This document shows, piece after piece, positions 1 to 64,000 of a stretch of 64,000 nucleotides of DNA. The translations under genes and the position numbers were made by a program. Where the stretch lies: NCBI RefSeq assembly GCF_024707545.1, contig NZ_CP062229.1, forward strand, positions 6,243,501 to 6,307,500. The letters are read 5' to 3'. The stretch comes from Mesorhizobium onobrychidis. GTDB lineage: Bacteria; Pseudomonadota; Alphaproteobacteria; Rhizobiales; Rhizobiaceae. The notes under the pieces were generated by a model that searched no databases, was not told the origin of the DNA, and worked only from the letters and a program-made list of their open reading frames with translations. The first letter of the stretch is position 1. The number at the start of each line of letters is the position of its first letter.

Positions 1-807
1 CATATGGCGACCAAGGATCGTAAAGCCGATCTGGCGCTGTTCGCCGACAATGTCGAGCTCTGCGACATCACCGAGAACCTGGTGTTCTCGGACCCGTATT
101 TCGACGCCAAGATGAACCGGCATACGAGCCCGCAGCTGGACAGCATCGTCGCAGAGTTGCGCGCGGACCGCGATCTCAAGGTCGAGGCGCAGCGGCTGAA
201 GCACATTTTTGCGGCCAATGCGGAGACGCTGCTGCATGGCGACCTGCATTCCGGCTCGATCATGGTCACCGACTCAGAAACGCGGATGATCGATCCCGAA
301 TTCGCCTTCTACGGCCCGATCGCCTTCGACGTCGGCATGCTGCTCGCCAATTTCTGGATGGCGTTCTTCTCGCAGCGTGGCCACGAGCGGAATGGAAAGC
401 GCGACACCATGCGCGCCTATCTGCTCGATGTGACGGTCGACACATGGTCGGTCTTCCGCACCGAGTTCTCGCATCTGTGGCGAACCGAGCGCACGGGCAT
501 GCTCTACCAGAAGTGCCTGTTCGAGGATCAGGGCGACAGGCTTGGCGCCGAACAGGCGCTCGATCACATGCTGCATCAGGTCTGGACCGAAATGCTGGGC
601 TTTGCCGGCGTCGAGGTGCACAGGCGCATTCTGGGCCTCGCGCACAACGCCGATTTCGAGACCATTGCCGACGAGGATCTGCGCGCCACATGTGAGGCAA
701 AGGCGCTGAAATTCGGCCGTCACATCGCCGTCAACCGGCGCCAGATTCACAGCATCGACGAGGTCAACACGCTGGCCGCGCTGATCGAGCAGGAGAACAG
801 AATTTGA
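1..807 (+). CDS. mtnK: S-methyl-5-thioribose kinase, C-terminal part (runs off the left edge)
   Basis: The open frame is already running at base 1, so the N-terminal part lies outside the window and the ATG at position 4 is probably internal. The visible part carries the kinase Brenner-type motif [11 protein letters not shown] and the metal-binding stretch [17 protein letters not shown], both typical of MtnK in the APH/choline-kinase fold. MtnK phosphorylates 5-methylthioribose with ATP in the methionine salvage pathway. The stop overlaps the TTG start of mtnA (TTGA), so the two genes are translationally coupled. The family call is confident from the motifs and the mtnA neighbour; full length cannot be judged. 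Confidence 0.9.
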
Positions 808-1895
808 ACGTCGGCGACCGCCACTATCGCACCATCTGGCTGAGCGACGACGGGCGTTCGGTGGAGATCATCGACCAGCGCTGGCTGCCGCATGATTTCC
901 GCGTGGAAAAAGTCGGCACCGTTGCCGGCATCGCCACGGCGATCCGCGACATGTGGGTGCGCGGCGCGCCGCTGATCGGCGTCACCGCAGCCTATGGCGT
1001 CGCCATGCAAATGGCAAACGATCCTTCCGATGCAGCACTCGACGGCGTCTGGGAGGTCTTGCACGAAACGCGCCCGACAGCGATCAATCTGCGCTGGGCG
1101 CTCGATGAGATGCGCAATTTCCTGCGGCCGCTTCCATCTGGACAACGCGGCGAGGCTGCTTACCGGCGCGCCGGCGAAATCGCCGACGAGGATGTCGGCC
1201 TCAACCGCGCCATCGGCGCCAACGGCCTTGAACTCATCAAGGAAATCGCGGCGCGCAAGCAGCCGGGCGAACCGGTCAACATCCTGACCCACTGCAACGC
1301 CGGCTGGCTGGCCACCGTCGACTACGGCACCGCCACGGCGCCGATTTATCTGGCTACGGAAGCCGGCATTCCCGTTCACGTCTATGTCGACGAAACGCGC
1401 CCGCGCAACCAGGGCGCTCAGCTGACCGCATGGGAGATGGCCGGCCATGGCGTGCCGCATACGCTGATCGTCGACAATGCCGGCGGCCATCTGATGCAGC
1501 GCGGCAAGATCGACATGGTCATCGTCGGCACCGACCGCACCACCGCCGACGGCGACGTCTGCAACAAGATCGGCACCTATTTGAAGGCGCTGGCCGCGGC
1601 CGACAACGACGTGCCGTTCTACGTCGCGCTGCCCTCGCCGACCATCGACTGGACGGTGGGTGACGGGCTGGCCGAAATCCCGATCGAACAGCGCTCCAGC
1701 GACGAGGTCTCACTGGTCTGGGGCAAGACCGCGAATGGCGAGATCGCGCAGGTCCGCATCTCGCCGGAGACGACGCCCGCGGCGAACCCGGCCTTCGACG
1801 TGACGCCGGCACGGCTGGTCACCGGGTTGATCACGGAACGCGGCGTCGCCAAGGCCTCGCGCGAAGGTTTGAAGGCGATGTTTCCCGGACGCTGA
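804..1895 (+). CDS. mtnA: S-methyl-5-thioribose-1-phosphate isomerase
   Basis: A 363-residue protein of the eIF2B-like MtnA family, which converts 5-methylthioribose 1-phosphate to 5-methylthioribulose 1-phosphate, the step after MtnK. Visible family motifs are [13 protein letters not shown] near residue 53, [14 protein letters not shown] (catalytic Cys region), [16 protein letters not shown], and [18 protein letters not shown] with the catalytic Asp. The length is normal for the family. The start is a TTG overlapping the mtnK stop; the protein aligns from its first residues with the usual MtnA N-terminus. No other salvage genes (mtnB, mtnC, mtnD) are in view. A weak hairpin at 1984-1997 follows the gene. 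Confidence 0.95.
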
Positions 1896-2148
1896 TGATC
1901 CTGTCCCGCGGATACTGCTGAAACGGTTGCAGCGGACCACCGCCTAAACGTCAAGACTGCCGGTCTCGCCGGACCCTGAAAGACCCGCCCTCGCGGGCTA
2001 TGAAAAAGATCTGCGTCTACAAGACTCGGGCATTCCGATGTCGATCCACCTCATGATCCCGACAAGGCCGCCACCAAGTGGCGCAGCCAATGGCGCGGGA
2101 CTGCGCCAATGGAATTGGCTCTCTTGAACTCGTTCGTCCCAAATCGGA

Positions 2149-2180
2149 TTGCCAAGCCATGGTAGTGTGATTATACCAGT
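2149..2180 (+). promoter_or_regulatory. Promoter with overlapping GntR-type operator upstream of apnO
   Basis: The 337-base gap after mtnA holds a promoter-like pair, TTGCCA (2149-2154) and TTATAC (2171-2176), separated by 16 bases. The -10 element lies inside ATTATACCAG (2170-2179). The same 10-mer occurs before the transporter operon (6210) and before oiaX (14451). A repressor bound there would cover the -10 box. The rest of the gap shows only the weak hairpin at 1984-1997 (5-bp stem). Confidence 0.6.
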
Positions 2181-2232
2181 TACTAAGGTGACGATCGGCA
2201 GGGCCATCGTTCGAGATCAGGAGTACGGCTAG

Positions 2233-3060
2233 ATGACAACGATTGCGCTGTTTGGTGCCGGCGGCAAAATGGGTTACCGCCTGTCGACCAATTTTCGCGG
2301 CTCTCCCTACACGATACGCCATGTCGAGGTCAGCGACGCCGGCTGCGAGCGGCTGAAGACGGGGCTGGGCATCGACGCGGTCAGCGCAGATGAAGCCCTG
2401 AACGGCGCCGAGGTGGTGATCCTGGCGGTTCCCGACACCCATATCGGCAAGGTTGCGGCCAGCATCGAGGGCAAGCTTGCTTCCGGCACCATGGTCGTCG
2501 TGCTCGACGCCGCGGCACCTTTCGCCGGCCATTTGCCGAAACGGCCGGACCTGACCTATTTCGTCACCCATCCCTGCCACCCGCCGATCTTCAACGACGA
2601 AACCGATATGGCGGCCAAGAAGGACTATTTCGGCGGCGTCAAGGCCAAGCAGCATATGGTCAGCGCACTGATGCAGGGGCCGGAGGAAGATTTCGCCAAA
2701 GGCGAAGCAATCGCCAAGATCATCTGGGCTCCGGTCATGCGGTCGCATCGCGTCACGATCGACCAGATGGCGCTGCTCGAGCCGGGCCTTTCTGAGACTG
2801 TCTGCGCCTCCCTGCTCGTTGTCATGAAGGAAGCAGTCGACGAGGTCGTCGCCCGCGGGGTCGACCAGCAAGCGGCGCTCGACTTCCTGCTTGGCCACAT
2901 GAACGTGCTCGGCGCCGTCATCTTCGGTGAAACCAAGGGTGTGTTCTCCGACGCCTGCAACAAGGCCATCGAGTTCGGCAAGCCGGTGCTGATGCGCGAC
3001 GACTGGAAGCGGGTCTTCGAGCCTGAGGAGATCGCGGCCAGCATTCAGCGCATCACCTGA
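2233..3060 (+). CDS. apnO: D-apionate oxidoisomerase (phosphogluconate-dehydrogenase-like)
   Basis: A 275-residue NAD(P)-binding protein with an N-terminal Rossmann motif, ALFGAGGKMGYRL (residues 5-17), and a C-terminal helical domain like that of 6-phosphogluconate/ketol-acid dehydrogenases. A THPCHPPIFNDET stretch lies near residue 115. This architecture matches ApnO, which converts D-apionate to 3-oxo-isoapionate in D-apiose catabolism. The specific assignment rests on context: apsD, apnL, oiaX and oiaK lie within 15 kb and share the putative GntR operator. ATG 2233 is preceded by AGGAG at 2219-2223. The gene is monocistronic here, followed by a strong terminator. It could act on a related branched acid sugar, but no other pathway fits the neighbourhood as well. 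Confidence 0.8.
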   Translation: MTTIALFGAGGKMGYRLSTNFRGSPYTIRHVEVSDAGCERLKTGLGIDAVSADEALNGAEVVILAVPDTHIGKVAASIEGKLASGTMVVVLDAAAPFAGHLPKRPDLTYFVTHPCHPPIFNDETDMAAKKDYFGGVKAKQHMVSALMQGPEEDFAKGEAIAKIIWAPVMRSHRVTIDQMALLEPGLSETVCASLLVVMKEAVDEVVARGVDQQAALDFLLGHMNVLGAVIFGETKGVFSDACNKAIEFGKPVLMRDDWKRVFEPEEIAASIQRIT

Positions 3061-3094
3061 GGCGGAAGTAACTGAAAATCATGGAAGCATTTTG

Positions 3095-3120
3095 AGCCGT
3101 CCGCCCCCGGGGCGGCTTTT
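3095..3120 (+). terminator. Rho-independent terminator after apnO
   Basis: AGCCG (3095-3099) pairs with CGGCT (3113-3117) around a GC-rich inner stem, followed by a TTTT run. It sits 34 bases after the apnO stop and ends that transcript before the convergent gene at 3244. Confidence 0.75.
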
Positions 3121-3243
3121 CATTGATTGATTTGCATCCTCAACAATGCGGTTGTGGCCCGGCATCGAGGAGGGGCAATCTCATGCAACGCTGGCCAATC
3201 CTGACTGTATTTCTCGTGCTACCCTTTGCGTGACAGGCGCGTC

Positions 3244-4011
3244 CTATGTCACCGCGGTGACCTTACCCGCCGCATCGAGGCGACAGCCGACTCGCGCCTG
3301 CCGAACCTCGATGCCGCCTTGTCTTGCGTAGTGTATGCGCACCTCGATCCGCGCCGTGAGTGCGCCCCGACGTTGCTGGCGCAACGGACCTGCGCTTACC
3401 GCGTGAACACGTACGGCACCAAGGGGCGTCGCAGCCGACGCGATCGCCGTGCGGCAGGCGCGCACCACAGCTTGTGGGGTACCGGGTGTCGCTTTCAGTG
3501 GCGCCAGAAATCCCAACGGATAGCCATTGGTGATCGGCGCCAACGCGTCGCGACCAGTTCCGGAAGGCCTGAGCGCGCGCGGCAGTACGGCGAATTGTCT
3601 CGCGGCCTTGGCCTTGGCGGTGGCAGGCGTGATGCCGGCGCTGCCGCTCGCGACTTGCCCAGAGCCCAGGGCGGGGTTGCCTGGCTTACCGCCTGGAGCG
3701 GTGCCCGATCCGGACGAAGGGTCGCCCACCCCGACACCTGTGGATAGGCCCCCGGTTGCGCCGCCGAGGTTGCCGCTGACGCCAAGTCCGGCACCGAGCG
3801 ATCCTTTGCCCGCGCCGAGCGATCCGCCAAGGCTTGCTCCCCCTACTCCGTCGACGCTCGAGCCGCCCGCCACAGAGGCGCCTTTCGAGCCGGCGCTCAC
3901 GCCAGCACCGACCCCGACACCGCCAAGTTTACCACCAAGCCCCGCGTCAAGAGCCGAGGCAGGGCCAATTGCGATCGCGACTGTCAATGCGGCTGCGACG
4001 TATTTGTTCAT
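3244..4011 (-). CDS. Secreted glycine-rich protein of unknown function
   Basis: A 255-residue protein beginning MNKYVAAALTVAIAIGPASA, a clear signal peptide with a likely cleavage after ASA. Residues about 22-115 are a low-complexity Gly/Ser/Ala region with recurring GLG, GVGVG and GSLGAG units. The remaining third is a more ordinary globular stretch with several Arg and two Cys. The ATG at 4011 is chosen because AGGAGG (complement of 4021-4026) lies 9 bases upstream; the in-frame ATG at 4017 would be too close to it. I do not recognise a family. It is convergent with apnO and lies downstream of the coiled-coil protein gene. Both interrupt the apiose genes and have no evident link to them. 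Confidence 0.6.
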   Translation of the reverse strand: MNKYVAAALTVAIAIGPASALDAGLGGKLGGVGVGAGVSAGSKGASVAGGSSVDGVGGASLGGSLGAGKGSLGAGLGVSGNLGGATGGLSTGVGVGDPSSGSGTAPGGKPGNPALGSGQVASGSAGITPATAKAKAARQFAVLPRALRPSGTGRDALAPITNGYPLGFLAPLKATPGTPQAVVRACRTAIASAATPLGAVRVHAVSAGPLRQQRRGALTARIEVRIHYARQGGIEVRQARVGCRLDAAGKVTAVT

Positions 4012-4074
4012 TTCCATACTCCTCCTGCGGCATGTATCTCGGCCCACGGAAATGCGGTTCGCGATCAGCCCTCG

Positions 4075-5859
4075 CTAGCGAGAGCCGAGCTTCGGCGGTC
4101 GCTTCGGGAGCAACGCGTCGGGAAGCGCAATGGTCGCCACCAGAACAGGTCGCGATGGCCTTTTGACCTTCACTTTGTGGATTTCCCGCAACCCGGGTTG
4201 ATGGGCTGGTCGCGAGCGCGCAGACACATCTCCACGTGAAGTTGCGCCGGCACGTGCCTTCGGAGCGCGGTTCATACGCTCGGTGCGACGCTCATCCCGG
4301 GCCTTTTCAATGTCAGTCGCCTTTCGCGCGGCGCTGAGGTCGCGGGCTAGACCGATGGCCTTGTTGCGCTCCTGCTCCAACGCGACGCTCAGCTCCATTG
4401 AGACTCGGCTCGCTTCCTGCTTTGCCGCGTCGCGTTCCCGGCGAGCGCTGTCGAGATCACGTGCGGCTGAATCTGCCCGTTCGCGTTCCAGTTCGAGTGC
4501 ATCGCCAGCTCGCTTTAAAGCCGCCTCTGCCACCTGTCGTTCCTTGATGGCGTTGGTCTGCGCGGCCGCAGCCAGATCTGCGCTTGTCTTAAGAGCGTCG
4601 ATAGTTTGGCGCGCCACGGTGAGTTCGCGTTCGAAGCGCTCAGCCTTGTGCCGCTCCTCATCAAGCGCTCGCTGCGCCTCTGCCACAGAGGCCTCCATAG
4701 AGTGACGCGCTTCAAGCCTGGCCGCCTTCTCGTGATCGGCGAGAATGGCTTTGGCCTTTAAGCCTTTGACTTCGCGTTGCGCCACTTCCAGATCGAGCGC
4801 GAGCTCTTCGGCTCTTCGCCGCTGCTGATTTAGGGCTTGTCCTTGTTCAGCCATCGTGTCGGCTGCCGCACGCGCCTGCGCGCTGGCGTCGCGGGCGCCG
4901 CGCTGCATCACGGCCAGTTCCGTTCGCGCCGCCGCCAATTCGCGGCCCTCATGGTCACCGCGAGCCGGCTGCACGCTCTTCCTGAGCGCGTCCACTTCCC
5001 TCAGCGCCGCAAAGAGCTGCTGTTCCAGTGCGCCGCGGTCAGTCCGCACCGCATCGAGTTCCCGTACCAAGGCGGCAGCCCGTTGACGCGCCGTCGCAAG
5101 GTTCTGATTGTGTCGGACGGCATCGTTGCGAGCAGTCTGGCGAGCCGCAAGTGCTTCCTCGCGAGCTGCCGCAATTTCCATGCGAGCGGCGGACAGCTCA
5201 TTCAGCAATGCCCCTTCCAGAGCTTGCTGTTGCTCCGCTGCAGGCTGCCAAGGTGTGTGGGAACCGCGCACGCTCGGTTGCGCCTCGGCCTTGCCCTTCT
5301 CGACACTGGCGCGTTCCGAAGCCACGGCCGAAGAGCTGTCGTCGGCTGCGTCTGCCGGCGGGTCGGGCGCTTTTCGTTTGCCCGGGTGTTCCACCGAACC
5401 TGTGATGTCCGAGGGCAGATTTTGTATCAGTTTGACGGTTGTATCCGCCCGTTCTTGACGGCCGCTCCTGGCTTGCAAGCGATCGGAAATCAGCTCTGCC
5501 AGCTCCTCCTCACGCAGACCTGCGGCGGCAATGTTCCCGATCACTGGAAGGTCAAGCGTGCCAGCCGAGTCGATGGTGAAAGTATGGTTGAGCTGCAACG
5601 CCTCCAAAACGCCATCGCGCAAGGCAGTCCATCGCCAAACATGCAGTTCGATCGTGTCTCGCGGGGCAAGTCTGTCGTCAGTCTTCGGCCGACCGTGTGC
5701 CGCGGATTCCAGCAGCAGGATGATACAGAACGAAATGAGGCACAACATGGCGCTGCAGCTCCTGCCGCACATGCCACGAAATGAAGCCAAATGCCGTCGG
5801 TCAGCAAAGCTTAGCGCGGGGCTGCAGGATGGCGGCCTGGAACTCTGCACAAAATTCAT
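4075..5859 (-). CDS. Polysaccharide-export-domain protein with a long coiled coil
   Basis: A 594-residue protein. A hydrophobic segment (about residues 37-54) could anchor it in the membrane. Residues about 64-130 (LAPRDTIELHVWRW, then GTLDLPVIGNI and GLREEELAELI) resemble the Poly_export domain of Wza/ExoF proteins. No SLBB domain follows. Instead about 210-520 is an Ala/Glu/Arg-rich coiled coil, and the last 70 residues are basic. The start at 5859 has GAGG 8 bases upstream; the next in-frame ATG (5772) lacks a ribosome site. Role unknown: possibly an envelope scaffold or exopolysaccharide export accessory, but no glycosyltransferase or other export gene is nearby. Confidence 0.6.
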   Translation of the reverse strand: MNFVQSSRPPSCSPALSFADRRHLASFRGMCGRSCSAMLCLISFCIILLLESAAHGRPKTDDRLAPRDTIELHVWRWTALRDGVLEALQLNHTFTIDSAGTLDLPVIGNIAAAGLREEELAELISDRLQARSGRQERADTTVKLIQNLPSDITGSVEHPGKRKAPDPPADAADDSSSAVASERASVEKGKAEAQPSVRGSHTPWQPAAEQQQALEGALLNELSAARMEIAAAREEALAARQTARNDAVRHNQNLATARQRAAALVRELDAVRTDRGALEQQLFAALREVDALRKSVQPARGDHEGRELAAARTELAVMQRGARDASAQARAAADTMAEQGQALNQQRRRAEELALDLEVAQREVKGLKAKAILADHEKAARLEARHSMEASVAEAQRALDEERHKAERFERELTVARQTIDALKTSADLAAAAQTNAIKERQVAEAALKRAGDALELERERADSAARDLDSARRERDAAKQEASRVSMELSVALEQERNKAIGLARDLSAARKATDIEKARDERRTERMNRAPKARAGATSRGDVSARSRPAHQPGLREIHKVKVKRPSRPVLVATIALPDALLPKRPPKLGSR

Positions 5860-7381
<1,522 letters not shown>

Positions 7382-7400
7382 GCCGGCGTGACATCAATAG

Positions 7401-7429
7401 CAAGGGACGAGCTTCCGGCTCGTCCCTTG
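7401..7429 (+). terminator. Perfect hairpin after the binding-protein gene (partial terminator or mRNA stabiliser)
   Basis: CAAGGGACGAGC (7401-7412) and its exact complement (7418-7429) form a 12-bp stem with a 5-base loop, 19 bases after the stop. There is no T tract. Within an operon this commonly raises binding-protein expression relative to downstream genes. Confidence 0.65.
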
Positions 7430-7475
7430 CTTCCATTTCCTGGGTGCCCCTGACCGCCATGCCGAACAAGCCGAC

Positions 7476-8150
7476 ATGTTGAACAAGCTGACTTGGCCGA
7501 CCGTTGCCTGGCCGATCCTCGCCGCGCCGATGCTTGCCGTTACCGTCGGCATTAGCCTGACCGCCTGCAAGATCCTGCCGACACCATCCGGAGAAAACGA
7601 CGGCAAAGCGCCGGCCTTCAATGCGGACAAGATGGTCGGGGATATCTGGGCTGCCAAGGTGGTGCCCTATCTCCAGCAGAAGGCCGGACCGTTTCCCGAG
7701 GTTCATGCCCTGGCGAAAGCCGATCCAGCGGCTGCCGGCGCCAAGTATGGCAATCCGAAGAAGCAGGCGAATTCGCCATGGACCTTTGCGGTTCGCCTCG
7801 AAGGCAAGGTGGTCACGGCGAATACACAGTCACGCGCGGCGACCATGGACGTCGATGCCGACGGCGACGGCAAGGCGGATGCGCGGGTGCAGATCGGACC
7901 GGCGATGCGTGGCACCGCGCTGCGCGACAGTCTCGACTTCATCCAGTTCAACGATTTCACCAACCAGATCGACTTCGCCCAGTTCGGCAAGGCGTTCAAC
8001 ATCTATGCCGACAGGACAGTGCTTTCCAAGCTGCCGCGCGAAGCGCTGGAGGGCCGGAGCGTTAGGGTTGTCGGCGCCTATGCCATGGGCAGCGGCCAGG
8101 ACCTGCCGCTGGTGACGCCGGCGGAGGCAGAGATCGGGCCGAAGCCATGA
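7476..8150 (+). CDS. DUF2291 family lipoprotein of a sugar ABC transporter
   Basis: A 224-residue protein with an N-terminal hydrophobic segment ending in the lipobox-like SLTAC (Cys near residue 31), so it is probably lipid-anchored in the periplasm. The body matches the DUF2291 family (NADKMVGDIWAAKVVPYL, DFIQFNDFTNQIDFAQFGKAFN). That family is repeatedly found between binding-protein and ATPase genes of ribose-type transporters; its molecular role is unknown. It also contains DVDADGDGKAD, a Ca-binding-like acidic loop. Its stop overlaps the ATPase start (ATGA). Confidence 0.8.
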   Translation: MLNKLTWPTVAWPILAAPMLAVTVGISLTACKILPTPSGENDGKAPAFNADKMVGDIWAAKVVPYLQQKAGPFPEVHALAKADPAAAGAKYGNPKKQANSPWTFAVRLEGKVVTANTQSRAATMDVDADGDGKADARVQIGPAMRGTALRDSLDFIQFNDFTNQIDFAQFGKAFNIYADRTVLSKLPREALEGRSVRVVGAYAMGSGQDLPLVTPAEAEIGPKP

Positions 8151-9700
8151 ATGCCGCCATCGATCACGATGTCATCCTGAAACTGGAAGACGTCTCGAAG
8201 GTTTACTCGGGCACCGTCGCGGTCAAGCGCGCGAATTTCGAGGTGCGCAAGGGCGCGGTCAACGTGCTGGTCGGCGAGAACGGTGCCGGCAAATCGACGC
8301 TGATGAAGATCATCGCCGGCGTCGAACAGCCGACGCTCGGCCGCATTCTCCTGGAGGGCGAGGAGGTTTCCTTCTCATCGTCGGGGGACGCGGTGAGCAG
8401 CGGCATCGGCATGGTGTTCCAGGAGCTGAACCTGTTCGGCAATCTCACGGTCGCCGAGAATATTTTCGCCACGCGCGAGATCACCAACCGGTTCCGCAAG
8501 ATCGACAGCCGCGAACAGGAGCGCCGCGCGGCGGAATTTCTCGAGCGCCTGGAAGCCGGCATCCGGCCCGATATGCTGGTCGAGGACCTGCGCATCGGCC
8601 AGCAGCAATTGGTCGAGATCGCCAAGGCGGTTTCGCTCGACGCGCGCATCCTGATCATGGACGAACCGACCTCGGCGCTGAGTGCGGCGGAGGTCGAGAT
8701 CCTGTTCAAGGTGATCGCCGACCTCAAGGCGCGCGGCGTGGCGATCGTCTACATCTCGCACCGGCTCGAGGAGCTGATCCGTATTGGCGACTACATCACC
8801 GTGCTGCGCGATGGGCGGATCACCGGCCAGGAGAAGATGAAAAACGTCGACATGCAATGGATCGTGCGGCAGATGATCGGCTCGGACGCCAAGGACTTCG
8901 CCAAGGCCGACGGCCATATTCCAGGCGAAGAGATCTTCCGCGCCGAGGACATCTGCCTGCCGCGCGTAACCGGTGGGCTTGCCGTCGATCATGTCTCGCT
9001 GTCGCTGCGCGCCGGCGAAATCCTCGGCATCTACGGCCTGATGGGCGCCGGGCGCAGCGAGCTGTTCGACTGCATCATGGGACGTCACGGCCATGCGACA
9101 GGATCGATCTTCATCGCCGGCAAGAAGGTCAGAGAGCGCGACACGACGCGGCGGATCCGGCGCGGGCTGGCGTTGATCCCCGAGGACCGCCAGCGCGAAG
9201 GGCTGGTCTCGATCCTTTCGGTTGCCAGCAACCTGACGCTGGCTAGCCTGTCGCGGTTTGTCCGCCTGTTTCACATTCGCGGTGCCGAGGAAAACCAGGC
9301 GGTGACGCAGATGGTGCGGGAACTGGCGATCAAGGTCGCCAATCCGGCACAGGAGGTCTCGTCGCTGTCGGGCGGCAACCAGCAGAAGGTGGTCATCGGC
9401 AAGGCGCTGCTCACCGGACCCAAGGTGCTGCTAATGGACGAACCAAGCCGCGGCATCGATGTCGGCGCCAAGGCCGATGTCTTCCGCACCATGCGCAAAC
9501 TGTCCCGCGACGGGCTGGGCATACTTTTCGCCACCTCCGATCTCGACGAGGTGATGGCACTGTCGGACCGGATCGCGGTGATGAGCAATGGAAAACTGAC
9601 CGGCATGTTCGATCGCGCCGAGGCGACGGAGGCGGCACTTGTCGCCGCATCGGCGCTTGGCCACGGACCGGTCCCCGCACACGGAGAGCCACGCCCATGA
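8147..9700 (+). CDS. Sugar ABC transporter ATPase, two nucleotide-binding domains (RbsA type)
   Basis: A 517-residue tandem ATPase. The first domain has Walker A GENGAGKST (about residue 45), signature RIGQQQLVEIAKA and Walker B ILIMDEPTSAL. The second has the usual degenerate Walker A (GLMGAGRSE), signature LSGGNQQK and LLMDEPSRGIDVG. This is the standard RbsA/MglA/XylG arrangement with only the first site fully canonical. It energises uptake by the permease at 9697 and overlaps both neighbours by 4 bases, so it belongs to the same operon. Confidence 0.95.
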   Translation: MNAAIDHDVILKLEDVSKVYSGTVAVKRANFEVRKGAVNVLVGENGAGKSTLMKIIAGVEQPTLGRILLEGEEVSFSSSGDAVSSGIGMVFQELNLFGNLTVAENIFATREITNRFRKIDSREQERRAAEFLERLEAGIRPDMLVEDLRIGQQQLVEIAKAVSLDARILIMDEPTSALSAAEVEILFKVIADLKARGVAIVYISHRLEELIRIGDYITVLRDGRITGQEKMKNVDMQWIVRQMIGSDAKDFAKADGHIPGEEIFRAEDICLPRVTGGLAVDHVSLSLRAGEILGIYGLMGAGRSELFDCIMGRHGHATGSIFIAGKKVRERDTTRRIRRGLALIPEDRQREGLVSILSVASNLTLASLSRFVRLFHIRGAEENQAVTQMVRELAIKVANPAQEVSSLSGGNQQKVVIGKALLTGPKVLLMDEPSRGIDVGAKADVFRTMRKLSRDGLGILFATSDLDEVMALSDRIAVMSNGKLTGMFDRAEATEAALVAASALGHGPVPAHGEPRP

Positions 9701-10761
9701 CTGACATCCCGGCCAAGGCCTCAGTTGCCTCCGCCTCGAACGGCTCCGTGCTGCTGACGCTGATGAAGGCGAGGACGTTCATCGCGCTGATCGCCGTCCT
9801 GATCTTCTTCTCGATCGCAGCGCCGAATTTCCTGTCGGCCGCCAATCTGATCCTGATGTCGAAGCACGTGGCGCTGAACGCCTTCCTGGCCATGGGCATG
9901 ACCTTCGTCATCATCACCGGAGGCATCGACCTGTCGGTTGGTTCGATCGTCGGCCTGTGCGGTATGGTCGCCGGCTATCTCGTGCTCAACGGCATCGACC
10001 TGCAGATCGGCTACACGATCTATTTCAACGTCTTCGAGATCGCACTGATCACACTTGCGGTCGGCATACTGATCGGCGCCGTCAATGGATTGCTGATCAC
10101 CAGGCTGAATGTCGCGCCGTTCATCGCCACGCTCGGCGTGCTCTACGTCGCGCGCGGCCTGGCGCTGCTGTCGTCCGACGGCCGCACCTTCCCGAACCTC
10201 GTCGGCAAGCCCGATCTGGGTACGACCGGATTCGGCTTCCTCGGTGCCGGCCGGCTGCTCGGCCTGCCGGTTTCGATATGGATACTAGTCGTCGTAGCAC
10301 TTGGGGCGGCTTACCTGGCCAAATACACCCCGCTCGGCCGCCACATCTTCGCCGTCGGCGGCAACGAGCGGGCGGCGCGGATTTCGGGCATCCGGGTCAA
10401 CATGGTGAAGATGTTCGTCTACATGTTCTCCGGTTTCTGCGCGGCAATCGTCGGCCTGATCATCTCGTCCGAGCTGATGGCCTCGCATCCGGCGACCGGC
10501 GAAAGCTTCGAGCTCAACGCCATCGCAGCGGCGGTGCTCGGCGGCACCTCGATGTCGGGTGGCCGCGGCACGATCGGCGGCACCATCGTCGGCGCCTTCG
10601 TCATCGGCATTCTCTCCGACGGGCTGGTGATGATGGGCGTAAGCTCGTTCTGGCAGATGGTGATCAAGGGCCTCGTCATCATCGTCGCCGTCGTCGTCGA
10701 CCAGGCGCAGCGCCGGCTGCAGAGCCGCGTGACGCTGATGCAGATGGCAAAGGCAGGCTGA
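9697..10761 (+). CDS. Sugar ABC transporter permease (RbsC type)
   Basis: A 354-residue inner-membrane protein with about nine to ten hydrophobic segments. Family motifs include FVIITGGIDLSVGSIVGL (about residues 68-85) and AAAVLGGTSMSGGRGTIGGT (about 277-296), characteristic of the BPD_transp_2 permeases of ribose/xylose/galactose importers. The stop overlaps the apsD start (TGATG). Confidence 0.95.
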   Translation: MTDIPAKASVASASNGSVLLTLMKARTFIALIAVLIFFSIAAPNFLSAANLILMSKHVALNAFLAMGMTFVIITGGIDLSVGSIVGLCGMVAGYLVLNGIDLQIGYTIYFNVFEIALITLAVGILIGAVNGLLITRLNVAPFIATLGVLYVARGLALLSSDGRTFPNLVGKPDLGTTGFGFLGAGRLLGLPVSIWILVVVALGAAYLAKYTPLGRHIFAVGGNERAARISGIRVNMVKMFVYMFSGFCAAIVGLIISSELMASHPATGESFELNAIAAAVLGGTSMSGGRGTIGGTIVGAFVIGILSDGLVMMGVSSFWQMVIKGLVIIVAVVVDQAQRRLQSRVTLMQMAKAG

Positions 10762-11798
10762 TGGTGGCGGAACTGCGTGGAGCGCTGATCGGCTGCGGCT
10801 TCTTTGCCGTCAACCAGATGCACGCCTGGCGCGATATCGCCGGCGCCTCGATCATCGCCATTTGCGACCGCGATCCGGAACGGCTCAAGGTCGTCGGCGA
10901 CCAGTTCGGCATTGCGCGGCGCTATGCCGCCGCGGCAGCACTTTTTGCCGGCGAAAGACTGGACTTCGTCGATATCGCCACCACCGCGCCGAGCCACCGT
11001 CCGCTCGTCGAGATGGCAGCACAGAACCGCGTTCCGGCAATCTGTCAAAAACCGTTTGCGCCGTCGCTTTCTGACGCCAAGGCCATGGTCAGGGCATGCG
11101 CCGACGCCGGCGTGCCGTTGATGGTGCATGAGAATTTTCGCTGGCAGTCACCGATCCAGGCGGTCCGTGCTGCGCTCGACAGCGGTGAAATCGGCACACC
11201 CTTCTTCGGACGGATCTCGTTCCGCTCGGCCTATGACGTGTTTTCCGGCCAGCCCTATCTGGCGACGGGAAAGCGCTTCATCATCGAAGACCTCGGCATC
11301 CATAGTCTCGACATTGCCCGCTTTCTGCTTGGCGACGTTTCGACGATCACGACACGAACCGCTCGCATTAATCCTGAGATTGCCGGCGAGGACGTCGCTA
11401 CCATGCTGATGGACCACAAGAGCGGCGCAACGTCCGTGGTCGATTGCAGCTATGCGACGAAGCTCGCCACTGAGCCGTTTCCGCAGACACTGGTCGAGAT
11501 CGACGGCAGCGATGGTACGATCCGGCTCGAGCAGAATTACCGGCTCACCGTCACCGGCAGGAACGGAACGGCGGTCAGCGACGTCTCGCCGCCGCTGCTG
11601 CCCTGGGCATCGCGCCCATGGCATAACATCCAGGAAAGCGTCGTCGCCATTCAAAAGCACTGGGTGGATTGCCTGGCGAACGGGACCGAGCCGGCAACCT
11701 CGGGTGCGGACAATCTTAGGACCTTGGCGCTGGTCGAAGCCGCCTATGCAGGTGCTGCGAGCCGTGAACCGGTGCAACTCGACGCCTTGCTCAGATGA
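10761..11798 (+). CDS. apsD: D-apiose dehydrogenase (Gfo/Idh/MocA family)
   Basis: A 345-residue oxidoreductase with N-terminal Rossmann motif LIGCGFFAVNQMH and a QKPFAPS stretch near residue 95, where most relatives have EKP. HENFRWQSP follows near residue 120, then the D-x-x-x-H catalytic region IEDLGIHSLDIARFLLGD. ApsD oxidises D-apiose to D-apionolactone with NAD. The specificity is assigned from the neighbours (lactonase, oxidoisomerase, kinase, decarboxylase), not from the sequence alone. The real start is ATG 10761, overlapping the permease stop; the open frame extending upstream to 9957 is only a shadow of the permease gene. Confidence 0.8.
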   Translation: MVAELRGALIGCGFFAVNQMHAWRDIAGASIIAICDRDPERLKVVGDQFGIARRYAAAAALFAGERLDFVDIATTAPSHRPLVEMAAQNRVPAICQKPFAPSLSDAKAMVRACADAGVPLMVHENFRWQSPIQAVRAALDSGEIGTPFFGRISFRSAYDVFSGQPYLATGKRFIIEDLGIHSLDIARFLLGDVSTITTRTARINPEIAGEDVATMLMDHKSGATSVVDCSYATKLATEPFPQTLVEIDGSDGTIRLEQNYRLTVTGRNGTAVSDVSPPLLPWASRPWHNIQESVVAIQKHWVDCLANGTEPATSGADNLRTLALVEAAYAGAASREPVQLDALLR

Positions 11799-13633
11799 CC
11801 GCCGACGCCTTCCTCCTCTATGGCACGCATGCGGTCGAGGCCGAGCCGGTCGGGCTGCGCGCCGGCGTGCTCACCGCCGACTTCGTCAACGGCAATCTGC
11901 GCACCATCCGCCATGGCGGCATCGAAGTGCTGCGCGCCATAGCCTACATCGTCCGGGATCGCGACTGGGGCACCTATGAGTCGGCGCTTACGGATTTAGT
12001 CATCGACCAGGGCGCCGACACTTTCTCGGTCAGCTATTCGGCAAGTTGTGTCGGACCGCGGGGAAGCCGACTCGACTTTCGCGCGACAATTAATTGTTCC
12101 GCCGACGGCCATCTGGCTTTCGACGTGAGCGCACTTCCCGAAAGCGATTTCGAAACCAATCGCTGCGGTTTCTGCATCCTGCATCCGATCGCCGGCCTGG
12201 CCGGCAGTCCGGTCACGGTCGAGCACACCGACGGCAGCGTAGTGGAAACAAAGCTTCCGCTGCTGATCGACCCCTGGCAGCCTTTCAAGGATGTGCGGGC
12301 GATCGCCCATGAGGTCCGGCCTGGCGTTATCGCCGAATGCCGGATGGAAGGCGACGCGTTCGAAATGGAGGACCAGCGCAACTGGTCGGATGCGTCCTAC
12401 AAGACCTATGTCCGGCCGCTCGCGCTGCCGTGGCCCTATATGCTGCCTGCCGGCGAGACTGTGCGCCAGACGATCAGTCTGCGTGTGGCCGGCGATGGGA
12501 AAGTGCCGGCTGCCGCAGCAACCGCCGAACCAATCCGCGTCGAGCTCGGCGAAACCGGACCGCTGCTGCCGGATATCGGCGTCATCATCTACCCGGATGA
12601 GGTCGAGACGGCGCTGGCGAACCTGCCGAAACTGTCCGCGCTCGGCCCGCAACAGCTGATGTTCCACTACGATCCGACGCGCGGCCACGGCCTCGACGCC
12701 TTGCAGTCCTATGCCCGGCTCGCCGCCGCCTACCCGGCCGTGACGACGCTGGAATGCGTCGTTTCCTGCGTTGGCGATCCCGATGCCGAGCTTTCAGGTG
12801 TCGCTGACATGGTGCGACAGGTCGGGCTGAGGCTCTCGGCCATCGCCGTTTCGCCTTCGGTCGACCGGCAGTCGACGCCGCCGGGCAGCGCATGGCCTGA
12901 ATGTCCGCCACTCGAAGACCTTTATGCCGCGGCGCGCCGCGCGTTTCCCGATATCCGCCTCGGCGGCGGTATGTTCAGCTATTTCACTGAGTTGAACCGC
13001 AAGCGCGTTCCCGCCGACTTGCTCGATTTCGTCACCCACTGCACATGCCCGATCGTGCACGCCGCCGACGATCTCAGCGTCATGCAATCGCTGGAGGCGC
13101 TGCCTTTCATCACCGCATCGGCGCGGGCGATCTTCGGGGCAAAACCCTACCGGATCGGCCCGTCGACCATCGCCATGCGGCAAAACCCCTATGGCGGCGC
13201 GACCAAGGCCAACCCGCATACTCAGCGCATCGCCATGGCCGACCGGGATCCTCGCCATGCCGGCCTGTTCGCGGCAGCATGGACGATCGGCTATGCCGCG
13301 CGCGTCGCGCCGGCCGGGCTGGAGGCACTCACGCTTTCCAGCTTCACCGGACCGTTCGGCGTGCTGGCGGCATCCGGGGAACCCGTCGGCGAAGGTGAAC
13401 CCCGGCCGACCTTCCAGGCCGTGCGAGGGCTTTGCGAACTGGCCGGCTTCAGGCACGTAGCGGCGAGGACGAGCGATGAGACGCGGGTGCTCTCGCTGGC
13501 CGCCCGTTCTGCCGCGGGCAAGACCGTCATGTGGCTGGCGAACCTGACGGCGAGCAAAGTGACGGTTGATATTTCCGGGTTCGAACGACGCCACCTTGTG
13601 ATGACGCCTTACGCGATCATCCGGATCGGGTGA
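11795..13633 (+). CDS. apnL: D-apionate lactonase
   Basis: A 612-residue soluble protein without signal peptide, matching the length and N-terminal pattern (DFVNGNLRTIRHGGIEVLRAI, VRDRDWGTYE) of ApnL. ApnL hydrolyses D-apionolactone to D-apionate. The N-terminal 230 residues look beta-rich. The centre (residues about 255-450) reads like a (beta/alpha)8 barrel, and the C-terminus is again beta-like, recalling a glycoside-hydrolase-like architecture. I could not identify catalytic residues by eye. It overlaps apsD by 4 bases and ends 2 bases from the convergent gntR stop. Confidence in the specific activity comes from operon context. Confidence 0.75.
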   Translation: MTADAFLLYGTHAVEAEPVGLRAGVLTADFVNGNLRTIRHGGIEVLRAIAYIVRDRDWGTYESALTDLVIDQGADTFSVSYSASCVGPRGSRLDFRATINCSADGHLAFDVSALPESDFETNRCGFCILHPIAGLAGSPVTVEHTDGSVVETKLPLLIDPWQPFKDVRAIAHEVRPGVIAECRMEGDAFEMEDQRNWSDASYKTYVRPLALPWPYMLPAGETVRQTISLRVAGDGKVPAAAATAEPIRVELGETGPLLPDIGVIIYPDEVETALANLPKLSALGPQQLMFHYDPTRGHGLDALQSYARLAAAYPAVTTLECVVSCVGDPDAELSGVADMVRQVGLRLSAIAVSPSVDRQSTPPGSAWPECPPLEDLYAAARRAFPDIRLGGGMFSYFTELNRKRVPADLLDFVTHCTCPIVHAADDLSVMQSLEALPFITASARAIFGAKPYRIGPSTIAMRQNPYGGATKANPHTQRIAMADRDPRHAGLFAAAWTIGYAARVAPAGLEALTLSSFTGPFGVLAASGEPVGEGEPRPTFQAVRGLCELAGFRHVAARTSDETRVLSLAARSAAGKTVMWLANLTASKVTVDISGFERRHLVMTPYAIIRIG

Positions 13634-13635
13634 AA

Positions 13636-14349
13636 TCAGCTGCCGGAATTCATCACATAGAGCGCGCGTGAGCGCTCGAGGTGCTTGATCATCGCCTTTT
13701 CGGCGCCGTCCGCATCCTTCTGCTCGATGCGCCCGATGATCTCTTCGTGCTCGGTCAGCGTGAAATTTTCCTTGCCGGTCCAGATCAGCATTTCGGTGTG
13801 ATATTCCTTCAGCCAGCCCAGCATCGCTTCGCTGACTGCGACATAAATCGGGTTGCCGGATATTGCCGCGATCTGGGTATGAAATTTCATGTCGGCCGAT
13901 ATGAAAGCCTCGGAATCGCCGCGAAAGCTCCGCTGTTCGGCAACGGTTGCGCGCAACCGCTGAACGTCCTCGGCGGTGGCTTTTTCTGCGGCTTCCCTGA
14001 CCATGCCGCGCTCGAAGAAGATGCGCGCGTTCTTGAGGTGCTCCAGCGTGTCCTTCGATGACGACAGGATGATCTTGGCCGCGCCGTCGACCTGTTTGAT
14101 GATCGACTTGGCGGTCAGCTGAAGCACTTTCGCCCGCTCGCCGTGCGAGATCGCAACAAGACCCATATTGCTCAACGCCTGCATCGCTTCGCGGATCGCA
14201 GGCCTGCCGACCTCGAAGCGCTCCATCAGTTCGCGCTCCGACGGCATGTCGTCGCCTGGCTGCAATTCGCCGCTGGTGATCAGGCGCTTCAGCCTCAAAA
14301 ATACTTCGTCGGAAAGCTTGCGCCGGACGATCGGCTCCGAACGGTTCAT
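13636..14349 (-). CDS. GntR/FadR-type transcriptional regulator, likely repressor of the apiose regulon
   Basis: A 237-residue regulator. The N-terminal winged helix-turn-helix is typical of GntR (LSDEVFLRLKRLITSGEL, PSERELMERFEVGRPAIREA), and an all-helical FCD effector domain follows. Metal/effector residues are visible in SADMKFHTQIAA and near KHLERS. FCD regulators usually sense sugar acids or their phosphates, so D-apionate or a 3-oxo-isoapionate is a plausible inducer. It is divergent from oiaX and convergent with apnL. The motif ATTATACCAG in front of apnO, the transporter operon and oiaX is the candidate binding site. The start is ATG 14349. Confidence 0.85.
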   Translation of the reverse strand: MNRSEPIVRRKLSDEVFLRLKRLITSGELQPGDDMPSERELMERFEVGRPAIREAMQALSNMGLVAISHGERAKVLQLTAKSIIKQVDGAAKIILSSSKDTLEHLKNARIFFERGMVREAAEKATAEDVQRLRATVAEQRSFRGDSEAFISADMKFHTQIAAISGNPIYVAVSEAMLGWLKEYHTEMLIWTGKENFTLTEHEEIIGRIEQKDADGAEKAMIKHLERSRALYVMNSGS

Positions 14350-14450
14350 CGTCGCGAATCACTCCTTTGACCGGTGTCTGTTTAGCATTGCCATCACGAA
14401 TCCCGGAATGCTCGGCCGAGCAGGATATCGCTTGCAATACTTATGTACTC

Positions 14451-14460
14451 ATTATACCAG
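14451..14460 (+). promoter_or_regulatory. Putative GntR operator between gntR and oiaX
   Basis: ATTATACCAG lies 32 bases before oiaX and about 100 bases before the divergent gntR. TTGCAA (14432-14437) upstream could be the -35, placing the operator over the -10 region. It shares 14 bases with the copy at 6206-6219. Confidence 0.6.
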
Positions 14461-14492
14461 ATTTCCAGGATCAGGGAATTTTTTTTCGAACT

Positions 14493-15743
14493 ATGATCAC
14501 CCTCACCTATCGCATCGAGACATCGGCGAGCATCGAGGCGCTGGCGGCCAAGATCGCCAGCGACCAGTCGACCGGAACCTTCGTCGCGCTGGCCGGCGAA
14601 ACCGAAGAGCTCAAGGCGCGGGTGGCGGCGCGCGTTCTTGCGATTAGACATCTGCCGGACGCCGATCGCCCGTCCCTTCCCGAAGCCGGCGACGGGCCTT
14701 TCAGGCGCGCGGATGTCGATATCGCGTTTCCGCTCGATGCCATCGGCACCGATCTTTCGGCGCTGATGACCATCGCCATCGGCGGCGTCTTTTCGATCAA
14801 GGGCCTGTCCGGCATTCGCGTCGTCGACATGAAGCTGCCAGAGGAATACCGGGGCGCGCATCCGGGTCCGCAGTTCGGCGTCGCCGGCAGCCGCCGGCTG
14901 ACCGGCGTCACGGATCGCCCGATCATCGGAACGATCGTCAAGCCGGCGCTGGGGCTGCGCCCGCACGAGACGGCCGCAATGGTGGGTGAGCTGATCGACG
15001 CCGGCGTCGATTTCATCAAGGACGACGAGAAGCTGATGAGCCCGGCCTATTCGCCTCTGTCGGAACGGGTCAAGGCGATCATGCCGCTCGTCCTCGACCA
15101 TGAGCAGAAGACCGGCAAGAAGGTGATGTATGCTTTTGGCATCTCGCACACAGACCCGGACGAGATGATGCGCAACCATGATCTGGTGGCGAAGGCAGGC
15201 GGCAACTGCGCGGTGGTCAACATCAATTCCGTCGGCTTCGGCGGCATGGCCTTCGTCAGAAAGCGCTCCAGCCTGGTGCTCCATGCCCACCGCAACGGCT
15301 GGGACATTCTCACCCGCCACCCCGGCCTCGGCATGGAGTTCAAGGTCTGGCAGCAGTTCTGGCGGCTGCTCGGCGTCGATCAGTTCCAGATCAACGGCAT
15401 CGCTTCGAAATACTGGGAGCCGGACTGGTCCTTCATCGAGTCCTTCAAGGCAGTGACCACGCCGATCTTTTCGCCTGATGATTGCGCGCTGCCGGTCGCC
15501 GGCTCAGGCCAATGGGGTGGACAAGCCCCCGAAACCTACCGGCGAACCGGCCGAACGATCGATCTTCTCTATCTCTGCGGCGGCGGCATTGTCAGCCACC
15601 CTGACGGACCGGGCGCCGGCGTGCGCGCCGTGCAGCAAGCCTGGCAGGCGGCCGTCGATGGCATACCGTTGGCGGACTTCGCCCTGAGCCACCCCGAACT
15701 GGCGCGGTCGATCGAAAAATTCGGCTACGGCAAAGCTGCCTGA
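14493..15743 (+). CDS. oiaX: 3-oxo-isoapionate-4-phosphate decarboxylase (RuBisCO-like protein)
   Basis: A 416-residue RuBisCO-like protein. GTIVKPALGLRP (about residue 148) corresponds to the first active-site Lys loop of RuBisCO. AGVDFIKDDEKLM (about 170-182) retains the carbamylated Lys and the Mg-binding Asp and Glu. This is a form IV enzyme, not a carboxylase; OiaX releases CO2 from 3-oxo-isoapionate 4-phosphate to give L-erythrulose 1-phosphate. Its immediate partner is the DUF1537 kinase, 13 bases downstream. The start at ATG 14493 is weakly served (GGGA 16 bases upstream, then a T run). Methionine-salvage enolase activity is considered less likely despite mtnKA nearby, because the operon partner is an acid-sugar kinase. 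Confidence 0.82.
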   Translation: MITLTYRIETSASIEALAAKIASDQSTGTFVALAGETEELKARVAARVLAIRHLPDADRPSLPEAGDGPFRRADVDIAFPLDAIGTDLSALMTIAIGGVFSIKGLSGIRVVDMKLPEEYRGAHPGPQFGVAGSRRLTGVTDRPIIGTIVKPALGLRPHETAAMVGELIDAGVDFIKDDEKLMSPAYSPLSERVKAIMPLVLDHEQKTGKKVMYAFGISHTDPDEMMRNHDLVAKAGGNCAVVNINSVGFGGMAFVRKRSSLVLHAHRNGWDILTRHPGLGMEFKVWQQFWRLLGVDQFQINGIASKYWEPDWSFIESFKAVTTPIFSPDDCALPVAGSGQWGGQAPETYRRTGRTIDLLYLCGGGIVSHPDGPGAGVRAVQQAWQAAVDGIPLADFALSHPELARSIEKFGYGKAA

Positions 15744-15756
15744 GCAAAGCGACGCC

Positions 15757-17091
15757 ATGCAAAACCTGCTCCTGAGCTATTATGGCGATGATCTCACCGG
15801 CTCGACCGACGTCATGGAGGCGCTCGAGCTCGGCGGCGTGCCGACCGTGCTGTTCATGCGTCAGCCGGACGAGGCCCTGCTTTCGCAGTTCAGGCATTGC
15901 CGTGCCATCGGCCTGGCCGGCACCAGCCGCAGCGAGACGCCGCAATGGATGGACACGCATCTGCGAGGCGCCTTCGCCTGGCTGAAGACCCTGAACGCCG
16001 AGATCTGCCACTACAAGGTCTGCTCGACCTTCGATTCCAGCCCGGCGATCGGCAGCATCGGCCGGGCCATCGAGATCGGCCGCTCGGCTTTCAGCCAAGC
16101 CAGCGTGCCGCTGGTGGTCGGCGCGCCGCAGCTCAAGCGCTACACCGCCTTCGGCCATCTGTTTGCGTCTTACCGCGAAAGATATTACCGCATCGATCGC
16201 CATCCCGTGATGAGCCGCCACCCGACCACGCCGATGGATGAATCCGACCTGCTGATCCATCTGTCGCGCCAGACGGACCTCAGCTCGGGGCTGATCGACC
16301 TGGCGACGCTGCAGTCGGCGTCCCGCTCGGAAGCGTTCGATCGCCTGATCGAGAATGGCAGCGACATCGTGCTTTTTGATGTCGACAGCCTGGAAAGTCA
16401 GGCGCTTGCCGGCAAGGAGATATGGCGCGGCCGCAGGCCGGGCGGCACTTTCGTCGTCGGCTCTTCGGGCATCGAATATGCGCTGCTGGCCGAATGGGTG
16501 TCCAACGGGACCGTTCGTGCCGAGCCCAGCTTTTCGCCGCCGGGCGCGGCCGACCGGATTGCGGTGGTCTCGGGCAGCTGCTCGCCGACAACGGAACGAC
16601 AGATCCGGCATGCTTTGACGGACGGTTTCGACGGGATCGCAGTGGATCCTGTCGAACTGGTTTCTGAGGCCTCCGGCGACGCGATCGCGCGCGCGGCAGC
16701 AAACGGCCGTGCTAGCCTGGAAGCCGGGCGCAGCGTCGTCCTCTACACCGCGCTTGGACCAGCAGCCGACCGGGGCGCCGAAATCGACCGGCAGCAAGGC
16801 GCCCGCCACAAGCTTGGCCGCGGCCTCGGCGAACTTCTTCGCGAGCTGACGATCAAGCAGAAATTAAAGCGCGTGGTCATCGCCGGCGGCGACACGTCGA
16901 GCCATGCACTCGGCCAGCTGGGCGTCGATGCGCTGACGGTGCGGATGCCGCTGCCCGCCTCGCCGGGCTCTCCGCTTTGCGTCGCCCACTCGCGCGTCAA
17001 GGCAATCGAAGGACTGGAGGTCGCCCTCAAGGGCGGGCAGGTCGGAACCGATCGCTATTTCTGCGCCATCCGCGATGGGCTCGCTGGTTGA
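15757..17091 (+). CDS. oiaK: 3-oxo-isoapionate kinase (DUF1537 four-carbon acid sugar kinase family)
   Basis: A 444-residue kinase of the DUF1537 family. The N-terminal domain carries YYGDDLTGSTDVMEAL (residues 8-23) with the catalytic/substrate Asp residues. The C-terminal nucleotide-binding domain has VVSGSCSPTTERQI and VIAGGDTSSHAL. It phosphorylates 3-oxo-isoapionate, supplying the substrate for OiaX. The two genes form a two-gene operon controlled from the site at 14451. The last 72 bases, ending just past the stop, recur in diverged form at 22198-22269, on the far side of the pao module. Confidence 0.82.
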   Translation: MQNLLLSYYGDDLTGSTDVMEALELGGVPTVLFMRQPDEALLSQFRHCRAIGLAGTSRSETPQWMDTHLRGAFAWLKTLNAEICHYKVCSTFDSSPAIGSIGRAIEIGRSAFSQASVPLVVGAPQLKRYTAFGHLFASYRERYYRIDRHPVMSRHPTTPMDESDLLIHLSRQTDLSSGLIDLATLQSASRSEAFDRLIENGSDIVLFDVDSLESQALAGKEIWRGRRPGGTFVVGSSGIEYALLAEWVSNGTVRAEPSFSPPGAADRIAVVSGSCSPTTERQIRHALTDGFDGIAVDPVELVSEASGDAIARAAANGRASLEAGRSVVLYTALGPAADRGAEIDRQQGARHKLGRGLGELLRELTIKQKLKRVVIAGGDTSSHALGQLGVDALTVRMPLPASPGSPLCVAHSRVKAIEGLEVALKGGQVGTDRYFCAIRDGLAG

Positions 17092-17094
17092 CAG
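17023..17094 (+). repeat. Left copy of direct repeat: 3' end of oiaK
   Basis: These 72 bases match 22198-22269 at 61 of 72 positions by direct comparison, including an uninterrupted 28-base identity (17050-17077). The repeat distance is exactly 5175 bases and it brackets the araC-paoABC module. Confidence 0.85.
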
Positions 17095-17249
17095 GATTTG
17101 CCTGATCTCACGACTTCTTGAACACGGCGCGGTTACCAACGCACGATGCCTGTCCCACATAAACCGCCGTATACGTAGCGGCGGGGCGGCGCACAACGCT
17201 CAAGCGGGGCTGGATCACGGCTCCGCAATTGAACCAGCGGGGTGGCGCG

Positions 17250-18134
17250 ATGTCATTCAGACCGTTGCTTGGTGATGGACGGGTTCGGAGTCAGGAGGAG
17301 AAGTCGGAGACCCTGCAAACCGCGTCATGGGGCAGCTCCTCGATCGTTTTCGACAATCGGCGGTGGGCGTGCCGGGAGGCGGAACTCCGCTGGACAGCCC
17401 CTCATCACCTGATCGTGCTGACCGAAGAAGGCGGAACGTCCCATACATCTATCCGGCACGAGGCAAGATCCCTCTATGACGGAATGGACCGGCCCGGAGC
17501 CCTCACCTTCGTCCCCGCAGGCGCGGAGCGGCAGGGCTGCTATCGCGATGTAAACCTGTCCTACTCAGCCTTGTGGATCGATCCCGATATCAGGCTTCCT
17601 GGATGCGAACGCCTGAGAGACCTGCCGATCCTGGTGAACAGGAAAGACGTGGTGATCGCCACGCTCCTGAGTTCGCTTCGCGACGAGATGGCACTCGGCG
17701 ACAAGCCGGACACTGCCTATGTCGAGCATCTGGTCGCCCTTGTCAGCCTCCGTGTGGCCAACCTGAACCGGGAGCAACAGCCGCCTGTACGTCACGGCTG
17801 TCTCAGCCGTCGGGCGCTTGGTCGAGTCCGGGATTACATCGATGCACATATGAATTCCGACGTTTCGCTAAGCGAGCTGGCAGCTGTCGTGGACATGGCC
17901 GTCGACAGTTTTGCTCGCCGCTTCAAGGCGACGACCGGCCTTGCACCCTATGCCTATCTGATCGAGGAACGCGTGCGGCGAGCGGAGACGCTGCTGCGCG
18001 AAACGGATTTATCGATCGCTAGCATTGCCTTTCGCCTCGGCTTTTCAAGCCAGAGCCACTTCACCACGACGTTCCGGCGTCTCAGGGGCATGACGCCTCG
18101 GGCCTATCGGGTGAATTCTTCTCCGGAATCCTGA
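17250..18134 (+). CDS. AraC-family transcriptional regulator
   Basis: A 294-residue regulator. The N-terminal half resembles a cupin-like ligand domain. The C-terminal 100 residues hold two helix-turn-helix motifs (VSLSELAAVVDMAVDSFARRFKATTG and LSIASIAFRLGFSSQSHFTTTFRRLRGMTP), the AraC hallmark. ATG 17250 is preferred over the TTG at 17229, though neither has a strong ribosome site. It lies 90 bases upstream of, and in the same direction as, the aldehyde oxidoreductase genes and is the obvious candidate for controlling them. The inducer is unknown. Confidence 0.85.
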   Translation: MSFRPLLGDGRVRSQEEKSETLQTASWGSSSIVFDNRRWACREAELRWTAPHHLIVLTEEGGTSHTSIRHEARSLYDGMDRPGALTFVPAGAERQGCYRDVNLSYSALWIDPDIRLPGCERLRDLPILVNRKDVVIATLLSSLRDEMALGDKPDTAYVEHLVALVSLRVANLNREQQPPVRHGCLSRRALGRVRDYIDAHMNSDVSLSELAAVVDMAVDSFARRFKATTGLAPYAYLIEERVRRAETLLRETDLSIASIAFRLGFSSQSHFTTTFRRLRGMTPRAYRVNSSPES

Positions 18135-18223
18135 CATTGCCGCCGGTTTCTTGAAAGAAAGCCGCCGCGCGCACCCCACCTCCAGTGTCGATGAGTGACA
18201 GACCTGCGACTGGGAGATCATGC

Positions 18224-18883
18224 ATGGCCAAAACAGACAGAAGGAGCGGGCCGACGCGTCGAACGGTGCTGGAGGGAGGGGTGGCGACCGGCGTGCTCCT
18301 GGCTACCGGTATACCGGTTGACGCCGAGCCGGCCGACAGCGTCACGGCGGCCGCCTCGCCCACGCCGGTACCGACGATGCCGATGTCCCTGCGGATCAAC
18401 GCGAGGGATTTTGCCGTCGAGCTCGACCCGCGGACGACGCTGCTCGACGCGCTGCGCAACCATCTCGGCCTCACCGGCTCGAAAAAAGGCTGCGACCACG
18501 GCCAGTGCGGCGCATGTACGGTGCTCGTCGATGGGCGCCGGATCAATTCCTGCCTGACGCTTGCCGCAATGCATGAAGGCGACGAGATCACCACGGTCGA
18601 GGGCCTTGCCGAGGGTGACCGGCTGCATCCGGTGCAGGCCGCCTTCGTCGCCCGCGATGGGTTCCAGTGCGGCTATTGCACGCCGGGCCAGATCTGCTCC
18701 GCCGTCGGTATGCTGGGCGAGGCCAGGGCCGGCTGGCCGAGCCATGCGAGCGCCGACGTGGCGGCGGCTTCCATCGCCCTCACCGATGCCGAGATCCGCG
18801 AGCGGATGAGCGGCAACATCTGCCGTTGTGCCGCCTATCCGAACATTGTCGCTGCAATCCGCGACGCGGCAGAGGAGGCGTGA
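18224..18883 (+). CDS. paoA: Aldehyde oxidoreductase, [2Fe-2S] subunit, Tat-exported
   Basis: A 219-residue iron-sulfur subunit of the xanthine dehydrogenase family. The N-terminus has a twin-arginine signal (TRRTVLEGG, then a hydrophobic stretch), pointing to export of the folded complex to the periplasm. Plant-ferredoxin-type cluster ligands are GCDHGQCGACTVLVDGRRINSC. The second cluster is in CGYCTPGQ and CRCAAY. ATG 18224 has GGGAGA 6 bases upstream; the earlier in-frame start would place residues before the Tat signal. It matches E. coli PaoA (YagT). A periplasmic PaoABC oxidises a broad range of aldehydes, including aromatic ones. Confidence 0.88.
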   Translation: MAKTDRRSGPTRRTVLEGGVATGVLLATGIPVDAEPADSVTAAASPTPVPTMPMSLRINARDFAVELDPRTTLLDALRNHLGLTGSKKGCDHGQCGACTVLVDGRRINSCLTLAAMHEGDEITTVEGLAEGDRLHPVQAAFVARDGFQCGYCTPGQICSAVGMLGEARAGWPSHASADVAAASIALTDAEIRERMSGNICRCAAYPNIVAAIRDAAEEA

Positions 18884-18886
18884 GCA

Positions 18887-19873
18887 ATGCAGTCCTTCAC
18901 CTATGAACGTGCGGCAAGTGCCGAGCAGGCAGCCGCCGCGGTTGCGGCGCGGCCGGACGCCAAGTTCATCAGCGGCGGCACCAACCTACTCGACCTGATG
19001 AAGCTCGATATCGAGCGCCCAGCGCATCTCGTCGACATCAGCCGGCTGCCGCTCGATCGGATCGAGGAGACGGCGGAAGGCGGGCTTCGGGTCGGCGCCC
19101 AAGTCCGCAACAGCGATCTCGCCGCCGATCCGCGGGTGAGGTCGCGCTATCCGATGCTCACGCAAGCACTGCTGGCGGGAGCGTCCGGCCAGATACGCAA
19201 CAAGGCCTCGACCAGCGGCAATCTCCTGCAACGCACGCGCTGCCCTTACTTCTACGACCGCAACATGCCTTGCAACAAGCGCGAGCAGGGTTCGGGCTGC
19301 GCGGCGCTTCAGGGCTTCAACCGTATGCACGCAGTACTCGGCGCGAGCGAAGCCTGCATCGCGGTCCATCCCTCCGACATGGCGGTTGCCATGTCCGGAC
19401 TCGACGCCAGGATCGAGACCATATCGCCCGGCGGCGCGGCTCGCACGATCCCGATCGGCGATTTCCATCGATTGCCCGAGGCGACGCCCCACATTGAGAC
19501 CGTGCTTGGCCACGGCGAGATGATCGCCACTGTCACCCTGCCGCCCCCGCCACCCGGTCGGCAGGTTTACCGCAAGGTGCGCGACCGTGCTTCCTACGCC
19601 TTCGCGCTGGTGTCGGTGGCGGCAATCGTCGAGAAAAGCGGCGATCGTATCCGAAGCGCTCGGATCGCGATGGGCGGCGTGGCAGCGAAGCCATGGCGCG
19701 CAACGGAGGCGGAGCGCATGCTCGCAGGAGCCGCGGCGTCCGACGGCGCCTTTACCGATGCGGCCGAGGCCGCGCTCGCCGGTGCCGTCGGGCATGGCGC
19801 CAATGATTTCAAGATCCCGCTGGCGAAACGGACGATGCGGCACACGCTCGCTGCTGCCGTCGAGAGTGCGTGA
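18887..19873 (+). CDS. paoB: Aldehyde oxidoreductase, FAD-binding subunit
   Basis: A 328-residue flavin subunit. [19 protein letters not shown] (about residues 27-45) is the FAD-binding loop, and [17 protein letters not shown] with [12 protein letters not shown] supplies the extra Cys-rich loop. PaoB, unlike ordinary XdhB, uses that loop to hold a [4Fe-4S] cluster. This loop makes a PaoB-type enzyme more likely than a xanthine dehydrogenase. The gene is 3 bases after paoA. Confidence 0.9.
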
Positions 19874-19879
19874 GGTGAC

Positions 19880-22171
19880 ATGATGACAGAGACGAAGACC
19901 AGCGAGAACCGTCCTTCCGAAACACGTAGCGGCGTCATCGGGCGGCCGATCGACCGCATCGACGGTCCGCTCAAGGTGAGAGGCGGTGCCACCTACGCCT
20001 ACGAGAATGCGCTGGAGGGTACAGCCTATGGCTACATTCTCGGCGCCGCCGTCGCCAAGGGGCGCATCGCCGAGATCGACACGGCCGAAGCCGAACGGGC
20101 GCCGGCAGTGCTGCTGGTCATGACGCACCGGAATGCGCCGGCCCAGCCGGATTTCGGCCCAGCGGTCACGCCGACCGTGCCGGAGGTCTTCACCCGCGCC
20201 CGGCCTGCGCTCAACAGCGACCGGGTGCGGTATTACGACGAGCCCGTCGCGCTGGTCGTTGCGGAGACGTTCGAGGCGGCACGCGCTGCCGCCGGCCTCA
20301 TTAGAGTGCGCTATGACGAGGAGCGGGGCCTCTACGATTTGCCCGGGCGTGTGGCCGACGCTTATGCACCAAAGCGGACCAATGCCGGCTTCGAGACCGA
20401 CAGCGTGATCGGCGACTTCGAGAGCGCCTTTGCGGCGGCTCCGGTCAAGATCGATGCTACTTACCGGACGCCCTTCGAACATCACAATCCGATGGAGCCC
20501 CATGCGACGCTCGCCGCCTGGTCAGGCAACGAGCTGACGATCCATACATCGGCGCAGACCTTGGCGAATTTCCGGGCGGGCGTCGCCAGCACGCTTCGCA
20601 TCCCGCCCGAGCGTGTGCGCATCGTGAGCCCCTTCATCGGCGGAGGCTTCGGCTCCAAGCTGATTGCCCATTCCGATACAATCCTGGCCGCCCTTGCAGC
20701 GCAGGTCCTGCAGCGTCCCGTCAAGATCGCGCTGACGCGACAACAGATGTTCGCCAATGCCGGTCACCGCGCAGAGATGATCCAACAGGTGCGTCTCGGT
20801 ACGGACACCGACGGGCGGCTCACCGGGATCGCGCACGATGTCTGGTCGGCAACCTCCAGCTTCGAGGAGTACTGCGAGCAAACGGCAGTTTTTGCCCGCT
20901 CGCTCTATGCGGCGCCGAACCGTGTCACCCGCCATCGCCTGGTTCCACTGGACATAAACCGCGGCGAATGGATGCGCTCGCCCGGCGAAGCGCCCGGCAT
21001 GCTGGCCTTCGAATGCGCCATGGATGAGCTCGCCGAGCGGCTCGGCCTCGACCCGATCGAACTCAGGATCCGCAACGAACCGGCCCAGGATCCCGAGCGC
21101 GGCGTGCCGTTCTCCACCCGCAATCTCGTCGCCTGCATGGAGGAAGGCGCCCGCCGTTTCGGTTGGCAGCGGAGAAACCCGACACCCGGCCGCACCCGAG
21201 AGGGCCGGAAGCTCATCGGCTACGGCATGGCGGCGGCGATCCGTCCGAACTACATCGGCGCGGCGACGGCGCGGGTTGCGATCGACCGGGACGGTCGGGT
21301 GACGGCGCGGCTCGACATGACCGATATCGGGACCGGCACCTATACGATCCTGACCCAGATCGCTGCGGACAGCCTCGGCCTGCCGATCTCGTCCATCAAA
21401 GTGGAGCTTGGCGACAGCCGCTTCCCGCGGACCGCTGGCTCCGGCGGGTCCTGGGGCGCCGCGAGCGCGGGTTCGGCGCTGCATAACGCCTGCAATGCCC
21501 TCAAGGAACGCATCCTGGAGGCGGCGCAGTCGAGCGAAGCCTCACCGTTACGCGGCGCGAACGCCACCGAGGCAAGCTTTGCCGACAGCGAGGTCAGGAT
21601 CGGCCCGCGGTCGACAAGCCTAGCAGATCTCATCCGAAGGATCGCTCCGGCGGGTTTCGAGGCCGAAGGCTCCGTAGCCGCGGGCGCCGCCACCCAGTCA
21701 TACAAGGCTTACTCGCAGCATTCCTATGGAGCGCATTTCGCCGAGGTCGCTGTCGATTGCGATACCGGTGAGATCCGCATGCGCCGGATGCTGGCCGTGA
21801 TGGGCGCGGGCCGTATCCTCAACGCCAAGACCGCCCGCTCGCAGATCATCGGCGGCATGACCTGGGGGATCGGCGCGGCGCTGATGGAGCAGACGGTGCT
21901 TGACCCGCGCTACGGCCACTTCGTCAATCACGACCTTGCCGAGTATCACGTTCCGATCAACGGCGACGTCGCCGAGATGGAGGTCGTCTTCCTCGAGGAA
22001 CATGACGACAAGGCCAATCCACTTGGCGCGAAGGGTCTCGGCGAGCTCGGCGTCTGCGGTGCGGGGGCTGCTGTCGCCAACGCCATTTACAACGCGACCG
22101 GCGTGCGAGTGCGTGAATTTCCCATCACCTTGGACAAGGTGCTGCCTGCCTTGCCGGTGATCGCCATTTGA
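19880..22171 (+). CDS. paoC: Aldehyde oxidoreductase, molybdopterin-binding catalytic subunit
   Basis: A 763-residue molybdenum subunit. It has the conserved PFIGGGFGSK (about residue 254), a cofactor loop GSGGSWGAASAGSAL (about 515) and the catalytic-Glu region AKGLGELGVCGAGAAVANAIYNATG near the C-terminus. No signal of its own is present; PaoC is carried by the Tat signal of PaoA. GAGGTG precedes the ATG. No paoD/xdhC-type maturation gene follows, so cofactor insertion would depend on a chaperone encoded elsewhere. Confidence 0.9.
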   Translation: MMTETKTSENRPSETRSGVIGRPIDRIDGPLKVRGGATYAYENALEGTAYGYILGAAVAKGRIAEIDTAEAERAPAVLLVMTHRNAPAQPDFGPAVTPTVPEVFTRARPALNSDRVRYYDEPVALVVAETFEAARAAAGLIRVRYDEERGLYDLPGRVADAYAPKRTNAGFETDSVIGDFESAFAAAPVKIDATYRTPFEHHNPMEPHATLAAWSGNELTIHTSAQTLANFRAGVASTLRIPPERVRIVSPFIGGGFGSKLIAHSDTILAALAAQVLQRPVKIALTRQQMFANAGHRAEMIQQVRLGTDTDGRLTGIAHDVWSATSSFEEYCEQTAVFARSLYAAPNRVTRHRLVPLDINRGEWMRSPGEAPGMLAFECAMDELAERLGLDPIELRIRNEPAQDPERGVPFSTRNLVACMEEGARRFGWQRRNPTPGRTREGRKLIGYGMAAAIRPNYIGAATARVAIDRDGRVTARLDMTDIGTGTYTILTQIAADSLGLPISSIKVELGDSRFPRTAGSGGSWGAASAGSALHNACNALKERILEAAQSSEASPLRGANATEASFADSEVRIGPRSTSLADLIRRIAPAGFEAEGSVAAGAATQSYKAYSQHSYGAHFAEVAVDCDTGEIRMRRMLAVMGAGRILNAKTARSQIIGGMTWGIGAALMEQTVLDPRYGHFVNHDLAEYHVPINGDVAEMEVVFLEEHDDKANPLGAKGLGELGVCGAGAAVANAIYNATGVRVREFPITLDKVLPALPVIAI

Positions 22172-22197
22172 CAACGCAAGTTGCCCGATCCTCGCTT

Positions 22198-22269
22198 GCC
22201 ATCAAGCGTGACTAGGTCGGAACGGATCGCTATTTCTGCGCCATCCGCGATGACGTCGGTGGTTGACAG
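22198..22269 (+). pseudogene. Remnant of an oiaK 3' end (right copy of the direct repeat)
   Basis: Read in the oiaK frame this encodes AIKRD, then a stop, then VGTDRYFCAIRDDVGG and a stop. The functional gene has ALKGGQVGTDRYFCAIRDGLAG. The 3' 54 bases keep 49 identities, whereas the 5' 18 bases are more decayed (12 of 18). One synonymous change (ACC/ACG) and the differing last codons show it is a diverged copy, not an assembly duplicate. It ends at the -35 element of the ribH2 promoter. Confidence 0.75.
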
Positions 22270-22291
22270 TGCTATCCGACCCTTCCATACA
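22263..22291 (+). promoter_or_regulatory. Promoter for the FMN riboswitch and ribH2
   Basis: TTGACA (22263-22268) and CATACA (22286-22291) are separated by 17 bases, just upstream of the riboswitch. The -35 box overlaps the stop codon of the oiaK-tail remnant, which may explain why this tail has been kept. Confidence 0.55.
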
Positions 22292-22304
22292 ACGTCGTCA
22301 ATGT

Positions 22305-22995
<691 letters not shown>

Positions 22996-23064
22996 AATGT
23001 CCGTCCCTGGGTAGAAATCCCGGTAACACGCTGTACTATCTGCGAAAATACCGAAATCGGGAGG

Positions 23065-24078
23065 ATGCAAGTGCAGACCAAGAAGATCATCAACGACGGC
23101 AACCGCACTGTCGACGAGATGCTGGAGGGTATCCTGGCCGCGCATCCCCGCCATCTCAAAAGCGCGGAGGGCAGCCCACGCTCGATCATCGCCCGTGATG
23201 GACCTCGCCAGGGCAAGGTCGGCCTCGTCATCGGCGGCGGCTCCGGCCACGAGCCGACATTCCTCGGCTTCGTCGGCAAGGGGCTGGCCGACGCGGCGGC
23301 AATAGGCAACGTCTTTGCGTCGCCGCCGCCGGACCCGATCCTCGAATGCGCCAAGGCGGCCAGCGGCGGTGCCGGCGTGCTGTTCATGTACGGCAACTAT
23401 GCCGGCGACGTGATGAATTTCGATATGGCCGCAGAGATGGCGGCGATGGACGACATCGAGGTGCGCACGGTGCTGACCACTGACGACGTCGCATCGGCGC
23501 CGCGTGACCAGAGGCAAAAGCGCCGTGGTGTTGCCGGCAATTTCTTCATCTTCAAGGCTGCGGGTGCCGCCTGCGACCGGATGCTGTCATTCGACGAATG
23601 CCAGCGTATCGCCAGGAAGGCCAACGATCACACCTTCACCATGGGCGTGGCGCTGTCGCCCTGTTCGCTGCCGCAGACCCGCCGGCCGAATTTCGAAATC
23701 GGGCCCGACGAGATGGAGATCGGCATGGGCATCCATGGCGAGCCGGGCATCGCGCGCGGAAAGCTGAAAACGGCCGACGAGATCACCGATGAGATGCTGG
23801 ACAAGATCCTCGACGAGATGGCGCCGGCGCGTGGCGACAAGGTCGCCGTGCTCGTCAATTCGCTCGGCTCGACGCCGCTGATGGAGCTCTACATCATGAA
23901 TCGGCGCGCCAAGCAGAGGCTCGATGACATCGGCGTGTCAGTTCATGCAACCTGGGTCGGGAATTATTGCACCTCGCTCGAAATGGCCGGCGCCTCGGTG
24001 ACGCTGATGCATGTCGACGGCGAATTGCAGACGATGCTCGACCATCCTTGCGACTGCGCCATGTTCCGCGCCGGATGA
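23065..24078 (+). CDS. dhaK: Dihydroxyacetone-kinase-like protein, DhaK (substrate-binding) subunit
   Basis: A 337-residue DhaK domain. GLVIGGGSGHEPTFLGFVGKGL (about residues 53-74) is the substrate loop and GMGIHGEPG (about 226) contains the His that covalently holds the ketose. The ATP-binding subunit is the next gene, overlapping by 4 bases. Such DhaK/DhaL pairs beside LerI and DerI act as L-erythrulose or dihydroxyacetone kinases. L-erythrulose is the better guess here because both isomerases that would consume its 1-phosphate are adjacent. The start has CGGGAGG just upstream. Confidence 0.85.
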   Translation: MQVQTKKIINDGNRTVDEMLEGILAAHPRHLKSAEGSPRSIIARDGPRQGKVGLVIGGGSGHEPTFLGFVGKGLADAAAIGNVFASPPPDPILECAKAASGGAGVLFMYGNYAGDVMNFDMAAEMAAMDDIEVRTVLTTDDVASAPRDQRQKRRGVAGNFFIFKAAGAACDRMLSFDECQRIARKANDHTFTMGVALSPCSLPQTRRPNFEIGPDEMEIGMGIHGEPGIARGKLKTADEITDEMLDKILDEMAPARGDKVAVLVNSLGSTPLMELYIMNRRAKQRLDDIGVSVHATWVGNYCTSLEMAGASVTLMHVDGELQTMLDHPCDCAMFRAG

Positions 24079-24728
24079 AAGTAGCATCCATGACATCCAT
24101 CGATACGGCCGGCTTGAAAACAATGTTCGATGCGATCGCGGTGGCGATCGAAGTCGACAAGGACCGGCTCTGCCAGCTCGACGGCGTCATCGGCGACGCC
24201 GATCACGGCATCGCCATGGCGCTCGGCTTCGGTGCGGTGCGCGATGCGCTGGCGCCGCTGGACCTTTCGGCGACCGAGCCGACAGCTCTCCTCAACACCG
24301 CGGCGAAATCGTTCCTCAACGCCGTCGGCGCTTCGTCAGGCCCGCTCTATGCGACGGCCTTCATGCGCGGCGCGGCCGCCGTCAAGGGCAAGGCGACCTT
24401 GGCGGGTGCCGATTTCATCGCCCTGTTCCAGGCGATGGCGCAAGGCATCCAGGATCGCGGCAAGGCGGAGATCGGCGAAAAGACGATGGTCGACGCCTGG
24501 CTGCCGGCGGCGCAAGCAGCGGCGGCCGCGCATGCCTCAGGCAAGACCGTGTCCGAAAGCCTTGAGGCAGCGCTTCAAGCAGCCGAACGGGGCGCCGAGG
24601 CGACCAAGGATATGATCGCCGCGAAGGGCCGCTCGTCGCGGCTCGGCGAGCGGTCACTCGGGCACGTGGACCCTGGCGCCGCGTCGGCAGTCACCGTCAT
24701 CGGCGCAATGCGGAAAAGCTTGGCTTAG
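24075..24728 (+). CDS. dhaL: Dihydroxyacetone-kinase-like protein, DhaL (ATP-binding) subunit
   Basis: A 217-residue DhaL domain. [14 protein letters not shown] (Mg/ATP Asp residues, about 38-51), [15 protein letters not shown] and the C-terminal GHVDPGAAS motif are all present. The start at 24075 overlaps the dhaK stop (ATGA); ATG 24090 is an alternative 5 codons in. With DhaK it forms a two-subunit ATP-dependent kinase; no phosphotransferase-type DhaM is present. Its last 75 bases overlap the convergent derI gene. Confidence 0.85.
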
Positions 24729-25163
24729 CCCAGCTGCATCGAGCCTGTCGATCGCCTGGACATTGCCGGCCGACGGTCCCTTTTCGTCGAACTCCGATGC
24801 GAGCCAGGCGTCGACGATCGACTTGGCCAGTTCCGGGCCGATGACGCGGGCGCCCATGGTGATGATCTGGGCATTGTTGGATTTGGCCGCGCGCTCCGCC
24901 GAATAGGTGTCATGGGTGAGTGCTGCGCGAATGCCGGGCACCTTGTTGGCCGAGATGGAAACGCCGATGCCGGTGCCGCAAAACAGAATGCCGCGATCGT
25001 TCTCGCCGTCGAGGATGGTCTGGGCGAGCTTCTGCGACAGGTCGGCATAGTAGCCCGCCTGGCTGAGGTCGCTGACGGCGAGGCCGGGTTTGGTGGCGAG
25101 ATGCTCGGCAATGACGTCGAGCAGCGGTTTGCCGGCACTGTCGGCTCCAATGGCTATTTTCAT
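24654..25163 (-). CDS. derI: D-erythrulose-4-phosphate isomerase (RpiB/LacAB family)
   Basis: A 169-residue RpiB-fold protein: [22 protein letters not shown] at the start, then [25 protein letters not shown] with the catalytic Cys (about residue 62) and [14 protein letters not shown]. DerI (EryI in Brucella) isomerises D-erythrulose 4-phosphate to D-erythrose 4-phosphate. The family usually ends soon after a [16 protein letters not shown] segment. Here about 25 extra residues are read from the antisense of dhaL, so the original stop seems to be lost. It is downstream of lerI and eryR in one operon, with AAAGGA 7-8 bases before ATG. Confidence 0.88.
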
Positions 25164-25191
25164 TTTTTCTGTCCTTTCCTATTCGATTGAT

Positions 25192-25950
25192 TCAGATCGC
25201 CGCCGAGGCGCGTTGAAGGATGTCGATGTAACCATCCGCCTGCCAGGCGGAGCGGCCAATGAACAGCCCGTCGATATGAGGCTGGCCGATCAACTCGGCG
25301 GCATTTTGCGGATTGACGCTGCCGCCATAAAGCACCGGCGGTATGGCCGGCAGAAGATCGCCGGCGATCTTCTTGATCAGCCCCTGTTGCCTATCGGCAT
25401 AGTCCGCACTTGCCGGAATGCCCTTGTCGCCAATCGCCCAGACCGGTTCGTAAGCAAACACGATCGTCGCCGCCTTTGCCTGGCCTTCGAGGTATTGCAG
25501 CGCGCCATGCACCTGCATGGCCAACACCGCGTCGGCCTGGCCGCTGTTGCGTTGCGCCAATGTCTCGCCGACGCAGATGAGCGGCACAAGCCCGTGCTTT
25601 ACCGCCGCGGCGGTCTTGAGGCCGACCGCATGGTCGGTCTCGCCGAAATGCTCGCGCCGTTCGCTATGGCCGAGCTCGACGAGGTCGAGCCCGCAGTCTT
25701 TCAACATCACCGGCGAGATCTCGCCGGTCCAGGCTCCGGCGTCGGCCCAGTGCATGTTCTGGGCGCCGACCTTGACCCGCGTCGTCGCTAACGCTTTCTT
25801 GACCTCGCGGACCGCCGTGAAGGGCGGGATGACGAAGGGCTGGATGCGGTCGTCGAGACCGGGAACGAATCCCGCCAGCGCCTTGGCGAAGTCAGTCGCC
25901 TCTGCAAGCGTCTTGTTCATTTTCCAGCTTGTGCCGACCCAGTAAACCAC
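25192..25950 (-). CDS. lerI: L-erythrulose-1-phosphate isomerase (triosephosphate-isomerase family)
   Basis: A 252-residue TIM-barrel protein with all catalytic residues of the TIM family: Lys in SWKMNK (about residue 10), His in ELGHSERR (about 95) and Glu in AYEPVWAIG (about 168). GGSVNPQN binds phosphate. In erythritol and apiose loci this paralogue (LerI, EryH, TpiB) converts L-erythrulose 1-phosphate to D-erythrulose 4-phosphate, feeding DerI. It could retain triosephosphate isomerase activity. The operon order is eryR-lerI-derI. Confidence 0.88.
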   Translation of the reverse strand: MVYWVGTSWKMNKTLAEATDFAKALAGFVPGLDDRIQPFVIPPFTAVREVKKALATTRVKVGAQNMHWADAGAWTGEISPVMLKDCGLDLVELGHSERREHFGETDHAVGLKTAAAVKHGLVPLICVGETLAQRNSGQADAVLAMQVHGALQYLEGQAKAATIVFAYEPVWAIGDKGIPASADYADRQQGLIKKIAGDLLPAIPPVLYGGSVNPQNAAELIGQPHIDGLFIGRSAWQADGYIDILQRASAAI

Positions 25951-25959
25951 GCGTCCTCC

Positions 25960-26727
25960 TCAATCCTTCTCGACGACCGTTAGCGAAACACCGGCGGCAT
26001 CCAACGCCTCGCGCATCTGCGGTCCCAGTTCGCGACCGGTGAAGACGGCGTCGAACGCCTTGAGATCGGTCAGGAAATGCAGGGCCGTGCGGCCGAACTT
26101 GCCGTGATCGACCAGCAGATATTTGCGGGCGGCGGCGGCCATCATCAGCCGCTTGGTGTGGACCACTTCCTGGTCCTGGTGGAAGGCGGAAGCGCCGTGG
26201 ATGGCCGACGACGACAGGAAGGCCACATCGGCGCGCAACGATCTCAACGTGTCCTCGGCAAGCAGGCCGAAGAAACCGTGGAACTTCTTGCTGTACTGGC
26301 CACCGAGCGCGATCAGGGTGATCCCTCCAACGCCGGCCAGATCCTGGATGACGGCCAGATTGTTGGAGATCACGGTAAGCGGGCGGAGATCCGCAAGGTG
26401 GCGCGCAATGCCGCCGGCCGTCGAGCCGTCGTCGATGATCACCGTCTGGCCCGGTTCGATCATCGCCACGGCAGCAGCGGCCAAACGCTGCTTCTCCTCA
26501 CCGGCCTGCTTCTGACGGTAGCGGAAATCGCTCTCGAAAAGGCCGCTCGGCTGGATCGAAGCACCGCCGCGCACCTTGCGCAGGAAGCCGTTTTCCTCAA
26601 GCTCGTCGAGATCGCGATGCACGGTCATCTTCGACACGCCGAAGCGCGTGGCAAGCTCATCGACACTGGCCGTGCCAGTGTCCATCAGAAAATCCATGAT
26701 GCCTTGCCGCCGGCCGTCGCTCTTCAT
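25960..26727 (-). CDS. eryR: DeoR-family transcriptional regulator
   Basis: A 255-residue DeoR repressor. The N-terminal HTH is visible (GTASVDELATRFGVSKMTVHRDLDELEENGFLRKVRGG). The C-terminal sensor domain has DDGSTAGGIARHL and the GG-containing loop. DeoR proteins sense phosphorylated sugars, so a tetrulose phosphate or erythrose 4-phosphate is the likely signal. The arrangement eryR-tpiB(lerI)-rpiB(derI) is that of rhizobial erythritol loci. It probably controls its own operon, and perhaps the divergent aldolase, through the AT-rich region upstream. Confidence 0.85.
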   Translation of the reverse strand: MKSDGRRQGIMDFLMDTGTASVDELATRFGVSKMTVHRDLDELEENGFLRKVRGGASIQPSGLFESDFRYRQKQAGEEKQRLAAAAVAMIEPGQTVIIDDGSTAGGIARHLADLRPLTVISNNLAVIQDLAGVGGITLIALGGQYSKKFHGFFGLLAEDTLRSLRADVAFLSSSAIHGASAFHQDQEVVHTKRLMMAAAARKYLLVDHGKFGRTALHFLTDLKAFDAVFTGRELGPQMREALDAAGVSLTVVEKD

Positions 26728-27019
26728 TGCCCAGCCTGTTTCCTGAATTCCGGCCCGCTGCGAATCCGCGGTGGCGGAAACGGCGAGCCAAAGCCATTAT
26801 AACAGAGGAAATCGCATAGGTATCTAAATTTTTGTGATCATGTTACATTTCTTTGGTATATTATTCGCTTTTGATTGCTGTCTTGTAACAAGAATTGCTC
26901 CCGGCGCCTTGGCCAAAGGTTGCGGTTCTCCGGAAATCCGGCCAGAAGCATCAGTGGGCTGAACGACGAACGAACGGCTCGCAACCATAGGCTTGAAACC
27001 AAATACGGGAGACTATTGG
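26728..27019. promoter_or_regulatory. Divergent control region between eryR and the aldolase gene
   Basis: A conspicuously AT-rich 292-base gap in GC-rich surroundings. It contains an inverted repeat TGTTACA (26841-26847) / TGTAACA (26884-26890), a possible DeoR site. TATATTATT near 26857-26865 is a plausible -10 for the aldolase. ATTATAACAG (26796-26805) differs at one base from the GntR motif found at the apiose genes. Confidence 0.5.
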
Positions 27020-28084
27020 GTGGCTCGCATCACATTGAGACAATTGCTCGACCATGCCGCCGAACACGGCTATGGCGTGCCTGCGTTCAACATGAACAAT
27101 ATGGAACAGGGCCTCGCCATCATGGAGGCCGCCGAGGAGACCAAATCGCCTGTTATCCTGCAGGCGAGCCGCGGCGCCCGCGCCTATGCCAACGACGTCG
27201 TGCTGGCCAAGCTGATCGACGCACTGGTCGAAATCCACCCCGATATCCCGGTCTGCATGCATCTCGACCACGGCAACAACGAAGCCACATGCGTGACCGC
27301 GATCCAGTATGGCTTCACCTCGGTGATGATGGACGGATCGCTGAAGGAAGACGGCAAGACGCCGGCCGACTACGATTATAATTCCGGTATCACGCGGCGC
27401 GTCGTCGATATGGCGCATTGGGGCGGCGTGTCGGTGGAAGGCGAGATCGGCGTTCTCGGCTCCCTGGAGATGGGCGGCGGCGAACAGGAAGACGGCCACG
27501 GCGTCGAAGGCGCCGTCAGCCACGACCAGTTGCTGACCGATCCGGAGCAGGCGGTGCAATTCGTCAAGGACACGCATGTCGACGCGCTGGCCGTCGCCAT
27601 GGGCACCAGCCACGGCGCCTACAAGTTTTCGCGCAAGCCGGACGGCGCGGTTCTGGCCATGAATGTGATCGAGGAGATCCATCGCCGCCTGCCGAACATG
27701 CACCTCGTCATGCATGGCTCGTCCTCGGTGCCGGAAGAGCTGCAGGAGATCATCAACAAATATGGCGGCCAGATGAAGCCGACATGGGGCGTGCCGGTCG
27801 AGGAGATCCAGCGCGGCATCAAGCACGGCGTGCGCAAGATCAACATCGACACCGACAACCGCATGGCGCTGACCGGCGCGATCCGCAAGGTGCTGACCGA
27901 GAACCCGAGCGAATTCGATCCGCGCAAATATCTGACGCCGGCAATGGCCGCTATGAGGAAGCTCTGCAAGGAGCGGTTCGAGCAGTTCGGCACCGCCGGC
28001 AACGCTCCCAAAATCAAGCCGCTGCCGGTCTCGGAAATGGCCAAGCGTTACAAGTCGGGCAGTCTCGATCCGAAATTCGGCTGA
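27020..28084 (+). CDS. fba: Fructose-bisphosphate aldolase, class II (Calvin-cycle subtype)
   Basis: A 354-residue zinc aldolase. [11 protein letters not shown] at the start, CMHLDHGNN (catalytic Asp and Zn His, about residue 80), EGEIGVLG and the Zn-binding [10 protein letters not shown] and [10 protein letters not shown] are all present. The start is GTG 27020 with GGGAGA upstream; the TTG at 26993 is not preferred. Enzymes of this subtype cleave fructose 1,6-bisphosphate and also condense erythrose 4-phosphate with DHAP to sedoheptulose 1,7-bisphosphate. That side reaction would suit a locus that produces erythrose 4-phosphate, but it is only inference here. Confidence 0.93.
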
Positions 28085-28097
28085 CGTATTCTGGTTC

Positions 28098-28126
28098 TAA
28101 GCAGGAGCCGAATTGGCTCCTGCTTA
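28098..28126. terminator. Bidirectional terminator between fba and eryC
   Basis: TAAGCAGGAGCC (28098-28109) and its exact complement (28115-28126) form a 12-bp stem with a 5-base loop. It is placed between two convergent genes, 14 bases after the fba stop and directly after eryC. Confidence 0.75.
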
Positions 28127-28127
28127 T

Positions 28128-29069
28128 CTATCCTGTTCGCGGCAAAATCGCCGCCCTGCCGGTCTCGATAAAGGGCGCCCAGTAGTCGACCGACTCGCGG
28201 ATCATGGCGACGACCTGGTGGTCGACCGGCTCGCGTTCGCGAAACGACAGTTCAAGGCAGATCTCGTTGTCGACGCCGCCGCCGCGGCGAACCGTCTCCA
28301 GAAGCTTTTCCGGCGTGATGCGGCCGTCCTTGTTGTAGGCGGCGATGAACGGCCAATGGCCGCCTTTGTTCATCGACGACTGTTTGATGTGGATGATCGG
28401 CGATACCCTGGGAAAGGCTTCGGCCCAGGCATAGGGATCGATGTCGGCCGGGTTGCTCGAGGTCACGTCGCCATGGTCAATATCGACCATCATCTTCAAC
28501 GGAATGGCCATGCCGGCTGCTTCGATCTGGTTGTGCAGTGCCCAGCAACTCTCGATCGTATGGCCGAATTCGCGGCCGACCGACATCGGCTCCCAAAACA
28601 GATAGGTTAATCCGGCCGTCTTGGCGTGCTCGGCGACCTCGCGCCAGCATTCCAGCGCGATGTCGAAAAGCCGCGCGCGACGCTCGGGATCGTCGAAATC
28701 CCTGTGCGTGAAGATCGCGAACTGCGTGCCCATGCCGCTGGCGCCGAGCTCGGCCGAAATGTCGGCAAAGGTCTTGAACCAATCGACATAGTAGCGGCGC
28801 ACGTCGGCGTCCGGATGGCCGAAATGGTTGAGCCTCCCATAAGGGCCGGTCATCCCCGACGTCACGCGCACGCCGGTGCGGTCGAGCGCGGTGCGGAACA
28901 GGCGGTTGAATTTCGAAATCGTCGCCGCCGGCCAGCCGGGATTGACGAATTCATGCGTGAGCTGCACGTCCCGGATGCCGATGTCGTAGGCGATCGCATC
29001 GATCAGATCGTCAGGTTCGGCGAAACGGTTGACCAGCGGATTGGTGTTGAGGGAAAGTGTAAAGGCCAT
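28128..29069 (-). CDS. eryC: Tetrulose-phosphate epimerase/racemase of erythritol catabolism (xylose-isomerase-like TIM barrel)
   Basis: A 313-residue AP-endonuclease-2/xylose-isomerase-like protein matching EryC. Visible metal-site-type segments are LFWEPMSVGREFGHT, MVDIDHGDVTS, PIIHIKQSS and EICLELSF. In Brucella, EryC is a tetrulose-4-phosphate racemase linking the EryB product to EryH and EryI. The start at ATG 29069 overlaps the eryB stop (TGATG); the longer open frame upstream is an eryB shadow. It is the last gene of the long polyol operon. Confidence 0.87.
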   Translation of the reverse strand: MAFTLSLNTNPLVNRFAEPDDLIDAIAYDIGIRDVQLTHEFVNPGWPAATISKFNRLFRTALDRTGVRVTSGMTGPYGRLNHFGHPDADVRRYYVDWFKTFADISAELGASGMGTQFAIFTHRDFDDPERRARLFDIALECWREVAEHAKTAGLTYLFWEPMSVGREFGHTIESCWALHNQIEAAGMAIPLKMMVDIDHGDVTSSNPADIDPYAWAEAFPRVSPIIHIKQSSMNKGGHWPFIAAYNKDGRITPEKLLETVRRGGGVDNEICLELSFREREPVDHQVVAMIRESVDYWAPFIETGRAAILPRTG

Positions 29070-30586
29070 CAGCTTGCTTTCACCAGCCGGCTCGCGCACC
29101 AGTCCTCGAAGGCGGCTCTTTCTGCGGCGGACAGATTCAGCCCATGCTTGGTGCGCCGTTCGAGAATATCGGCTGCGGTCAGCGCCCATTCATGTTCGAA
29201 CAGATAATTGGCCTCGCGTTCGAAAAAATCCTTGCCGAAGCACCGCCCCAGATCGGTGAGCGACCTGGCCGCCCCGACCAGAACGCGTGTCCTGGTGCCG
29301 TAGAGCCGGCCATAATGCTTGACCAGCGATGCCGGCATCCAGGGAAATTCGCGGCCGAGATCGCCGAGAAACTGTTCGAAGTCGGCGTTGGCGATATCGC
29401 CGCCCGGCAGATGCCCTTTCGACGTCCATGGCTTTCCCATTTTCGGAAAGAAAGGGGCGATCCGGTCCAGCGCGTGCTCCGCCAGCTTGCGGAAGGTGGT
29501 GATCTTGCCGCCGAAGACGGAGAGCAGCGGCGCCTGGCCGACTGAGGCGTCGAGTTCGAAAATATAGTCGCGCGTCACCGCGCTCGGATTGTCGGCATTG
29601 TCGTCATAGAGCGGCCTGACGCCCGAGAACGAATGGATGACGTCGCTGCGGGCAAGTTCGCGCTTGAAGTAGCGGTTGACGACCTTGATCAGATAATCGA
29701 TCTCGCCGGCGTCTGCGTTAACGTCTTCCGGTCGCCCTTCGTAAGGGATGTCGGTGGTGCCGATCAGGGCCAGATCGTTCTGGTAGGGATTGATAAAGAT
29801 CACGCGCTTGTCGCTGTTCTGGACGAGATAGGCCTGCCGCCCTTCCCAGAATTTCGGCACGACGATGTGGCTGCCCTTGACCAGCCGGACATTCCGCTTG
29901 GAGTTCTGGCCGGCCACGCGGTTGATGATGTCGTTGACCCAGGGACCGGCGGCGTTGATCAGTGCCCGCGCCCGAACCGTGGTCCTGACGCCGGTTCGGC
30001 TGTCGCGCATCTCGACCGACCACAGGCCGTTTTCACGGCGGGCGGCGGTGCAGGCGGTCCGGGTAAAGACCTTGGCTCCCCGTTCCGCGGCGTCGAGCGC
30101 ATTGATGGTGACGAGACGGGCGTCGTCGACCCAGCAATCGGAATATTCGAAACCGCGCTTGAACGCATCCTTGATCGGCGCGCCTTCGGGCGCGGTGCGC
30201 AGGTTGAGTGTGCGGGTGGCCGGCAGCCGCTTGCGGCCACCGAGATGGTCGTAGAGGAACAGGCCGAGCCGGACCAGCCAGGCCGGCCGGTCGTCAGGGC
30301 TGTGCGGCAGCACGAAGCGCATCGGCCAGATGATGTGCGGCGCGGATTCAAGCAGCACTTCGCGCTCGATCAGTGCCTCGCGCACCAGCCGGAACTCGTA
30401 ATATTCGAGATAGCGCAGGCCGCCATGGACGAGCTTTCCCGACCGCGAACTGGTGCCTTCGGCCAGATCGTCTTTTTCGCACAGAATGACGGAAAGCCCG
30501 CGGCCAGCTGCGTCGCGCGCGATGCCGGCGCCGTTGACGCCACCGCCGATGACGAAGAGATCGACGATTTCAGTGGCGCCGCTCAT
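29069..30586 (-). CDS. eryB: Erythritol-phosphate dehydrogenase, FAD-dependent (GlpD family)
   Basis: A 505-residue flavoprotein of the glycerol-3-phosphate dehydrogenase family. It has the FAD-binding LFVIGGGVNGAGIARDAAGRG (residues 11-31) and SSRSGKLVHGGLRYLEY with the family Ser-Arg-His signature. A C-terminal region like that of GlpD follows. Lying between eryA and eryC, it most likely oxidises the erythritol phosphate made by EryA to a tetrulose phosphate. A GlpD-like activity on glycerol 3-phosphate cannot be excluded. Confidence 0.88.
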   Translation of the reverse strand: MSGATEIVDLFVIGGGVNGAGIARDAAGRGLSVILCEKDDLAEGTSSRSGKLVHGGLRYLEYYEFRLVREALIEREVLLESAPHIIWPMRFVLPHSPDDRPAWLVRLGLFLYDHLGGRKRLPATRTLNLRTAPEGAPIKDAFKRGFEYSDCWVDDARLVTINALDAAERGAKVFTRTACTAARRENGLWSVEMRDSRTGVRTTVRARALINAAGPWVNDIINRVAGQNSKRNVRLVKGSHIVVPKFWEGRQAYLVQNSDKRVIFINPYQNDLALIGTTDIPYEGRPEDVNADAGEIDYLIKVVNRYFKRELARSDVIHSFSGVRPLYDDNADNPSAVTRDYIFELDASVGQAPLLSVFGGKITTFRKLAEHALDRIAPFFPKMGKPWTSKGHLPGGDIANADFEQFLGDLGREFPWMPASLVKHYGRLYGTRTRVLVGAARSLTDLGRCFGKDFFEREANYLFEHEWALTAADILERRTKHGLNLSAAERAAFEDWCASRLVKAS

Positions 30587-30635
30587 CTCGCCGGATCCTC
30601 AATGCCTGGACTGTGTTTCATGGCTGCCGCGACCT

Positions 30636-31676
30636 TCAGCATGGGTTGACCGGTGGGAGCCCGGCGATGAAGCGGCGCACCTCTTCGGCCGCCTGCTCGG
30701 CCGCATAGGTCACCGTGCGCACCGATGCGCCGGCGATATGCGGCGTCAGCGTAACATTCGGAAGCTGCAGCAACGGCCAGTCGGCAGGCACCGGCTCGAC
30801 CGCAAAGGTCTCGAGCATGGCGCTGCCGATATGGCCTGAGACGAGCGCATCGTAGAGCGCGTCGTAGTCGACCAGCGGCCCACGCGCGGTGTTGATGAAG
30901 ATCACCCCCGGCTTCATCCGGGCGATGGTGTCCTTGTTGATCAGGCCGCGGGTCTCCTCGGTCACGCGAGGATGAAGCGTGACCACATCGGAGCGGGAAA
31001 GGAGATCGTCCAGCGCGACCAGTTCGACGCCGGCATTGCAGTCTTCGACGCTCAGTTGCACATAGGGATCGGTGACCAGCATGCGGCAGCCGAAGGCGCG
31101 CAGCAGCCGAACCAGCCTGGTGCCGATGTTGCCATAGCCGATGACGCCGACGGTCATTTCGTTGAGCTCGCGGCCGGTGCGGTCGGCCCGGTAGAGATCG
31201 CCGCGCCATTCCCCCTTGCGCAATGCTTCGTGCCCAACCCGGATCAGCCGCGTCTCGGCAAGGATCGCACCGATGGTGAACTCGGCCACAGCACTGGCAT
31301 TGCGGCCGGGCACATTGACCACGGTGATGCCATGGGCCTTGGCGGCGGCCATATCGATGTTGATCGGGCCGCCGCGCGACACCGCGACCAGCTTCAGCGC
31401 CGGCAGACGCCGCATCATGGTTTCGGAGAGCGGCGCAAGCTGGGTGACGAAGATCTCGGCGTCGCCGATGAAATCGACGACGTCGTCCGGATCGCCAAAA
31501 TACTCCTTGACCTTGTCGAGGCCGAGCGCCGCATTGCCGAATTCCATCGGCTCGTCGGGCCAGGCCGCCTCAAGGGTACGAATGTCGAGATTGTCGCCGC
31601 AAGCCTTCTCGATCTTCTCGCGAAACACCTCGGGAAGCATGAAACGGTCGCCAATAATTGCAATCTTCTTACGCAT
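30636..31676 (-). CDS. D-isomer-specific 2-hydroxyacid dehydrogenase (SerA/PdxB-like), substrate unknown
   Basis: A 346-residue NAD-dependent dehydrogenase. The Rossmann motif is VGVIGYGNIGTRLVRLL (about residues 178-194). The catalytic Arg is in AVSRGGPINID, the Glu in the ALVSGHIGSAMLETFAVEP region and the His in TPHIAGAS. It is shorter than typical SerA and lacks an ACT domain. It sits between eryA and eryB in the polyol operon, so a four-carbon sugar acid such as erythronate or its phosphate is a natural guess, but nothing in the sequence settles it. The start at ATG 31676 is chosen; the longer frame runs into eryA. Confidence 0.82.
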   Translation of the reverse strand: MRKKIAIIGDRFMLPEVFREKIEKACGDNLDIRTLEAAWPDEPMEFGNAALGLDKVKEYFGDPDDVVDFIGDAEIFVTQLAPLSETMMRRLPALKLVAVSRGGPINIDMAAAKAHGITVVNVPGRNASAVAEFTIGAILAETRLIRVGHEALRKGEWRGDLYRADRTGRELNEMTVGVIGYGNIGTRLVRLLRAFGCRMLVTDPYVQLSVEDCNAGVELVALDDLLSRSDVVTLHPRVTEETRGLINKDTIARMKPGVIFINTARGPLVDYDALYDALVSGHIGSAMLETFAVEPVPADWPLLQLPNVTLTPHIAGASVRTVTYAAEQAAEEVRRFIAGLPPVNPC

Positions 31677-31686
31677 GCTCGACTTC

Positions 31687-33240
31687 TCAATTTGCCTTGG
31701 ATGCGGCCATCGAACGCCAGACCGGCCGCAGCGCCTCATGCGCCAAGGTGTAGGACGGAACCATCCGCTCGTAGATCGCGGCAAGTTTTCGGTCGCTCGG
31801 CTCCGCCGCGCCAAGCAGCGGCGTGACCCATTCGCCGACGCATTCGTCCATCGACTTGTACTGGCCGACACAGACCGCCGCGATCATTGCGGCACCCGCC
31901 GCACCGGCCTCCTCGCGTTGGCTGGTGCGAATGTCGGCGCCGACGACAGCACCCAGGATCTTGCGCAGAGCCGGGCTTCTGGCCGCACCGCCGGTCAGCC
32001 GGATCTCGCTCGGTAGCGGCCCCATGGCGGCATAGCAATCGCGCGACGCGAAGGCCAGTCCCTCGATAACGGCGCGGACCATGTCGGCGTAACCGTGCCG
32101 CGACGAGATGCCGACGAAACCGGCCCTGGCATTGGCGTCGACGAACGGCCCGCGCTCGCCGGCCTCCGACACATAGGGCTGATAGAGCAGCGAGGCCGGC
32201 TCCGATGACGATATCCATTCATCGACCAGCGCGATCATCTCGCCATTGGTGCGCGTGATGCCTTGCGAAGCGAGAATGCCGGCGGCGAGACCCAGGACCC
32301 AATCGATGTTGAGTGTCGCAGCCATGTTCGACTGCATCTGCGCAAAGACACCGGGCACCGGCATCGTCATCGTATAGCCGGTCGCGGCCTCGTTGAGCAG
32401 CACCTCGTCCGGCGTCTGCGCAAGCCGCATATGCATGCCGGTGGAGCCGATGATGGAGCAGCCGGGCCTGCGCTCGCGATCGAGCAGGCCGGCGCCGAGC
32501 GCGGTGCAGGCCACGTCAACATAGGCCAGCACGACCGGCGTACCGGCAAACAGACCGGTCGCTTCGGCAGCCGCTGCCGACAGGCCGGCGCTATGCCTGG
32601 TGCCGTCGACGATCGGCGGCAGCAGATGCCTGAGGTCGGTGACCCCGAGCACCTCAAGCACATCGTCGCAATAGCCACGGGTGCGGAAGTCGCCGAAGGT
32701 GAAGGTGCCCTCGGACGGATCGGTGGCGCGTTCGCCGGTCAGCCTGAAATAGAGCCAGTCCTTGCAATGGAATGCTGTCGCGGCGGCGGCAAGCATGTCA
32801 GGCGCGTTGCGCTTCATGAAGGCTAGTTGCGGTCCCTGCTGGCACGCGGCCAGCCCGCTGCCGGTCTTTTCGAAGCGGTGCCGGTCATCGGGCCGCGCAC
32901 GGATCTCCTCGACGATCGCGGCAGCGCGCGCGTCGAGCCACAGCCAGCCTTTGGCGACCGGCTCACCGTCCTTGTCGATCAGCCAAGTGCCATCGCCCTG
33001 CCCGGTCACGGCGACCGCGATGGTGCGGCTGGCGAGGTCCGGGACCTTGTCGGCAAGCTGGCGCAAGGTGGTCGCAGTATCGGCCCAGGTGCGCGCCAGA
33101 TCCTGCTCGGCGCCGCCGCCCGGCAAGGTCTCATACCGGTTCGGCAACGCCGCGGCCGCGAGTTGCCGGCCCGCCGTGTCGAAGGCGACGGACTTGATGA
33201 CAGACGTGCCGGCGTCGATGCCGATCAGCACATCCCGCAT
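31687..33240 (-). CDS. eryA: FGGY-family carbohydrate kinase, probable erythritol kinase
   Basis: A 517-residue FGGY kinase. LIGIDAGTSVIKSVAFD (residues 5-21) is the N-terminal phosphate-binding loop. AVTGQGDGTWLID and WLWLDARA form the substrate region, and RLTGGAARSPALRKI is the C-terminal ATP-binding motif. Its position next to eryB/eryC and the polyol transporter supports erythritol kinase; xylulokinase-like or other polyol kinase activity is possible. ATG 33240 overlaps the upstream ATPase stop (TGATG). Confidence 0.85.
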   Translation of the reverse strand: MRDVLIGIDAGTSVIKSVAFDTAGRQLAAAALPNRYETLPGGGAEQDLARTWADTATTLRQLADKVPDLASRTIAVAVTGQGDGTWLIDKDGEPVAKGWLWLDARAAAIVEEIRARPDDRHRFEKTGSGLAACQQGPQLAFMKRNAPDMLAAAATAFHCKDWLYFRLTGERATDPSEGTFTFGDFRTRGYCDDVLEVLGVTDLRHLLPPIVDGTRHSAGLSAAAAEATGLFAGTPVVLAYVDVACTALGAGLLDRERRPGCSIIGSTGMHMRLAQTPDEVLLNEAATGYTMTMPVPGVFAQMQSNMAATLNIDWVLGLAAGILASQGITRTNGEMIALVDEWISSSEPASLLYQPYVSEAGERGPFVDANARAGFVGISSRHGYADMVRAVIEGLAFASRDCYAAMGPLPSEIRLTGGAARSPALRKILGAVVGADIRTSQREEAGAAGAAMIAAVCVGQYKSMDECVGEWVTPLLGAAEPSDRKLAAIYERMVPSYTLAHEALRPVWRSMAASKAN

Positions 33241-34364
33241 CAGGCAAGCTCCATGCCGTGCGAAATGGCCATGCCGCTGGACTGATCGAAGACGTGCAGG
33301 TTCTTCGGATCGATGCTGATGTTGATCGGCGCGCCAAGCTCCAGCCGGGTCCGGTCGTGTTCGACCAGGACCAGCGACCCGCCGGCGAAATCCGCCGCGA
33401 TGTGCGTCTGGTCGCCGAGCCACTGGTTGGCCGAAACCGTGGCCGGCACGCCATCCTTCGAGCGGCGAACAGCATAGGGCCTTATGCCGATGACGACCCG
33501 CTCCCGTTTGAGCAACTCGTCGCGAACCGAGCCGCTGAACGCGTCCTTGTCATAGTCGAGCGAAAGTCCGTCGGGCAGCCGCAGATTGATCTTGTCGGCA
33601 GCCGTGCCGACATAGGCCTCGAAGACATTCATCGGCGGCTCGCCGACGAAGGTGCCGGTGAACAGGTTGGCCGGCCGCTGCTTGAGCATGTCGGGCGTGT
33701 CAAACTGCTGCAGCACGCCGCCTTCCATCACCGCGATCCGGTCGGCAAGCGCGTTGGCCTCGGTCTGGTCGTGGGTGACCAGGATAGCGGTCAGGCCGCG
33801 CTCCTTGATGAAGTGCTTGATGCGGCCGCGCAGCACGGCGCGAAGCTGCGGTTCGAGCTGGCCCATCGGTTCGTCAAGCAAATGCAGATCTGCCTCGCGG
33901 ATCAGCGCACGGCCGAGGCTGGCGCGCTGCTGCTGGCCACCGGAGATGGAACTCGGATAGCGCTCCAGAATGTCCTCGATCTCGAGCAGCTTGGCGATGC
34001 TGGCAACCTTCGCATCGACCTCACCTTTCCGCAGCTTGGCCGCCTTGAGCGCAAACGCCATGTTCTCGCGCACCGTCAGCGGCGGGTAAAGCGAATAGCC
34101 CTCGAACGCCATCGCCACATTGCGCTTGACCGGAGGCAGCGTGTGCACCTTGCGGCCGGCAACCGAGATGATGCCGCGCGAGACCTCCTCGAAACCGGCG
34201 ATCATGCGCAATGTCGAGGTCTTGCCGCAGCCGGACGAGCCGAGCAGGGCGACGATCTCGCCCCTGCCGATTTCCATCGTCAGGTTCTGGACAGCGTGCA
34301 CGCCCCTGTCGATCGGGCCGTAGAACTTGTCGACACCGGAAATGGTGAGTGCGCTCGGGCTCAT
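33240..34364 (-). CDS. Polyol ABC transporter ATPase, catalytically complete subunit (MalK/GlpT-like)
   Basis: A 374-residue ATPase. Walker A GSSGCGKTS (about residue 42), signature ISGGQQQRASLGRAL, Walker B LHLLDEPM with catalytic Glu, and switch His in VTHDQTEA are all intact. The D-loop reads GQLEPQL instead of the common SNLDAKL. A C-terminal MalK-like regulatory domain follows. It presumably pairs with the ATPase at 34361, whose site is degenerate, in a heterodimer. Confidence 0.9.
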   Translation of the reverse strand: MSPSALTISGVDKFYGPIDRGVHAVQNLTMEIGRGEIVALLGSSGCGKTSTLRMIAGFEEVSRGIISVAGRKVHTLPPVKRNVAMAFEGYSLYPPLTVRENMAFALKAAKLRKGEVDAKVASIAKLLEIEDILERYPSSISGGQQQRASLGRALIREADLHLLDEPMGQLEPQLRAVLRGRIKHFIKERGLTAILVTHDQTEANALADRIAVMEGGVLQQFDTPDMLKQRPANLFTGTFVGEPPMNVFEAYVGTAADKINLRLPDGLSLDYDKDAFSGSVRDELLKRERVVIGIRPYAVRRSKDGVPATVSANQWLGDQTHIAADFAGGSLVLVEHDRTRLELGAPINISIDPKNLHVFDQSSGMAISHGMELA

Positions 34365-35479
34365 GCCGCTTCTCCGCTGCGCAAATTGACGACGTTCCTG
34401 GCGCCGATGCGGTCACCGCTCGTATGATCGAACAGCAGGGCGCTTTTGCCGTCGACGGCGATATGGGCCCTGCCCTCGGTTTGACCCGGTGTTCCGGCCG
34501 GCCGGGAGACCAGGATTTCACGGCCGCGCACGGTGCGCACCAGCGTGACGATCTTTTCATTGAGCGGCGTCTCCGCCTCGACCGTCACCGGAATGGCAGC
34601 GGGCGAGCTTTCATCGACGAAGCTCAGCGCTTCCGGCCGCAAGCCGATCACGCAATCGCGGCCGACCGTCGCGTCATAGGCGCCCGTCAGATGGACCTGA
34701 ACATTCGACAGGCCGACATAGATGCCCTTGGCGTCACGCGACGGCTTGACGTCGAGCAGGTTGATGGTCGGGTCACCGAACAGCCGCGCGATCTCGATGT
34801 TGGCCGGCTCACGATAGATCTGCTCGGGCGTGCCGAGCTGCTTGATGACACCTTGCGACATTACCGCGATGCGGTCGCCGAGCGCCATGGCCTCCTTGTA
34901 GTCCTGGGTGACGTAGACGACGGTCGCGCCACGGTCGGCCAGCAGCCTCGGCAGTTCCAGCCGCATTTCGAAGCGCAGTTTGGCATCGACGTTGCGCAGG
35001 GGATCGTCGAGCAGGAGCACCGGCGGCGAGCCGACCAGAGCGCGGGCGAGCGCGGTGCGCTGCTTCTGGCCGTTGGACAGCGCCCGTGGCTTATGGCTGA
35101 GCACGTGGCCGATCTTCAGCAGCTTGGCGACGCCCTCGACGCCCGCCTTCATCGCACTTTGCGTCGAACGCTTGGCCTGAAGCGGTGTCGCAATGTTGTC
35201 GAAGGCGGTCATGTGCGGAAACAGCGCGAAATTCTGGAACGCCATGCCGACGCCGCGGAACTCGGCGTCAAGATCGGTCATGTCCTCGCCGCCGATGAAG
35301 ATCTTTCCCTCATCGGGGTCGATGACGCCGGCGACCAGCCGCAGCAGCACCGTCTTGCCGGCGCCGGACGGTCCGAACAGGACAAGGGTTTCGCCATCGG
35401 CAACGGTCAGCGACAGATTGTCGAGAACAGTCTGGCTCTTGTAGCGCTTGACGACATTTCGCAGTTCGAGGCTGGCCAT
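34361..35479 (-). CDS. Polyol ABC transporter ATPase with a degenerate catalytic site (GlpS-like)
   Basis: A 372-residue ATPase. Walker A GPSGAGKTV is intact, but the signature is LSNGQKQR rather than LSGGQ. Walker B reads LLLDDPLRNVD, with Asp in place of the catalytic Glu. The switch region is VTQDYKEA, with Gln in place of His. This subunit therefore probably binds but hardly hydrolyses ATP. It overlaps its partner gene by 4 bases. Paired ATPases of this kind are known from the rhizobial glycerol transporter (GlpS/GlpT). Confidence 0.9.
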   Translation of the reverse strand: MASLELRNVVKRYKSQTVLDNLSLTVADGETLVLFGPSGAGKTVLLRLVAGVIDPDEGKIFIGGEDMTDLDAEFRGVGMAFQNFALFPHMTAFDNIATPLQAKRSTQSAMKAGVEGVAKLLKIGHVLSHKPRALSNGQKQRTALARALVGSPPVLLLDDPLRNVDAKLRFEMRLELPRLLADRGATVVYVTQDYKEAMALGDRIAVMSQGVIKQLGTPEQIYREPANIEIARLFGDPTINLLDVKPSRDAKGIYVGLSNVQVHLTGAYDATVGRDCVIGLRPEALSFVDESSPAAIPVTVEAETPLNEKIVTLVRTVRGREILVSRPAGTPGQTEGRAHIAVDGKSALLFDHTSGDRIGARNVVNLRSGEAA

Positions 35480-35484
35480 GAGAA

Positions 35485-36342
35485 CTATCCCTTTACCGCG
35501 CCGAGCGACAGGCCTTCGACGAGATAGCGCTGCGCATAGAGGGCGAGCGCCAGCGTCGGCGTGATCGACAGCACGATCGCCGCCGAGATCTGGCCGTACT
35601 GGATGCCGGAGGAGGTGATGAAAGCCAGCGCGCCGACCGTCACCGGCTGCTTATCGGCCGAGGCGAGCACGAGCGCGAAGACGAAATTATTCCAGGCGAA
35701 GATGAAGGCGAGCAGGCCGGCAGCCGCGATGCCGGGGCCGGCAAGCGGCAGCGCGATCTTACGGAAGGTGGCGAACCAGGAATGGCCGGCAATGCGATAG
35801 GCGTATTCGATATCGGCCGGGATGTCCTCGAAATAGCCGCGCACGATCCACAGGATCAGAGGCAGACAGATCAGCTGATAGACCCAGATCAGCCCGATAT
35901 AGGTGTTTGCCAGTCCAAGCTTCTGGAAATAGAGGGTGAGCGGCAGCAGCACCAGCAACGCGGGCGCGAACCGGAACGACAGCAGCGTGAAGGCAATATC
36001 CTCCGAGCCGCGAAACTTATGCCGGGCAAAGGCATAAGCCGCCGGAACGCCGAGCAGCAGCGCGACGGCGACCGAGGTGACCGACAGGAACACCGAATTC
36101 CAGAGGTTGCGCATGAAGGCGATGTCGAGCGTGCCGGCTGCCGTCGTCAGCTTTCCGGTGATCAGCGCGGTGTAGTTGGCCAGCGTCGGCTTGAAGACAA
36201 GCTGCGGCGGAATCCGCAGGATGGTCTCGTTGGTCTGGAACGACATCATGAGGATCCAGACGATCGGGAACATGAAGAAGATAACGACCAGCGTCAGCGC
36301 TATGCCGCGCAGGATGCGTTCGAGAAGCGAGGTGTGTTCCAT
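35485..36342 (-). CDS. Polyol ABC transporter permease (MalG type)
   Basis: A 285-residue permease with six hydrophobic segments. The cytoplasmic coupling motif near residues 180-200 (YAYRIAGHSWFATFRKIALPLAGPG) resembles the EAA loop of the MalG/UgpE family. It begins 5 bases after its downstream partner's stop in the operon and works with the permease at 36352. Confidence 0.92.
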   Translation of the reverse strand: MEHTSLLERILRGIALTLVVIFFMFPIVWILMMSFQTNETILRIPPQLVFKPTLANYTALITGKLTTAAGTLDIAFMRNLWNSVFLSVTSVAVALLLGVPAAYAFARHKFRGSEDIAFTLLSFRFAPALLVLLPLTLYFQKLGLANTYIGLIWVYQLICLPLILWIVRGYFEDIPADIEYAYRIAGHSWFATFRKIALPLAGPGIAAAGLLAFIFAWNNFVFALVLASADKQPVTVGALAFITSSGIQYGQISAAIVLSITPTLALALYAQRYLVEGLSLGAVKG

Positions 36343-36351
36343 CTCAGCCTC

Positions 36352-37275
36352 CTATGCCTGGCCGCGGGCGCGTTCGCGCAGCCGCAGCCAATTCTTGATG
36401 AAGATGTTGGAGAGGAAATAGGTGATCGCCCACAGGATGATCATCAGTGCTGCCGAGCGGCCGACATTGGTCGACTGGAAGAAGTTGAGATAGGCCTCGA
36501 CCTGGAAGACGGTCAGCGTATCGCCCGGCCCCCCCTGGGTCATGGCATAAATGATGTCGAACTGCTGGATGGAATCAAGCAGACGGAACAGCGTCGCCGT
36601 CAGGATGTAGGGTGTCAGCATCGGCAAGGTGATGCGGAAGAACACGAAACTCCTCGGCACGCCGTCGAGGGCTGCCGCCTCGAACGGCTGCGTCGGCAGG
36701 CTGCGCAGGCCGGCAAGCAGCAGGATCATGATGAAGGGTGTGTAGACCCAGATGTCGACAAGAACCACCGTGAAAAGTGCGGTCGACGGAGACGAGGCCC
36801 AGCGGAAATCCTGCAGTCCGATCAGGCTGGCGAGATAGCTCAGCACGCCGAAGCCGGGATTGGTCATCAGCTTCCACATCAGCGCGGCAAGCGCCGGCGC
36901 CGTCATTAGCGGCATCAACAGCATGATCGAGATGAAATTGTTCAGCGTCGAGCGCTTCTGCAGCAGCATGGCGATGCCGAGACCGAGAAGCAGTTCGAGC
37001 AGGACGGTGATACCGGCATAGAGCAGCGATATCTCCAGCGTGTTCCAGAACCTCGGGTCGGTGAAAAAGGAGATGTAATTGTCGCCCCAGTTGAACTGCC
37101 GCGCCCAGGGCTGGCTCAGCCGATAGCGCTGGAACGAATAGACGACCGATGTGAAGAACGGGATCAGGATGCCGATGCAGACGAGCAAGGCCGGCAGGCT
37201 GAGTACATAGGGCAGCACTTTCTTGCTGATCCTGAAGCCGGAAGGCCTGTTTCTTTGCATTGTCGCCGCAGTCAT
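36352..37275 (-). CDS. Polyol ABC transporter permease (MalF/UgpA type)
   Basis: A 307-residue permease with six hydrophobic segments and the EAA-like loop FEAAALDGVPRSFVFFRITLP. It is separated from the binding-protein gene upstream by 205 bases that hold a palindromic element and a strong hairpin. Confidence 0.92.
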   Translation of the reverse strand: MTAATMQRNRPSGFRISKKVLPYVLSLPALLVCIGILIPFFTSVVYSFQRYRLSQPWARQFNWGDNYISFFTDPRFWNTLEISLLYAGITVLLELLLGLGIAMLLQKRSTLNNFISIMLLMPLMTAPALAALMWKLMTNPGFGVLSYLASLIGLQDFRWASSPSTALFTVVLVDIWVYTPFIMILLLAGLRSLPTQPFEAAALDGVPRSFVFFRITLPMLTPYILTATLFRLLDSIQQFDIIYAMTQGGPGDTLTVFQVEAYLNFFQSTNVGRSAALMIILWAITYFLSNIFIKNWLRLRERARGQA

Positions 37276-37366
37276 CGTTGCTCACCCGTCATCTCTGTTG
37301 CTTCGCCCTGCCGGCCGCCCAGGGAGCTAGGCGGCCGGTGGGCGAGTGGCGGCACCGCCAGTGTTT

Positions 37367-37415
37367 GAGCATCGGATTTTCCCAAAACCGGTTTCCACTT
37401 TTGGGTCCGATGCTC
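37367..37415. repeat. Rhizobial-type palindromic intergenic element
   Basis: A 49-base near-palindrome. GAGCATCGGA (37367-37376) pairs with TCCGATGCTC (37406-37415), and inside CCCAAAA (37381-37387) pairs with TTTTGGG (37399-37405) around an ACCGGTTT core. The pattern (CCAAAA-CCGGTTT-CCACTTTTGG) is a very common dispersed palindrome in Rhizobiales genomes, from general knowledge. Only one copy is seen in this window. Confidence 0.7.
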
Positions 37416-37438
37416 CGGGCGCCGCTTCGCAGTGGAAT

Positions 37439-37472
37439 GGCCGGCTGGCCCGCAGAAGCGGGCCAGCCGGCC
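37439..37472 (-). terminator. Very strong hairpin just after the polyol binding-protein gene
   Basis: A 15-bp perfect stem (37439-37453 with 37458-37472) with an AGAA loop, starting 8 bases beyond the binding-protein stop on the minus strand. There is no T tract. Likely a transcript-processing or stabilising structure, or a partial terminator, inside the operon. Confidence 0.65.
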
Positions 37473-37480
37473 GCCAGGAC

Positions 37481-38926
37481 TCAGCCGAGCCCGGCTTCCT
37501 TGAGCTGGCCGTCGACGCTGGTGGCCAGCATGTCGAGGCCTTCGTCGATCGGCACTTCCTTGGCCACCATCTTCTGCAGCGTCGCCGCCCATTCGGTGGT
37601 GAGATCGAAGAACAGCGGCTGCGGGGTGAACTTGATGCTGGCGCCGGGCGCCGAAACGTCGAACATCTCGACATAGCCCGGATAGCTCTTGTTCAGCTTC
37701 TCGCGGAACATCTGGTCGTTCCAGACCGACTGACGCACCGGATTGACGAAGTCCATCTCGGTCGCACCGAACAGTGCATGCTCGGGCCCGGATGCCCATT
37801 GCATGAAGTACCAGGTGGCGTCCTTGTCCTTCGAGAAATTGGACATCGACAGCGACCAGATCCAGATATTGGGCGTTGGAGCCTTGGCGGCGGGATTGGC
37901 CTTGAAGGCAGAGAAGGCGAGCTTGCCTGCCATCTTGTTGTCGCCGCCGTTCATGAAGTAGCCGAGGATGTCGGCGTCGAAGATCATCGCCGAGGCGCCG
38001 GCGCCAAGGTCGGTGCCGACCTGATACCAGGTGTAGGTCGACCAGTCCTTGGGGCCGCTCTCCTGGATCATCTGGACCCATTGCTTGTGGAAGGCCTTGG
38101 ATTCGGCGGTGTTCATCGCGGCCGACAATTTGCCGTCAGCCGAGACGTTCAGGTCCTTCTGGTCAAAGTTGGCATAAGCCGACAGGAAGCCGGGATGGAT
38201 CGTCGCCCAGGAGCGTGAACCGCGCACGCCGATGCCGTAGACGCCACCACCAACATCCTTGGTGAGCTTGGCCGCCGTAGCGACCATCTCGTCCATATTG
38301 CCGGGAACGCTGACGCCGACCTTGTCGAACATACCCTTATTGTAGGTGATGTTGTTCTGTTCGAAGCCCCACGGAATGCACCACTGCTTGGCGTCGTCGG
38401 AACCGAGCACGCCGCCAGGCTGACCGTTCCAGGCGCAGGACTTCCTGACACCGGGCAGGAAGTCGTCCCAGGCATAGTTCACGTTGGTCTTGGTCGGATC
38501 CTTGATCCACTCGTTAAGGTCGGTGATCCAGCCGGCCGGGCCATAGGTCCAGGTCATGTAGGCGCCGGTCATGAAGGCATCGTATTCCGGCGAGCTGGCC
38601 GACAGCGCAGCGGTGACCTTGTCGAAATAGACATCCTCCGGGAAGACGTCGTAGACGACTTCCATGCCGGTCAACTTCTTGAAGTTTTCAAGGTTGGCGA
38701 TCATCGCATCCGCGTAAGGATGCTTGTTGAGCAAGAGCTTGATGGTCTTGCCCTTGTGCGCCTGCCAGTCGAAGTCCGCCGCCAGCGCACGGGTCTGCCC
38801 CAGATTGAGCAGCGTGCCGGCCGTGCCAGCGGCAAGGCCCATCGCGCCAAGACCCTTGATCAGCCCACGACGATCAACTTGTCCGCGCAGGAACGCATCG
38901 ATCAGGTCTTTTTCTTTCTCATGCAT
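37481..38926 (-). CDS. Polyol ABC transporter substrate-binding protein
   Basis: A 481-residue family 1 extracellular binding protein, longer than most MalE-like proteins. The N-terminus (DRRGLIKGLGAMGLAAGTAGTLLNLGQTRALA) contains an Arg-Arg pair before a hydrophobic stretch, so Tat-type export is possible. The body (WQAHKGKTIKLLLNKHPYADAMIANLENF...) matches rhizobial polyol/glycerol binding proteins. It is the first transporter gene after eryD. Erythritol is the likely ligand from context; related polyols such as adonitol or L-arabitol are possible. Confidence 0.88.
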   Translation of the reverse strand: MHEKEKDLIDAFLRGQVDRRGLIKGLGAMGLAAGTAGTLLNLGQTRALAADFDWQAHKGKTIKLLLNKHPYADAMIANLENFKKLTGMEVVYDVFPEDVYFDKVTAALSASSPEYDAFMTGAYMTWTYGPAGWITDLNEWIKDPTKTNVNYAWDDFLPGVRKSCAWNGQPGGVLGSDDAKQWCIPWGFEQNNITYNKGMFDKVGVSVPGNMDEMVATAAKLTKDVGGGVYGIGVRGSRSWATIHPGFLSAYANFDQKDLNVSADGKLSAAMNTAESKAFHKQWVQMIQESGPKDWSTYTWYQVGTDLGAGASAMIFDADILGYFMNGGDNKMAGKLAFSAFKANPAAKAPTPNIWIWSLSMSNFSKDKDATWYFMQWASGPEHALFGATEMDFVNPVRQSVWNDQMFREKLNKSYPGYVEMFDVSAPGASIKFTPQPLFFDLTTEWAATLQKMVAKEVPIDEGLDMLATSVDGQLKEAGLG

Positions 38927-38970
38927 TTGTCTTCTCCTCCACAGGGTAGTTTCAATCGAATGGCTGCCGG

Positions 38971-39945
38971 CTACCCGACCGGCGTCTGCTCCACGAGTGA
39001 TCGCGCCGTCCGCTCATCGGTGACCAAGCCCTTGAGATAGCGGCCCTCCAACACCGATTTGATGGCACGAACCTTCACCTTGCCGCCGGCAACGGCGACA
39101 ATCCTGCGATTGCTGATGTCTTCGCGCGCCAGGGCCAGCGCCCGGTTGGAAAGGGTCGTCTCGACCGCTTTTCCAGCATCGTCGAAGAAATGGCCGAGCA
39201 GTTCGCCGACGCCCCCCTTGCGGCGAATCTCTTCCATCTCGCCCTTCTCGATCATGCCGGTGGCGACCAGCGACGCCTCGCGCTCGGCGGTGCCGATACC
39301 GGCAATGAGCAGGTCGGCGGCCTTGCCGAGATCGAAGACCTCGCTGATACCCTTCTGCCCGAGCAGCACGGTTCGGTCCTCGACCGTGTTGGCGAACATC
39401 GGCACCGGCATCACATAGGCTTCCGCGCCGGTCCGTTCGGCCAGACGGTGAATGACATCGTGCGGATTGGCCGAGAACTTGCGCGTCAGGCCGCCAAGCA
39501 GCGAAACGAAGCGGGTCTTTTCGGCCGATATGCGCGGCAGATATTCGACGCAGGCGGCCAGCGTGCGGCCATGACCGACGCCGATCAGCGTGTCCTCGCC
39601 GCGTTCGATCTCACGCTTGAGGAATTGCGCACCGGCGATGCCGAGCGCCTTCAGCGGCAAGTCTTCGCCATCGAAGTCGGGGACGACCTCGCAATAATCG
39701 AGGCCGTAGCGGCTGGACAAATCGTCTTCAAGCGCGACGCATTCCGACACTTCGCCGTCGATATAGACTTTGACCAAGCCTTCCTGATTGGCCTTGGTGA
39801 TGAGGCGATGCGCCTTGAGGCTGGTCAGGCCAAGCCGCTTGGCGACCTCCGATTGGGTCAGGCCGCCAGCATAATGAAGCCAGGCGGCACGCGTCGCCAT
39901 GCTGGTTTCATCGTCGCGCAGGAGGCCGTTTCCAAAACCAACCAT
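38971..39945 (-). CDS. eryD: SorC-family transcriptional regulator of the erythritol operon
   Basis: A 324-residue SorC regulator. The N-terminal HTH is visible (AGGLTQSEVAKRLGLTSLKAHRLITKANQEG), followed by a sugar-phosphate-binding domain with GVGHGRTL (about residue 122), VSLLGGL and GIGTAERE. EryD of Brucella represses the ery operon and is relieved by a pathway intermediate. Here it is the first gene of the operon and is encoded with its presumed targets. Its start at 39945 faces the divergent lacI gene. Confidence 0.87.
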   Translation of the reverse strand: MVGFGNGLLRDDETSMATRAAWLHYAGGLTQSEVAKRLGLTSLKAHRLITKANQEGLVKVYIDGEVSECVALEDDLSSRYGLDYCEVVPDFDGEDLPLKALGIAGAQFLKREIERGEDTLIGVGHGRTLAACVEYLPRISAEKTRFVSLLGGLTRKFSANPHDVIHRLAERTGAEAYVMPVPMFANTVEDRTVLLGQKGISEVFDLGKAADLLIAGIGTAEREASLVATGMIEKGEMEEIRRKGGVGELLGHFFDDAGKAVETTLSNRALALAREDISNRRIVAVAGGKVKVRAIKSVLEGRYLKGLVTDERTARSLVEQTPVG

Positions 39946-39974
39946 TTCCGCCCTAAGATATTTTTATCAATCGG

Positions 39975-39988
39975 TGCAAAATTTTTCA
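39975..39988. promoter_or_regulatory. Candidate EryD operator
   Basis: TGCAAAATTTTTCA is an imperfect 14-base palindrome in an AT-rich patch, 30 bases upstream of eryD on its promoter side. Assignment to EryD is only positional. Confidence 0.35.
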
Positions 39989-40101
39989 CAAGCCGCCGCC
40001 GGAGTCAAGCACCGCGTGGTTCAAATCACGCTAAGCGGGCCAAAAACAGGGTTCGGCCCGCTGTAGCGCGATCGACACCTCATTGGCCCGGCCGAGGATT
40101 T

Positions 40102-40145
40102 AAAACGTTTGCAATCTGACTGGAACCCATTACAAACGCTTCAAA
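40102..40145 (+). promoter_or_regulatory. Two LacI-type operator-like sequences before lacI
   Basis: AAAACGTTTGCAA (40102-40114) and TTACAAACGCTTCAAA (40130-40145) both carry the AAACG(T/C)TT core of LacI/GalR operators, about 28 bases apart. They suggest autoregulation. Confidence 0.5.
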
Positions 40146-40165
40146 CACTTCGATTGGGAGGAACG

Positions 40166-41224
40166 GTGCCGGCCCGCGTCACCAAGCTCAAGGAACTTGC
40201 AGCGCAGCTCGACCTGTCGATCACCACGGTGTCGCGGGCGCTTGCCGGTCATCAGCAGATCGCCTTGAAGACGCGCGAGCGCGTCACTGAAGCCGCGCGC
40301 CAGGCCGGTTACGTGCCCAACACGGCAGCCCGCACGCTGGTCTCCGGCCGCAGCGGCTTTGTCGGCATGGTGCTGCCGATCCGCGGCCCCAATCTGGTCG
40401 ATTCCTTCCTTGGCGAATTCGTCACCGGGCTTGGCGAAGGGCTGGTTTCGCATGGCACCGATCTGATCCTCGCCGCCGCGGCGCAAGGCCAGTCGGAACT
40501 TTCCGTGCTTCGCCATGTTGTCGAATCCGGACGCGCCGATGGCGTCGTCGTCACCCGCATCGCCGAGGTCGACGAACGGCTCGCCTATCTGCGCCAACGC
40601 AATTTCCCATTCGTCGCCCATGGCCGGCTGCTCGACACCGACTTCGCCTACAACTGGCTAGACACCGATGGCGCGCACGCCTTCGGTGAAGCCTTCGACA
40701 TGCTCTACGATCTCGGGCACCGCCATTTCGGGCTGGTGACGATCGCCGAGCCGATGACGTTTCGCCATCTGCGGCAAGACGGGCTCGCCGCAGCGATCGC
40801 GCGCCGAGGCGATCCGTCGGTCAGGCTCGATGTAGCGACGGCGCCGCGCTTCGATCGCGGCGCCCGCATCCAGGCCATCAACCGGCTGCTGCATGCTGAC
40901 GAGCGGCCGACGGCTATCGTCGCGCTGTTCGACGAGCTGGCGCTCAGCGTCATGGAAGAGGCCGCCCGCGCCGGCCTGGTCATCCCTCGCGACCTTTCCG
41001 TCATCGGCTTCGACAACATCGCCGCCTCGGCCTATGCACCGCCCGGCCTCACTACATTCGATGCGTCGATCCGCCAATGCGCGCGCGAGATCGGCGAGAT
41101 GCTGTTGACCGTCATCGGCGACAAGTCCGCCGCGCCGCTGACACGGCTGATCCGGCCGACATTGGTTTCGCGGGCAAGCCATGGCCCGGCACCCATAGGA
41201 CCGGCACCCACAGGACAAAACTGA
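40166..41224 (+). CDS. LacI-family transcriptional regulator
   Basis: A 352-residue LacI/GalR repressor. The HTH is TKLKELAAQLDLSITTVSRALAGH, the hinge region RQAGYVPNTAARTLVSGRSG, and the periplasmic-binding-like effector domain ends in VIGFDNIAASAYAPPGLTTF. The start is GTG 40166 with GGGAGG at 40156-40161; the upstream ATG at 40109 would add 19 residues across the operator. It is directly followed by a sugar importer and a glycoside hydrolase, the likely targets. Confidence 0.88.
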   Translation: MPARVTKLKELAAQLDLSITTVSRALAGHQQIALKTRERVTEAARQAGYVPNTAARTLVSGRSGFVGMVLPIRGPNLVDSFLGEFVTGLGEGLVSHGTDLILAAAAQGQSELSVLRHVVESGRADGVVVTRIAEVDERLAYLRQRNFPFVAHGRLLDTDFAYNWLDTDGAHAFGEAFDMLYDLGHRHFGLVTIAEPMTFRHLRQDGLAAAIARRGDPSVRLDVATAPRFDRGARIQAINRLLHADERPTAIVALFDELALSVMEEAARAGLVIPRDLSVIGFDNIAASAYAPPGLTTFDASIRQCAREIGEMLLTVIGDKSAAPLTRLIRPTLVSRASHGPAPIGPAPTGQN

Positions 41225-41259
41225 AGCCGGGCGGCGCACAACCAGGGAGGAAGACCACG

Positions 41260-42520
41260 ATGAATGCGTTGAAGACACTGGCAGGCGCCGCACTCGCGCT
41301 GTCGATGGCGATCGGCGGCGCGCAGGCCCAGGTGCTGTTCTGGTCGACGCAGGCGCGGCCTGTGGAGGAGACGCAGAAAATGCGCAGCGAAGTGCTGAAG
41401 TCGTTTGACGGCCAGGTCGACTACCAAGTCGCCGAGGACGGGCCCTGGCTGACCCGCCTCCAGGCCGAGCTGCAGGCCGGCTCCGGCACCATCGGCGTAC
41501 TCGGCGGCCTGCACGGTGACTTCTCCACGGTCGGCGCGAACCTTGTCGATCTGTCCGGCGTCGATATCGGCGGCGTCAAGCTCAACGAGGCCTACAAGAA
41601 GCTCGGCATGCTCGGCACAGGCGACCAGAAATATCTGCCTTGGATGCAGGCCACCTTCCTGATGGCGGCCAACAAGCAGGCGCTGCAATATCTACCGGCC
41701 GGCGTCGATCTCAACAAAATCACCTATGACAAGCTGATCGAATGGTCGAAGAACATCGCCGAGAAGACCGGCTCGCCGAAATTCGGCTTCCCGGCCGGAC
41801 CGAAGGGGCTGAAGCACCGTTTCTTCGAGGGTTTTCTCTATCCGTCCTACACTGGCTCGATGGTGACCAAGTTCCGCTCGGCGGAGGCCGAGACCGCGTG
41901 GAACAAGTTCAAGGAATTGTGGCAGTACACCAACCCGAATTCGACCAGCTATGCCTTCATGCAGGAGCCGCTGCTGACCGGCGACGTGTGGGTGGCGTTC
42001 GATCACGTGGCGCGGCTTGCCGATGCGTTCAACCAGAAGCCGGACGAGTTCGTCGCCTTCCCGGCGCCAGCCGGCCCGGCGGGTCGCGGCTACATGCCGG
42101 TGGTCGCCGGCGTCGCCATTCCGAAGACCGGATATGGACAAGGCCAAGGCGCTGGTTGCCTATATGCTGAAGCCGGAAACACAGATCGCGACGCTCAAGG
42201 CCACCAACTTCTTCCCCGTGGTCGACGTAAATCTGCCCGACGACATGCCGGCCTCGGTGAAAGCCTTCGGCCCGGTGATCGCCACCATGACCGGTGCGCC
42301 GGATGCGCTGCCGGCATTGCTGCCGATGGGGCTCGGCGATCTGGGCGGCAAGTTCAACCAGGTCTATGTCGACAGTTTCGAGCGTATCGTGCTCGGTGGC
42401 CAGGATGTGCGTGGCGTGATCGAGGAACAGGCGACGGCGCTCAAGGCCCTCATCGACCAGGCCAAGGCACCGTGCTGGGCACCCGATAAGCCGTCCGAAG
42501 GCGCCTGCCCGGTCGACTAG
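41260..42520 (+). pseudogene. Sugar ABC transporter binding-protein gene, frameshifted
   Basis: The gene starts at ATG 41260 (GGGAGGA upstream) with a signal peptide (MNALKTLAGAALALSMAIGGAQAQ) and a family 1 binding-protein body. It reads normally to GVAIPKT (about base 42129). The frame then continues as unrelated sequence to 42489. The expected C-terminal 130 residues (PDMDKAKALVAYMLKPETQ... CWAPDKPSEGACPVD) are found in the next frame from about 42128 to 42520. Loss of 2 (or 5) bases near 42128 explains this. It may be a real mutation or a sequencing error; the rest of the transporter is intact. Confidence 0.82.
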
Positions 42521-42533
42521 AATCCTCCCGAGG

Positions 42534-42564
42534 GGCGTCCGGAACCTGTTGCGTTCCGGGCGCC
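42534..42564 (+). terminator. Hairpin after the binding-protein gene
   Basis: CCGGAAC (42539-42545) pairs with GTTCCGG (42553-42559), extended by GGCG (42534-42537) with CGCC (42561-42564) across one mismatch. It lies 14 bases after the stop and before the permease gene, like the hairpins at 7401 and 37439. Confidence 0.55.
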
Positions 42565-42590
42565 AGCCGCACCACGCCAAAGGACATGCC

Positions 42591-43436
42591 ATGCACGGCA
42601 AGGCCCTGCCCTATCTGCTGCTGATGCCGGCGACGCTGTTCCTTTGCGTCTTCTTCCTCTACCCGTTCGCGCTGGTCGCCTTCGAAGCTTTCACCCGTGA
42701 CGGCGGCTTCACGCTGGACAATTTTCGAACCATGACCGGCAACTGGAAATTCCCGGTCGCCTTCTGGAACACCATCCTGCTCGCAGCCATCGTCGTGCCG
42801 ATCCAGCTGGTTATGGCGCTGTTGATGGCTACGGTCGTGTCCAGGCTCGAAACCGGGCGGGGTGCGGCGCTCTACATCTTCGCCATTCCGCTCGGCATCT
42901 CCGATCTCGCCGCCGGGCTGATCTGGCTCGCCATTTTCGACCAGTCCGGCTTCCTCAACACTCTGCTGTCGAACCTCGGCCTCGTCGACAGGCCCGTCAT
43001 GTTCCTCGGCTACCAGAGCAAGCTGACCATCTTCGTCGCCGTGATACTGGCCGAGATCTGGCGCGCGACTGCGATCATGATGGTCATCCTGGTCGCTGGC
43101 ATGGGGCTCATCCCCCGGGAATATCACGAGGCGGCCGAAGTCTTTGGCGCGAGCCCGTGGAAGCGCTTCGTCAAAATCACGCTGCCCTTGCTGCGCCCTA
43201 GCCTGCAGACGGCGATCATCCTGCGCGTCATCCTCGCCTTCGAGGTTTTCGCCGTGGTGGCGGCGCTCGGCGGCACCAATTTGCCGGTATTGATGGGTGA
43301 GACCTACAACTGGCAGTTCTCGCTGCAGGACCGCAACGTTGCCGCCGCCTTCGCCCTGCTCATCCTCGCCATCTCGGTCGGCCTCACGCTGTTCTTCCTG
43401 CGTGTGCTGCGCGTGCCGAAGGAAGCGCGCATATGA
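42591..43436 (+). CDS. Sugar ABC transporter permease (MalF/UgpA type)
   Basis: A 281-residue permease with six hydrophobic segments and the EAA-like loop YHEAAEVFGASPWKRFVKITLPLLRP (about residues 178-203). ATG 42591 has AAGGA 7 bases upstream. It overlaps the next permease by 4 bases. Confidence 0.92.
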   Translation: MHGKALPYLLLMPATLFLCVFFLYPFALVAFEAFTRDGGFTLDNFRTMTGNWKFPVAFWNTILLAAIVVPIQLVMALLMATVVSRLETGRGAALYIFAIPLGISDLAAGLIWLAIFDQSGFLNTLLSNLGLVDRPVMFLGYQSKLTIFVAVILAEIWRATAIMMVILVAGMGLIPREYHEAAEVFGASPWKRFVKITLPLLRPSLQTAIILRVILAFEVFAVVAALGGTNLPVLMGETYNWQFSLQDRNVAAAFALLILAISVGLTLFFLRVLRVPKEARI

Positions 43437-44275
43437 GCGCCGTCGCAGAGATGCCAATCCCCGCGCCCGCGACCCGCAAGGCCGGCAACTGGCTGCTGGT
43501 CGCCACCGTCATCCTGCTATCGGTCTGGGTGCTGCTGCCGATCTATCTTCTGATAGTCAATGCCTTGTCGTCGCCGGAAGAGGTCACTGCCTTTCCGAAA
43601 CGCTTCTTCCCTTCCTTCGATTTCGGCAGCCTGTCTTTCTTCATCAATTTCGCCGGCGTCGGCCGTGCGCTGTGGAACTCGGTCCTCGTCGCCACGCTGA
43701 CGATGATCCTCTCGATCGGTTTCGGCGCGCCCGCCGGCTACGCGCTGTCGCGCTTCGATTTTCCGGGCAAGGGCACGTTCCGCTTCCTGGTGCTGATGAC
43801 CCGCGCCTTTCCGCTGCCGCTGCTGGCGCTGCCGCTTGCGGTGATGTTCATCCGCACCGGCCTCGACGACACCGCCATCGGGCTGGCGCTGGTCCACACC
43901 ACGCTGGCGCTGCCCTTCGCGGTGCTGATCACCTTCTCACTGTTCTCAGGCATTCCGGTAGAGCTCGAGGAAGCGGCGTGGACGCTCGGCTGCACCCGCC
44001 TGCAGGCCTTTCGCAAGGTCATCCTGCCGCTGGCACTGCCCGGCATCGCGGCCTCGGCGGTCTTTGCCTTCACCATCTCCTGGAACGAGGTGTTTGCCGC
44101 CGCCGTGCTCACGATCGAGAACCGGACGCTGACCGCCTTCCTGCTGCAGAGCCTCGGCGAGTCGCCGCTCTATCTCAAATTCGCAGGTGGGGCTGCACTG
44201 GTCATCCCAGCGCTGATCTTCATCTTCGCCGTCCGCAAATACCTGTTCGCCATGTGGGGGATCGCCAACCGATGA
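43433..44275 (+). CDS. Sugar ABC transporter permease (MalG type)
   Basis: A 280-residue permease with six hydrophobic segments and the loop LEEAAWTLGCTRLQAFRKVILPLALPG (about residues 177-203). It is coupled to the upstream permease through ATGA. Confidence 0.92.
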   Translation: MSAVAEMPIPAPATRKAGNWLLVATVILLSVWVLLPIYLLIVNALSSPEEVTAFPKRFFPSFDFGSLSFFINFAGVGRALWNSVLVATLTMILSIGFGAPAGYALSRFDFPGKGTFRFLVLMTRAFPLPLLALPLAVMFIRTGLDDTAIGLALVHTTLALPFAVLITFSLFSGIPVELEEAAWTLGCTRLQAFRKVILPLALPGIAASAVFAFTISWNEVFAAAVLTIENRTLTAFLLQSLGESPLYLKFAGGAALVIPALIFIFAVRKYLFAMWGIANR

Positions 44276-44296
44276 CGCGCGATAGGGAGAAAGCCG

Positions 44297-45337
44297 ATGG
44301 CTGAGATCGCCATAAAACAAGTGGCCAAACGCTTCGGCGGCTTCACCGCGCTGCATTCGATAGACCTCACCATCGCCGACCAGGAGTTCATGGTGCTGCT
44401 CGGCGCCTCGGGCTGCGGCAAGACGACATTGCTCAGGATCGTCGCCGGATTGGAAATGCCGAGCCAGGGCGAGGTCTGGATCGGCGGCCGTCGCGTCGAT
44501 CATCTGCCGCCGCGCGACCGCGGCATCGCCATGGTGTTCCAAAGCTATGCGGTCTTTCCGCATCTGACCGTGTTCGAGAACATCGCCTTCGGCCTGCGCA
44601 TGAAGAGATTGCCGCAGCAAGAGGTCGAGCGCCGCGTCAACCGCACCGCCGAGCTCATGCATATCGAGCAATTGCTGAAACGCTATTCGGGCCAGCTTTC
44701 CGGCGGCCAGCGCCAGCGCGTCGCCGTCGCCCGCGCGCTCGCCATGGAGCCCGACGTCATCCTGATGGACGAGCCGCTGTCCAATCTCGACGCGCTGCTC
44801 AGGCTCGAAATGCGCGCCGAACTCAAGGGTGTGCTCGCCGCGTCCAAGACCACCACCATCTATGTCACTCACGATCAAGTCGAGGCGATGAGCCTCGCCG
44901 ACCGCATCGCCGTCATACATCAGGGCCACATCGTCCAGGCCGCCTCGCCGGTCGAGGTCTATAGCAATCCGGCCGCACGCTTCGTCGGTTCCTTCATCGG
45001 CAATCCGCCGATGAATTTCATCCCCGCGACGAAGACTGCGAACGGAAGCTGGACCGTCGCCGGCCTGACGCTGCCCGGTCCCAAATCGGACAAGCACAAA
45101 ATTGAATTCGCCATTCGCCCCGAAGATGTCGACGCAGGTGACGAGGGGCTGCATGCCACCGTGCGCGTCGTCGAGCCGCTCGGTCCGCACACGCTGGTCA
45201 CCTGCGACGTCGAGGGTGGGCTGTTTCGCGCCATCCTCGAATCGAATGCCACGATCGCCGTCGGCGACCACCTGCGACTTGCGCCCAAAGCCGATCGCAT
45301 CCGCTGGTTCGATCCTGAAACCACCAACGCCCTTTGA
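44297..45337 (+). CDS. Sugar ABC transporter ATPase (MalK/UgpC type)
   Basis: A 346-residue ATPase with all canonical elements: GASGCGKTTLLR, LSGGQRQRVAVARAL, VILMDEPLSNLDALL and YVTHDQVEAMSLAD, then a MalK-type C-terminal domain. One ATPase gene serves this importer, so it acts as a homodimer, in contrast to the polyol transporter with two ATPases. Confidence 0.94.
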   Translation: MAEIAIKQVAKRFGGFTALHSIDLTIADQEFMVLLGASGCGKTTLLRIVAGLEMPSQGEVWIGGRRVDHLPPRDRGIAMVFQSYAVFPHLTVFENIAFGLRMKRLPQQEVERRVNRTAELMHIEQLLKRYSGQLSGGQRQRVAVARALAMEPDVILMDEPLSNLDALLRLEMRAELKGVLAASKTTTIYVTHDQVEAMSLADRIAVIHQGHIVQAASPVEVYSNPAARFVGSFIGNPPMNFIPATKTANGSWTVAGLTLPGPKSDKHKIEFAIRPEDVDAGDEGLHATVRVVEPLGPHTLVTCDVEGGLFRAILESNATIAVGDHLRLAPKADRIRWFDPETTNAL

Positions 45338-45400
45338 TCCCGCGAACGCCCTTCAATCGCGCCAACGCCCTTCAATCCTGAAAGTACGAACGCTTCAATG
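45326..45400 (+). repeat. Short tandem repeat at the end of the ATPase gene
   Basis: Units AACGCCCTTTGATCC (45326), AACGCCCTTCAATC (45345), AACGCCCTTCAATC (45364) and a shortened AACGCTTCAATG (45389) recur at 19, 19 and 25 bases. The first unit contains the ATPase stop codon and the last contains the start of the next gene. Confidence 0.7.
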
Positions 45401-46678
45401 ATCTCTCTTGCCGTCAACGAAACCATCGCCCGTGCCGTCGAGGTGCTCAGGGAAAACGACCACGGCGACTATACCATCCCGACCAAGGGCCTCTATCCGT
45501 TCCAGTGGAACTGGGATTCCTGCCTGACCGCGCTCGGTCTTGCCCACTATGACGAGGCGCGCGCCTGGACCGAGATCGAGACGCTGTTCGCCCATCAATG
45601 GCCGGACGGCATGGTGCCGCATATCGTCTTCCATGTCCTGAACGACAGCTATTTCCCCGGACCGGAGGTCTGGAGGACCAATCGCCCGACTGCCACCTCC
45701 GGCATCACCCAGCCGGCGGTGGCGGGCTTTGCGGTTCGCCGCCTGTTCGACCGGGCCAGGGACAAGAAACTGGCCGCCGAGCGCGCCCGCGCGCTGCTGC
45801 CGAAGATCGACGCCTGGCATCGCTGGTTCTACGAAAACCGCGATCCAAGAGACGAAGGACTGGTCGCCATTATCCATCCATGGGAGTCCGGCCGCGACAA
45901 TTCCATCGACTGGGACCATGCCTTCGAGCGCGTGCCGACCGAAGGCGTCGAGCCCTATACGCGCCGCGACACCTTGCATGCCGACCCGGCGCACCGGCCG
46001 ACCAAGGCGCAATATGACCGCTACCTCTGGCTGCTGCAGCATTTTCGCGCACTTGGCTGGGACAATGCAAAACTGCACGATGCCTCACCCTTCCAGATCG
46101 TCGATCCCGGCTTCAACGCCATCCTGATCCGCTCAGCGGCCGACCTTGCCGATCTCGCCGAGACGCTTGGCGAAATGGAGATCGCCGACGCTAACCGCAG
46201 CCGCGCCAAAAAAGGGCTTTCGGCGATGGAGCGGCTGTGGAGCGATACGTACGGCCAATATCTCTGCCTCGACCGCGTCGCCGGAAAGCTCGTCGACAGC
46301 GCCTCCGTCGGAGGCATCCTGCCGGTCTTCTCGGCCATCCCGAAACCCCGCACTGCTGCAATCGCCGCCACCATCGAGCGTATCGCCGGCAAGGCAGGCT
46401 ACATCGTCCCCTCGCACGATCTCGACGATCCCCGCTTCGACGCCAAACGCTACTGGCGCGGCCCGGTCTGGCTGGTGGTCAACTACATGATCGCCGACGG
46501 CCTTGCTGCTGCCGGCTATGCTGATGTCGCCCGGCATATCACCCAGTCCAGCCTCGATCTCATCGCCGATAGCGGCTTTGCCGAATATTACGATCCGCTC
46601 AGCGGCGAACCGCTCGGCGGCGGCCGTTTCACCTGGACGGCGGCAATGGTGATCGAATTCCTGAAAGGCAGAGGCTGA
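45398..46678 (+). CDS. (alpha/alpha)6 glycoside hydrolase, GH63/mannosylglycerate-hydrolase-like
   Basis: A 426-residue cytoplasmic protein without signal peptide. The segments NWDSCLTALGL (about 38-48), HPWESGRDNSIDWD (about 160-173) and KRYWRGPVWLVVNYM (about 340-354) fit the trehalase/GH63-type (alpha/alpha)6 barrel found in mannosylglycerate and glucosylglycerate hydrolases. It would split a small glycoside brought in by the preceding importer, possibly a compatible solute; the substrate is not determined. It has no clear ribosome site, and its start lies in the last unit of a tandem repeat. Confidence 0.72.
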   Translation: MISLAVNETIARAVEVLRENDHGDYTIPTKGLYPFQWNWDSCLTALGLAHYDEARAWTEIETLFAHQWPDGMVPHIVFHVLNDSYFPGPEVWRTNRPTATSGITQPAVAGFAVRRLFDRARDKKLAAERARALLPKIDAWHRWFYENRDPRDEGLVAIIHPWESGRDNSIDWDHAFERVPTEGVEPYTRRDTLHADPAHRPTKAQYDRYLWLLQHFRALGWDNAKLHDASPFQIVDPGFNAILIRSAADLADLAETLGEMEIADANRSRAKKGLSAMERLWSDTYGQYLCLDRVAGKLVDSASVGGILPVFSAIPKPRTAAIAATIERIAGKAGYIVPSHDLDDPRFDAKRYWRGPVWLVVNYMIADGLAAAGYADVARHITQSSLDLIADSGFAEYYDPLSGEPLGGGRFTWTAAMVIEFLKGRG

Positions 46679-46967
46679 CGCCCCTCTTTGCTTCAGGCGA
46701 CCTCCAGTTGCATGGGCCGCCAAGGCCTGCTCCCGTCCACCTGAGCGCATAACTGGGCTGGCCGGCGCCAAACGCCGCGCTTTGCTGGAAGTCCTCCGCC
46801 TGCCGAATGGCGGTGGACGTCGCTTGCGGATCAGGCGGATTCGGGCACATTAGGAGAATAGGGGCAGAGACGTATCGATCTTCGCTTCACGAGAGCTACA
46901 ATAATTCTTCACAAACGGCTATCTATCCTGGCGACAGGCGTTTGGTTCGAGTCACGAGGGGCGCGGC

Positions 46968-48368
46968 TTGGAATTCGATTTGAAGACCATTGAGGCGCTT
47001 GCCCCCGATCAAGCGTCGCTGAGCGCTGCCTCCAAGCTGACCAAGCGATCGAACTGGCCGCGGCTGGAAAAGAATGAGCAGCAGGCGCTCATCTGGGGTG
47101 AATGTCAGGGCTCCGGTTCCAATCCTTATCGAGTGGTGGTCGACACTGGCGACCACAGCTACAAATGCACCTGCCCGTCGCGAAAATTCCCGTGCAAGCA
47201 CACGCTGGCCCTGATGTGGATTGCCGCCACTGCGCCAGCCAGTTTTGCAGCCGCTGAATCGATACCGGAATGGGTGAATGACTGGCTTGGCCGGCGCAGG
47301 AAGACGACGCCAGCGCCAGGGCAACCGACATCCGGCGCGGCAGCCAAGAGCATCGATGAAGCCGCACGGACGGACGAGAGCGCCGCGGTCGAAGACGTAG
47401 CGGCGGTGGAGCGTCGCGAGGCAGCGCAGCGCAAGCGGGCGGGAGACACGCGAGAAGCAGTGTCGGCGGCGCTCGATGAGCTCGACCAATGGATCGCCGA
47501 TCAGTTGCGGCTTGGACTTTCCGGGTTTGTCGACGGCAGCAGCGACCGTTGCCGCCGGATTGCCGCCCGGCTGGTCGACATGAAGGCAACCGCGCTTGCC
47601 GGTCGCATCGACGAGATCCCACCGCGGCTCATGGCGCTGCGCAGTGAGGAAAGACCAGATGCTGCGATCCGCGAGCTTGGCAAGCTTGTGCTGCTGGCCA
47701 AGGCGTGGCGGTCGGCGCCCGACGATCCCGAGTTGAAGCGCCTTGTATCGACGTCTGAGACCCGCGAACAGGTTCTGGCCAATCCCAATGCAAGACAGGT
47801 CGAAAGCTTCTGGGAAGTTCTGGGCGAGAAGATCGAGAGCCGCCGTGACGGTCTCGTCAGCCATTCGACCTGGTTGCTAGATCTGAAGAGCACTACCCCG
47901 AAATTTGCCGTGCTGCTCGATTATTTTCCGGCTTCTGCCGGACGCCGGTCCAACGCTTTTGCTCCGGGCGATCGTTTCGATGCTCGGCTGGTCTTCTATC
48001 CATCACGCAAGCCGCTCCGCGCACTGGTGGCGGAGCGCATGGGTGAAGTGATGTCCGGCGCGTGGCCTGATTTCAGCTTCGGCGCTGCAAAGGACCCACT
48101 CGCCACGCATGCTTCCTATCAGGATGCTGCGCCTTGGATCACCGACTGTCCTCTCATGCTGCCGCCTGGTGCGATCCTGGTCGACGACCGCGGCACAGGC
48201 TGGTGGCAGGCCGCGGATGATCCGCAAGGGATCGCCTTGCCGATCGCAGGCGCTGTCAATCAAACATTGCTCGGCCTCGACCTTGCGGCCACGGCAGCGC
48301 TCTGGGATGGCGCCCGGCTTGACCTTCTGGCGGCTCAAAGCGGATTCGGGAGACTTGACCTGTCGTGA
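46968..48368 (+). CDS. SWIM zinc-finger protein
   Basis: A 466-residue protein. Near the N-terminus YKCTCPSRKFPCKHTL (Cys67, Cys69, Cys76, His78) is a SWIM zinc finger (CxCxnCxH), a module for DNA or protein binding. The following 390 residues are largely helical and match nothing I recognise in detail. The start is TTG 46968 with GAGGGG upstream. It leads a five-gene cluster with overlaps or gaps of only a few bases and overlaps the next gene by 4. Its role is unknown; it probably recruits a target for the MoxR/VWA partners. Confidence 0.85.
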   Translation: MEFDLKTIEALAPDQASLSAASKLTKRSNWPRLEKNEQQALIWGECQGSGSNPYRVVVDTGDHSYKCTCPSRKFPCKHTLALMWIAATAPASFAAAESIPEWVNDWLGRRRKTTPAPGQPTSGAAAKSIDEAARTDESAAVEDVAAVERREAAQRKRAGDTREAVSAALDELDQWIADQLRLGLSGFVDGSSDRCRRIAARLVDMKATALAGRIDEIPPRLMALRSEERPDAAIRELGKLVLLAKAWRSAPDDPELKRLVSTSETREQVLANPNARQVESFWEVLGEKIESRRDGLVSHSTWLLDLKSTTPKFAVLLDYFPASAGRRSNAFAPGDRFDARLVFYPSRKPLRALVAERMGEVMSGAWPDFSFGAAKDPLATHASYQDAAPWITDCPLMLPPGAILVDDRGTGWWQAADDPQGIALPIAGAVNQTLLGLDLAATAALWDGARLDLLAAQSGFGRLDLS

Positions 48369-49873
48369 ACGAGGGCGAGCAAACAGGCCTGGCGACAATG
48401 CGCGATTGCTGGATCACCGGCGGAGCCACCTTCGATCTGGCTCCGACCGCCTGGAAGACAATCGCCGGCGGTGCAAGTCCCGACGAGCAGGAGCGCCGGC
48501 TCCTGGCAATCGCAGCACAAGCGCTCGACGTCGCCCTGCGGCCGGCGGCGCCGAAGACGCTCAAGCGCCGGCCGCCGCTGCCCAGGCTTGCGCTCCCGAT
48601 GCTGCCGGAGCGGTTGCGGCCGCTGTTGAGAGCCGCTCTGAAACATGGCGTCGACGCGAGACGCAAGACGCGCGTGGTGACGCTTGTCGCCAGCCGCGGC
48701 TTTGTGCTCCATCCGATGGACTGGATGCCCGTCGCGTCGGATCAGAACAGTCCGGACGTCTACGCTCCCTGGATCGACTGGCAAGCAAGCGTGGACGGGG
48801 AGAGACATGCCCCGCAAGAGAAACTGACGGCGGAAAATTGGGATGAGTTCTATCCCGCCGCGCGACGCATCGCGCTGGCAGACATGCGCCGCAGTGGACC
48901 GGCTTCGGCTCGACTGCTGGTCGAGGCCAAGGCTTCGGGCGAGCCCGCCGAGGTCAGGCTTGCGCTGATCGAACTCATGCGCTTCGGCCTGAATCCTGAG
49001 GACGCGCCGTTCCTTAAAAGCCTCTCCGCCGACAGGTCCGGCAAGGTGCGCGAACTGGCTGGCCGACTGCTGGCAAGGTTGGGAGAGCACGGCCGTTCAA
49101 ACGATGGCGGACCGGGTGATCCCGCAGCTGAACTCGCCGCTTTCATCAGCGAAGGCAAATCCGGCTTCATCCGCCGCCGCAGCATCTACACGCCGGCGAA
49201 GTTGAAATCGCCGGCGCAGGAAAAGCGTCGCGCCGAACTGTTCGAGACCTGCAACCTGGTCGACCTCGCCGCGCGGTTCAGTGCTACCGAACCTGAGTTC
49301 ATAGGAGCCTGGCAATTCGGCGCCGACAACAATGCCGACATCCTGATCGCACGAATGGTCGCCGCGTCAGGGAGCGACGCCGCGGTGACGCATATGGCGG
49401 ACGCACTTGTCGCCGATGGCGGCAAGCCAGCGCTGTTCGTACTGCACCTCACGCCGCGCCTGGACAGTCGCAGAAAGCGTGTCCTCGTCAGGCTGATCCT
49501 GAAAGACTCGAAATATCTTGGTGCTCTCAACCTTGCCGAAGGCATTGAAGCGAGTTGGCTGGAATGGGGCGACCTGACGAATGGCCAGACGCTGCCGGCG
49601 TTGCGTTCTGCTGTCGCGGGAAACGACGACATCGTGAAGCGAGGCATCGACGAAATACTGGAAACGATGGGCTTTCTCGCCACTGCGGCGACGGCGGAAA
49701 AATTGATCGAGGACGTTGTTGCGGCCGGTATGCCCCCGGCGGCTCCCTCGCTCGTGCTTCTACGTCTCAACGCATCACTGGCGGGGGGCCTGGAACCAAC
49801 ACGTGACCAATCCGGAGAACAGCAAAATGAACGCAGCCATCCGCCTCCCTGTCGAGCAGGCCTACGCCTCTGA
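48365..49873 (+). CDS. DUF5691 family protein
   Basis: A 502-residue protein matching the DUF5691 family, which is habitually encoded with SWIM, MoxR, DUF5682 and VWA genes. The middle part contains HEAT-like helical repeats (VRLALIELMRFGLNPEDAPFLKSLSADRSGKVRELAGRLLARLG). It is therefore probably a helical scaffold. The last 16 codons overlap the start of the MoxR gene in another frame (47 bases), so its true end or the coupling may be unusual. No enzymatic motif is seen. Confidence 0.78.
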   Translation: MNEGEQTGLATMRDCWITGGATFDLAPTAWKTIAGGASPDEQERRLLAIAAQALDVALRPAAPKTLKRRPPLPRLALPMLPERLRPLLRAALKHGVDARRKTRVVTLVASRGFVLHPMDWMPVASDQNSPDVYAPWIDWQASVDGERHAPQEKLTAENWDEFYPAARRIALADMRRSGPASARLLVEAKASGEPAEVRLALIELMRFGLNPEDAPFLKSLSADRSGKVRELAGRLLARLGEHGRSNDGGPGDPAAELAAFISEGKSGFIRRRSIYTPAKLKSPAQEKRRAELFETCNLVDLAARFSATEPEFIGAWQFGADNNADILIARMVAASGSDAAVTHMADALVADGGKPALFVLHLTPRLDSRRKRVLVRLILKDSKYLGALNLAEGIEASWLEWGDLTNGQTLPALRSAVAGNDDIVKRGIDEILETMGFLATAATAEKLIEDVVAAGMPPAAPSLVLLRLNASLAGGLEPTRDQSGEQQNERSHPPPCRAGLRL

Positions 49874-50906
49874 ATTGCAGGCGCTGGCGCGCGGTGACGA
49901 CAGGCAAAAGCCTGCCGGCTGGAGCCTGTCGCCACAGGCTGTGCTGACCTATCTGCTGGGCGGGAAGGCCGGCGACGGCACGCCGGTAACGCCAAAATAT
50001 GTCGGTCGCCGCCGATTGATGGAAACCGCAGTGGCAACGCTCGCCACCGACCGGGCGCTGTTGCTGCTCGGCGTTCCCGGAACGGCCAAGTCCTGGGTGT
50101 CTGAACATCTCGCCGCCGCCATCATGGGTGACTCGACGCTGATCGTGCAGTGCACGGCCGGCACCGACGAGAACCAGATCCGCTATGGCTGGAACTATGC
50201 GCAACTTCTGGCAAAGGGCCCGAGCCAGGAAGCATTGGTGCCGACGCCGCTCTACCGCGCCATGCAGACCGGCAAGCTCTGCCGGCTCGAGGAACTGACG
50301 CGCATGGGGTCGGATGTGCAGGACACGCTGATCACCGTGCTTTCAGAAAAGATGATGCCGATCCCGGAATTGAACACATCGATCTATGCCCAGCGCGGCT
50401 TCAACATCATCGCCACGGCAAACAACCGGGACAAAGGTGTGAATGAACTCTCCTCGGCACTCAAGCGCCGTTTCAATGTCGTGGTGCTGCCCTTGCCGGA
50501 AGACATGGCGGAAGAGGTGGCGATCGTCTCCAAGCGGGTCGATGAGATGGCCGGCGGGCTCGACCTGCCGGTGCCGAAAAATGTCGGCGAGGAGATCGCC
50601 CGCGTGCTGACCATCTTCCGCGAATTGCGGTCCGGTGCGACCGCCGACGGCAAGGTGACACTGAAGACGCCTTCGGGCTCGCTGTCGACCGCAGAGGCGA
50701 TCGCGACGATGGTTGGCGGGCTCAGCCAGGCGGCGTGGTTCGACAGCGGCAAGCTCGGCGCCGAAGGTCTCGCCGCCAGCCTAGTCGGCGCGATCGTGAA
50801 AGATCCGGTACAGGACAAGGCGGTGCTGGAGGAATACCTGGAAACAGTGCTCAAGAAGCGGCCTGACTATGCAGGCTACTATGCGGCCTTGAACGCAGCG
50901 ATCTGA
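49827..50906 (+). CDS. MoxR-family AAA+ ATPase
   Basis: A 359-residue AAA+ ATPase. Walker A is LLLGVPGTAKSWVSEHL (about residue 78). The Walker B position reads CRLEELTR, with Glu where most have Asp. Sensor 1 and arginine finger are in FNIIATANNRDKGVNELSSALKRRFN. MoxR ATPases act with VWA proteins as chelatase-like or chaperone-like pairs that remodel a partner. ATG 49827 with GGAGAA upstream is chosen; the frame continues upstream without a better start. It is followed after 6 bases by the DUF5682 gene and then by the VWA gene. Confidence 0.9.
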   Translation: MNAAIRLPVEQAYASELQALARGDDRQKPAGWSLSPQAVLTYLLGGKAGDGTPVTPKYVGRRRLMETAVATLATDRALLLLGVPGTAKSWVSEHLAAAIMGDSTLIVQCTAGTDENQIRYGWNYAQLLAKGPSQEALVPTPLYRAMQTGKLCRLEELTRMGSDVQDTLITVLSEKMMPIPELNTSIYAQRGFNIIATANNRDKGVNELSSALKRRFNVVVLPLPEDMAEEVAIVSKRVDEMAGGLDLPVPKNVGEEIARVLTIFRELRSGATADGKVTLKTPSGSLSTAEAIATMVGGLSQAAWFDSGKLGAEGLAASLVGAIVKDPVQDKAVLEEYLETVLKKRPDYAGYYAALNAAI

Positions 50907-50912
50907 CGCGCC

Positions 50913-53171
50913 ATGGGGCACAGCGACGTCACCTATTTCGGTATACGCCATCACGGGCCGGGTTCCGCCGACAGCCTTGTGCAGGCATTGCAGGATTTGC
51001 AGCCGGTCGCCGTGCTGATCGAGGGGCCGATCGACGCCTCCGCGCTGCTGCCCTTGCTGGCGCGCCCGGAAATGCAGCCGCCGGTGGCGCTGCTTTGCTA
51101 TCCCGAGGAGGATCCGGCTTCGACAAGCTTCTGGCCATTCGCCGAGTTCTCGCCCGAATATCAGGCGGTGCTTTGGGCCGTGGACAAAAAGGCGGCGTTG
51201 CGCTTCATCGACCTGCCTTCGTCGGCGCGCTTCACGGCAGCGGCGGCCGACGGCGCGGAAAAGGTCGATACCGGCGAAGCGAAGGAAGCAAGCGAGCATG
51301 ACGACGTTGCTCCGCATCGGCGTGATCCGATAGGCACGCTGGCCCGCGCCGCCGGCTATGAGGATGGCGAAAGCTGGTGGTCGGACATCATCGAGCAGAA
51401 TCCGGAACCAGGCCCCATATTCGCGGCCATCTCCGACGCGATGATAACGCTGAGGGATGGTGAAGGCTCGATCGCGCAGTATGAGGCCCAGCGCGAAGCG
51501 CATATGCGGCTCGAAATCGCTGCGGCGCGCAAGGAATTCGATGGACCTATCGCCGTCGTCTGCGGGGCGTGGCATGTGCCGGCACTGCAGGCGACACACC
51601 CGCAGAAAAACGATCAAGCCCTGCTTAAGGGGATTGCAAGGCGCAAGAGCACAATGACATTGGCGCCGTGGACGGGACCGCGTCTGGCGCTGGGCTACGG
51701 CTATGGCGCGGGCGTCGTCGCACCGGGCTGGTGCAAGCATCTCTGGCGCACGCGCGGCCGGCGCGATGCAGCAACCTTGTGGCTTGCAATGATTGCAGCG
51801 GTGCTGCGGGTGAAGGGTCATCTGGTCTCGACCGCTTCGTTGATCGAAGCCGAGCGGCTCGCCCGGACGCTCGCCGCGATTCGCGAGCGGCCGAAACCCG
51901 GGTTTGAGGAATTGCGCGACGCCGCAATTGCGGCTCTGTTCAATGGCGAAGCGTTGCTGTGGGCCCTGGTCGAGGCCGAGCTGCTTCTAGGTGCGGACGT
52001 GGGCGAAATTCCACCCGACACGCCGTTGGCGCCGTTGATCGAGGATCTGCAGCGCAACCAGAAGGCGGCGCGGCTGAAACCTGAAGCGCTGGAGCGGGAA
52101 CTATCAGTCGACCTGCGAAGCGACAGCGGGCTGTTTCGTTCGACATTGCTGCATCGGCTGAACGTGCTTGGTGTGCATTGGGGCAAGTTGACGGACGCCG
52201 GTCGGAGCCGTGGCACCTTCCGCGAGCGGTGGACCCTGGCCTGGGAGCCGGAATATGCCGTTCGCCTGGTGGAGAACCTGATCTACGGGCCGACCATCGA
52301 AAAGGCTGCCAACGGCCGCCTGATCCAGATGATCGAAGCCGCAGCAACCCTCGATACGCTTGCGGCACTGGTCCAGGGCGCCATCACGGCAGGCCTGTCG
52401 GAAGCATCGACGGCCGGTCTCGCGGCCCTGGAGGCGCGCGCGGCGCGCAGCAGCGAATGCCTGGAGATTCTGGCCTCGGTGCCGCCGCTCGCCGACATCA
52501 TCCGCTACGGCGAGGCCCGCAAAACGGAGACGAACCGGCTTTCCGGCCTGATGGAGCGGCTGATCGTCGAAGGTGCGATCGCGCTTCCCTATGCGGCACG
52601 CGACCTGGATGAGCAGGCCGCCGCGACGCTGGCTAGCGCGATGCGCAAGGCCGATGAGGCGATCAGGCTGGTCGAGCCCGGGGAAGACGTGCTGGACGGA
52701 TGGCGCAACGGGCTGGCTGCCGTGCTGGAGGGGTCGCGGGCGACGGCGCTGCTGGCCGGATGCGCCGCGCACCTGCTCTACGAGGCCGGCCGCCTGTCCG
52801 CCGAAGCCGCAGCCGGACTGCTCGGGCGACGCCTGTCGCCGGGCACGCCGGTCGCCGAGGCGGCGGGGTTCTTCGAGGGCTTCTTCAGCACAGCCGGTCA
52901 ACGGCTGATCTATGACGAAGGTCTGCGCGCCGCGGTCGATTCCTGGCTCAAATCTCTCGACGAAGATGCTTTCATCGCGCACCTGCCGTTGCTGCGCCGC
53001 GTCTTTTCCAATCTGGACAGCATGGAGCGCCGGCGGCTGATCGAAGCGGTTCTCGGCCGCGCCGCGCGCTTGCCGGCTGGCCTGACGCCGACGCCGGATG
53101 GCGGCGAGGCATGGCGCCGACACCTGGAACGGCTTGGACCATTGCTCATGGGAGGAAACGGCAATGGATGA
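50913..53171 (+). CDS. DUF5682 family protein, TraB/EreA/ChaN-like N-terminal region
   Basis: A 752-residue protein of family DUF5682, unknown function. The N-terminus reads FGIRHHGPGSA (Gly10-His13), then VLIEGP (Glu37), FIDLP (about 99-103), REAHM (about 194) and CGAWHVPAL (Gly218-His221). Two Gly-x-x-His motifs, an early Glu and an Arg-rich segment between them are the hallmark of the TraB/Tiki/EreA/ChaN fold. I therefore suggest this half is a metal-dependent hydrolase-like domain. The C-terminal 450 residues are helical. It overlaps the VWA gene by 8 bases. Confidence 0.8.
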   Translation: MGHSDVTYFGIRHHGPGSADSLVQALQDLQPVAVLIEGPIDASALLPLLARPEMQPPVALLCYPEEDPASTSFWPFAEFSPEYQAVLWAVDKKAALRFIDLPSSARFTAAAADGAEKVDTGEAKEASEHDDVAPHRRDPIGTLARAAGYEDGESWWSDIIEQNPEPGPIFAAISDAMITLRDGEGSIAQYEAQREAHMRLEIAAARKEFDGPIAVVCGAWHVPALQATHPQKNDQALLKGIARRKSTMTLAPWTGPRLALGYGYGAGVVAPGWCKHLWRTRGRRDAATLWLAMIAAVLRVKGHLVSTASLIEAERLARTLAAIRERPKPGFEELRDAAIAALFNGEALLWALVEAELLLGADVGEIPPDTPLAPLIEDLQRNQKAARLKPEALERELSVDLRSDSGLFRSTLLHRLNVLGVHWGKLTDAGRSRGTFRERWTLAWEPEYAVRLVENLIYGPTIEKAANGRLIQMIEAAATLDTLAALVQGAITAGLSEASTAGLAALEARAARSSECLEILASVPPLADIIRYGEARKTETNRLSGLMERLIVEGAIALPYAARDLDEQAAATLASAMRKADEAIRLVEPGEDVLDGWRNGLAAVLEGSRATALLAGCAAHLLYEAGRLSAEAAAGLLGRRLSPGTPVAEAAGFFEGFFSTAGQRLIYDEGLRAAVDSWLKSLDEDAFIAHLPLLRRVFSNLDSMERRRLIEAVLGRAARLPAGLTPTPDGGEAWRRHLERLGPLLMGGNGNG

Positions 53172-54416
53172 CGAGGGCGAAATGAACGGGCCTGGCCCAC
53201 TCACTGCAGACGCCGGAGGGGAGCGCCGCTGGCGCCTGGCGATCGGCGCCGATGACGAGGCGTCGGCGGCACTTTCCAGCGACGACAAACGACTTTCGGC
53301 GGCACTCGATGCTCTCTACGGCGATGGTGCCAGCGCCGCAGCCAGCGACCCGCGCAAGCGGCGCGGCGGACTCGGCCGCTCGGCGCCGCGCGTTGCACAG
53401 TGGATGGGCGACATTCGCTCCTATTTCCCGCGCCAGTCGTTCAGATCGTCCAGAAGGACGCTTTCGAACGGCTGGACCTGAAGCAGATGCTGATGGAGCC
53501 GGAGTTCCTCAAAGCGATCGAGGCCGACGTCAACCTCGTCGCCGACCTGATTTCGCTGCGCTCGGTCATGCCGGCCAAGACCAAGGACATCGCCCGCACG
53601 ATCATCGCCGATATCGTTGCCAAGCTGATGCAAAGGCTGGAGCAGAAAACCGCCGAGGCGATACGCGGCGCGCTCGACCGATCGAGGCGCACCAACCGCC
53701 CGCGTGCGCGCGATATCGACTGGCAGCGCACCATCTCGGCGAACCTTCGCCACTACCAGCCCGAGCACAAGACCATCGTGCCGGAGAAGCTGGTTGGTTT
53801 CATGCGCAAGCAGCGCCGGCTTGTCGATCTTGACGAAGTCGTTCTCTGCGTCGACCAGTCCGGCTCGATGGCGAGTTCGGTGATCTACGCCTCGATCTTC
53901 GCAGCGGTGATGGCCTCGCTGCCGGTCGTGCGCACGAAGCTCGTCTGTTTCGATACTGCCATCGTCGACCTTACGGAGGAACTCAGCGATCCCGTCGAAG
54001 TGCTGTTCGGCGTGCAGCTTGGCGGCGGTACCGACATCAACCAGGCGGTCGCCTACTGCGCCGACCGTATCGAGCGGCCAACCAAGTCGCATCTGGTATT
54101 GATCACCGACCTCTACGAGGGCGGCAACGGCCAGGAGTTGCTGCGGCGGCTGGCGGCGCTGGTTCGATCCGGCGTCAATCTCGTCGTGCTTCTGGCGCTG
54201 ACCGACCAGGGCCGGCCCGGCTATGATCCCACCATGGCAGGTTCGGTTGCGGCGCTTGGCGTGCCGGTCTTCGCCTGCACGCCGGATCTGTTCCCGGACA
54301 TGATGGCGGCGGCATTGCGCCGGGAGGATATCGGCGCCTGGGCGGCGGGGGCCGATATCAAGCTCATTCGCGCCGACGCCGAGGCGCCGAGTCACTCAAC
54401 ACCTACTCCCATATAG
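53164..54416 (+). CDS. VWA-domain protein, partner of the MoxR ATPase; read through a -1 frameshift
   Basis: Two frames together give one family-like protein. ATG 53164 (GGAGGAA upstream) encodes about 89 residues to GDIRSYFP. The same protein continues in the -1 frame as APVVQIVQKDAFERLDLKQM to the stop at 54416. The VWA domain has a complete MIDAS: DQSGSMASS, the Thr in GGGTDIN and the Asp in LITDLYEGG. The shift occurs at T-TTC-CCG (53424-53430), which has the X-XXY-YYZ shape of a slippery site. A single lost G after CCG gives the same joined product. Unshifted, the first frame stops at 53481. Confidence 0.78.
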
Positions 54417-54602
54417 GTTTGACAAATAGCGGGCCGCACCTATGGTCGACCTGTTACAGGAGCGGCGCATGGCGAAAACAACCGGCTATATTTTTGGCGG
54501 GTTTTCCGCACGTTTACCGGACGACAGAAATCGGTCGCAGCCCTCGCCCTCGCGTCTTCCGGCCGCAACGGTGCGGCCGGCGCGTTCACGTCCTTGAGCC
54601 TT

Positions 54603-56021
54603 ATGTCCCAGAGGGTTGCCGAGCTCCTGTCGCGGCTGGAAAAGCGGTTGGACAGGTCAGCGATTGTTTCGGCCGACGAGGCCGGACCGCGTTACAGGGA
54701 AGATCCCGACGGCAAAGCCGGCGCGCCGCCGGAGTTCGTCCTGCGTCCGCGCACTGCCGGCGAGGTGTCGGACATACTGCGCCTGTGCAACGAGGCGGGG
54801 CAAAGGCTTGTCGTCCAGGGTGGCCGAACCGGGCTTGCCGGTGCGGCTCGCATCCAGCCCGGCGAAGCGGTGCTGTCGCTGGAGCGCATGACGGCGATCG
54901 AGACCCCCGACCGCGAGGCGGCAACGATCGTCGCCGAGGCCGGCGCACCACTGCAGATGGTGCAGGACGCGGCCGATACGGCCGGCTTGCTGTTCGGCGT
55001 CGACATCGGCGCGCGCGGCACGGCCACGGTCGGCGGCAATGTCGCCACCAATGCCGGCGGTATCCGGGTGCTGCGCTACGGCATGTACCGCGCGCAGGTG
55101 CTCGGCCTGGAAGCGGTACTTGCCGATGGCAGCATCCTGACTTCGCTCAAGGGCTTGCCCAAGGACAATTCCGGCTATGATCTCAACCAGCTCTTCATCG
55201 GCAGCGAAGGCACGCTGGGCGTCGTCACGCGCGCCTGCCTGCGGCTGCACCCGAAGCCGGCCACCGAGGTCAACGCCTTCTGCGCGCTTGCTTCGCTCGA
55301 CGCGGCGATCGCGCTGCTCGGTCTGCTCAGACAGAGACTTGGACCCCTGCTCTCGGCCTATGAAGTGAATTTCGCGCCGCTCTATGGCGCCATGGTCGCC
55401 GGCATGGATGCGCTGGCGCCGCTGCCCGTCGGCTCGCCCGTCTATGTGCTCGCCGAGATACAGGGCAGCGAGCCCGACCGCGACGGCGAACGTTTTGCCG
55501 CTGTGCTGATGCAGGCGGTCGAGGACGGCGTGATCGACGACGTGGTGGTCTCGCAGTCGCCGCGCGAATTCCGCGCGCTGTGGGCGGTGCGAGAAGACGC
55601 CAATCGTTTCCTGTTTTCGATAAAAGGCCTGGTCGGCGTCGATATTAGCATCCCGCTGGCGAGGATGGGCAGTTTCCTGCGGGAAGCGGAAGCTGCGGTC
55701 CAGGCCGTTGACCGCAATGCCGACATCTACGTCTTCGGCCATCTCGGCGATAGCAATCTGCACTATCAGGTGCGCACCGTGGATCCGGCGGCCGCATACG
55801 ACATCGTCTATCGGGGCGTCGCTGCGGCTGGCGGCGGCGTGTCGGCCGAGCATGGCATCGGCCTCGACAAGAAGGAATGGTTGCACCTCGTGCGCAGCGA
55901 TGCCGAGATCGCGGCCATGCGGCGCTTGAAAGCGGCTTTCGATCCGAAGAATATCCTCAATGCCGGGCGGGTCTTCGACCTCGCGCCGGCGGCTAGCATA
56001 CGTGACGTGCCGCCCCAATGA
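54603..56021 (+). CDS. FAD-binding oxidoreductase, GlcD/D-2-hydroxyglutarate dehydrogenase type
   Basis: A 472-residue flavoprotein of the vanillyl-alcohol-oxidase/PCMH fold. VVQGGRTGLAGAARI (FAD phosphate loop), GGNVATNAGGIRVLRYGMYR, and the C-terminal FGHLGDSNLHYQV and SAEHGIGLDKK (metal/active-site His) are all present. Such enzymes oxidise D-2-hydroxy acids such as D-lactate, glycolate or D-2-hydroxyglutarate. ATG 54603 is preferred over TTG 54594. It is separated from the VWA gene by 186 bases and seems independent of it. Confidence 0.88.
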   Translation: MSQRVAELLSRLEKRLDRSAIVSADEAGPRYREDPDGKAGAPPEFVLRPRTAGEVSDILRLCNEAGQRLVVQGGRTGLAGAARIQPGEAVLSLERMTAIETPDREAATIVAEAGAPLQMVQDAADTAGLLFGVDIGARGTATVGGNVATNAGGIRVLRYGMYRAQVLGLEAVLADGSILTSLKGLPKDNSGYDLNQLFIGSEGTLGVVTRACLRLHPKPATEVNAFCALASLDAAIALLGLLRQRLGPLLSAYEVNFAPLYGAMVAGMDALAPLPVGSPVYVLAEIQGSEPDRDGERFAAVLMQAVEDGVIDDVVVSQSPREFRALWAVREDANRFLFSIKGLVGVDISIPLARMGSFLREAEAAVQAVDRNADIYVFGHLGDSNLHYQVRTVDPAAAYDIVYRGVAAAGGGVSAEHGIGLDKKEWLHLVRSDAEIAAMRRLKAAFDPKNILNAGRVFDLAPAASIRDVPPQ

Positions 56022-56064
56022 GGCTGGAGATCGAAGGCCGGTAGCGCTGCCCGGGTGCTTGAGT

Positions 56065-57000
56065 CTATCTGCCCACGGGCTTCAATCCCGCATGCGCCAC
56101 GGCAATGCGGGCAGCGAGCGCGGCGTTGTTGCGGACCAGCGCGATATTGGCCTTCAGGCTGCGACCCTGCGAAAGCTCGTTGACGCGGGCGAGCAGGAAC
56201 GGCGTCAGTTCCTTGCGCCCGATGCCGCGTTTCTCGGCCTCTGCCACCGCTGCCGTGATCGTGCCGTCGATGAAGGCCGGATCGAGCGCATCCACTTCCG
56301 GAATTGGATTGGCGACGAGGATGCCGGTGCCCGAGCCGATCTGCTCGTGCAGCAGCATGGCCTGCGCAATGTCCTCGGGCGTATCGAGGCGATGATCGGC
56401 TTTCAGTCCGCTGGAGCGCGTATAGAAGGCCGGAAAATCGTCGCTCTGATAGGCAATCACCGGCACGCGCTGGGTCTCCAGATATTCCAGCGTTTTTGCA
56501 ATATCGAGGATCGATTTCACGCCGGCGCAGACGACGGTCGTGCCGGTCTGGCCGAGTTCGGTCAGGTCGGCCGAGATATCGAAAGTGGCCTCGGCGCCAC
56601 GATGCACGCCGCCGACGCCGCCGGTCGCGAAAATGCCGATGCCGGCGAGTGCGGCGATCCGCATCGTCGCCGAAACCGTGGTTCCGGCCGACCCGCCGCC
56701 CACCATGATGGCGGCGAGGTCGCGCCCGGAGGCCTTGACCACGTCTTTTGCCGCTGCCAGCTGCTCCAGCTCCCGGTCACCGAGCCCGACTTTGATCATG
56801 CCGGCGACCACCGCGATCGTGGCGGGCACCGCACCGTTCTCGCGCACCACGGTTTCGACGCCGCGCGCAGTCTCCAGATTGGCCGGATAGGGCATGCCAT
56901 GGGTGATGATCGTCGATTCCAGCGCCACCACCGCGCGGCCTTCACGAAGTGCTGCCGCTACTTCGTCGTTCAGGTGGAGAAGGGAAGGTTTCATCGTCAT
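56065..57000 (-). CDS. psuG: Pseudouridine-5'-phosphate glycosidase
   Basis: A 311-residue protein. VALESTIITHGMPYPANLE (about residues 25-43), VGGGSAGTTVSATM, FATGGVGGVHRG with the catalytic-Lys region further on (CAGVKSILDI) and QSDDFPAFYTRSSG are diagnostic of PsuG. It breaks the C-C bond of pseudouridine 5'-phosphate to give uracil and ribose 5-phosphate. It lies 25 bases after psuK in one operon. Confidence 0.95.
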   Translation of the reverse strand: MTMKPSLLHLNDEVAAALREGRAVVALESTIITHGMPYPANLETARGVETVVRENGAVPATIAVVAGMIKVGLGDRELEQLAAAKDVVKASGRDLAAIMVGGGSAGTTVSATMRIAALAGIGIFATGGVGGVHRGAEATFDISADLTELGQTGTTVVCAGVKSILDIAKTLEYLETQRVPVIAYQSDDFPAFYTRSSGLKADHRLDTPEDIAQAMLLHEQIGSGTGILVANPIPEVDALDPAFIDGTITAAVAEAEKRGIGRKELTPFLLARVNELSQGRSLKANIALVRNNAALAARIAVAHAGLKPVGR

Positions 57001-57025
57001 TTCGCTTTCAGGGTTCGGCTCGCGT

Positions 57026-58135
57026 TCAGGCGGGAATGCGGTACATGCCGGCGGTGAGGAAGCGCGGCGACAGATCGGGATGAACGCTGGATTCGCTCTC
57101 GGTGGTCAGCGTGGCGAGCAGCGCGCCGGTGCGCGCAGCGTGAGGAACGGGATCTCCCGAAAGCACCTTGTACATGGTGCCGGCAATCATCGCGTCGCCG
57201 GCACCGGTGATGTCGACGGCGCGGGCCGGGACGGAACGCATCGTCGCCACGCCGCTCTCGGTCGCCACCGCAAATCCATGAGCGCCCATGGTCACGATCA
57301 CCTCGCTGGCGCCGGCCGCGCGCAGCGCCGAAGCAGCCTCCTTCGGCTTAAGCCGCTTGTCGGCATCGGTGATGCCAAGCATCGTGTTGGCCTCGTCGCG
57401 ATTGGTGAACATAAGGTCGATGCCGGACAGGTCCTTCGGCAGGCGTGCCGATTTCGGCGACGAGACCGTGTCGACGGCGAGCTTGAAGCGCGCGCCCTGC
57501 TTGCGTGACATCAGCGCTGCGATAGTCGCGGCCGGCAGGTTGCAGTCGATGAACACCCAAGTCGCCGAAGCAAGATGCGGCCAGAAGCGGTCGAGATAGG
57601 AGGGCGAAAACAGATCGAAGATCTCCATGTCGGCGATGCCGAGCACGAGATCGTTGTTGAGATCGAGGATGGCCGCATATTCCGCCGTCGGCCGCTCCAT
57701 GGTGGTGATGACCTGGCTGACATCGGCGCCGAGGTCGCGCAGATGCCGCACCAGCGAGCGGCCGGTTTCGTCGTCGCCGACGATCGAGACGAAGCTTACG
57801 TCGACGCCGAGGCGAACAAGGTTTTCGGCGACGTTGCGGGCGACCCCGCCGAAGCTGCGATAGCCGTCGACCGGGTTCGACGTCCCGAAGATCAGATCCT
57901 TCTTGGCGTGGTACTTGCGGTCCAGGACGGCGCCGCCGATGCAGATCATGCGCTTGGAGGCCGGCAACACATAGCCGCGACCAAGAATGTAGCCCTTGTT
58001 GACGAGTTGCACGATGTGGGCCGCGACGGTCGAGCGGGCAATGCCGAGCGCGGTCGCTATATCCTGCTGGCCGGCGAAAGGGTTCGCCGCGATGAGATCC
58101 AGCACTGCCTGTTCCTGTGCTCCAAGGTCGTCCAT
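57026..58135 (-). CDS. psuK: Pseudouridine kinase with an N-terminal winged helix (PfkB family)
   Basis: A PfkB sugar/nucleoside kinase: MICIGGAVLDRKYHA start of the fold, SFGGVARNVAENL substrate region and the catalytic VDITGAGDAMIAG near the C-terminus. It is preceded by about 55 residues forming a winged helix (AVLDLIAANPFAGQQDIATALGIARSTVAAHIVQL), which short PsuK proteins lack. The start is uncertain: ATG 58135 (369 residues, GGGGTGAGG nearby) or ATG 58162. PsuK phosphorylates pseudouridine for PsuG. The HTH could allow autoregulation. Confidence 0.88.
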   Translation of the reverse strand: MDDLGAQEQAVLDLIAANPFAGQQDIATALGIARSTVAAHIVQLVNKGYILGRGYVLPASKRMICIGGAVLDRKYHAKKDLIFGTSNPVDGYRSFGGVARNVAENLVRLGVDVSFVSIVGDDETGRSLVRHLRDLGADVSQVITTMERPTAEYAAILDLNNDLVLGIADMEIFDLFSPSYLDRFWPHLASATWVFIDCNLPAATIAALMSRKQGARFKLAVDTVSSPKSARLPKDLSGIDLMFTNRDEANTMLGITDADKRLKPKEAASALRAAGASEVIVTMGAHGFAVATESGVATMRSVPARAVDITGAGDAMIAGTMYKVLSGDPVPHAARTGALLATLTTESESSVHPDLSPRFLTAGMYRIPA

Positions 58136-58169
58136 CGCCTCACCCCGGCCCGCGCAATTCATGGCTGAA

Positions 58170-58198
58170 CTTTTATCAACAACAGATGATGTTGTCAA
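58170..58198 (-). promoter_or_regulatory. Promoter of psuK-psuG
   Basis: On the minus strand a perfect TTGACA (58193-58198) and TAAAAG (58170-58175) are spaced by 17 bases. The spacer is rich in GTTGTTGA-type repeats. A -10 this close to ATG 58162 would leave almost no leader, which favours the start at 58135. Confidence 0.55.
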
Positions 58199-58309
58199 CA
58201 TTTGTTTGGATCTACAGGGGTCCGCCAATGCCAGCCGCTGGTACTGGTCAACGCTTGGCGCCGCATCACATTACTTGTTGCCGATGGCAAGAAGTTTGAA
58301 AGTAAGCGG

Positions 58310-59233
58310 ATGAATGAACAGGAGTTGATGTCGGAGCTGGAGCGGTTGGTTTCCGAGGATCGGAACCCGAGGACGATGGATATCGACCTGCTGCCGACCA
58401 TCGAGATCCTACGCGAGATCAATGGCGAGGACAGCGGCGTTCCGGCCGCCGTCGAGAACGTCATTCCGGAAATTGCTGCCGCGGTAGACCGGATCGTTAG
58501 TGCGTTTCAAAAAGGCGCGAGGCTTGTCTATATGGGCGCCGGCACGAGCGGCCGGTTGGGAGTTCTCGACGCCTCGGAGTGTCCGCCAACATTTGGCGTG
58601 CCCGAGGACATGGTGCTCGGCCTGATCGCGGGCGGCCCCAAAGCGCTGGTGCGGGCTGTGGAAGGCGCCGAGGATGATCCGCAACAAGGCATGAAGGCAC
58701 TGCAGGACATCAAGTTGACCGCCGACGATGTGGTGGTCGGCATCGCGGTCAGCGGCCGCACACCCTACGTCATCGGCGGCTTGACCTATGCAAGGCAGGT
58801 GGGAGCAACGACCGTGGCGCTTTCCTGCAATCCCAGGTCAGTCATTGCCGGCATTGCCGACATTGCCATCTCTCCGCTTGTCGGCCCCGAGGTTCTCGCC
58901 GGCTCGACCCGGTTGAAGTCGGGAACCGCGCAAAAGCTGGTTCTCAACATGCTGACGACAGCCAGCATGATCCGGATCGGCAAGAGCTATCAGAACCTGA
59001 TGGTGGATCTTAATCCCAGCAACAAAAAGCTCGTCGCCAGGGCGGTTGGGATCGTGATGCAGACCACCGGCTGCACAGCGCAGCAGGCACGACGGGCGCT
59101 CGACCAGACCGGCAAAGACGTCAAGCTGGCGATACTGGTGACAATCACCGGGATGGGCATCGAAGAGGCGCGGAAGGCGCTCGACAATGCGGGCGGGTTT
59201 CTGCGAAAGGCGATAGGCGAAAAGACGCTGTGA
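58310..59233 (+). CDS. murQ: N-acetylmuramic acid 6-phosphate etherase
   Basis: A 307-residue SIS-domain protein. [23 protein letters not shown] (about residues 68-90) with the active-site Glu, [18 protein letters not shown], and a C-terminal SSS-like helical part ([22 protein letters not shown]) are diagnostic. It removes lactate from MurNAc 6-phosphate to give GlcNAc 6-phosphate in murein recycling. ATG 58310 fits the family N-terminus ([13 protein letters not shown]). It precedes anmK, which makes its substrate. Confidence 0.95.
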
Positions 59234-59243
59234 AGCCGCCTGG

Positions 59244-59267
59244 ATACCAGGATACTGGTATACAGGA
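59244..59267 (+). promoter_or_regulatory. Inverted repeat between murQ and anmK
   Basis: ATACCAG (59244-59250) and CTGGTAT (59255-59261) form a 7-bp inverted repeat with a 4-base spacer, followed by ACAGGA. An 18-base stretch here (59250-59267) matches 60977-60994, upstream of the GNAT gene, at 14 positions. Possible GntR-type operator; the regulator is unknown. Confidence 0.4.
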
Positions 59268-59394
59268 CGGATCGACTTCCACAAAGGCAAGGCATGGACC
59301 TTGCTCACCAACCGGATCCATCCGACACGTCAACAGCGGGATTATCGAGATTCGCCAATCGGTCGGCGATCTCGTCAACGGAGCCTAACAAGTG

Positions 59395-60525
59395 ATGATT
59401 GCGAAAAGTGGGGAACCAATCTGGGCCGTCGGCCTGATGACCGGCACCGTGCTGGACGGCAATATCGACGTTGCGCTGATCAAGACCGATGGCGAGCGGA
59501 TCGCGGATTTCGGCACCTACACGCTGGCGCCTTACCCCGGATCGATCCGAACCCTGCTGGAGGAGACGCTGCGCCAAGCCAGGACCTGGAATTTCACCGG
59601 ATCGGAGCCGGCGATCTTTCGCGAGGCTGAAGAAGCACTGACGCGCGCCCAGTCGGCGGCCGTCAAGGATCTGGTCGAAAGCTACGGGCTGACGATGGCC
59701 GATATCGGGGTCGTCGGCTTCCATGGCCAGACCGTGCTGCATCGCGCGCCGCAAGTCGGCCGGCTCGGCCAGACCCGCCAGCTCGGCGATGGCGAGTTGA
59801 TGCATTCTATTCTGGAAACCAAGGTCGCCTATGACTTCCGCTCGGCCGACATGCGCGCCGGCGGGCAAGGGGCGCCGCTGTCCGCGGCCTACCACGCCGC
59901 GCTGCTGCGCGATGCCGATATCAGCGGCGACACGGCGGTCCTCAATCTCGGCGGCGTCGCCAACATCACCTGGTGGGACGGCAAGGACAATGTCGTCGCT
60001 TTCGACACCGGACCGGCCAACGCGCCGCTGAACGATTTCATCAAGGCGAAAGGGCTCGGCGAAATGGACCGCGACGGCGCGCTCGCGCGGACCGGCACTG
60101 TGGACGAAGCTCGGCTGGCCAAGCTCTTGCAGCATCCCTATCTGGCCAAGCCCTATCCAAAATCGCTGGACCGGTTCGATTTCGGCGCGGCCATGGCGGA
60201 TGGGTTGAATGCGAAGGATGGTGCAGCGCTGCTGACGGCATTCACCGCGGCAGCCGTCGGCAAGGCGCTCGACCTGCTGCCGCATCGGCCAAAGCGTCTG
60301 GTGGTCAGCGGTGGCGGCCGCCACAACCCGACGATCATGGCCATGCTTGGCAGCCGCGCCGGCGTCGAAGCCGTGCCGGCGGAGGCGCTCAGTTGGAAGG
60401 GTGACGCGGTGGAGGCGGAGTGCTTTGCTTTCCTTGCGGTTCGCGTGCTCAGGGGTCTGCCGATCAGCTTCCCGACCACCACCGGTGTGCCACAGCCGAT
60501 GCGCGGCGGGCGCCTTGCCGGCTGA
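59395..60525 (+). CDS. anmK: Anhydro-N-acetylmuramic acid kinase
   Basis: A 376-residue kinase of the ASKHA fold. [18 protein letters not shown] (residues 12-29), [33 protein letters not shown] and [11 protein letters not shown] are the AnmK signature. It cleaves and phosphorylates 1,6-anhydro-MurNAc released from murein, giving MurNAc 6-phosphate for MurQ. ATG 59395 is adjacent to a GTG at 59392; both follow GGAG. Confidence 0.95.
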
Positions 60526-60951
60526 TCAAGTCGACAATTTCTTCTGCAGGAAGACGCGGCCGCGGCCGACGGGAAAATCGGGAAGCACGCCGAACGGCCG
60601 ATAACCCTGACGCTCATAGACCTTGGCCGCTTTCGGATTGAACGTGTCGATCAAGGCGCCATGACAGCCGCGTGCGACGGCTTCCTGTTCGGCTGCGTCC
60701 AGCATCCTGCCGGCCATGTGCTGGCCGCGCAGTCGCTCATCGACCCAGAGCCATTGCACATAGAGCCAGCCCCAGGCGGTGTATCCCGAGATGCCGGCGA
60801 CAACCGCACGGTGCTCGTCGCGCACGAACACGGCCAGTGCCTTCCTGTTGGCCGGACCGACGTCGCTGTCGTTGAACGCGCTGAGCCGCTCCCCGAGAAA
60901 AGCGAGTTCTTTCGGCAAAGGATCGGCGGTGGTTTCAAGCGTCGTGTTCAT
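60526..60951 (-). CDS. GNAT-family N-acetyltransferase
   Basis: A 141-residue acetyltransferase with the acetyl-CoA loop region LWVDERLRGQHMAGRMLDAAEQEA (about residues 74-97) and the terminal GYRPFGVLPDFPVGR beta segment. Substrate unknown. ATG 60951 has GGA 6 bases upstream; ATG 60972 would add 7 residues. It is convergent with anmK (stops adjacent). Confidence 0.85.
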   Translation of the reverse strand: MNTTLETTADPLPKELAFLGERLSAFNDSDVGPANRKALAVFVRDEHRAVVAGISGYTAWGWLYVQWLWVDERLRGQHMAGRMLDAAEQEAVARGCHGALIDTFNPKAAKVYERQGYRPFGVLPDFPVGRGRVFLQKKLST

Positions 60952-61106
60952 CGCATGTCCAGACGGGTTCACAGCCGGATATCGGTATACAGCGCCGCGT
61001 CCTTCCGGATGCTATCGCTCTTTCATTTGCATTTATCGAAGGACAGGAGGGGGGCGCAAGCTCTGCCGCCGCGTGGCTCAAACCGGCTACTTGCGATGGT
61101 CCGCGA

Positions 61107-62279
61107 CTACCGTGGCGAATGCAACGCCGCCGCCGAAGCGGCAACCAGCATGAGCAACGCTGCAGCCACCGCCGATGCCGCAAAACCAAAGCTGGAATAA
61201 AGCGGTCCGAAGGCGGTGGTGCCGACAAACACCGCGAGGTAGGTCACCGCGCTGTTCAAGCCCATGATCGTGCCGCGCCGCGCAGGATCGAGCGCCGAGA
61301 GGCGCATCACCAGGACGTTCAGCCCGAAATGATTGGCAAGGCCCCAGACCGCCACCATCGCGATGGTCAGATGGAAACTACTGCCTGCCGCGGCGAGCGC
61401 GACATAGACGATCGCGACCAGCAGATAAGCGAACGGCATGACTCGTCGCGCGCCAAGCCGATCGATCACGCCGTCAAGAAGTGCCGCCATGCCGAAGCCG
61501 GCGCCATAGGCGAGCGCGGCCAACCCGTTGGCGCTGACCGGCCGTCCCAAGCCATTGTGAAGGTGATCGCCGAGATAGCCATAGACACCGTAGAAGGCGG
61601 TCATGAAGGCGCCGCAGGCGACCAGAAGCGGCACTATGCCGGGAACGGCCAAGGCGCCGAGCGGCGTCGGCGCCGGGCCGCTTTTCCTGACATCGCTCAG
61701 CGACGTCAGCGTAAGGCCGGTCAACGCGAGCGCAGCAAGCACCGCAACCGCTGCGAAAACGGCGCGCCAATGCAGCAGATCGGCAAGCACCGCCGACAAC
61801 GAGACGCCGGCCACCATGCTCAGCGTCCATCCGATCAGCACGACGCCGATCGTCCCGCTTTCGCGGCCAGGTGGCGCGATCGCAGCGGCGCTGGCATAGA
61901 TTGCCGGCATGGCGATACCCGCGGCGATGCCGGCGAGAAGCTGGGCCGCAACCAGCGTCGTTACCGTCGGCGCGGCGGCGCTGGCGAGAAGCGCGACCGC
62001 CAGCAGCAGCAAGGCTCCTTGCAGCATGCGGCGGGCGCCAAGCCGATCGATATAGCGCGCCAGGAACAGGGCGCTTGCGGATGTGCCGAGGCCGAACGCG
62101 GCGGACGCGATCATGACGGCCGGCACGCTTGTCGCAAACGAGGCGGCGACCGCCGGTGCTATCGGACCGAGAACCAGCGAGTTGGAACCGATCACGGCGA
62201 TGCATCCGGTCAGCAGATAGGCGAGCGCCGGAATAGGCGGCCTTGCCGTCAGTATTGCGACTTGATCACTGTTCGACAT
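61107..62279 (-). CDS. MFS transporter, probable drug or metabolite exporter
   Basis: A 390-residue membrane protein with about twelve hydrophobic segments. Family hallmarks are YIDRLGARRMLQGALLL (loop 2-3 motif) and GRESGTIGVVLIGWTL. Close in type to arabinose-efflux/CynX-like exporters. It is divergent from an Lrp-type regulator at 62328 with 48 bases between the starts, so the two are probably functionally linked, perhaps in amino acid efflux. Confidence 0.87.
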   Translation of the reverse strand: MSNSDQVAILTARPPIPALAYLLTGCIAVIGSNSLVLGPIAPAVAASFATSVPAVMIASAAFGLGTSASALFLARYIDRLGARRMLQGALLLLAVALLASAAAPTVTTLVAAQLLAGIAAGIAMPAIYASAAAIAPPGRESGTIGVVLIGWTLSMVAGVSLSAVLADLLHWRAVFAAVAVLAALALTGLTLTSLSDVRKSGPAPTPLGALAVPGIVPLLVACGAFMTAFYGVYGYLGDHLHNGLGRPVSANGLAALAYGAGFGMAALLDGVIDRLGARRVMPFAYLLVAIVYVALAAAGSSFHLTIAMVAVWGLANHFGLNVLVMRLSALDPARRGTIMGLNSAVTYLAVFVGTTAFGPLYSSFGFAASAVAAALLMLVAASAAALHSPR

Positions 62280-62327
62280 TCGTCGATAATGTCCGTATTA
62301 AATTCTGTATCAACAAGGAATTTCATT

Positions 62328-62867
62328 ATGGATGAAGAAACAGATGGCATTCCGCAGAACAGGCCCGCTGTCCGGGACGTCGACGCAATTGACCGAAAGA
62401 TATTAGGCGTTCTGGTCGACGACGCTACGATCAGCTATGCCGAGCTCGGTGATCGCGTCGGCCTGTCGCCGCCGGCAGCCCATGAACGGGTAAAGCGGCT
62501 TCGGCGCAGCGGCGCCATTCGCAACACCGCGGCGATCATCGATCCCAAGGCGGTACGCAAGCCGTTGCTCGCTTTCGTGCACATCGACACCAAGGGCTGG
62601 GGAAAGACCCCCGAACTGATGGCGATTTCCGAGCACCCCGAAGTCGAGGAGATTCATTCGGTGGCCGGCGACACATGCATGCTGATCAAGGTCCGCACCG
62701 AGGACACTCGGGCGCTCGAAGGCCTGCTGTCGCGTCTTTACGAAACACCTGGCGTCACCTCGACGCGAAGCTATGTGGTTCTGTCGACCTATCTCGAGCG
62801 GCCGGTGCAGCCCGGGATTACGACCGAATGGCCGACGCCCCGGCACATGGCCAAGCCGCTGTATTAG
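62328..62867 (+). CDS. Lrp/AsnC-family transcriptional regulator
   Basis: A 179-residue regulator. The N-terminal HTH (DRKILGVLVDDATISYAELGDRVGLSPPAAHERVKRLRRSG) is followed by a RAM ligand domain (AFVHIDTKGWGK, VAGDTCMLIKVRTEDTRALEGLL). The start at ATG 62328 has AAGGAA upstream. The long open frame reaching back to 61119 is the antisense of the MFS gene. It likely controls the divergent exporter in response to an amino acid. Confidence 0.9.
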   Translation: MDEETDGIPQNRPAVRDVDAIDRKILGVLVDDATISYAELGDRVGLSPPAAHERVKRLRRSGAIRNTAAIIDPKAVRKPLLAFVHIDTKGWGKTPELMAISEHPEVEEIHSVAGDTCMLIKVRTEDTRALEGLLSRLYETPGVTSTRSYVVLSTYLERPVQPGITTEWPTPRHMAKPLY

Positions 62868-62884
62868 GGCCACCCTGCGTCCAA

Positions 62885-63721
62885 TCAACCCAGCTCCAAG
62901 GTCGTTATCGCAAAGACCCCGGACTGCGCGAGCTGCGGCGCTTTTCCCTTGTACATTCGAGCCGTTTCGAAACCCGGTTGAAGGCCCGCGGACGTCAGCA
63001 GGCCTGCAAATTGCCCGCTAGTCTCGGGAACGTCGAGATGGACATTCCCGGGTCCGGAGAGGTTGGCGAGCGCCGCGAAAAGGCGGCTTGCTGCGTCCAG
63101 GCTGTTGGAAAAGAGCGGACCGATCTTGCAGCCGTCGCGGCATCGGCGCGCGACGCCGTACCCCTCGATCGCGCCATCCCTGACGATCGCAAGCGCCATG
63201 TGCGGCGGGCGCAGCCAGTGTTCCAAGAAGGATCGCCTCGGTGCGGGAAAGAACCGGCTGTCGTAGTCCAGGACATCGGGCATGAGTTCCGGGCCTATGG
63301 CGCAAATGTCGCTATCGGTGGCTTCCGGAACATTCGGCGCTCCGACGAACCGGATCGTTCGGTAGACCGGCGCAAAACCCATGCTGCGGTAGTTGGCCTG
63401 CTGTTCGACGACACCATCGAGGCCGATTGTCCGGCTGCCGAGCCGCGCCATGCCGGCGTCCCAGACCGCCTTGCCATGGCCCTCGCCGCGCCTGTCCGGC
63501 CGACAGATGTAGAGACCGATGAAGCCGAAATCGTTGCCATAGGCGACGGCCGAAATACCGGCCACCATCTCGCCATCGACAAAGGCACCGATGAAGCCGT
63601 CGGGATCCGCCGCCTGGAACGCCACGGCATCGCCGAGGCCGGGATTCCAGCCCTCCGCTGCCGCCCAGTCGACGAGGGTTTCCAGTTCGTCAAGTGCGAG
63701 CGTTCTGATCGTTCGGCGCAT
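62885..63721 (-). CDS. GNAT-family N-acetyltransferase with a second C-terminal domain
   Basis: A 278-residue protein. The N-terminal half is a GNAT domain (AFVDGEMVAGISAVAYG, LYICRPDRRGEGHGKAVWDAGMARL). The C-terminal half resembles the YitH-type acetyltransferase extension (FLEHWLRPPHMALAIVRDGAIEGYGVARRC). ATG 63721 is chosen; a GTG at 63730 would overlap the upstream stop (GTGA). It appears co-transcribed with the racemase gene at the window edge. Confidence 0.83.
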   Translation of the reverse strand: MRRTIRTLALDELETLVDWAAAEGWNPGLGDAVAFQAADPDGFIGAFVDGEMVAGISAVAYGNDFGFIGLYICRPDRRGEGHGKAVWDAGMARLGSRTIGLDGVVEQQANYRSMGFAPVYRTIRFVGAPNVPEATDSDICAIGPELMPDVLDYDSRFFPAPRRSFLEHWLRPPHMALAIVRDGAIEGYGVARRCRDGCKIGPLFSNSLDAASRLFAALANLSGPGNVHLDVPETSGQFAGLLTSAGLQPGFETARMYKGKAPQLAQSGVFAITTLELG

Positions 63722-63726
63722 TGCGA

Positions 63727-64000
63727 TCACTCGGCGGCAACGGTACCGGGGGCAAAGGATTTCAATGCGCCACGATAAGGCTTTGCCAGCGGATTTGCAT
63801 AGGCGCCACGCTTGGACGTCGACAGGCCAAGCGCGATCAGTGCCTCGGCCTGCTTGACCGCCGCGCCGACGCCATCGATGACCGGAACGCCGAATTGCCG
63901 CTGCAGCTCGGCGGCGAGATCGGCCATGCCGGCACAGCCGAGCACGACGGCCTCGGCGCGATCCTCGTCGAGTGCGCGCGCGATCTCGCCCCGCAGCTTC
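63727..64000 (-). CDS. Asp/Glu/hydantoin racemase family protein, C-terminal part (runs off the right edge)
   Basis: The last 90 codons of a racemase-like gene enter from the right edge. VLGCAGMADLA carries the second catalytic Cys of the Asp/Glu racemase superfamily, followed by GVPVIDGVGAAVKQAEALIALGL, which is typical of hydantoin/aspartate racemases. The N-terminal half and the start lie outside the window, so the specific activity cannot be judged. Confidence 0.8.
   Translation of the reverse strand, partial: KLRGEIARALDEDRAEAVVLGCAGMADLAAELQRQFGVPVIDGVGAAVKQAEALIALGLSTSKRGAYANPLAKPYRGALKSFAPGTVAAE

Follow-up and report, generated by a model that had tools for sequence, protein, structure and literature searches.

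Five closely spaced genes of the soil bacterium Mesorhizobium onobrychidis occupy positions 46968-54416 (+ strand) of the window, the whole 64,000-nucleotide stretch of DNA that was analysed. The gene order is SWIM, DUF5691, MoxR, DUF5682 and VWA. The features are as follows (family assignments are HMM matches above the curated Pfam cut-offs):

46968..48368, + strand: SWIM zinc-finger protein, 466 aa, TTG start (PF04434, 24.3 bits, cut-off 19.6)
48365..49873, + strand: DUF5691 protein, 502 aa (PF18944, 74.9 bits, cut-off 27, residues 138-239 only)
49827..50906, + strand: MoxR-type AAA+ ATPase, probably of YehL type, 359 aa (AAA_5 PF07728, 132.7 bits, cut-off 22, E = 1.2e-38)
50913..53171, + strand: DUF5682 protein, 752 aa (PF18934, 699.5 bits, cut-off 26, E = 7e-210)
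53164..53481, + strand: VWA gene, 5' part, in a frame that differs from the remainder (BlastP to YehP 14-85, E = 4e-8; a single ORF in relatives)
53400..54416, + strand: VWA (CoxE-like) gene, 3' part (VWA_CoxE PF05762, 190.7 bits, cut-off 26.4; MIDAS motifs DQSGS, GGGTD and ITD)

The SWIM and DUF5691 genes overlap by 4 bases. With the ATG at 49827 taken as its start, the MoxR gene overlaps the DUF5691 gene by 47 bases, and a 6-base gap separates it from the DUF5682 gene. The VWA start at 53164 was placed by homology and gives an 8-base overlap with the DUF5682 gene. A preliminary description of this DNA had reported five adjoining genes; the five families and the tight spacing were found as described, but the VWA ORF listed there (53400-54416) is the 3' part only.

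All five are genuine genes on which purifying selection acts, with dN/dS of 0.02 to 0.24 in 25 of 25 comparisons to five close relatives, the 3' VWA part included. They occur in the same order at 74 of 80 related loci; these 80 scored highest among at least 583, so the sample is biased towards the operon type of the window. By their record titles the 80 loci include Alpha-, Beta- and Gammaproteobacteria, Cyanobacteria, Acidobacteria, Planctomycetota, Chloroflexi and Verrucomicrobia. The set is more than a chance association because of this shared order and the low dN/dS. DUF5691 scored above its cut-off in 5 genomes of a first sample of 247 and in 6 of a second sample of 299 (sharing two genomes with the first); in both samples these are exactly the genomes with a strong-scoring DUF5682. 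Judged from gene content, order and this pairing, the five genes form one unit. The strict co-occurrence of five families, proposed as a check in the preliminary description, holds for DUF5691 and strong-scoring DUF5682, but MoxR, DUF5682, VWA and a SWIM protein are also found together without DUF5691. Within the available sequence, one locus (L072) has no VWA and another (L083) has no MoxR, DUF5691 or SWIM gene. The largest recurrent cluster of flank genes, LysR-like by eye, was taken as background: of 63 loci less closely related, 7 have it, and its distance from the operon varies.

The split VWA gene

A one-base shift near 53420-53445 divides the VWA gene of the window assembly between two frames. 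BlastP aligned the N-terminal part (53164-53481) to E. coli YehP 14-85 and the 3' part to YehP 79-377 (36%, E = 8e-65). The gene is in a single frame in 17 of 17 close relatives, and the window sequence is net one base short against 31 of 31 displayed relatives (15 further minus-strand relatives were aligned by blastn outside the 31). As the displayed relatives all carry the gene in one frame, the shift is either a lesion private to this assembly or an error of sequencing, and not a conserved frameshift; a programmed frameshift was rejected on the same ground. A VWA gene was found at 77 of the 80 related loci, and the MIDAS motif DxSxS is present in 77 of 77 VWA relatives.

Since the gene is split in this assembly, the machine may be inactive in this strain. 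The operon of this particular strain could be decaying and functionless, an explanation compatible with any function elsewhere. It would account for a VWA frameshift private to the window assembly, for the 4 carriers, among 72 in the genus, whose DUF5682 is broken or incomplete, and for the 74 of 146 genus genomes with no match. On the other hand, the remaining four genes are open, dN/dS stays at or below 0.24 for all parts including the 3' VWA part, the shift may be a sequencing error, and the genome has three other VWA_CoxE matches that might substitute for the broken gene. We consider decay possible in this strain, though somewhat unlikely.

Protein families and the proposed machine

The ATPase carries the MoxR motifs Walker A GVPGTAKS at residue 82, RLEEL at 153 (the Walker B position), TAN at 197 and KRRF at 213. 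It shows 42% identity to E. coli YehL over 362 columns (E = 1e-81). Its best NCBIfam match is MadB with 51.8 bits, far under the cut-off of 475, and the nearest solved relatives by sequence are midasin chains (E = 7e-28). In an excerpt of PMC3893208, YehL is named as a subfamily of the MoxR AAA+ ATPases alongside six others, and MoxR proteins are said generally to co-occur with a VWA cofactor and to have chaperone-like roles in the maturation of dedicated complexes. The window enzyme probably belongs to the YehL type, an assignment made by direct comparison with YehL. The VWA_CoxE gene lies two genes downstream of the MoxR gene; a VWA cofactor gene close by is a trait shared with the YehL subfamily. 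The DUF5682 protein aligns to E. coli YehM (28% over most of its length).

PF04434 is the sole Pfam match of the SWIM protein. Its zinc finger (CxCPSRKxPCKH, residues 67-78) is kept in 73 of 73 long SWIM relatives checked, which agrees with the zinc-finger adaptor of the preliminary description, the adaptor role being putative. All 18 aligned copies of the gene, the window included, have the unusual TTG start, which supports it. In Hymenobacter, SWIM and DUF5691 are fused in one 1009-codon gene (SWIM profile 2-461, DUF5691 profile 498-997). DUF5691 is predicted to be mostly helical (AF2 model, pLDDT 86.3). Its structure-search matches are of ARM/HEAT type but too weak as proof of homology. The HEAT-like scaffold that had been suggested for this protein agrees with the predicted ARM/HEAT-like helical-repeat scaffold. 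A sequence search for solved relatives of DUF5691 or the SWIM protein returned none that was convincing.

In the AF2 model of DUF5682 (pLDDT 86.7), an N-terminal alpha/beta domain covers residues ~1-260 and the C-terminal part is mostly helical. Near-invariant positions across the 80 loci are RHH (12-14), E37, SPE (80-82), D100, REAHM (194-198) and GAWH (218-221). H13 and H14 are each conserved at 78 of the 80 loci, E37 at 79 and H221 at all 80 (the remainder are gaps); all four are also present in YehM. H13, E37 and H221 align with the His, Glu and His of the TIKI/TraB/ChaN/erythromycin-esterase superfamily. In the profile alignment GxxH...E...RxxxM...GxxH is in register with TraB, and strands and helices alternate in the N-domain model. 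The first Glu of the 2His/2Glu set described for the TIKI superfamily in an excerpt of PMC6254334 is missing in DUF5682, where position 11 is Ile; this Glu is missing in TraB too (GTxH). DUF5682 may carry a TIKI/TraB-like hydrolase domain, but the likeness is suggestive only. The N-domain profile matched TraB with P = 0.0039 and 0.0052, with overlap of the shuffled nulls: 3 of 150 block-shuffled profiles match the real score, and 20-column block shuffles reach 34.6 against the real 29.3. The score stems from the motif blocks (it was reached by 0 of 50 motif-shuffled profiles and by 17 of 50 with the motifs kept). Nothing significant was obtained with the N-domain profile against ChaN and EreA. 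Foldseek of the whole model against the PDB gave no match at E <= 0.001, and a sequence search for solved relatives of DUF5682 or its N-domain gave none that was convincing. The whole-model searches (Foldseek, VIA) returned helical repeats only, filling the C-terminal residues 413-751; the lack of a TIKI chain among them says little because the N-domain was hardly sampled there.

CobN-CobS-CobT and Mg-chelatase serve as comparison systems for a chelatase-type machine. The five genes could likewise encode a metal- or cofactor-insertion machine in which MoxR and VWA form the motor and DUF5682 serves as the large subunit handling a metal or tetrapyrrole. A small AAA+ protein, a VWA protein and one large dedicated subunit would follow the three-part logic of the chelatases, and the His-rich RHH..GAWH set of DUF5682 could be metal-binding. 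ChaN is a haem binder, which counts in favour of this explanation. ChaN has the TIKI fold, according to the excerpt of PMC6254334, and E. coli yehM appears in an excerpt of PMC12409786 among the genes mutated in copper-exposed evolved populations. DUF5682, however, has no match to chelatase subunits in Pfam or NCBIfam, and no recurrent cofactor gene was seen among the flanks (one flank set, with 25 of its 119 families displayed). We regard metal insertion as improbable.

We favour, at about even chances, a YehL-type five-gene system in which a MoxR-VWA machine remodels a dedicated DUF5682 protein in a stress or maintenance setting. The MoxR ATPase would act as a hexamer coupled via the MIDAS face of the VWA protein, and this motor would remodel one dedicated large partner, DUF5682. 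DUF5691 would be the ARM/HEAT-like scaffold holding the parts together, and the SWIM protein a zinc-finger adaptor whose target would be a nucleic acid or a protein. As the working subunit, DUF5682 would be opened, loaded or relocated by the ATP-driven remodelling; the near-invariant H-E-H set of its N-domain is possibly the centre of a TIKI/TraB-type hydrolase. An accessory stress or maintenance response within the cell is the likely setting. Counting against this model are the incomplete loci L072 and L083, the defective DUF5682 copies in the genus, the split VWA gene of the window and the weakness of the TIKI/TraB likeness. The MoxR-VWA remodelling pair of the preliminary description is supported here as a pair tied to one large partner; the complex and the remodelling are what we infer. 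A more specific version would make DUF5682 a TIKI/TraB-type protease or esterase that is inactive until its dedicated MoxR-VWA motor remodels it, with DUF5691-SWIM as a targeting arm and with yehLMPQ and the DUF5691 cousin as a widespread, unrecognised class of ATP-gated hydrolases. That version we consider doubtful. If the hydrolase reading is true, a TIKI-like enzyme would be a new type of client for MoxR-VWA machines.

Distribution and a possible role in conflict

The preliminary description likened the set to a conflict module. An anti-phage or conflict system would have MoxR-VWA sense an invader via the SWIM protein or DUF5691 and turn on DUF5682 as a toxic hydrolase. The distribution is patchy: DUF5682 is carried by 72 of 146 genus genomes, and any DUF5682 is found in 12 of 299 phylum genomes. 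Relatives are present in 36 records of a plasmid collection, several of these chromosome-sized; one copy lies on a mobilizable plasmid next to a type I RM set and one plasmid copy is near VapC and a recombinase. PIN, AbiE-like and NADAR genes are located inside three operons of relatives (a literature search returned nothing useful on a NADAR/WGR/MoxR link), and the flank scan matched ZorA, ZorB and ZorE (one protein each) and one AbiD.

Against this role, the best match of the five proteins in PADLOC-DB 2.0.0 is to a type II restriction-enzyme model at E = 0.0099. The flanks show no excess over control: 35 PADLOC families were matched by 97 proteins from 15 loci and 35 by 96 proteins from 15 arbitrary control regions. 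On the flank side the scan took in 97 of 185 ORFs, from 15 of 20 loci, and on the control side 96 of 197 ORFs, from 15 of 20 regions (Pseudomonadota only); matches were counted by family and not by protein, with 25 of 35 families displayed per set. Because the ORFs were selected by a greedy length criterion, some of them are not genes. A defence island was rejected on this equality of flanks and control. A phage origin was rejected as well: no relative was confirmed in viral_contigs (a scan that detects close relatives only), the base composition of the five-gene region resembles the rest of the window, and just one, putative, phage record of 14 kb was noted. The flanking DNA of 16 of 17 close relatives belongs to the same 64-kb neighbourhood. 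In E. coli, yehLMPQ is near-core (5162 of 5426 genomes at >=80% coverage) and chromosomal at 5320 of 5322 places. With these results the conflict module found no backing, and we rate a defence role as quite unlikely.

Relation to yehLMPQ and other MoxR-VWA systems

Ternary vWA-MoxR-VMAP conflict systems are named in an excerpt of PMC10910872. These systems and the MoxR-vWA-beta-propeller form (PF20030) also combine MoxR, VWA and a third family in one operon. The bpMoxR model PF20030 scores 25.8 here, under its cut-off of 27, and no VMAP, effector or propeller model is among the Pfam matches (E <= 1) of the five proteins, although Pfam may lack a VMAP model. E. coli RavA-ViaA likewise pairs a MoxR ATPase with a dedicated VWA cofactor. 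It is not known to have a DUF5682, DUF5691 or SWIM partner, and against the NCBIfam ViaA model the window VWA scores only 12.5 bits (E = 0.063, cut-off 500). The ATPase activity of RavA is increased by binding of ViaA, as stated in the excerpt of PMC3893208.

The closest known system is yehL-yehM-yehP-yehQ of E. coli K-12 (b2119-b2122), which has the core MoxR-DUF5682-VWA in identical order and includes a SWIM protein in the operon. By sequence likeness we take the Mesorhizobium locus to be a five-gene variant of this YehL-type MoxR-VWA system; the earlier picture of an uncharacterised set without kin is revised to that extent. The literature searched contained no five-gene form with DUF5691 and, at partial coverage, no experimental function for the set, in line with the preliminary description. 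The two operons differ in several respects. The E. coli control genome gave no PF18944 (DUF5691) match; upstream of its operon is the DUF4132 gene yehI, separated from it by yehK, whereas the Mesorhizobium set has DUF5691. The E. coli SWIM gene is last and the Mesorhizobium SWIM gene first, with alignment limited to the zinc finger. Profile alignment did not detect homology between DUF5691 and DUF4132 (Prob 1.4), nor was homology of the two SWIM proteins detected outside the finger; the equivalence of the two operon types is therefore an assumption. DUF4132-type operons were found at four further loci (L026-L029) and in Iodobacter. Synteny was the basis for calling the E. coli operon type (type B) in E. 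coli, L026-L029, Iodobacter and Streptomyces only; elsewhere the score was used. The module is kept in one order across several phyla and has a four-gene cousin in ~95% of complete E. coli genomes. Through the link to yehLMPQ, its function can be tested in E. coli K-12, from which genes are readily removed.

Operon make-up and surroundings

The window (G000:C1:6243501-6307500) lies within a 7.55-Mb genome in a two-contig assembly. Five co-directional genes are found in it, and each of the families assigned to them in the preliminary description scored above its Pfam cut-off.

46968-54416, (+): genes for a SWIM zinc-finger protein, DUF5691, a MoxR-type AAA+ ATPase, DUF5682 and a CoxE-type VWA protein
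45398-46678: MGH1-like glycoside hydrolase (PF22422, 382 bits; NCBIfam glucosylglycerate hydrolase, 364 bits, below its cut-off of 550)

The operon genes are tightly packed: three junctions overlap (by 4, 47 and 8 bases) and one has a 6-base gap. Against five close relatives, the window genes show dN/dS of 0.02 to 0.24 in 25/25 comparisons. DUF5682 is 97% identical in a Mesorhizobium MAG and the nearest named relatives are Mesorhizobium. A stretch 5' of the SWIM gene (46899-46935, TTCTTCACAAACGGCTATCTAT) is well conserved in several close relatives and could serve as a promoter or operator. Immediately upstream of the operon is a block (40047-46660) with an ABC transporter and the MGH1-like glycoside hydrolase. 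It is missing from the corresponding place in the 97%-identical relative L031, where homology skips from 40047 to 46660.

The VWA gene is a single ORF in relatives. In the window, the ORF 53400-54416 corresponds to residues 79-377 of E. coli YehP, and the preceding frame (53164-53481) matches YehP 14-85. In a DNA alignment the window gene is one base short (net) relative to 31/31 relatives (these may include the same genome from two collections, and 15 further minus-strand relatives lie outside the count). The split falls in 53400-53481 and, by this alignment, is either a private lesion or a sequencing error. Three additional VWA_CoxE matches are present elsewhere in the genome.

Conservation and distribution

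The five genes form one unit. In a scan of one genome per species (84,980 species), all five were found on a common strand and in the same order at 74 of the best 80 loci retained from at least 583 relatives. Three incomplete sets (L062, L070 and L106) reach contig ends and L084 is flanked by just 1.5 and 0.6 kb; in L072 the 9.9 kb downstream show no VWA gene, and in L083 the 4.3 kb upstream show no MoxR, DUF5691 or SWIM gene. DUF5691 exceeded its cut-off in 5/247 family and 6/299 phylum genomes (two genomes are common to both samples), the same 5 and 6 that carry the strong DUF5682 type. Sub-cut-off DUF5691 matches (three family, two phylum genomes) occurred only in genomes without DUF5682. 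On a Hymenobacter (Bacteroidota) plasmid, SWIM and DUF5691 are fused as one 1009-codon gene (L159:6204-9233), and no separate SWIM gene was found in its incomplete gene table. At this locus MoxR and DUF5682 are separated by an additional gene for which Pfam gave no match. The annotation of a Deinococcus plasmid lists all five genes in the same order, together with one small extra gene.

Window-type DUF5682 is present in 72/146 genus genomes (four broken or partial); DUF5682 of any type was found in 2/190 class and 12/299 phylum genomes. A relative is present in 36 plasmid-collection records, several of which are chromosome-sized. Of 17 close relatives, 16 are Mesorhizobium by record title. In all but one of the 17 (L042), the operon flanks come from other parts of the same 64-kb window in rearranged form, a pattern consistent with a single old chromosomal neighbourhood that has undergone losses.

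Comparison of DUF5682 with TIKI/TraB-like hydrolases

Profile comparison of DUF5682 with TraB gave P = 0.0039 (51 sequences, best of nine profiles) and, in a second comparison, P = 0.0052 (67 sequences, best of eight profiles). The same procedure gave 0.0011 for TraB-ChaN, 0.0001 for ChaN-EreA (erythromycin esterase) and 0.097 for TraB-EreA; DUF5682 showed no significance against the ChaN and EreA profiles. In ten-column block shuffles, 3/150 reached or exceeded the real DUF5682-TraB score. Among 60 twenty-column shuffles with motif blocks intact, the five best scored 31.4 to 34.6 versus the real 29.3. The real score was reached by 0/50 motif-shuffled profiles versus 17/50 with the motifs kept and the rest shuffled, so the signal is located in the motifs. 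For DUF5682-ChaN, 50/50 motif-shuffled profiles equaled or exceeded the real score. The alignment places GIRH, E37, R194 and GAWH of DUF5682 opposite GTxH, E, RN and GAxH of TraB. A passage of PMC6254334 describes TIKI proteins with a catalytic 2His/2Glu set and a parallel-sheet core; DUF5682 would retain three of these four residues. The link to TIKI/TraB-like hydrolases is suggestive.

Possible function and kinship with E. coli yehLMPQ

A search covering part of the literature found no paper naming DUF5682 or DUF5691, in agreement with the earlier statement that no experimental function is known for the set. The E. coli genes yehM and yehQ appear, respectively, among genes mutated in copper-evolved populations (PMC12409786) and in the strain table of a butanol-tolerance study (PMC6442406); the passages on these genes give no mechanism.

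The preliminary description also likened the operon to a conflict module. Some relatives carry a PIN-domain gene (L077:12611-13018), an AbiEii/AbiEi-like pair (L099:9409-11080) or a NADAR gene (L100:7704-8150) between DUF5682 and VWA, and some are plasmid-borne, as might be expected of an anti-phage or other conflict system. However, PADLOC gave no defence match for the operon proteins and no excess of matches in flanking genes over control, and yehLMPQ is near-core in E. coli (a match in 5301/5426 genomes, 5162 with at least 80% coverage). We consider this explanation improbable. In the flanks of 15 test loci, single proteins match the ZorA, ZorB and ZorE models, respectively, and a further one matches AbiD.

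Weighing the defence evidence against and in favour, we prefer a YehL-type remodelling machine for which DUF5682 would be the client enzyme that is remodelled, and we give this reading an even chance. In the passages of PMC3893208 on MoxR proteins, YehL is one of seven named subfamilies and a VWA cofactor is their general companion.

The DUF5682 profile matches the E. coli control genome, and yehL-yehM-yehP-yehQ was therefore recognised as kin. There is thus a second operon type, with DUF4132 near YehL, YehM, YehP and YehQ homologues, which is also found in the window's own family and, as DUF4132 versions, on Streptomyces and Iodobacter plasmids. Genome G215 has both types (L023 and L026; by synteny), as does G609, judged from two DUF5682 scores.

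L161:3893-16612, Streptomyces plasmid version: DUF4132, a 1639-aa protein that matches no Pfam family, an AAA ATPase and a DUF5682 protein (about 1257 aa); the incomplete gene table annotates none of its genes as VWA

The core proteins MoxR, DUF5682 and VWA are homologues of their three E. coli counterparts (42, 28 and 36%, respectively). For the window SWIM protein and for DUF5691, BLAST gave no significant match among the products of E. coli yehL-yehM-yehP-yehQ.
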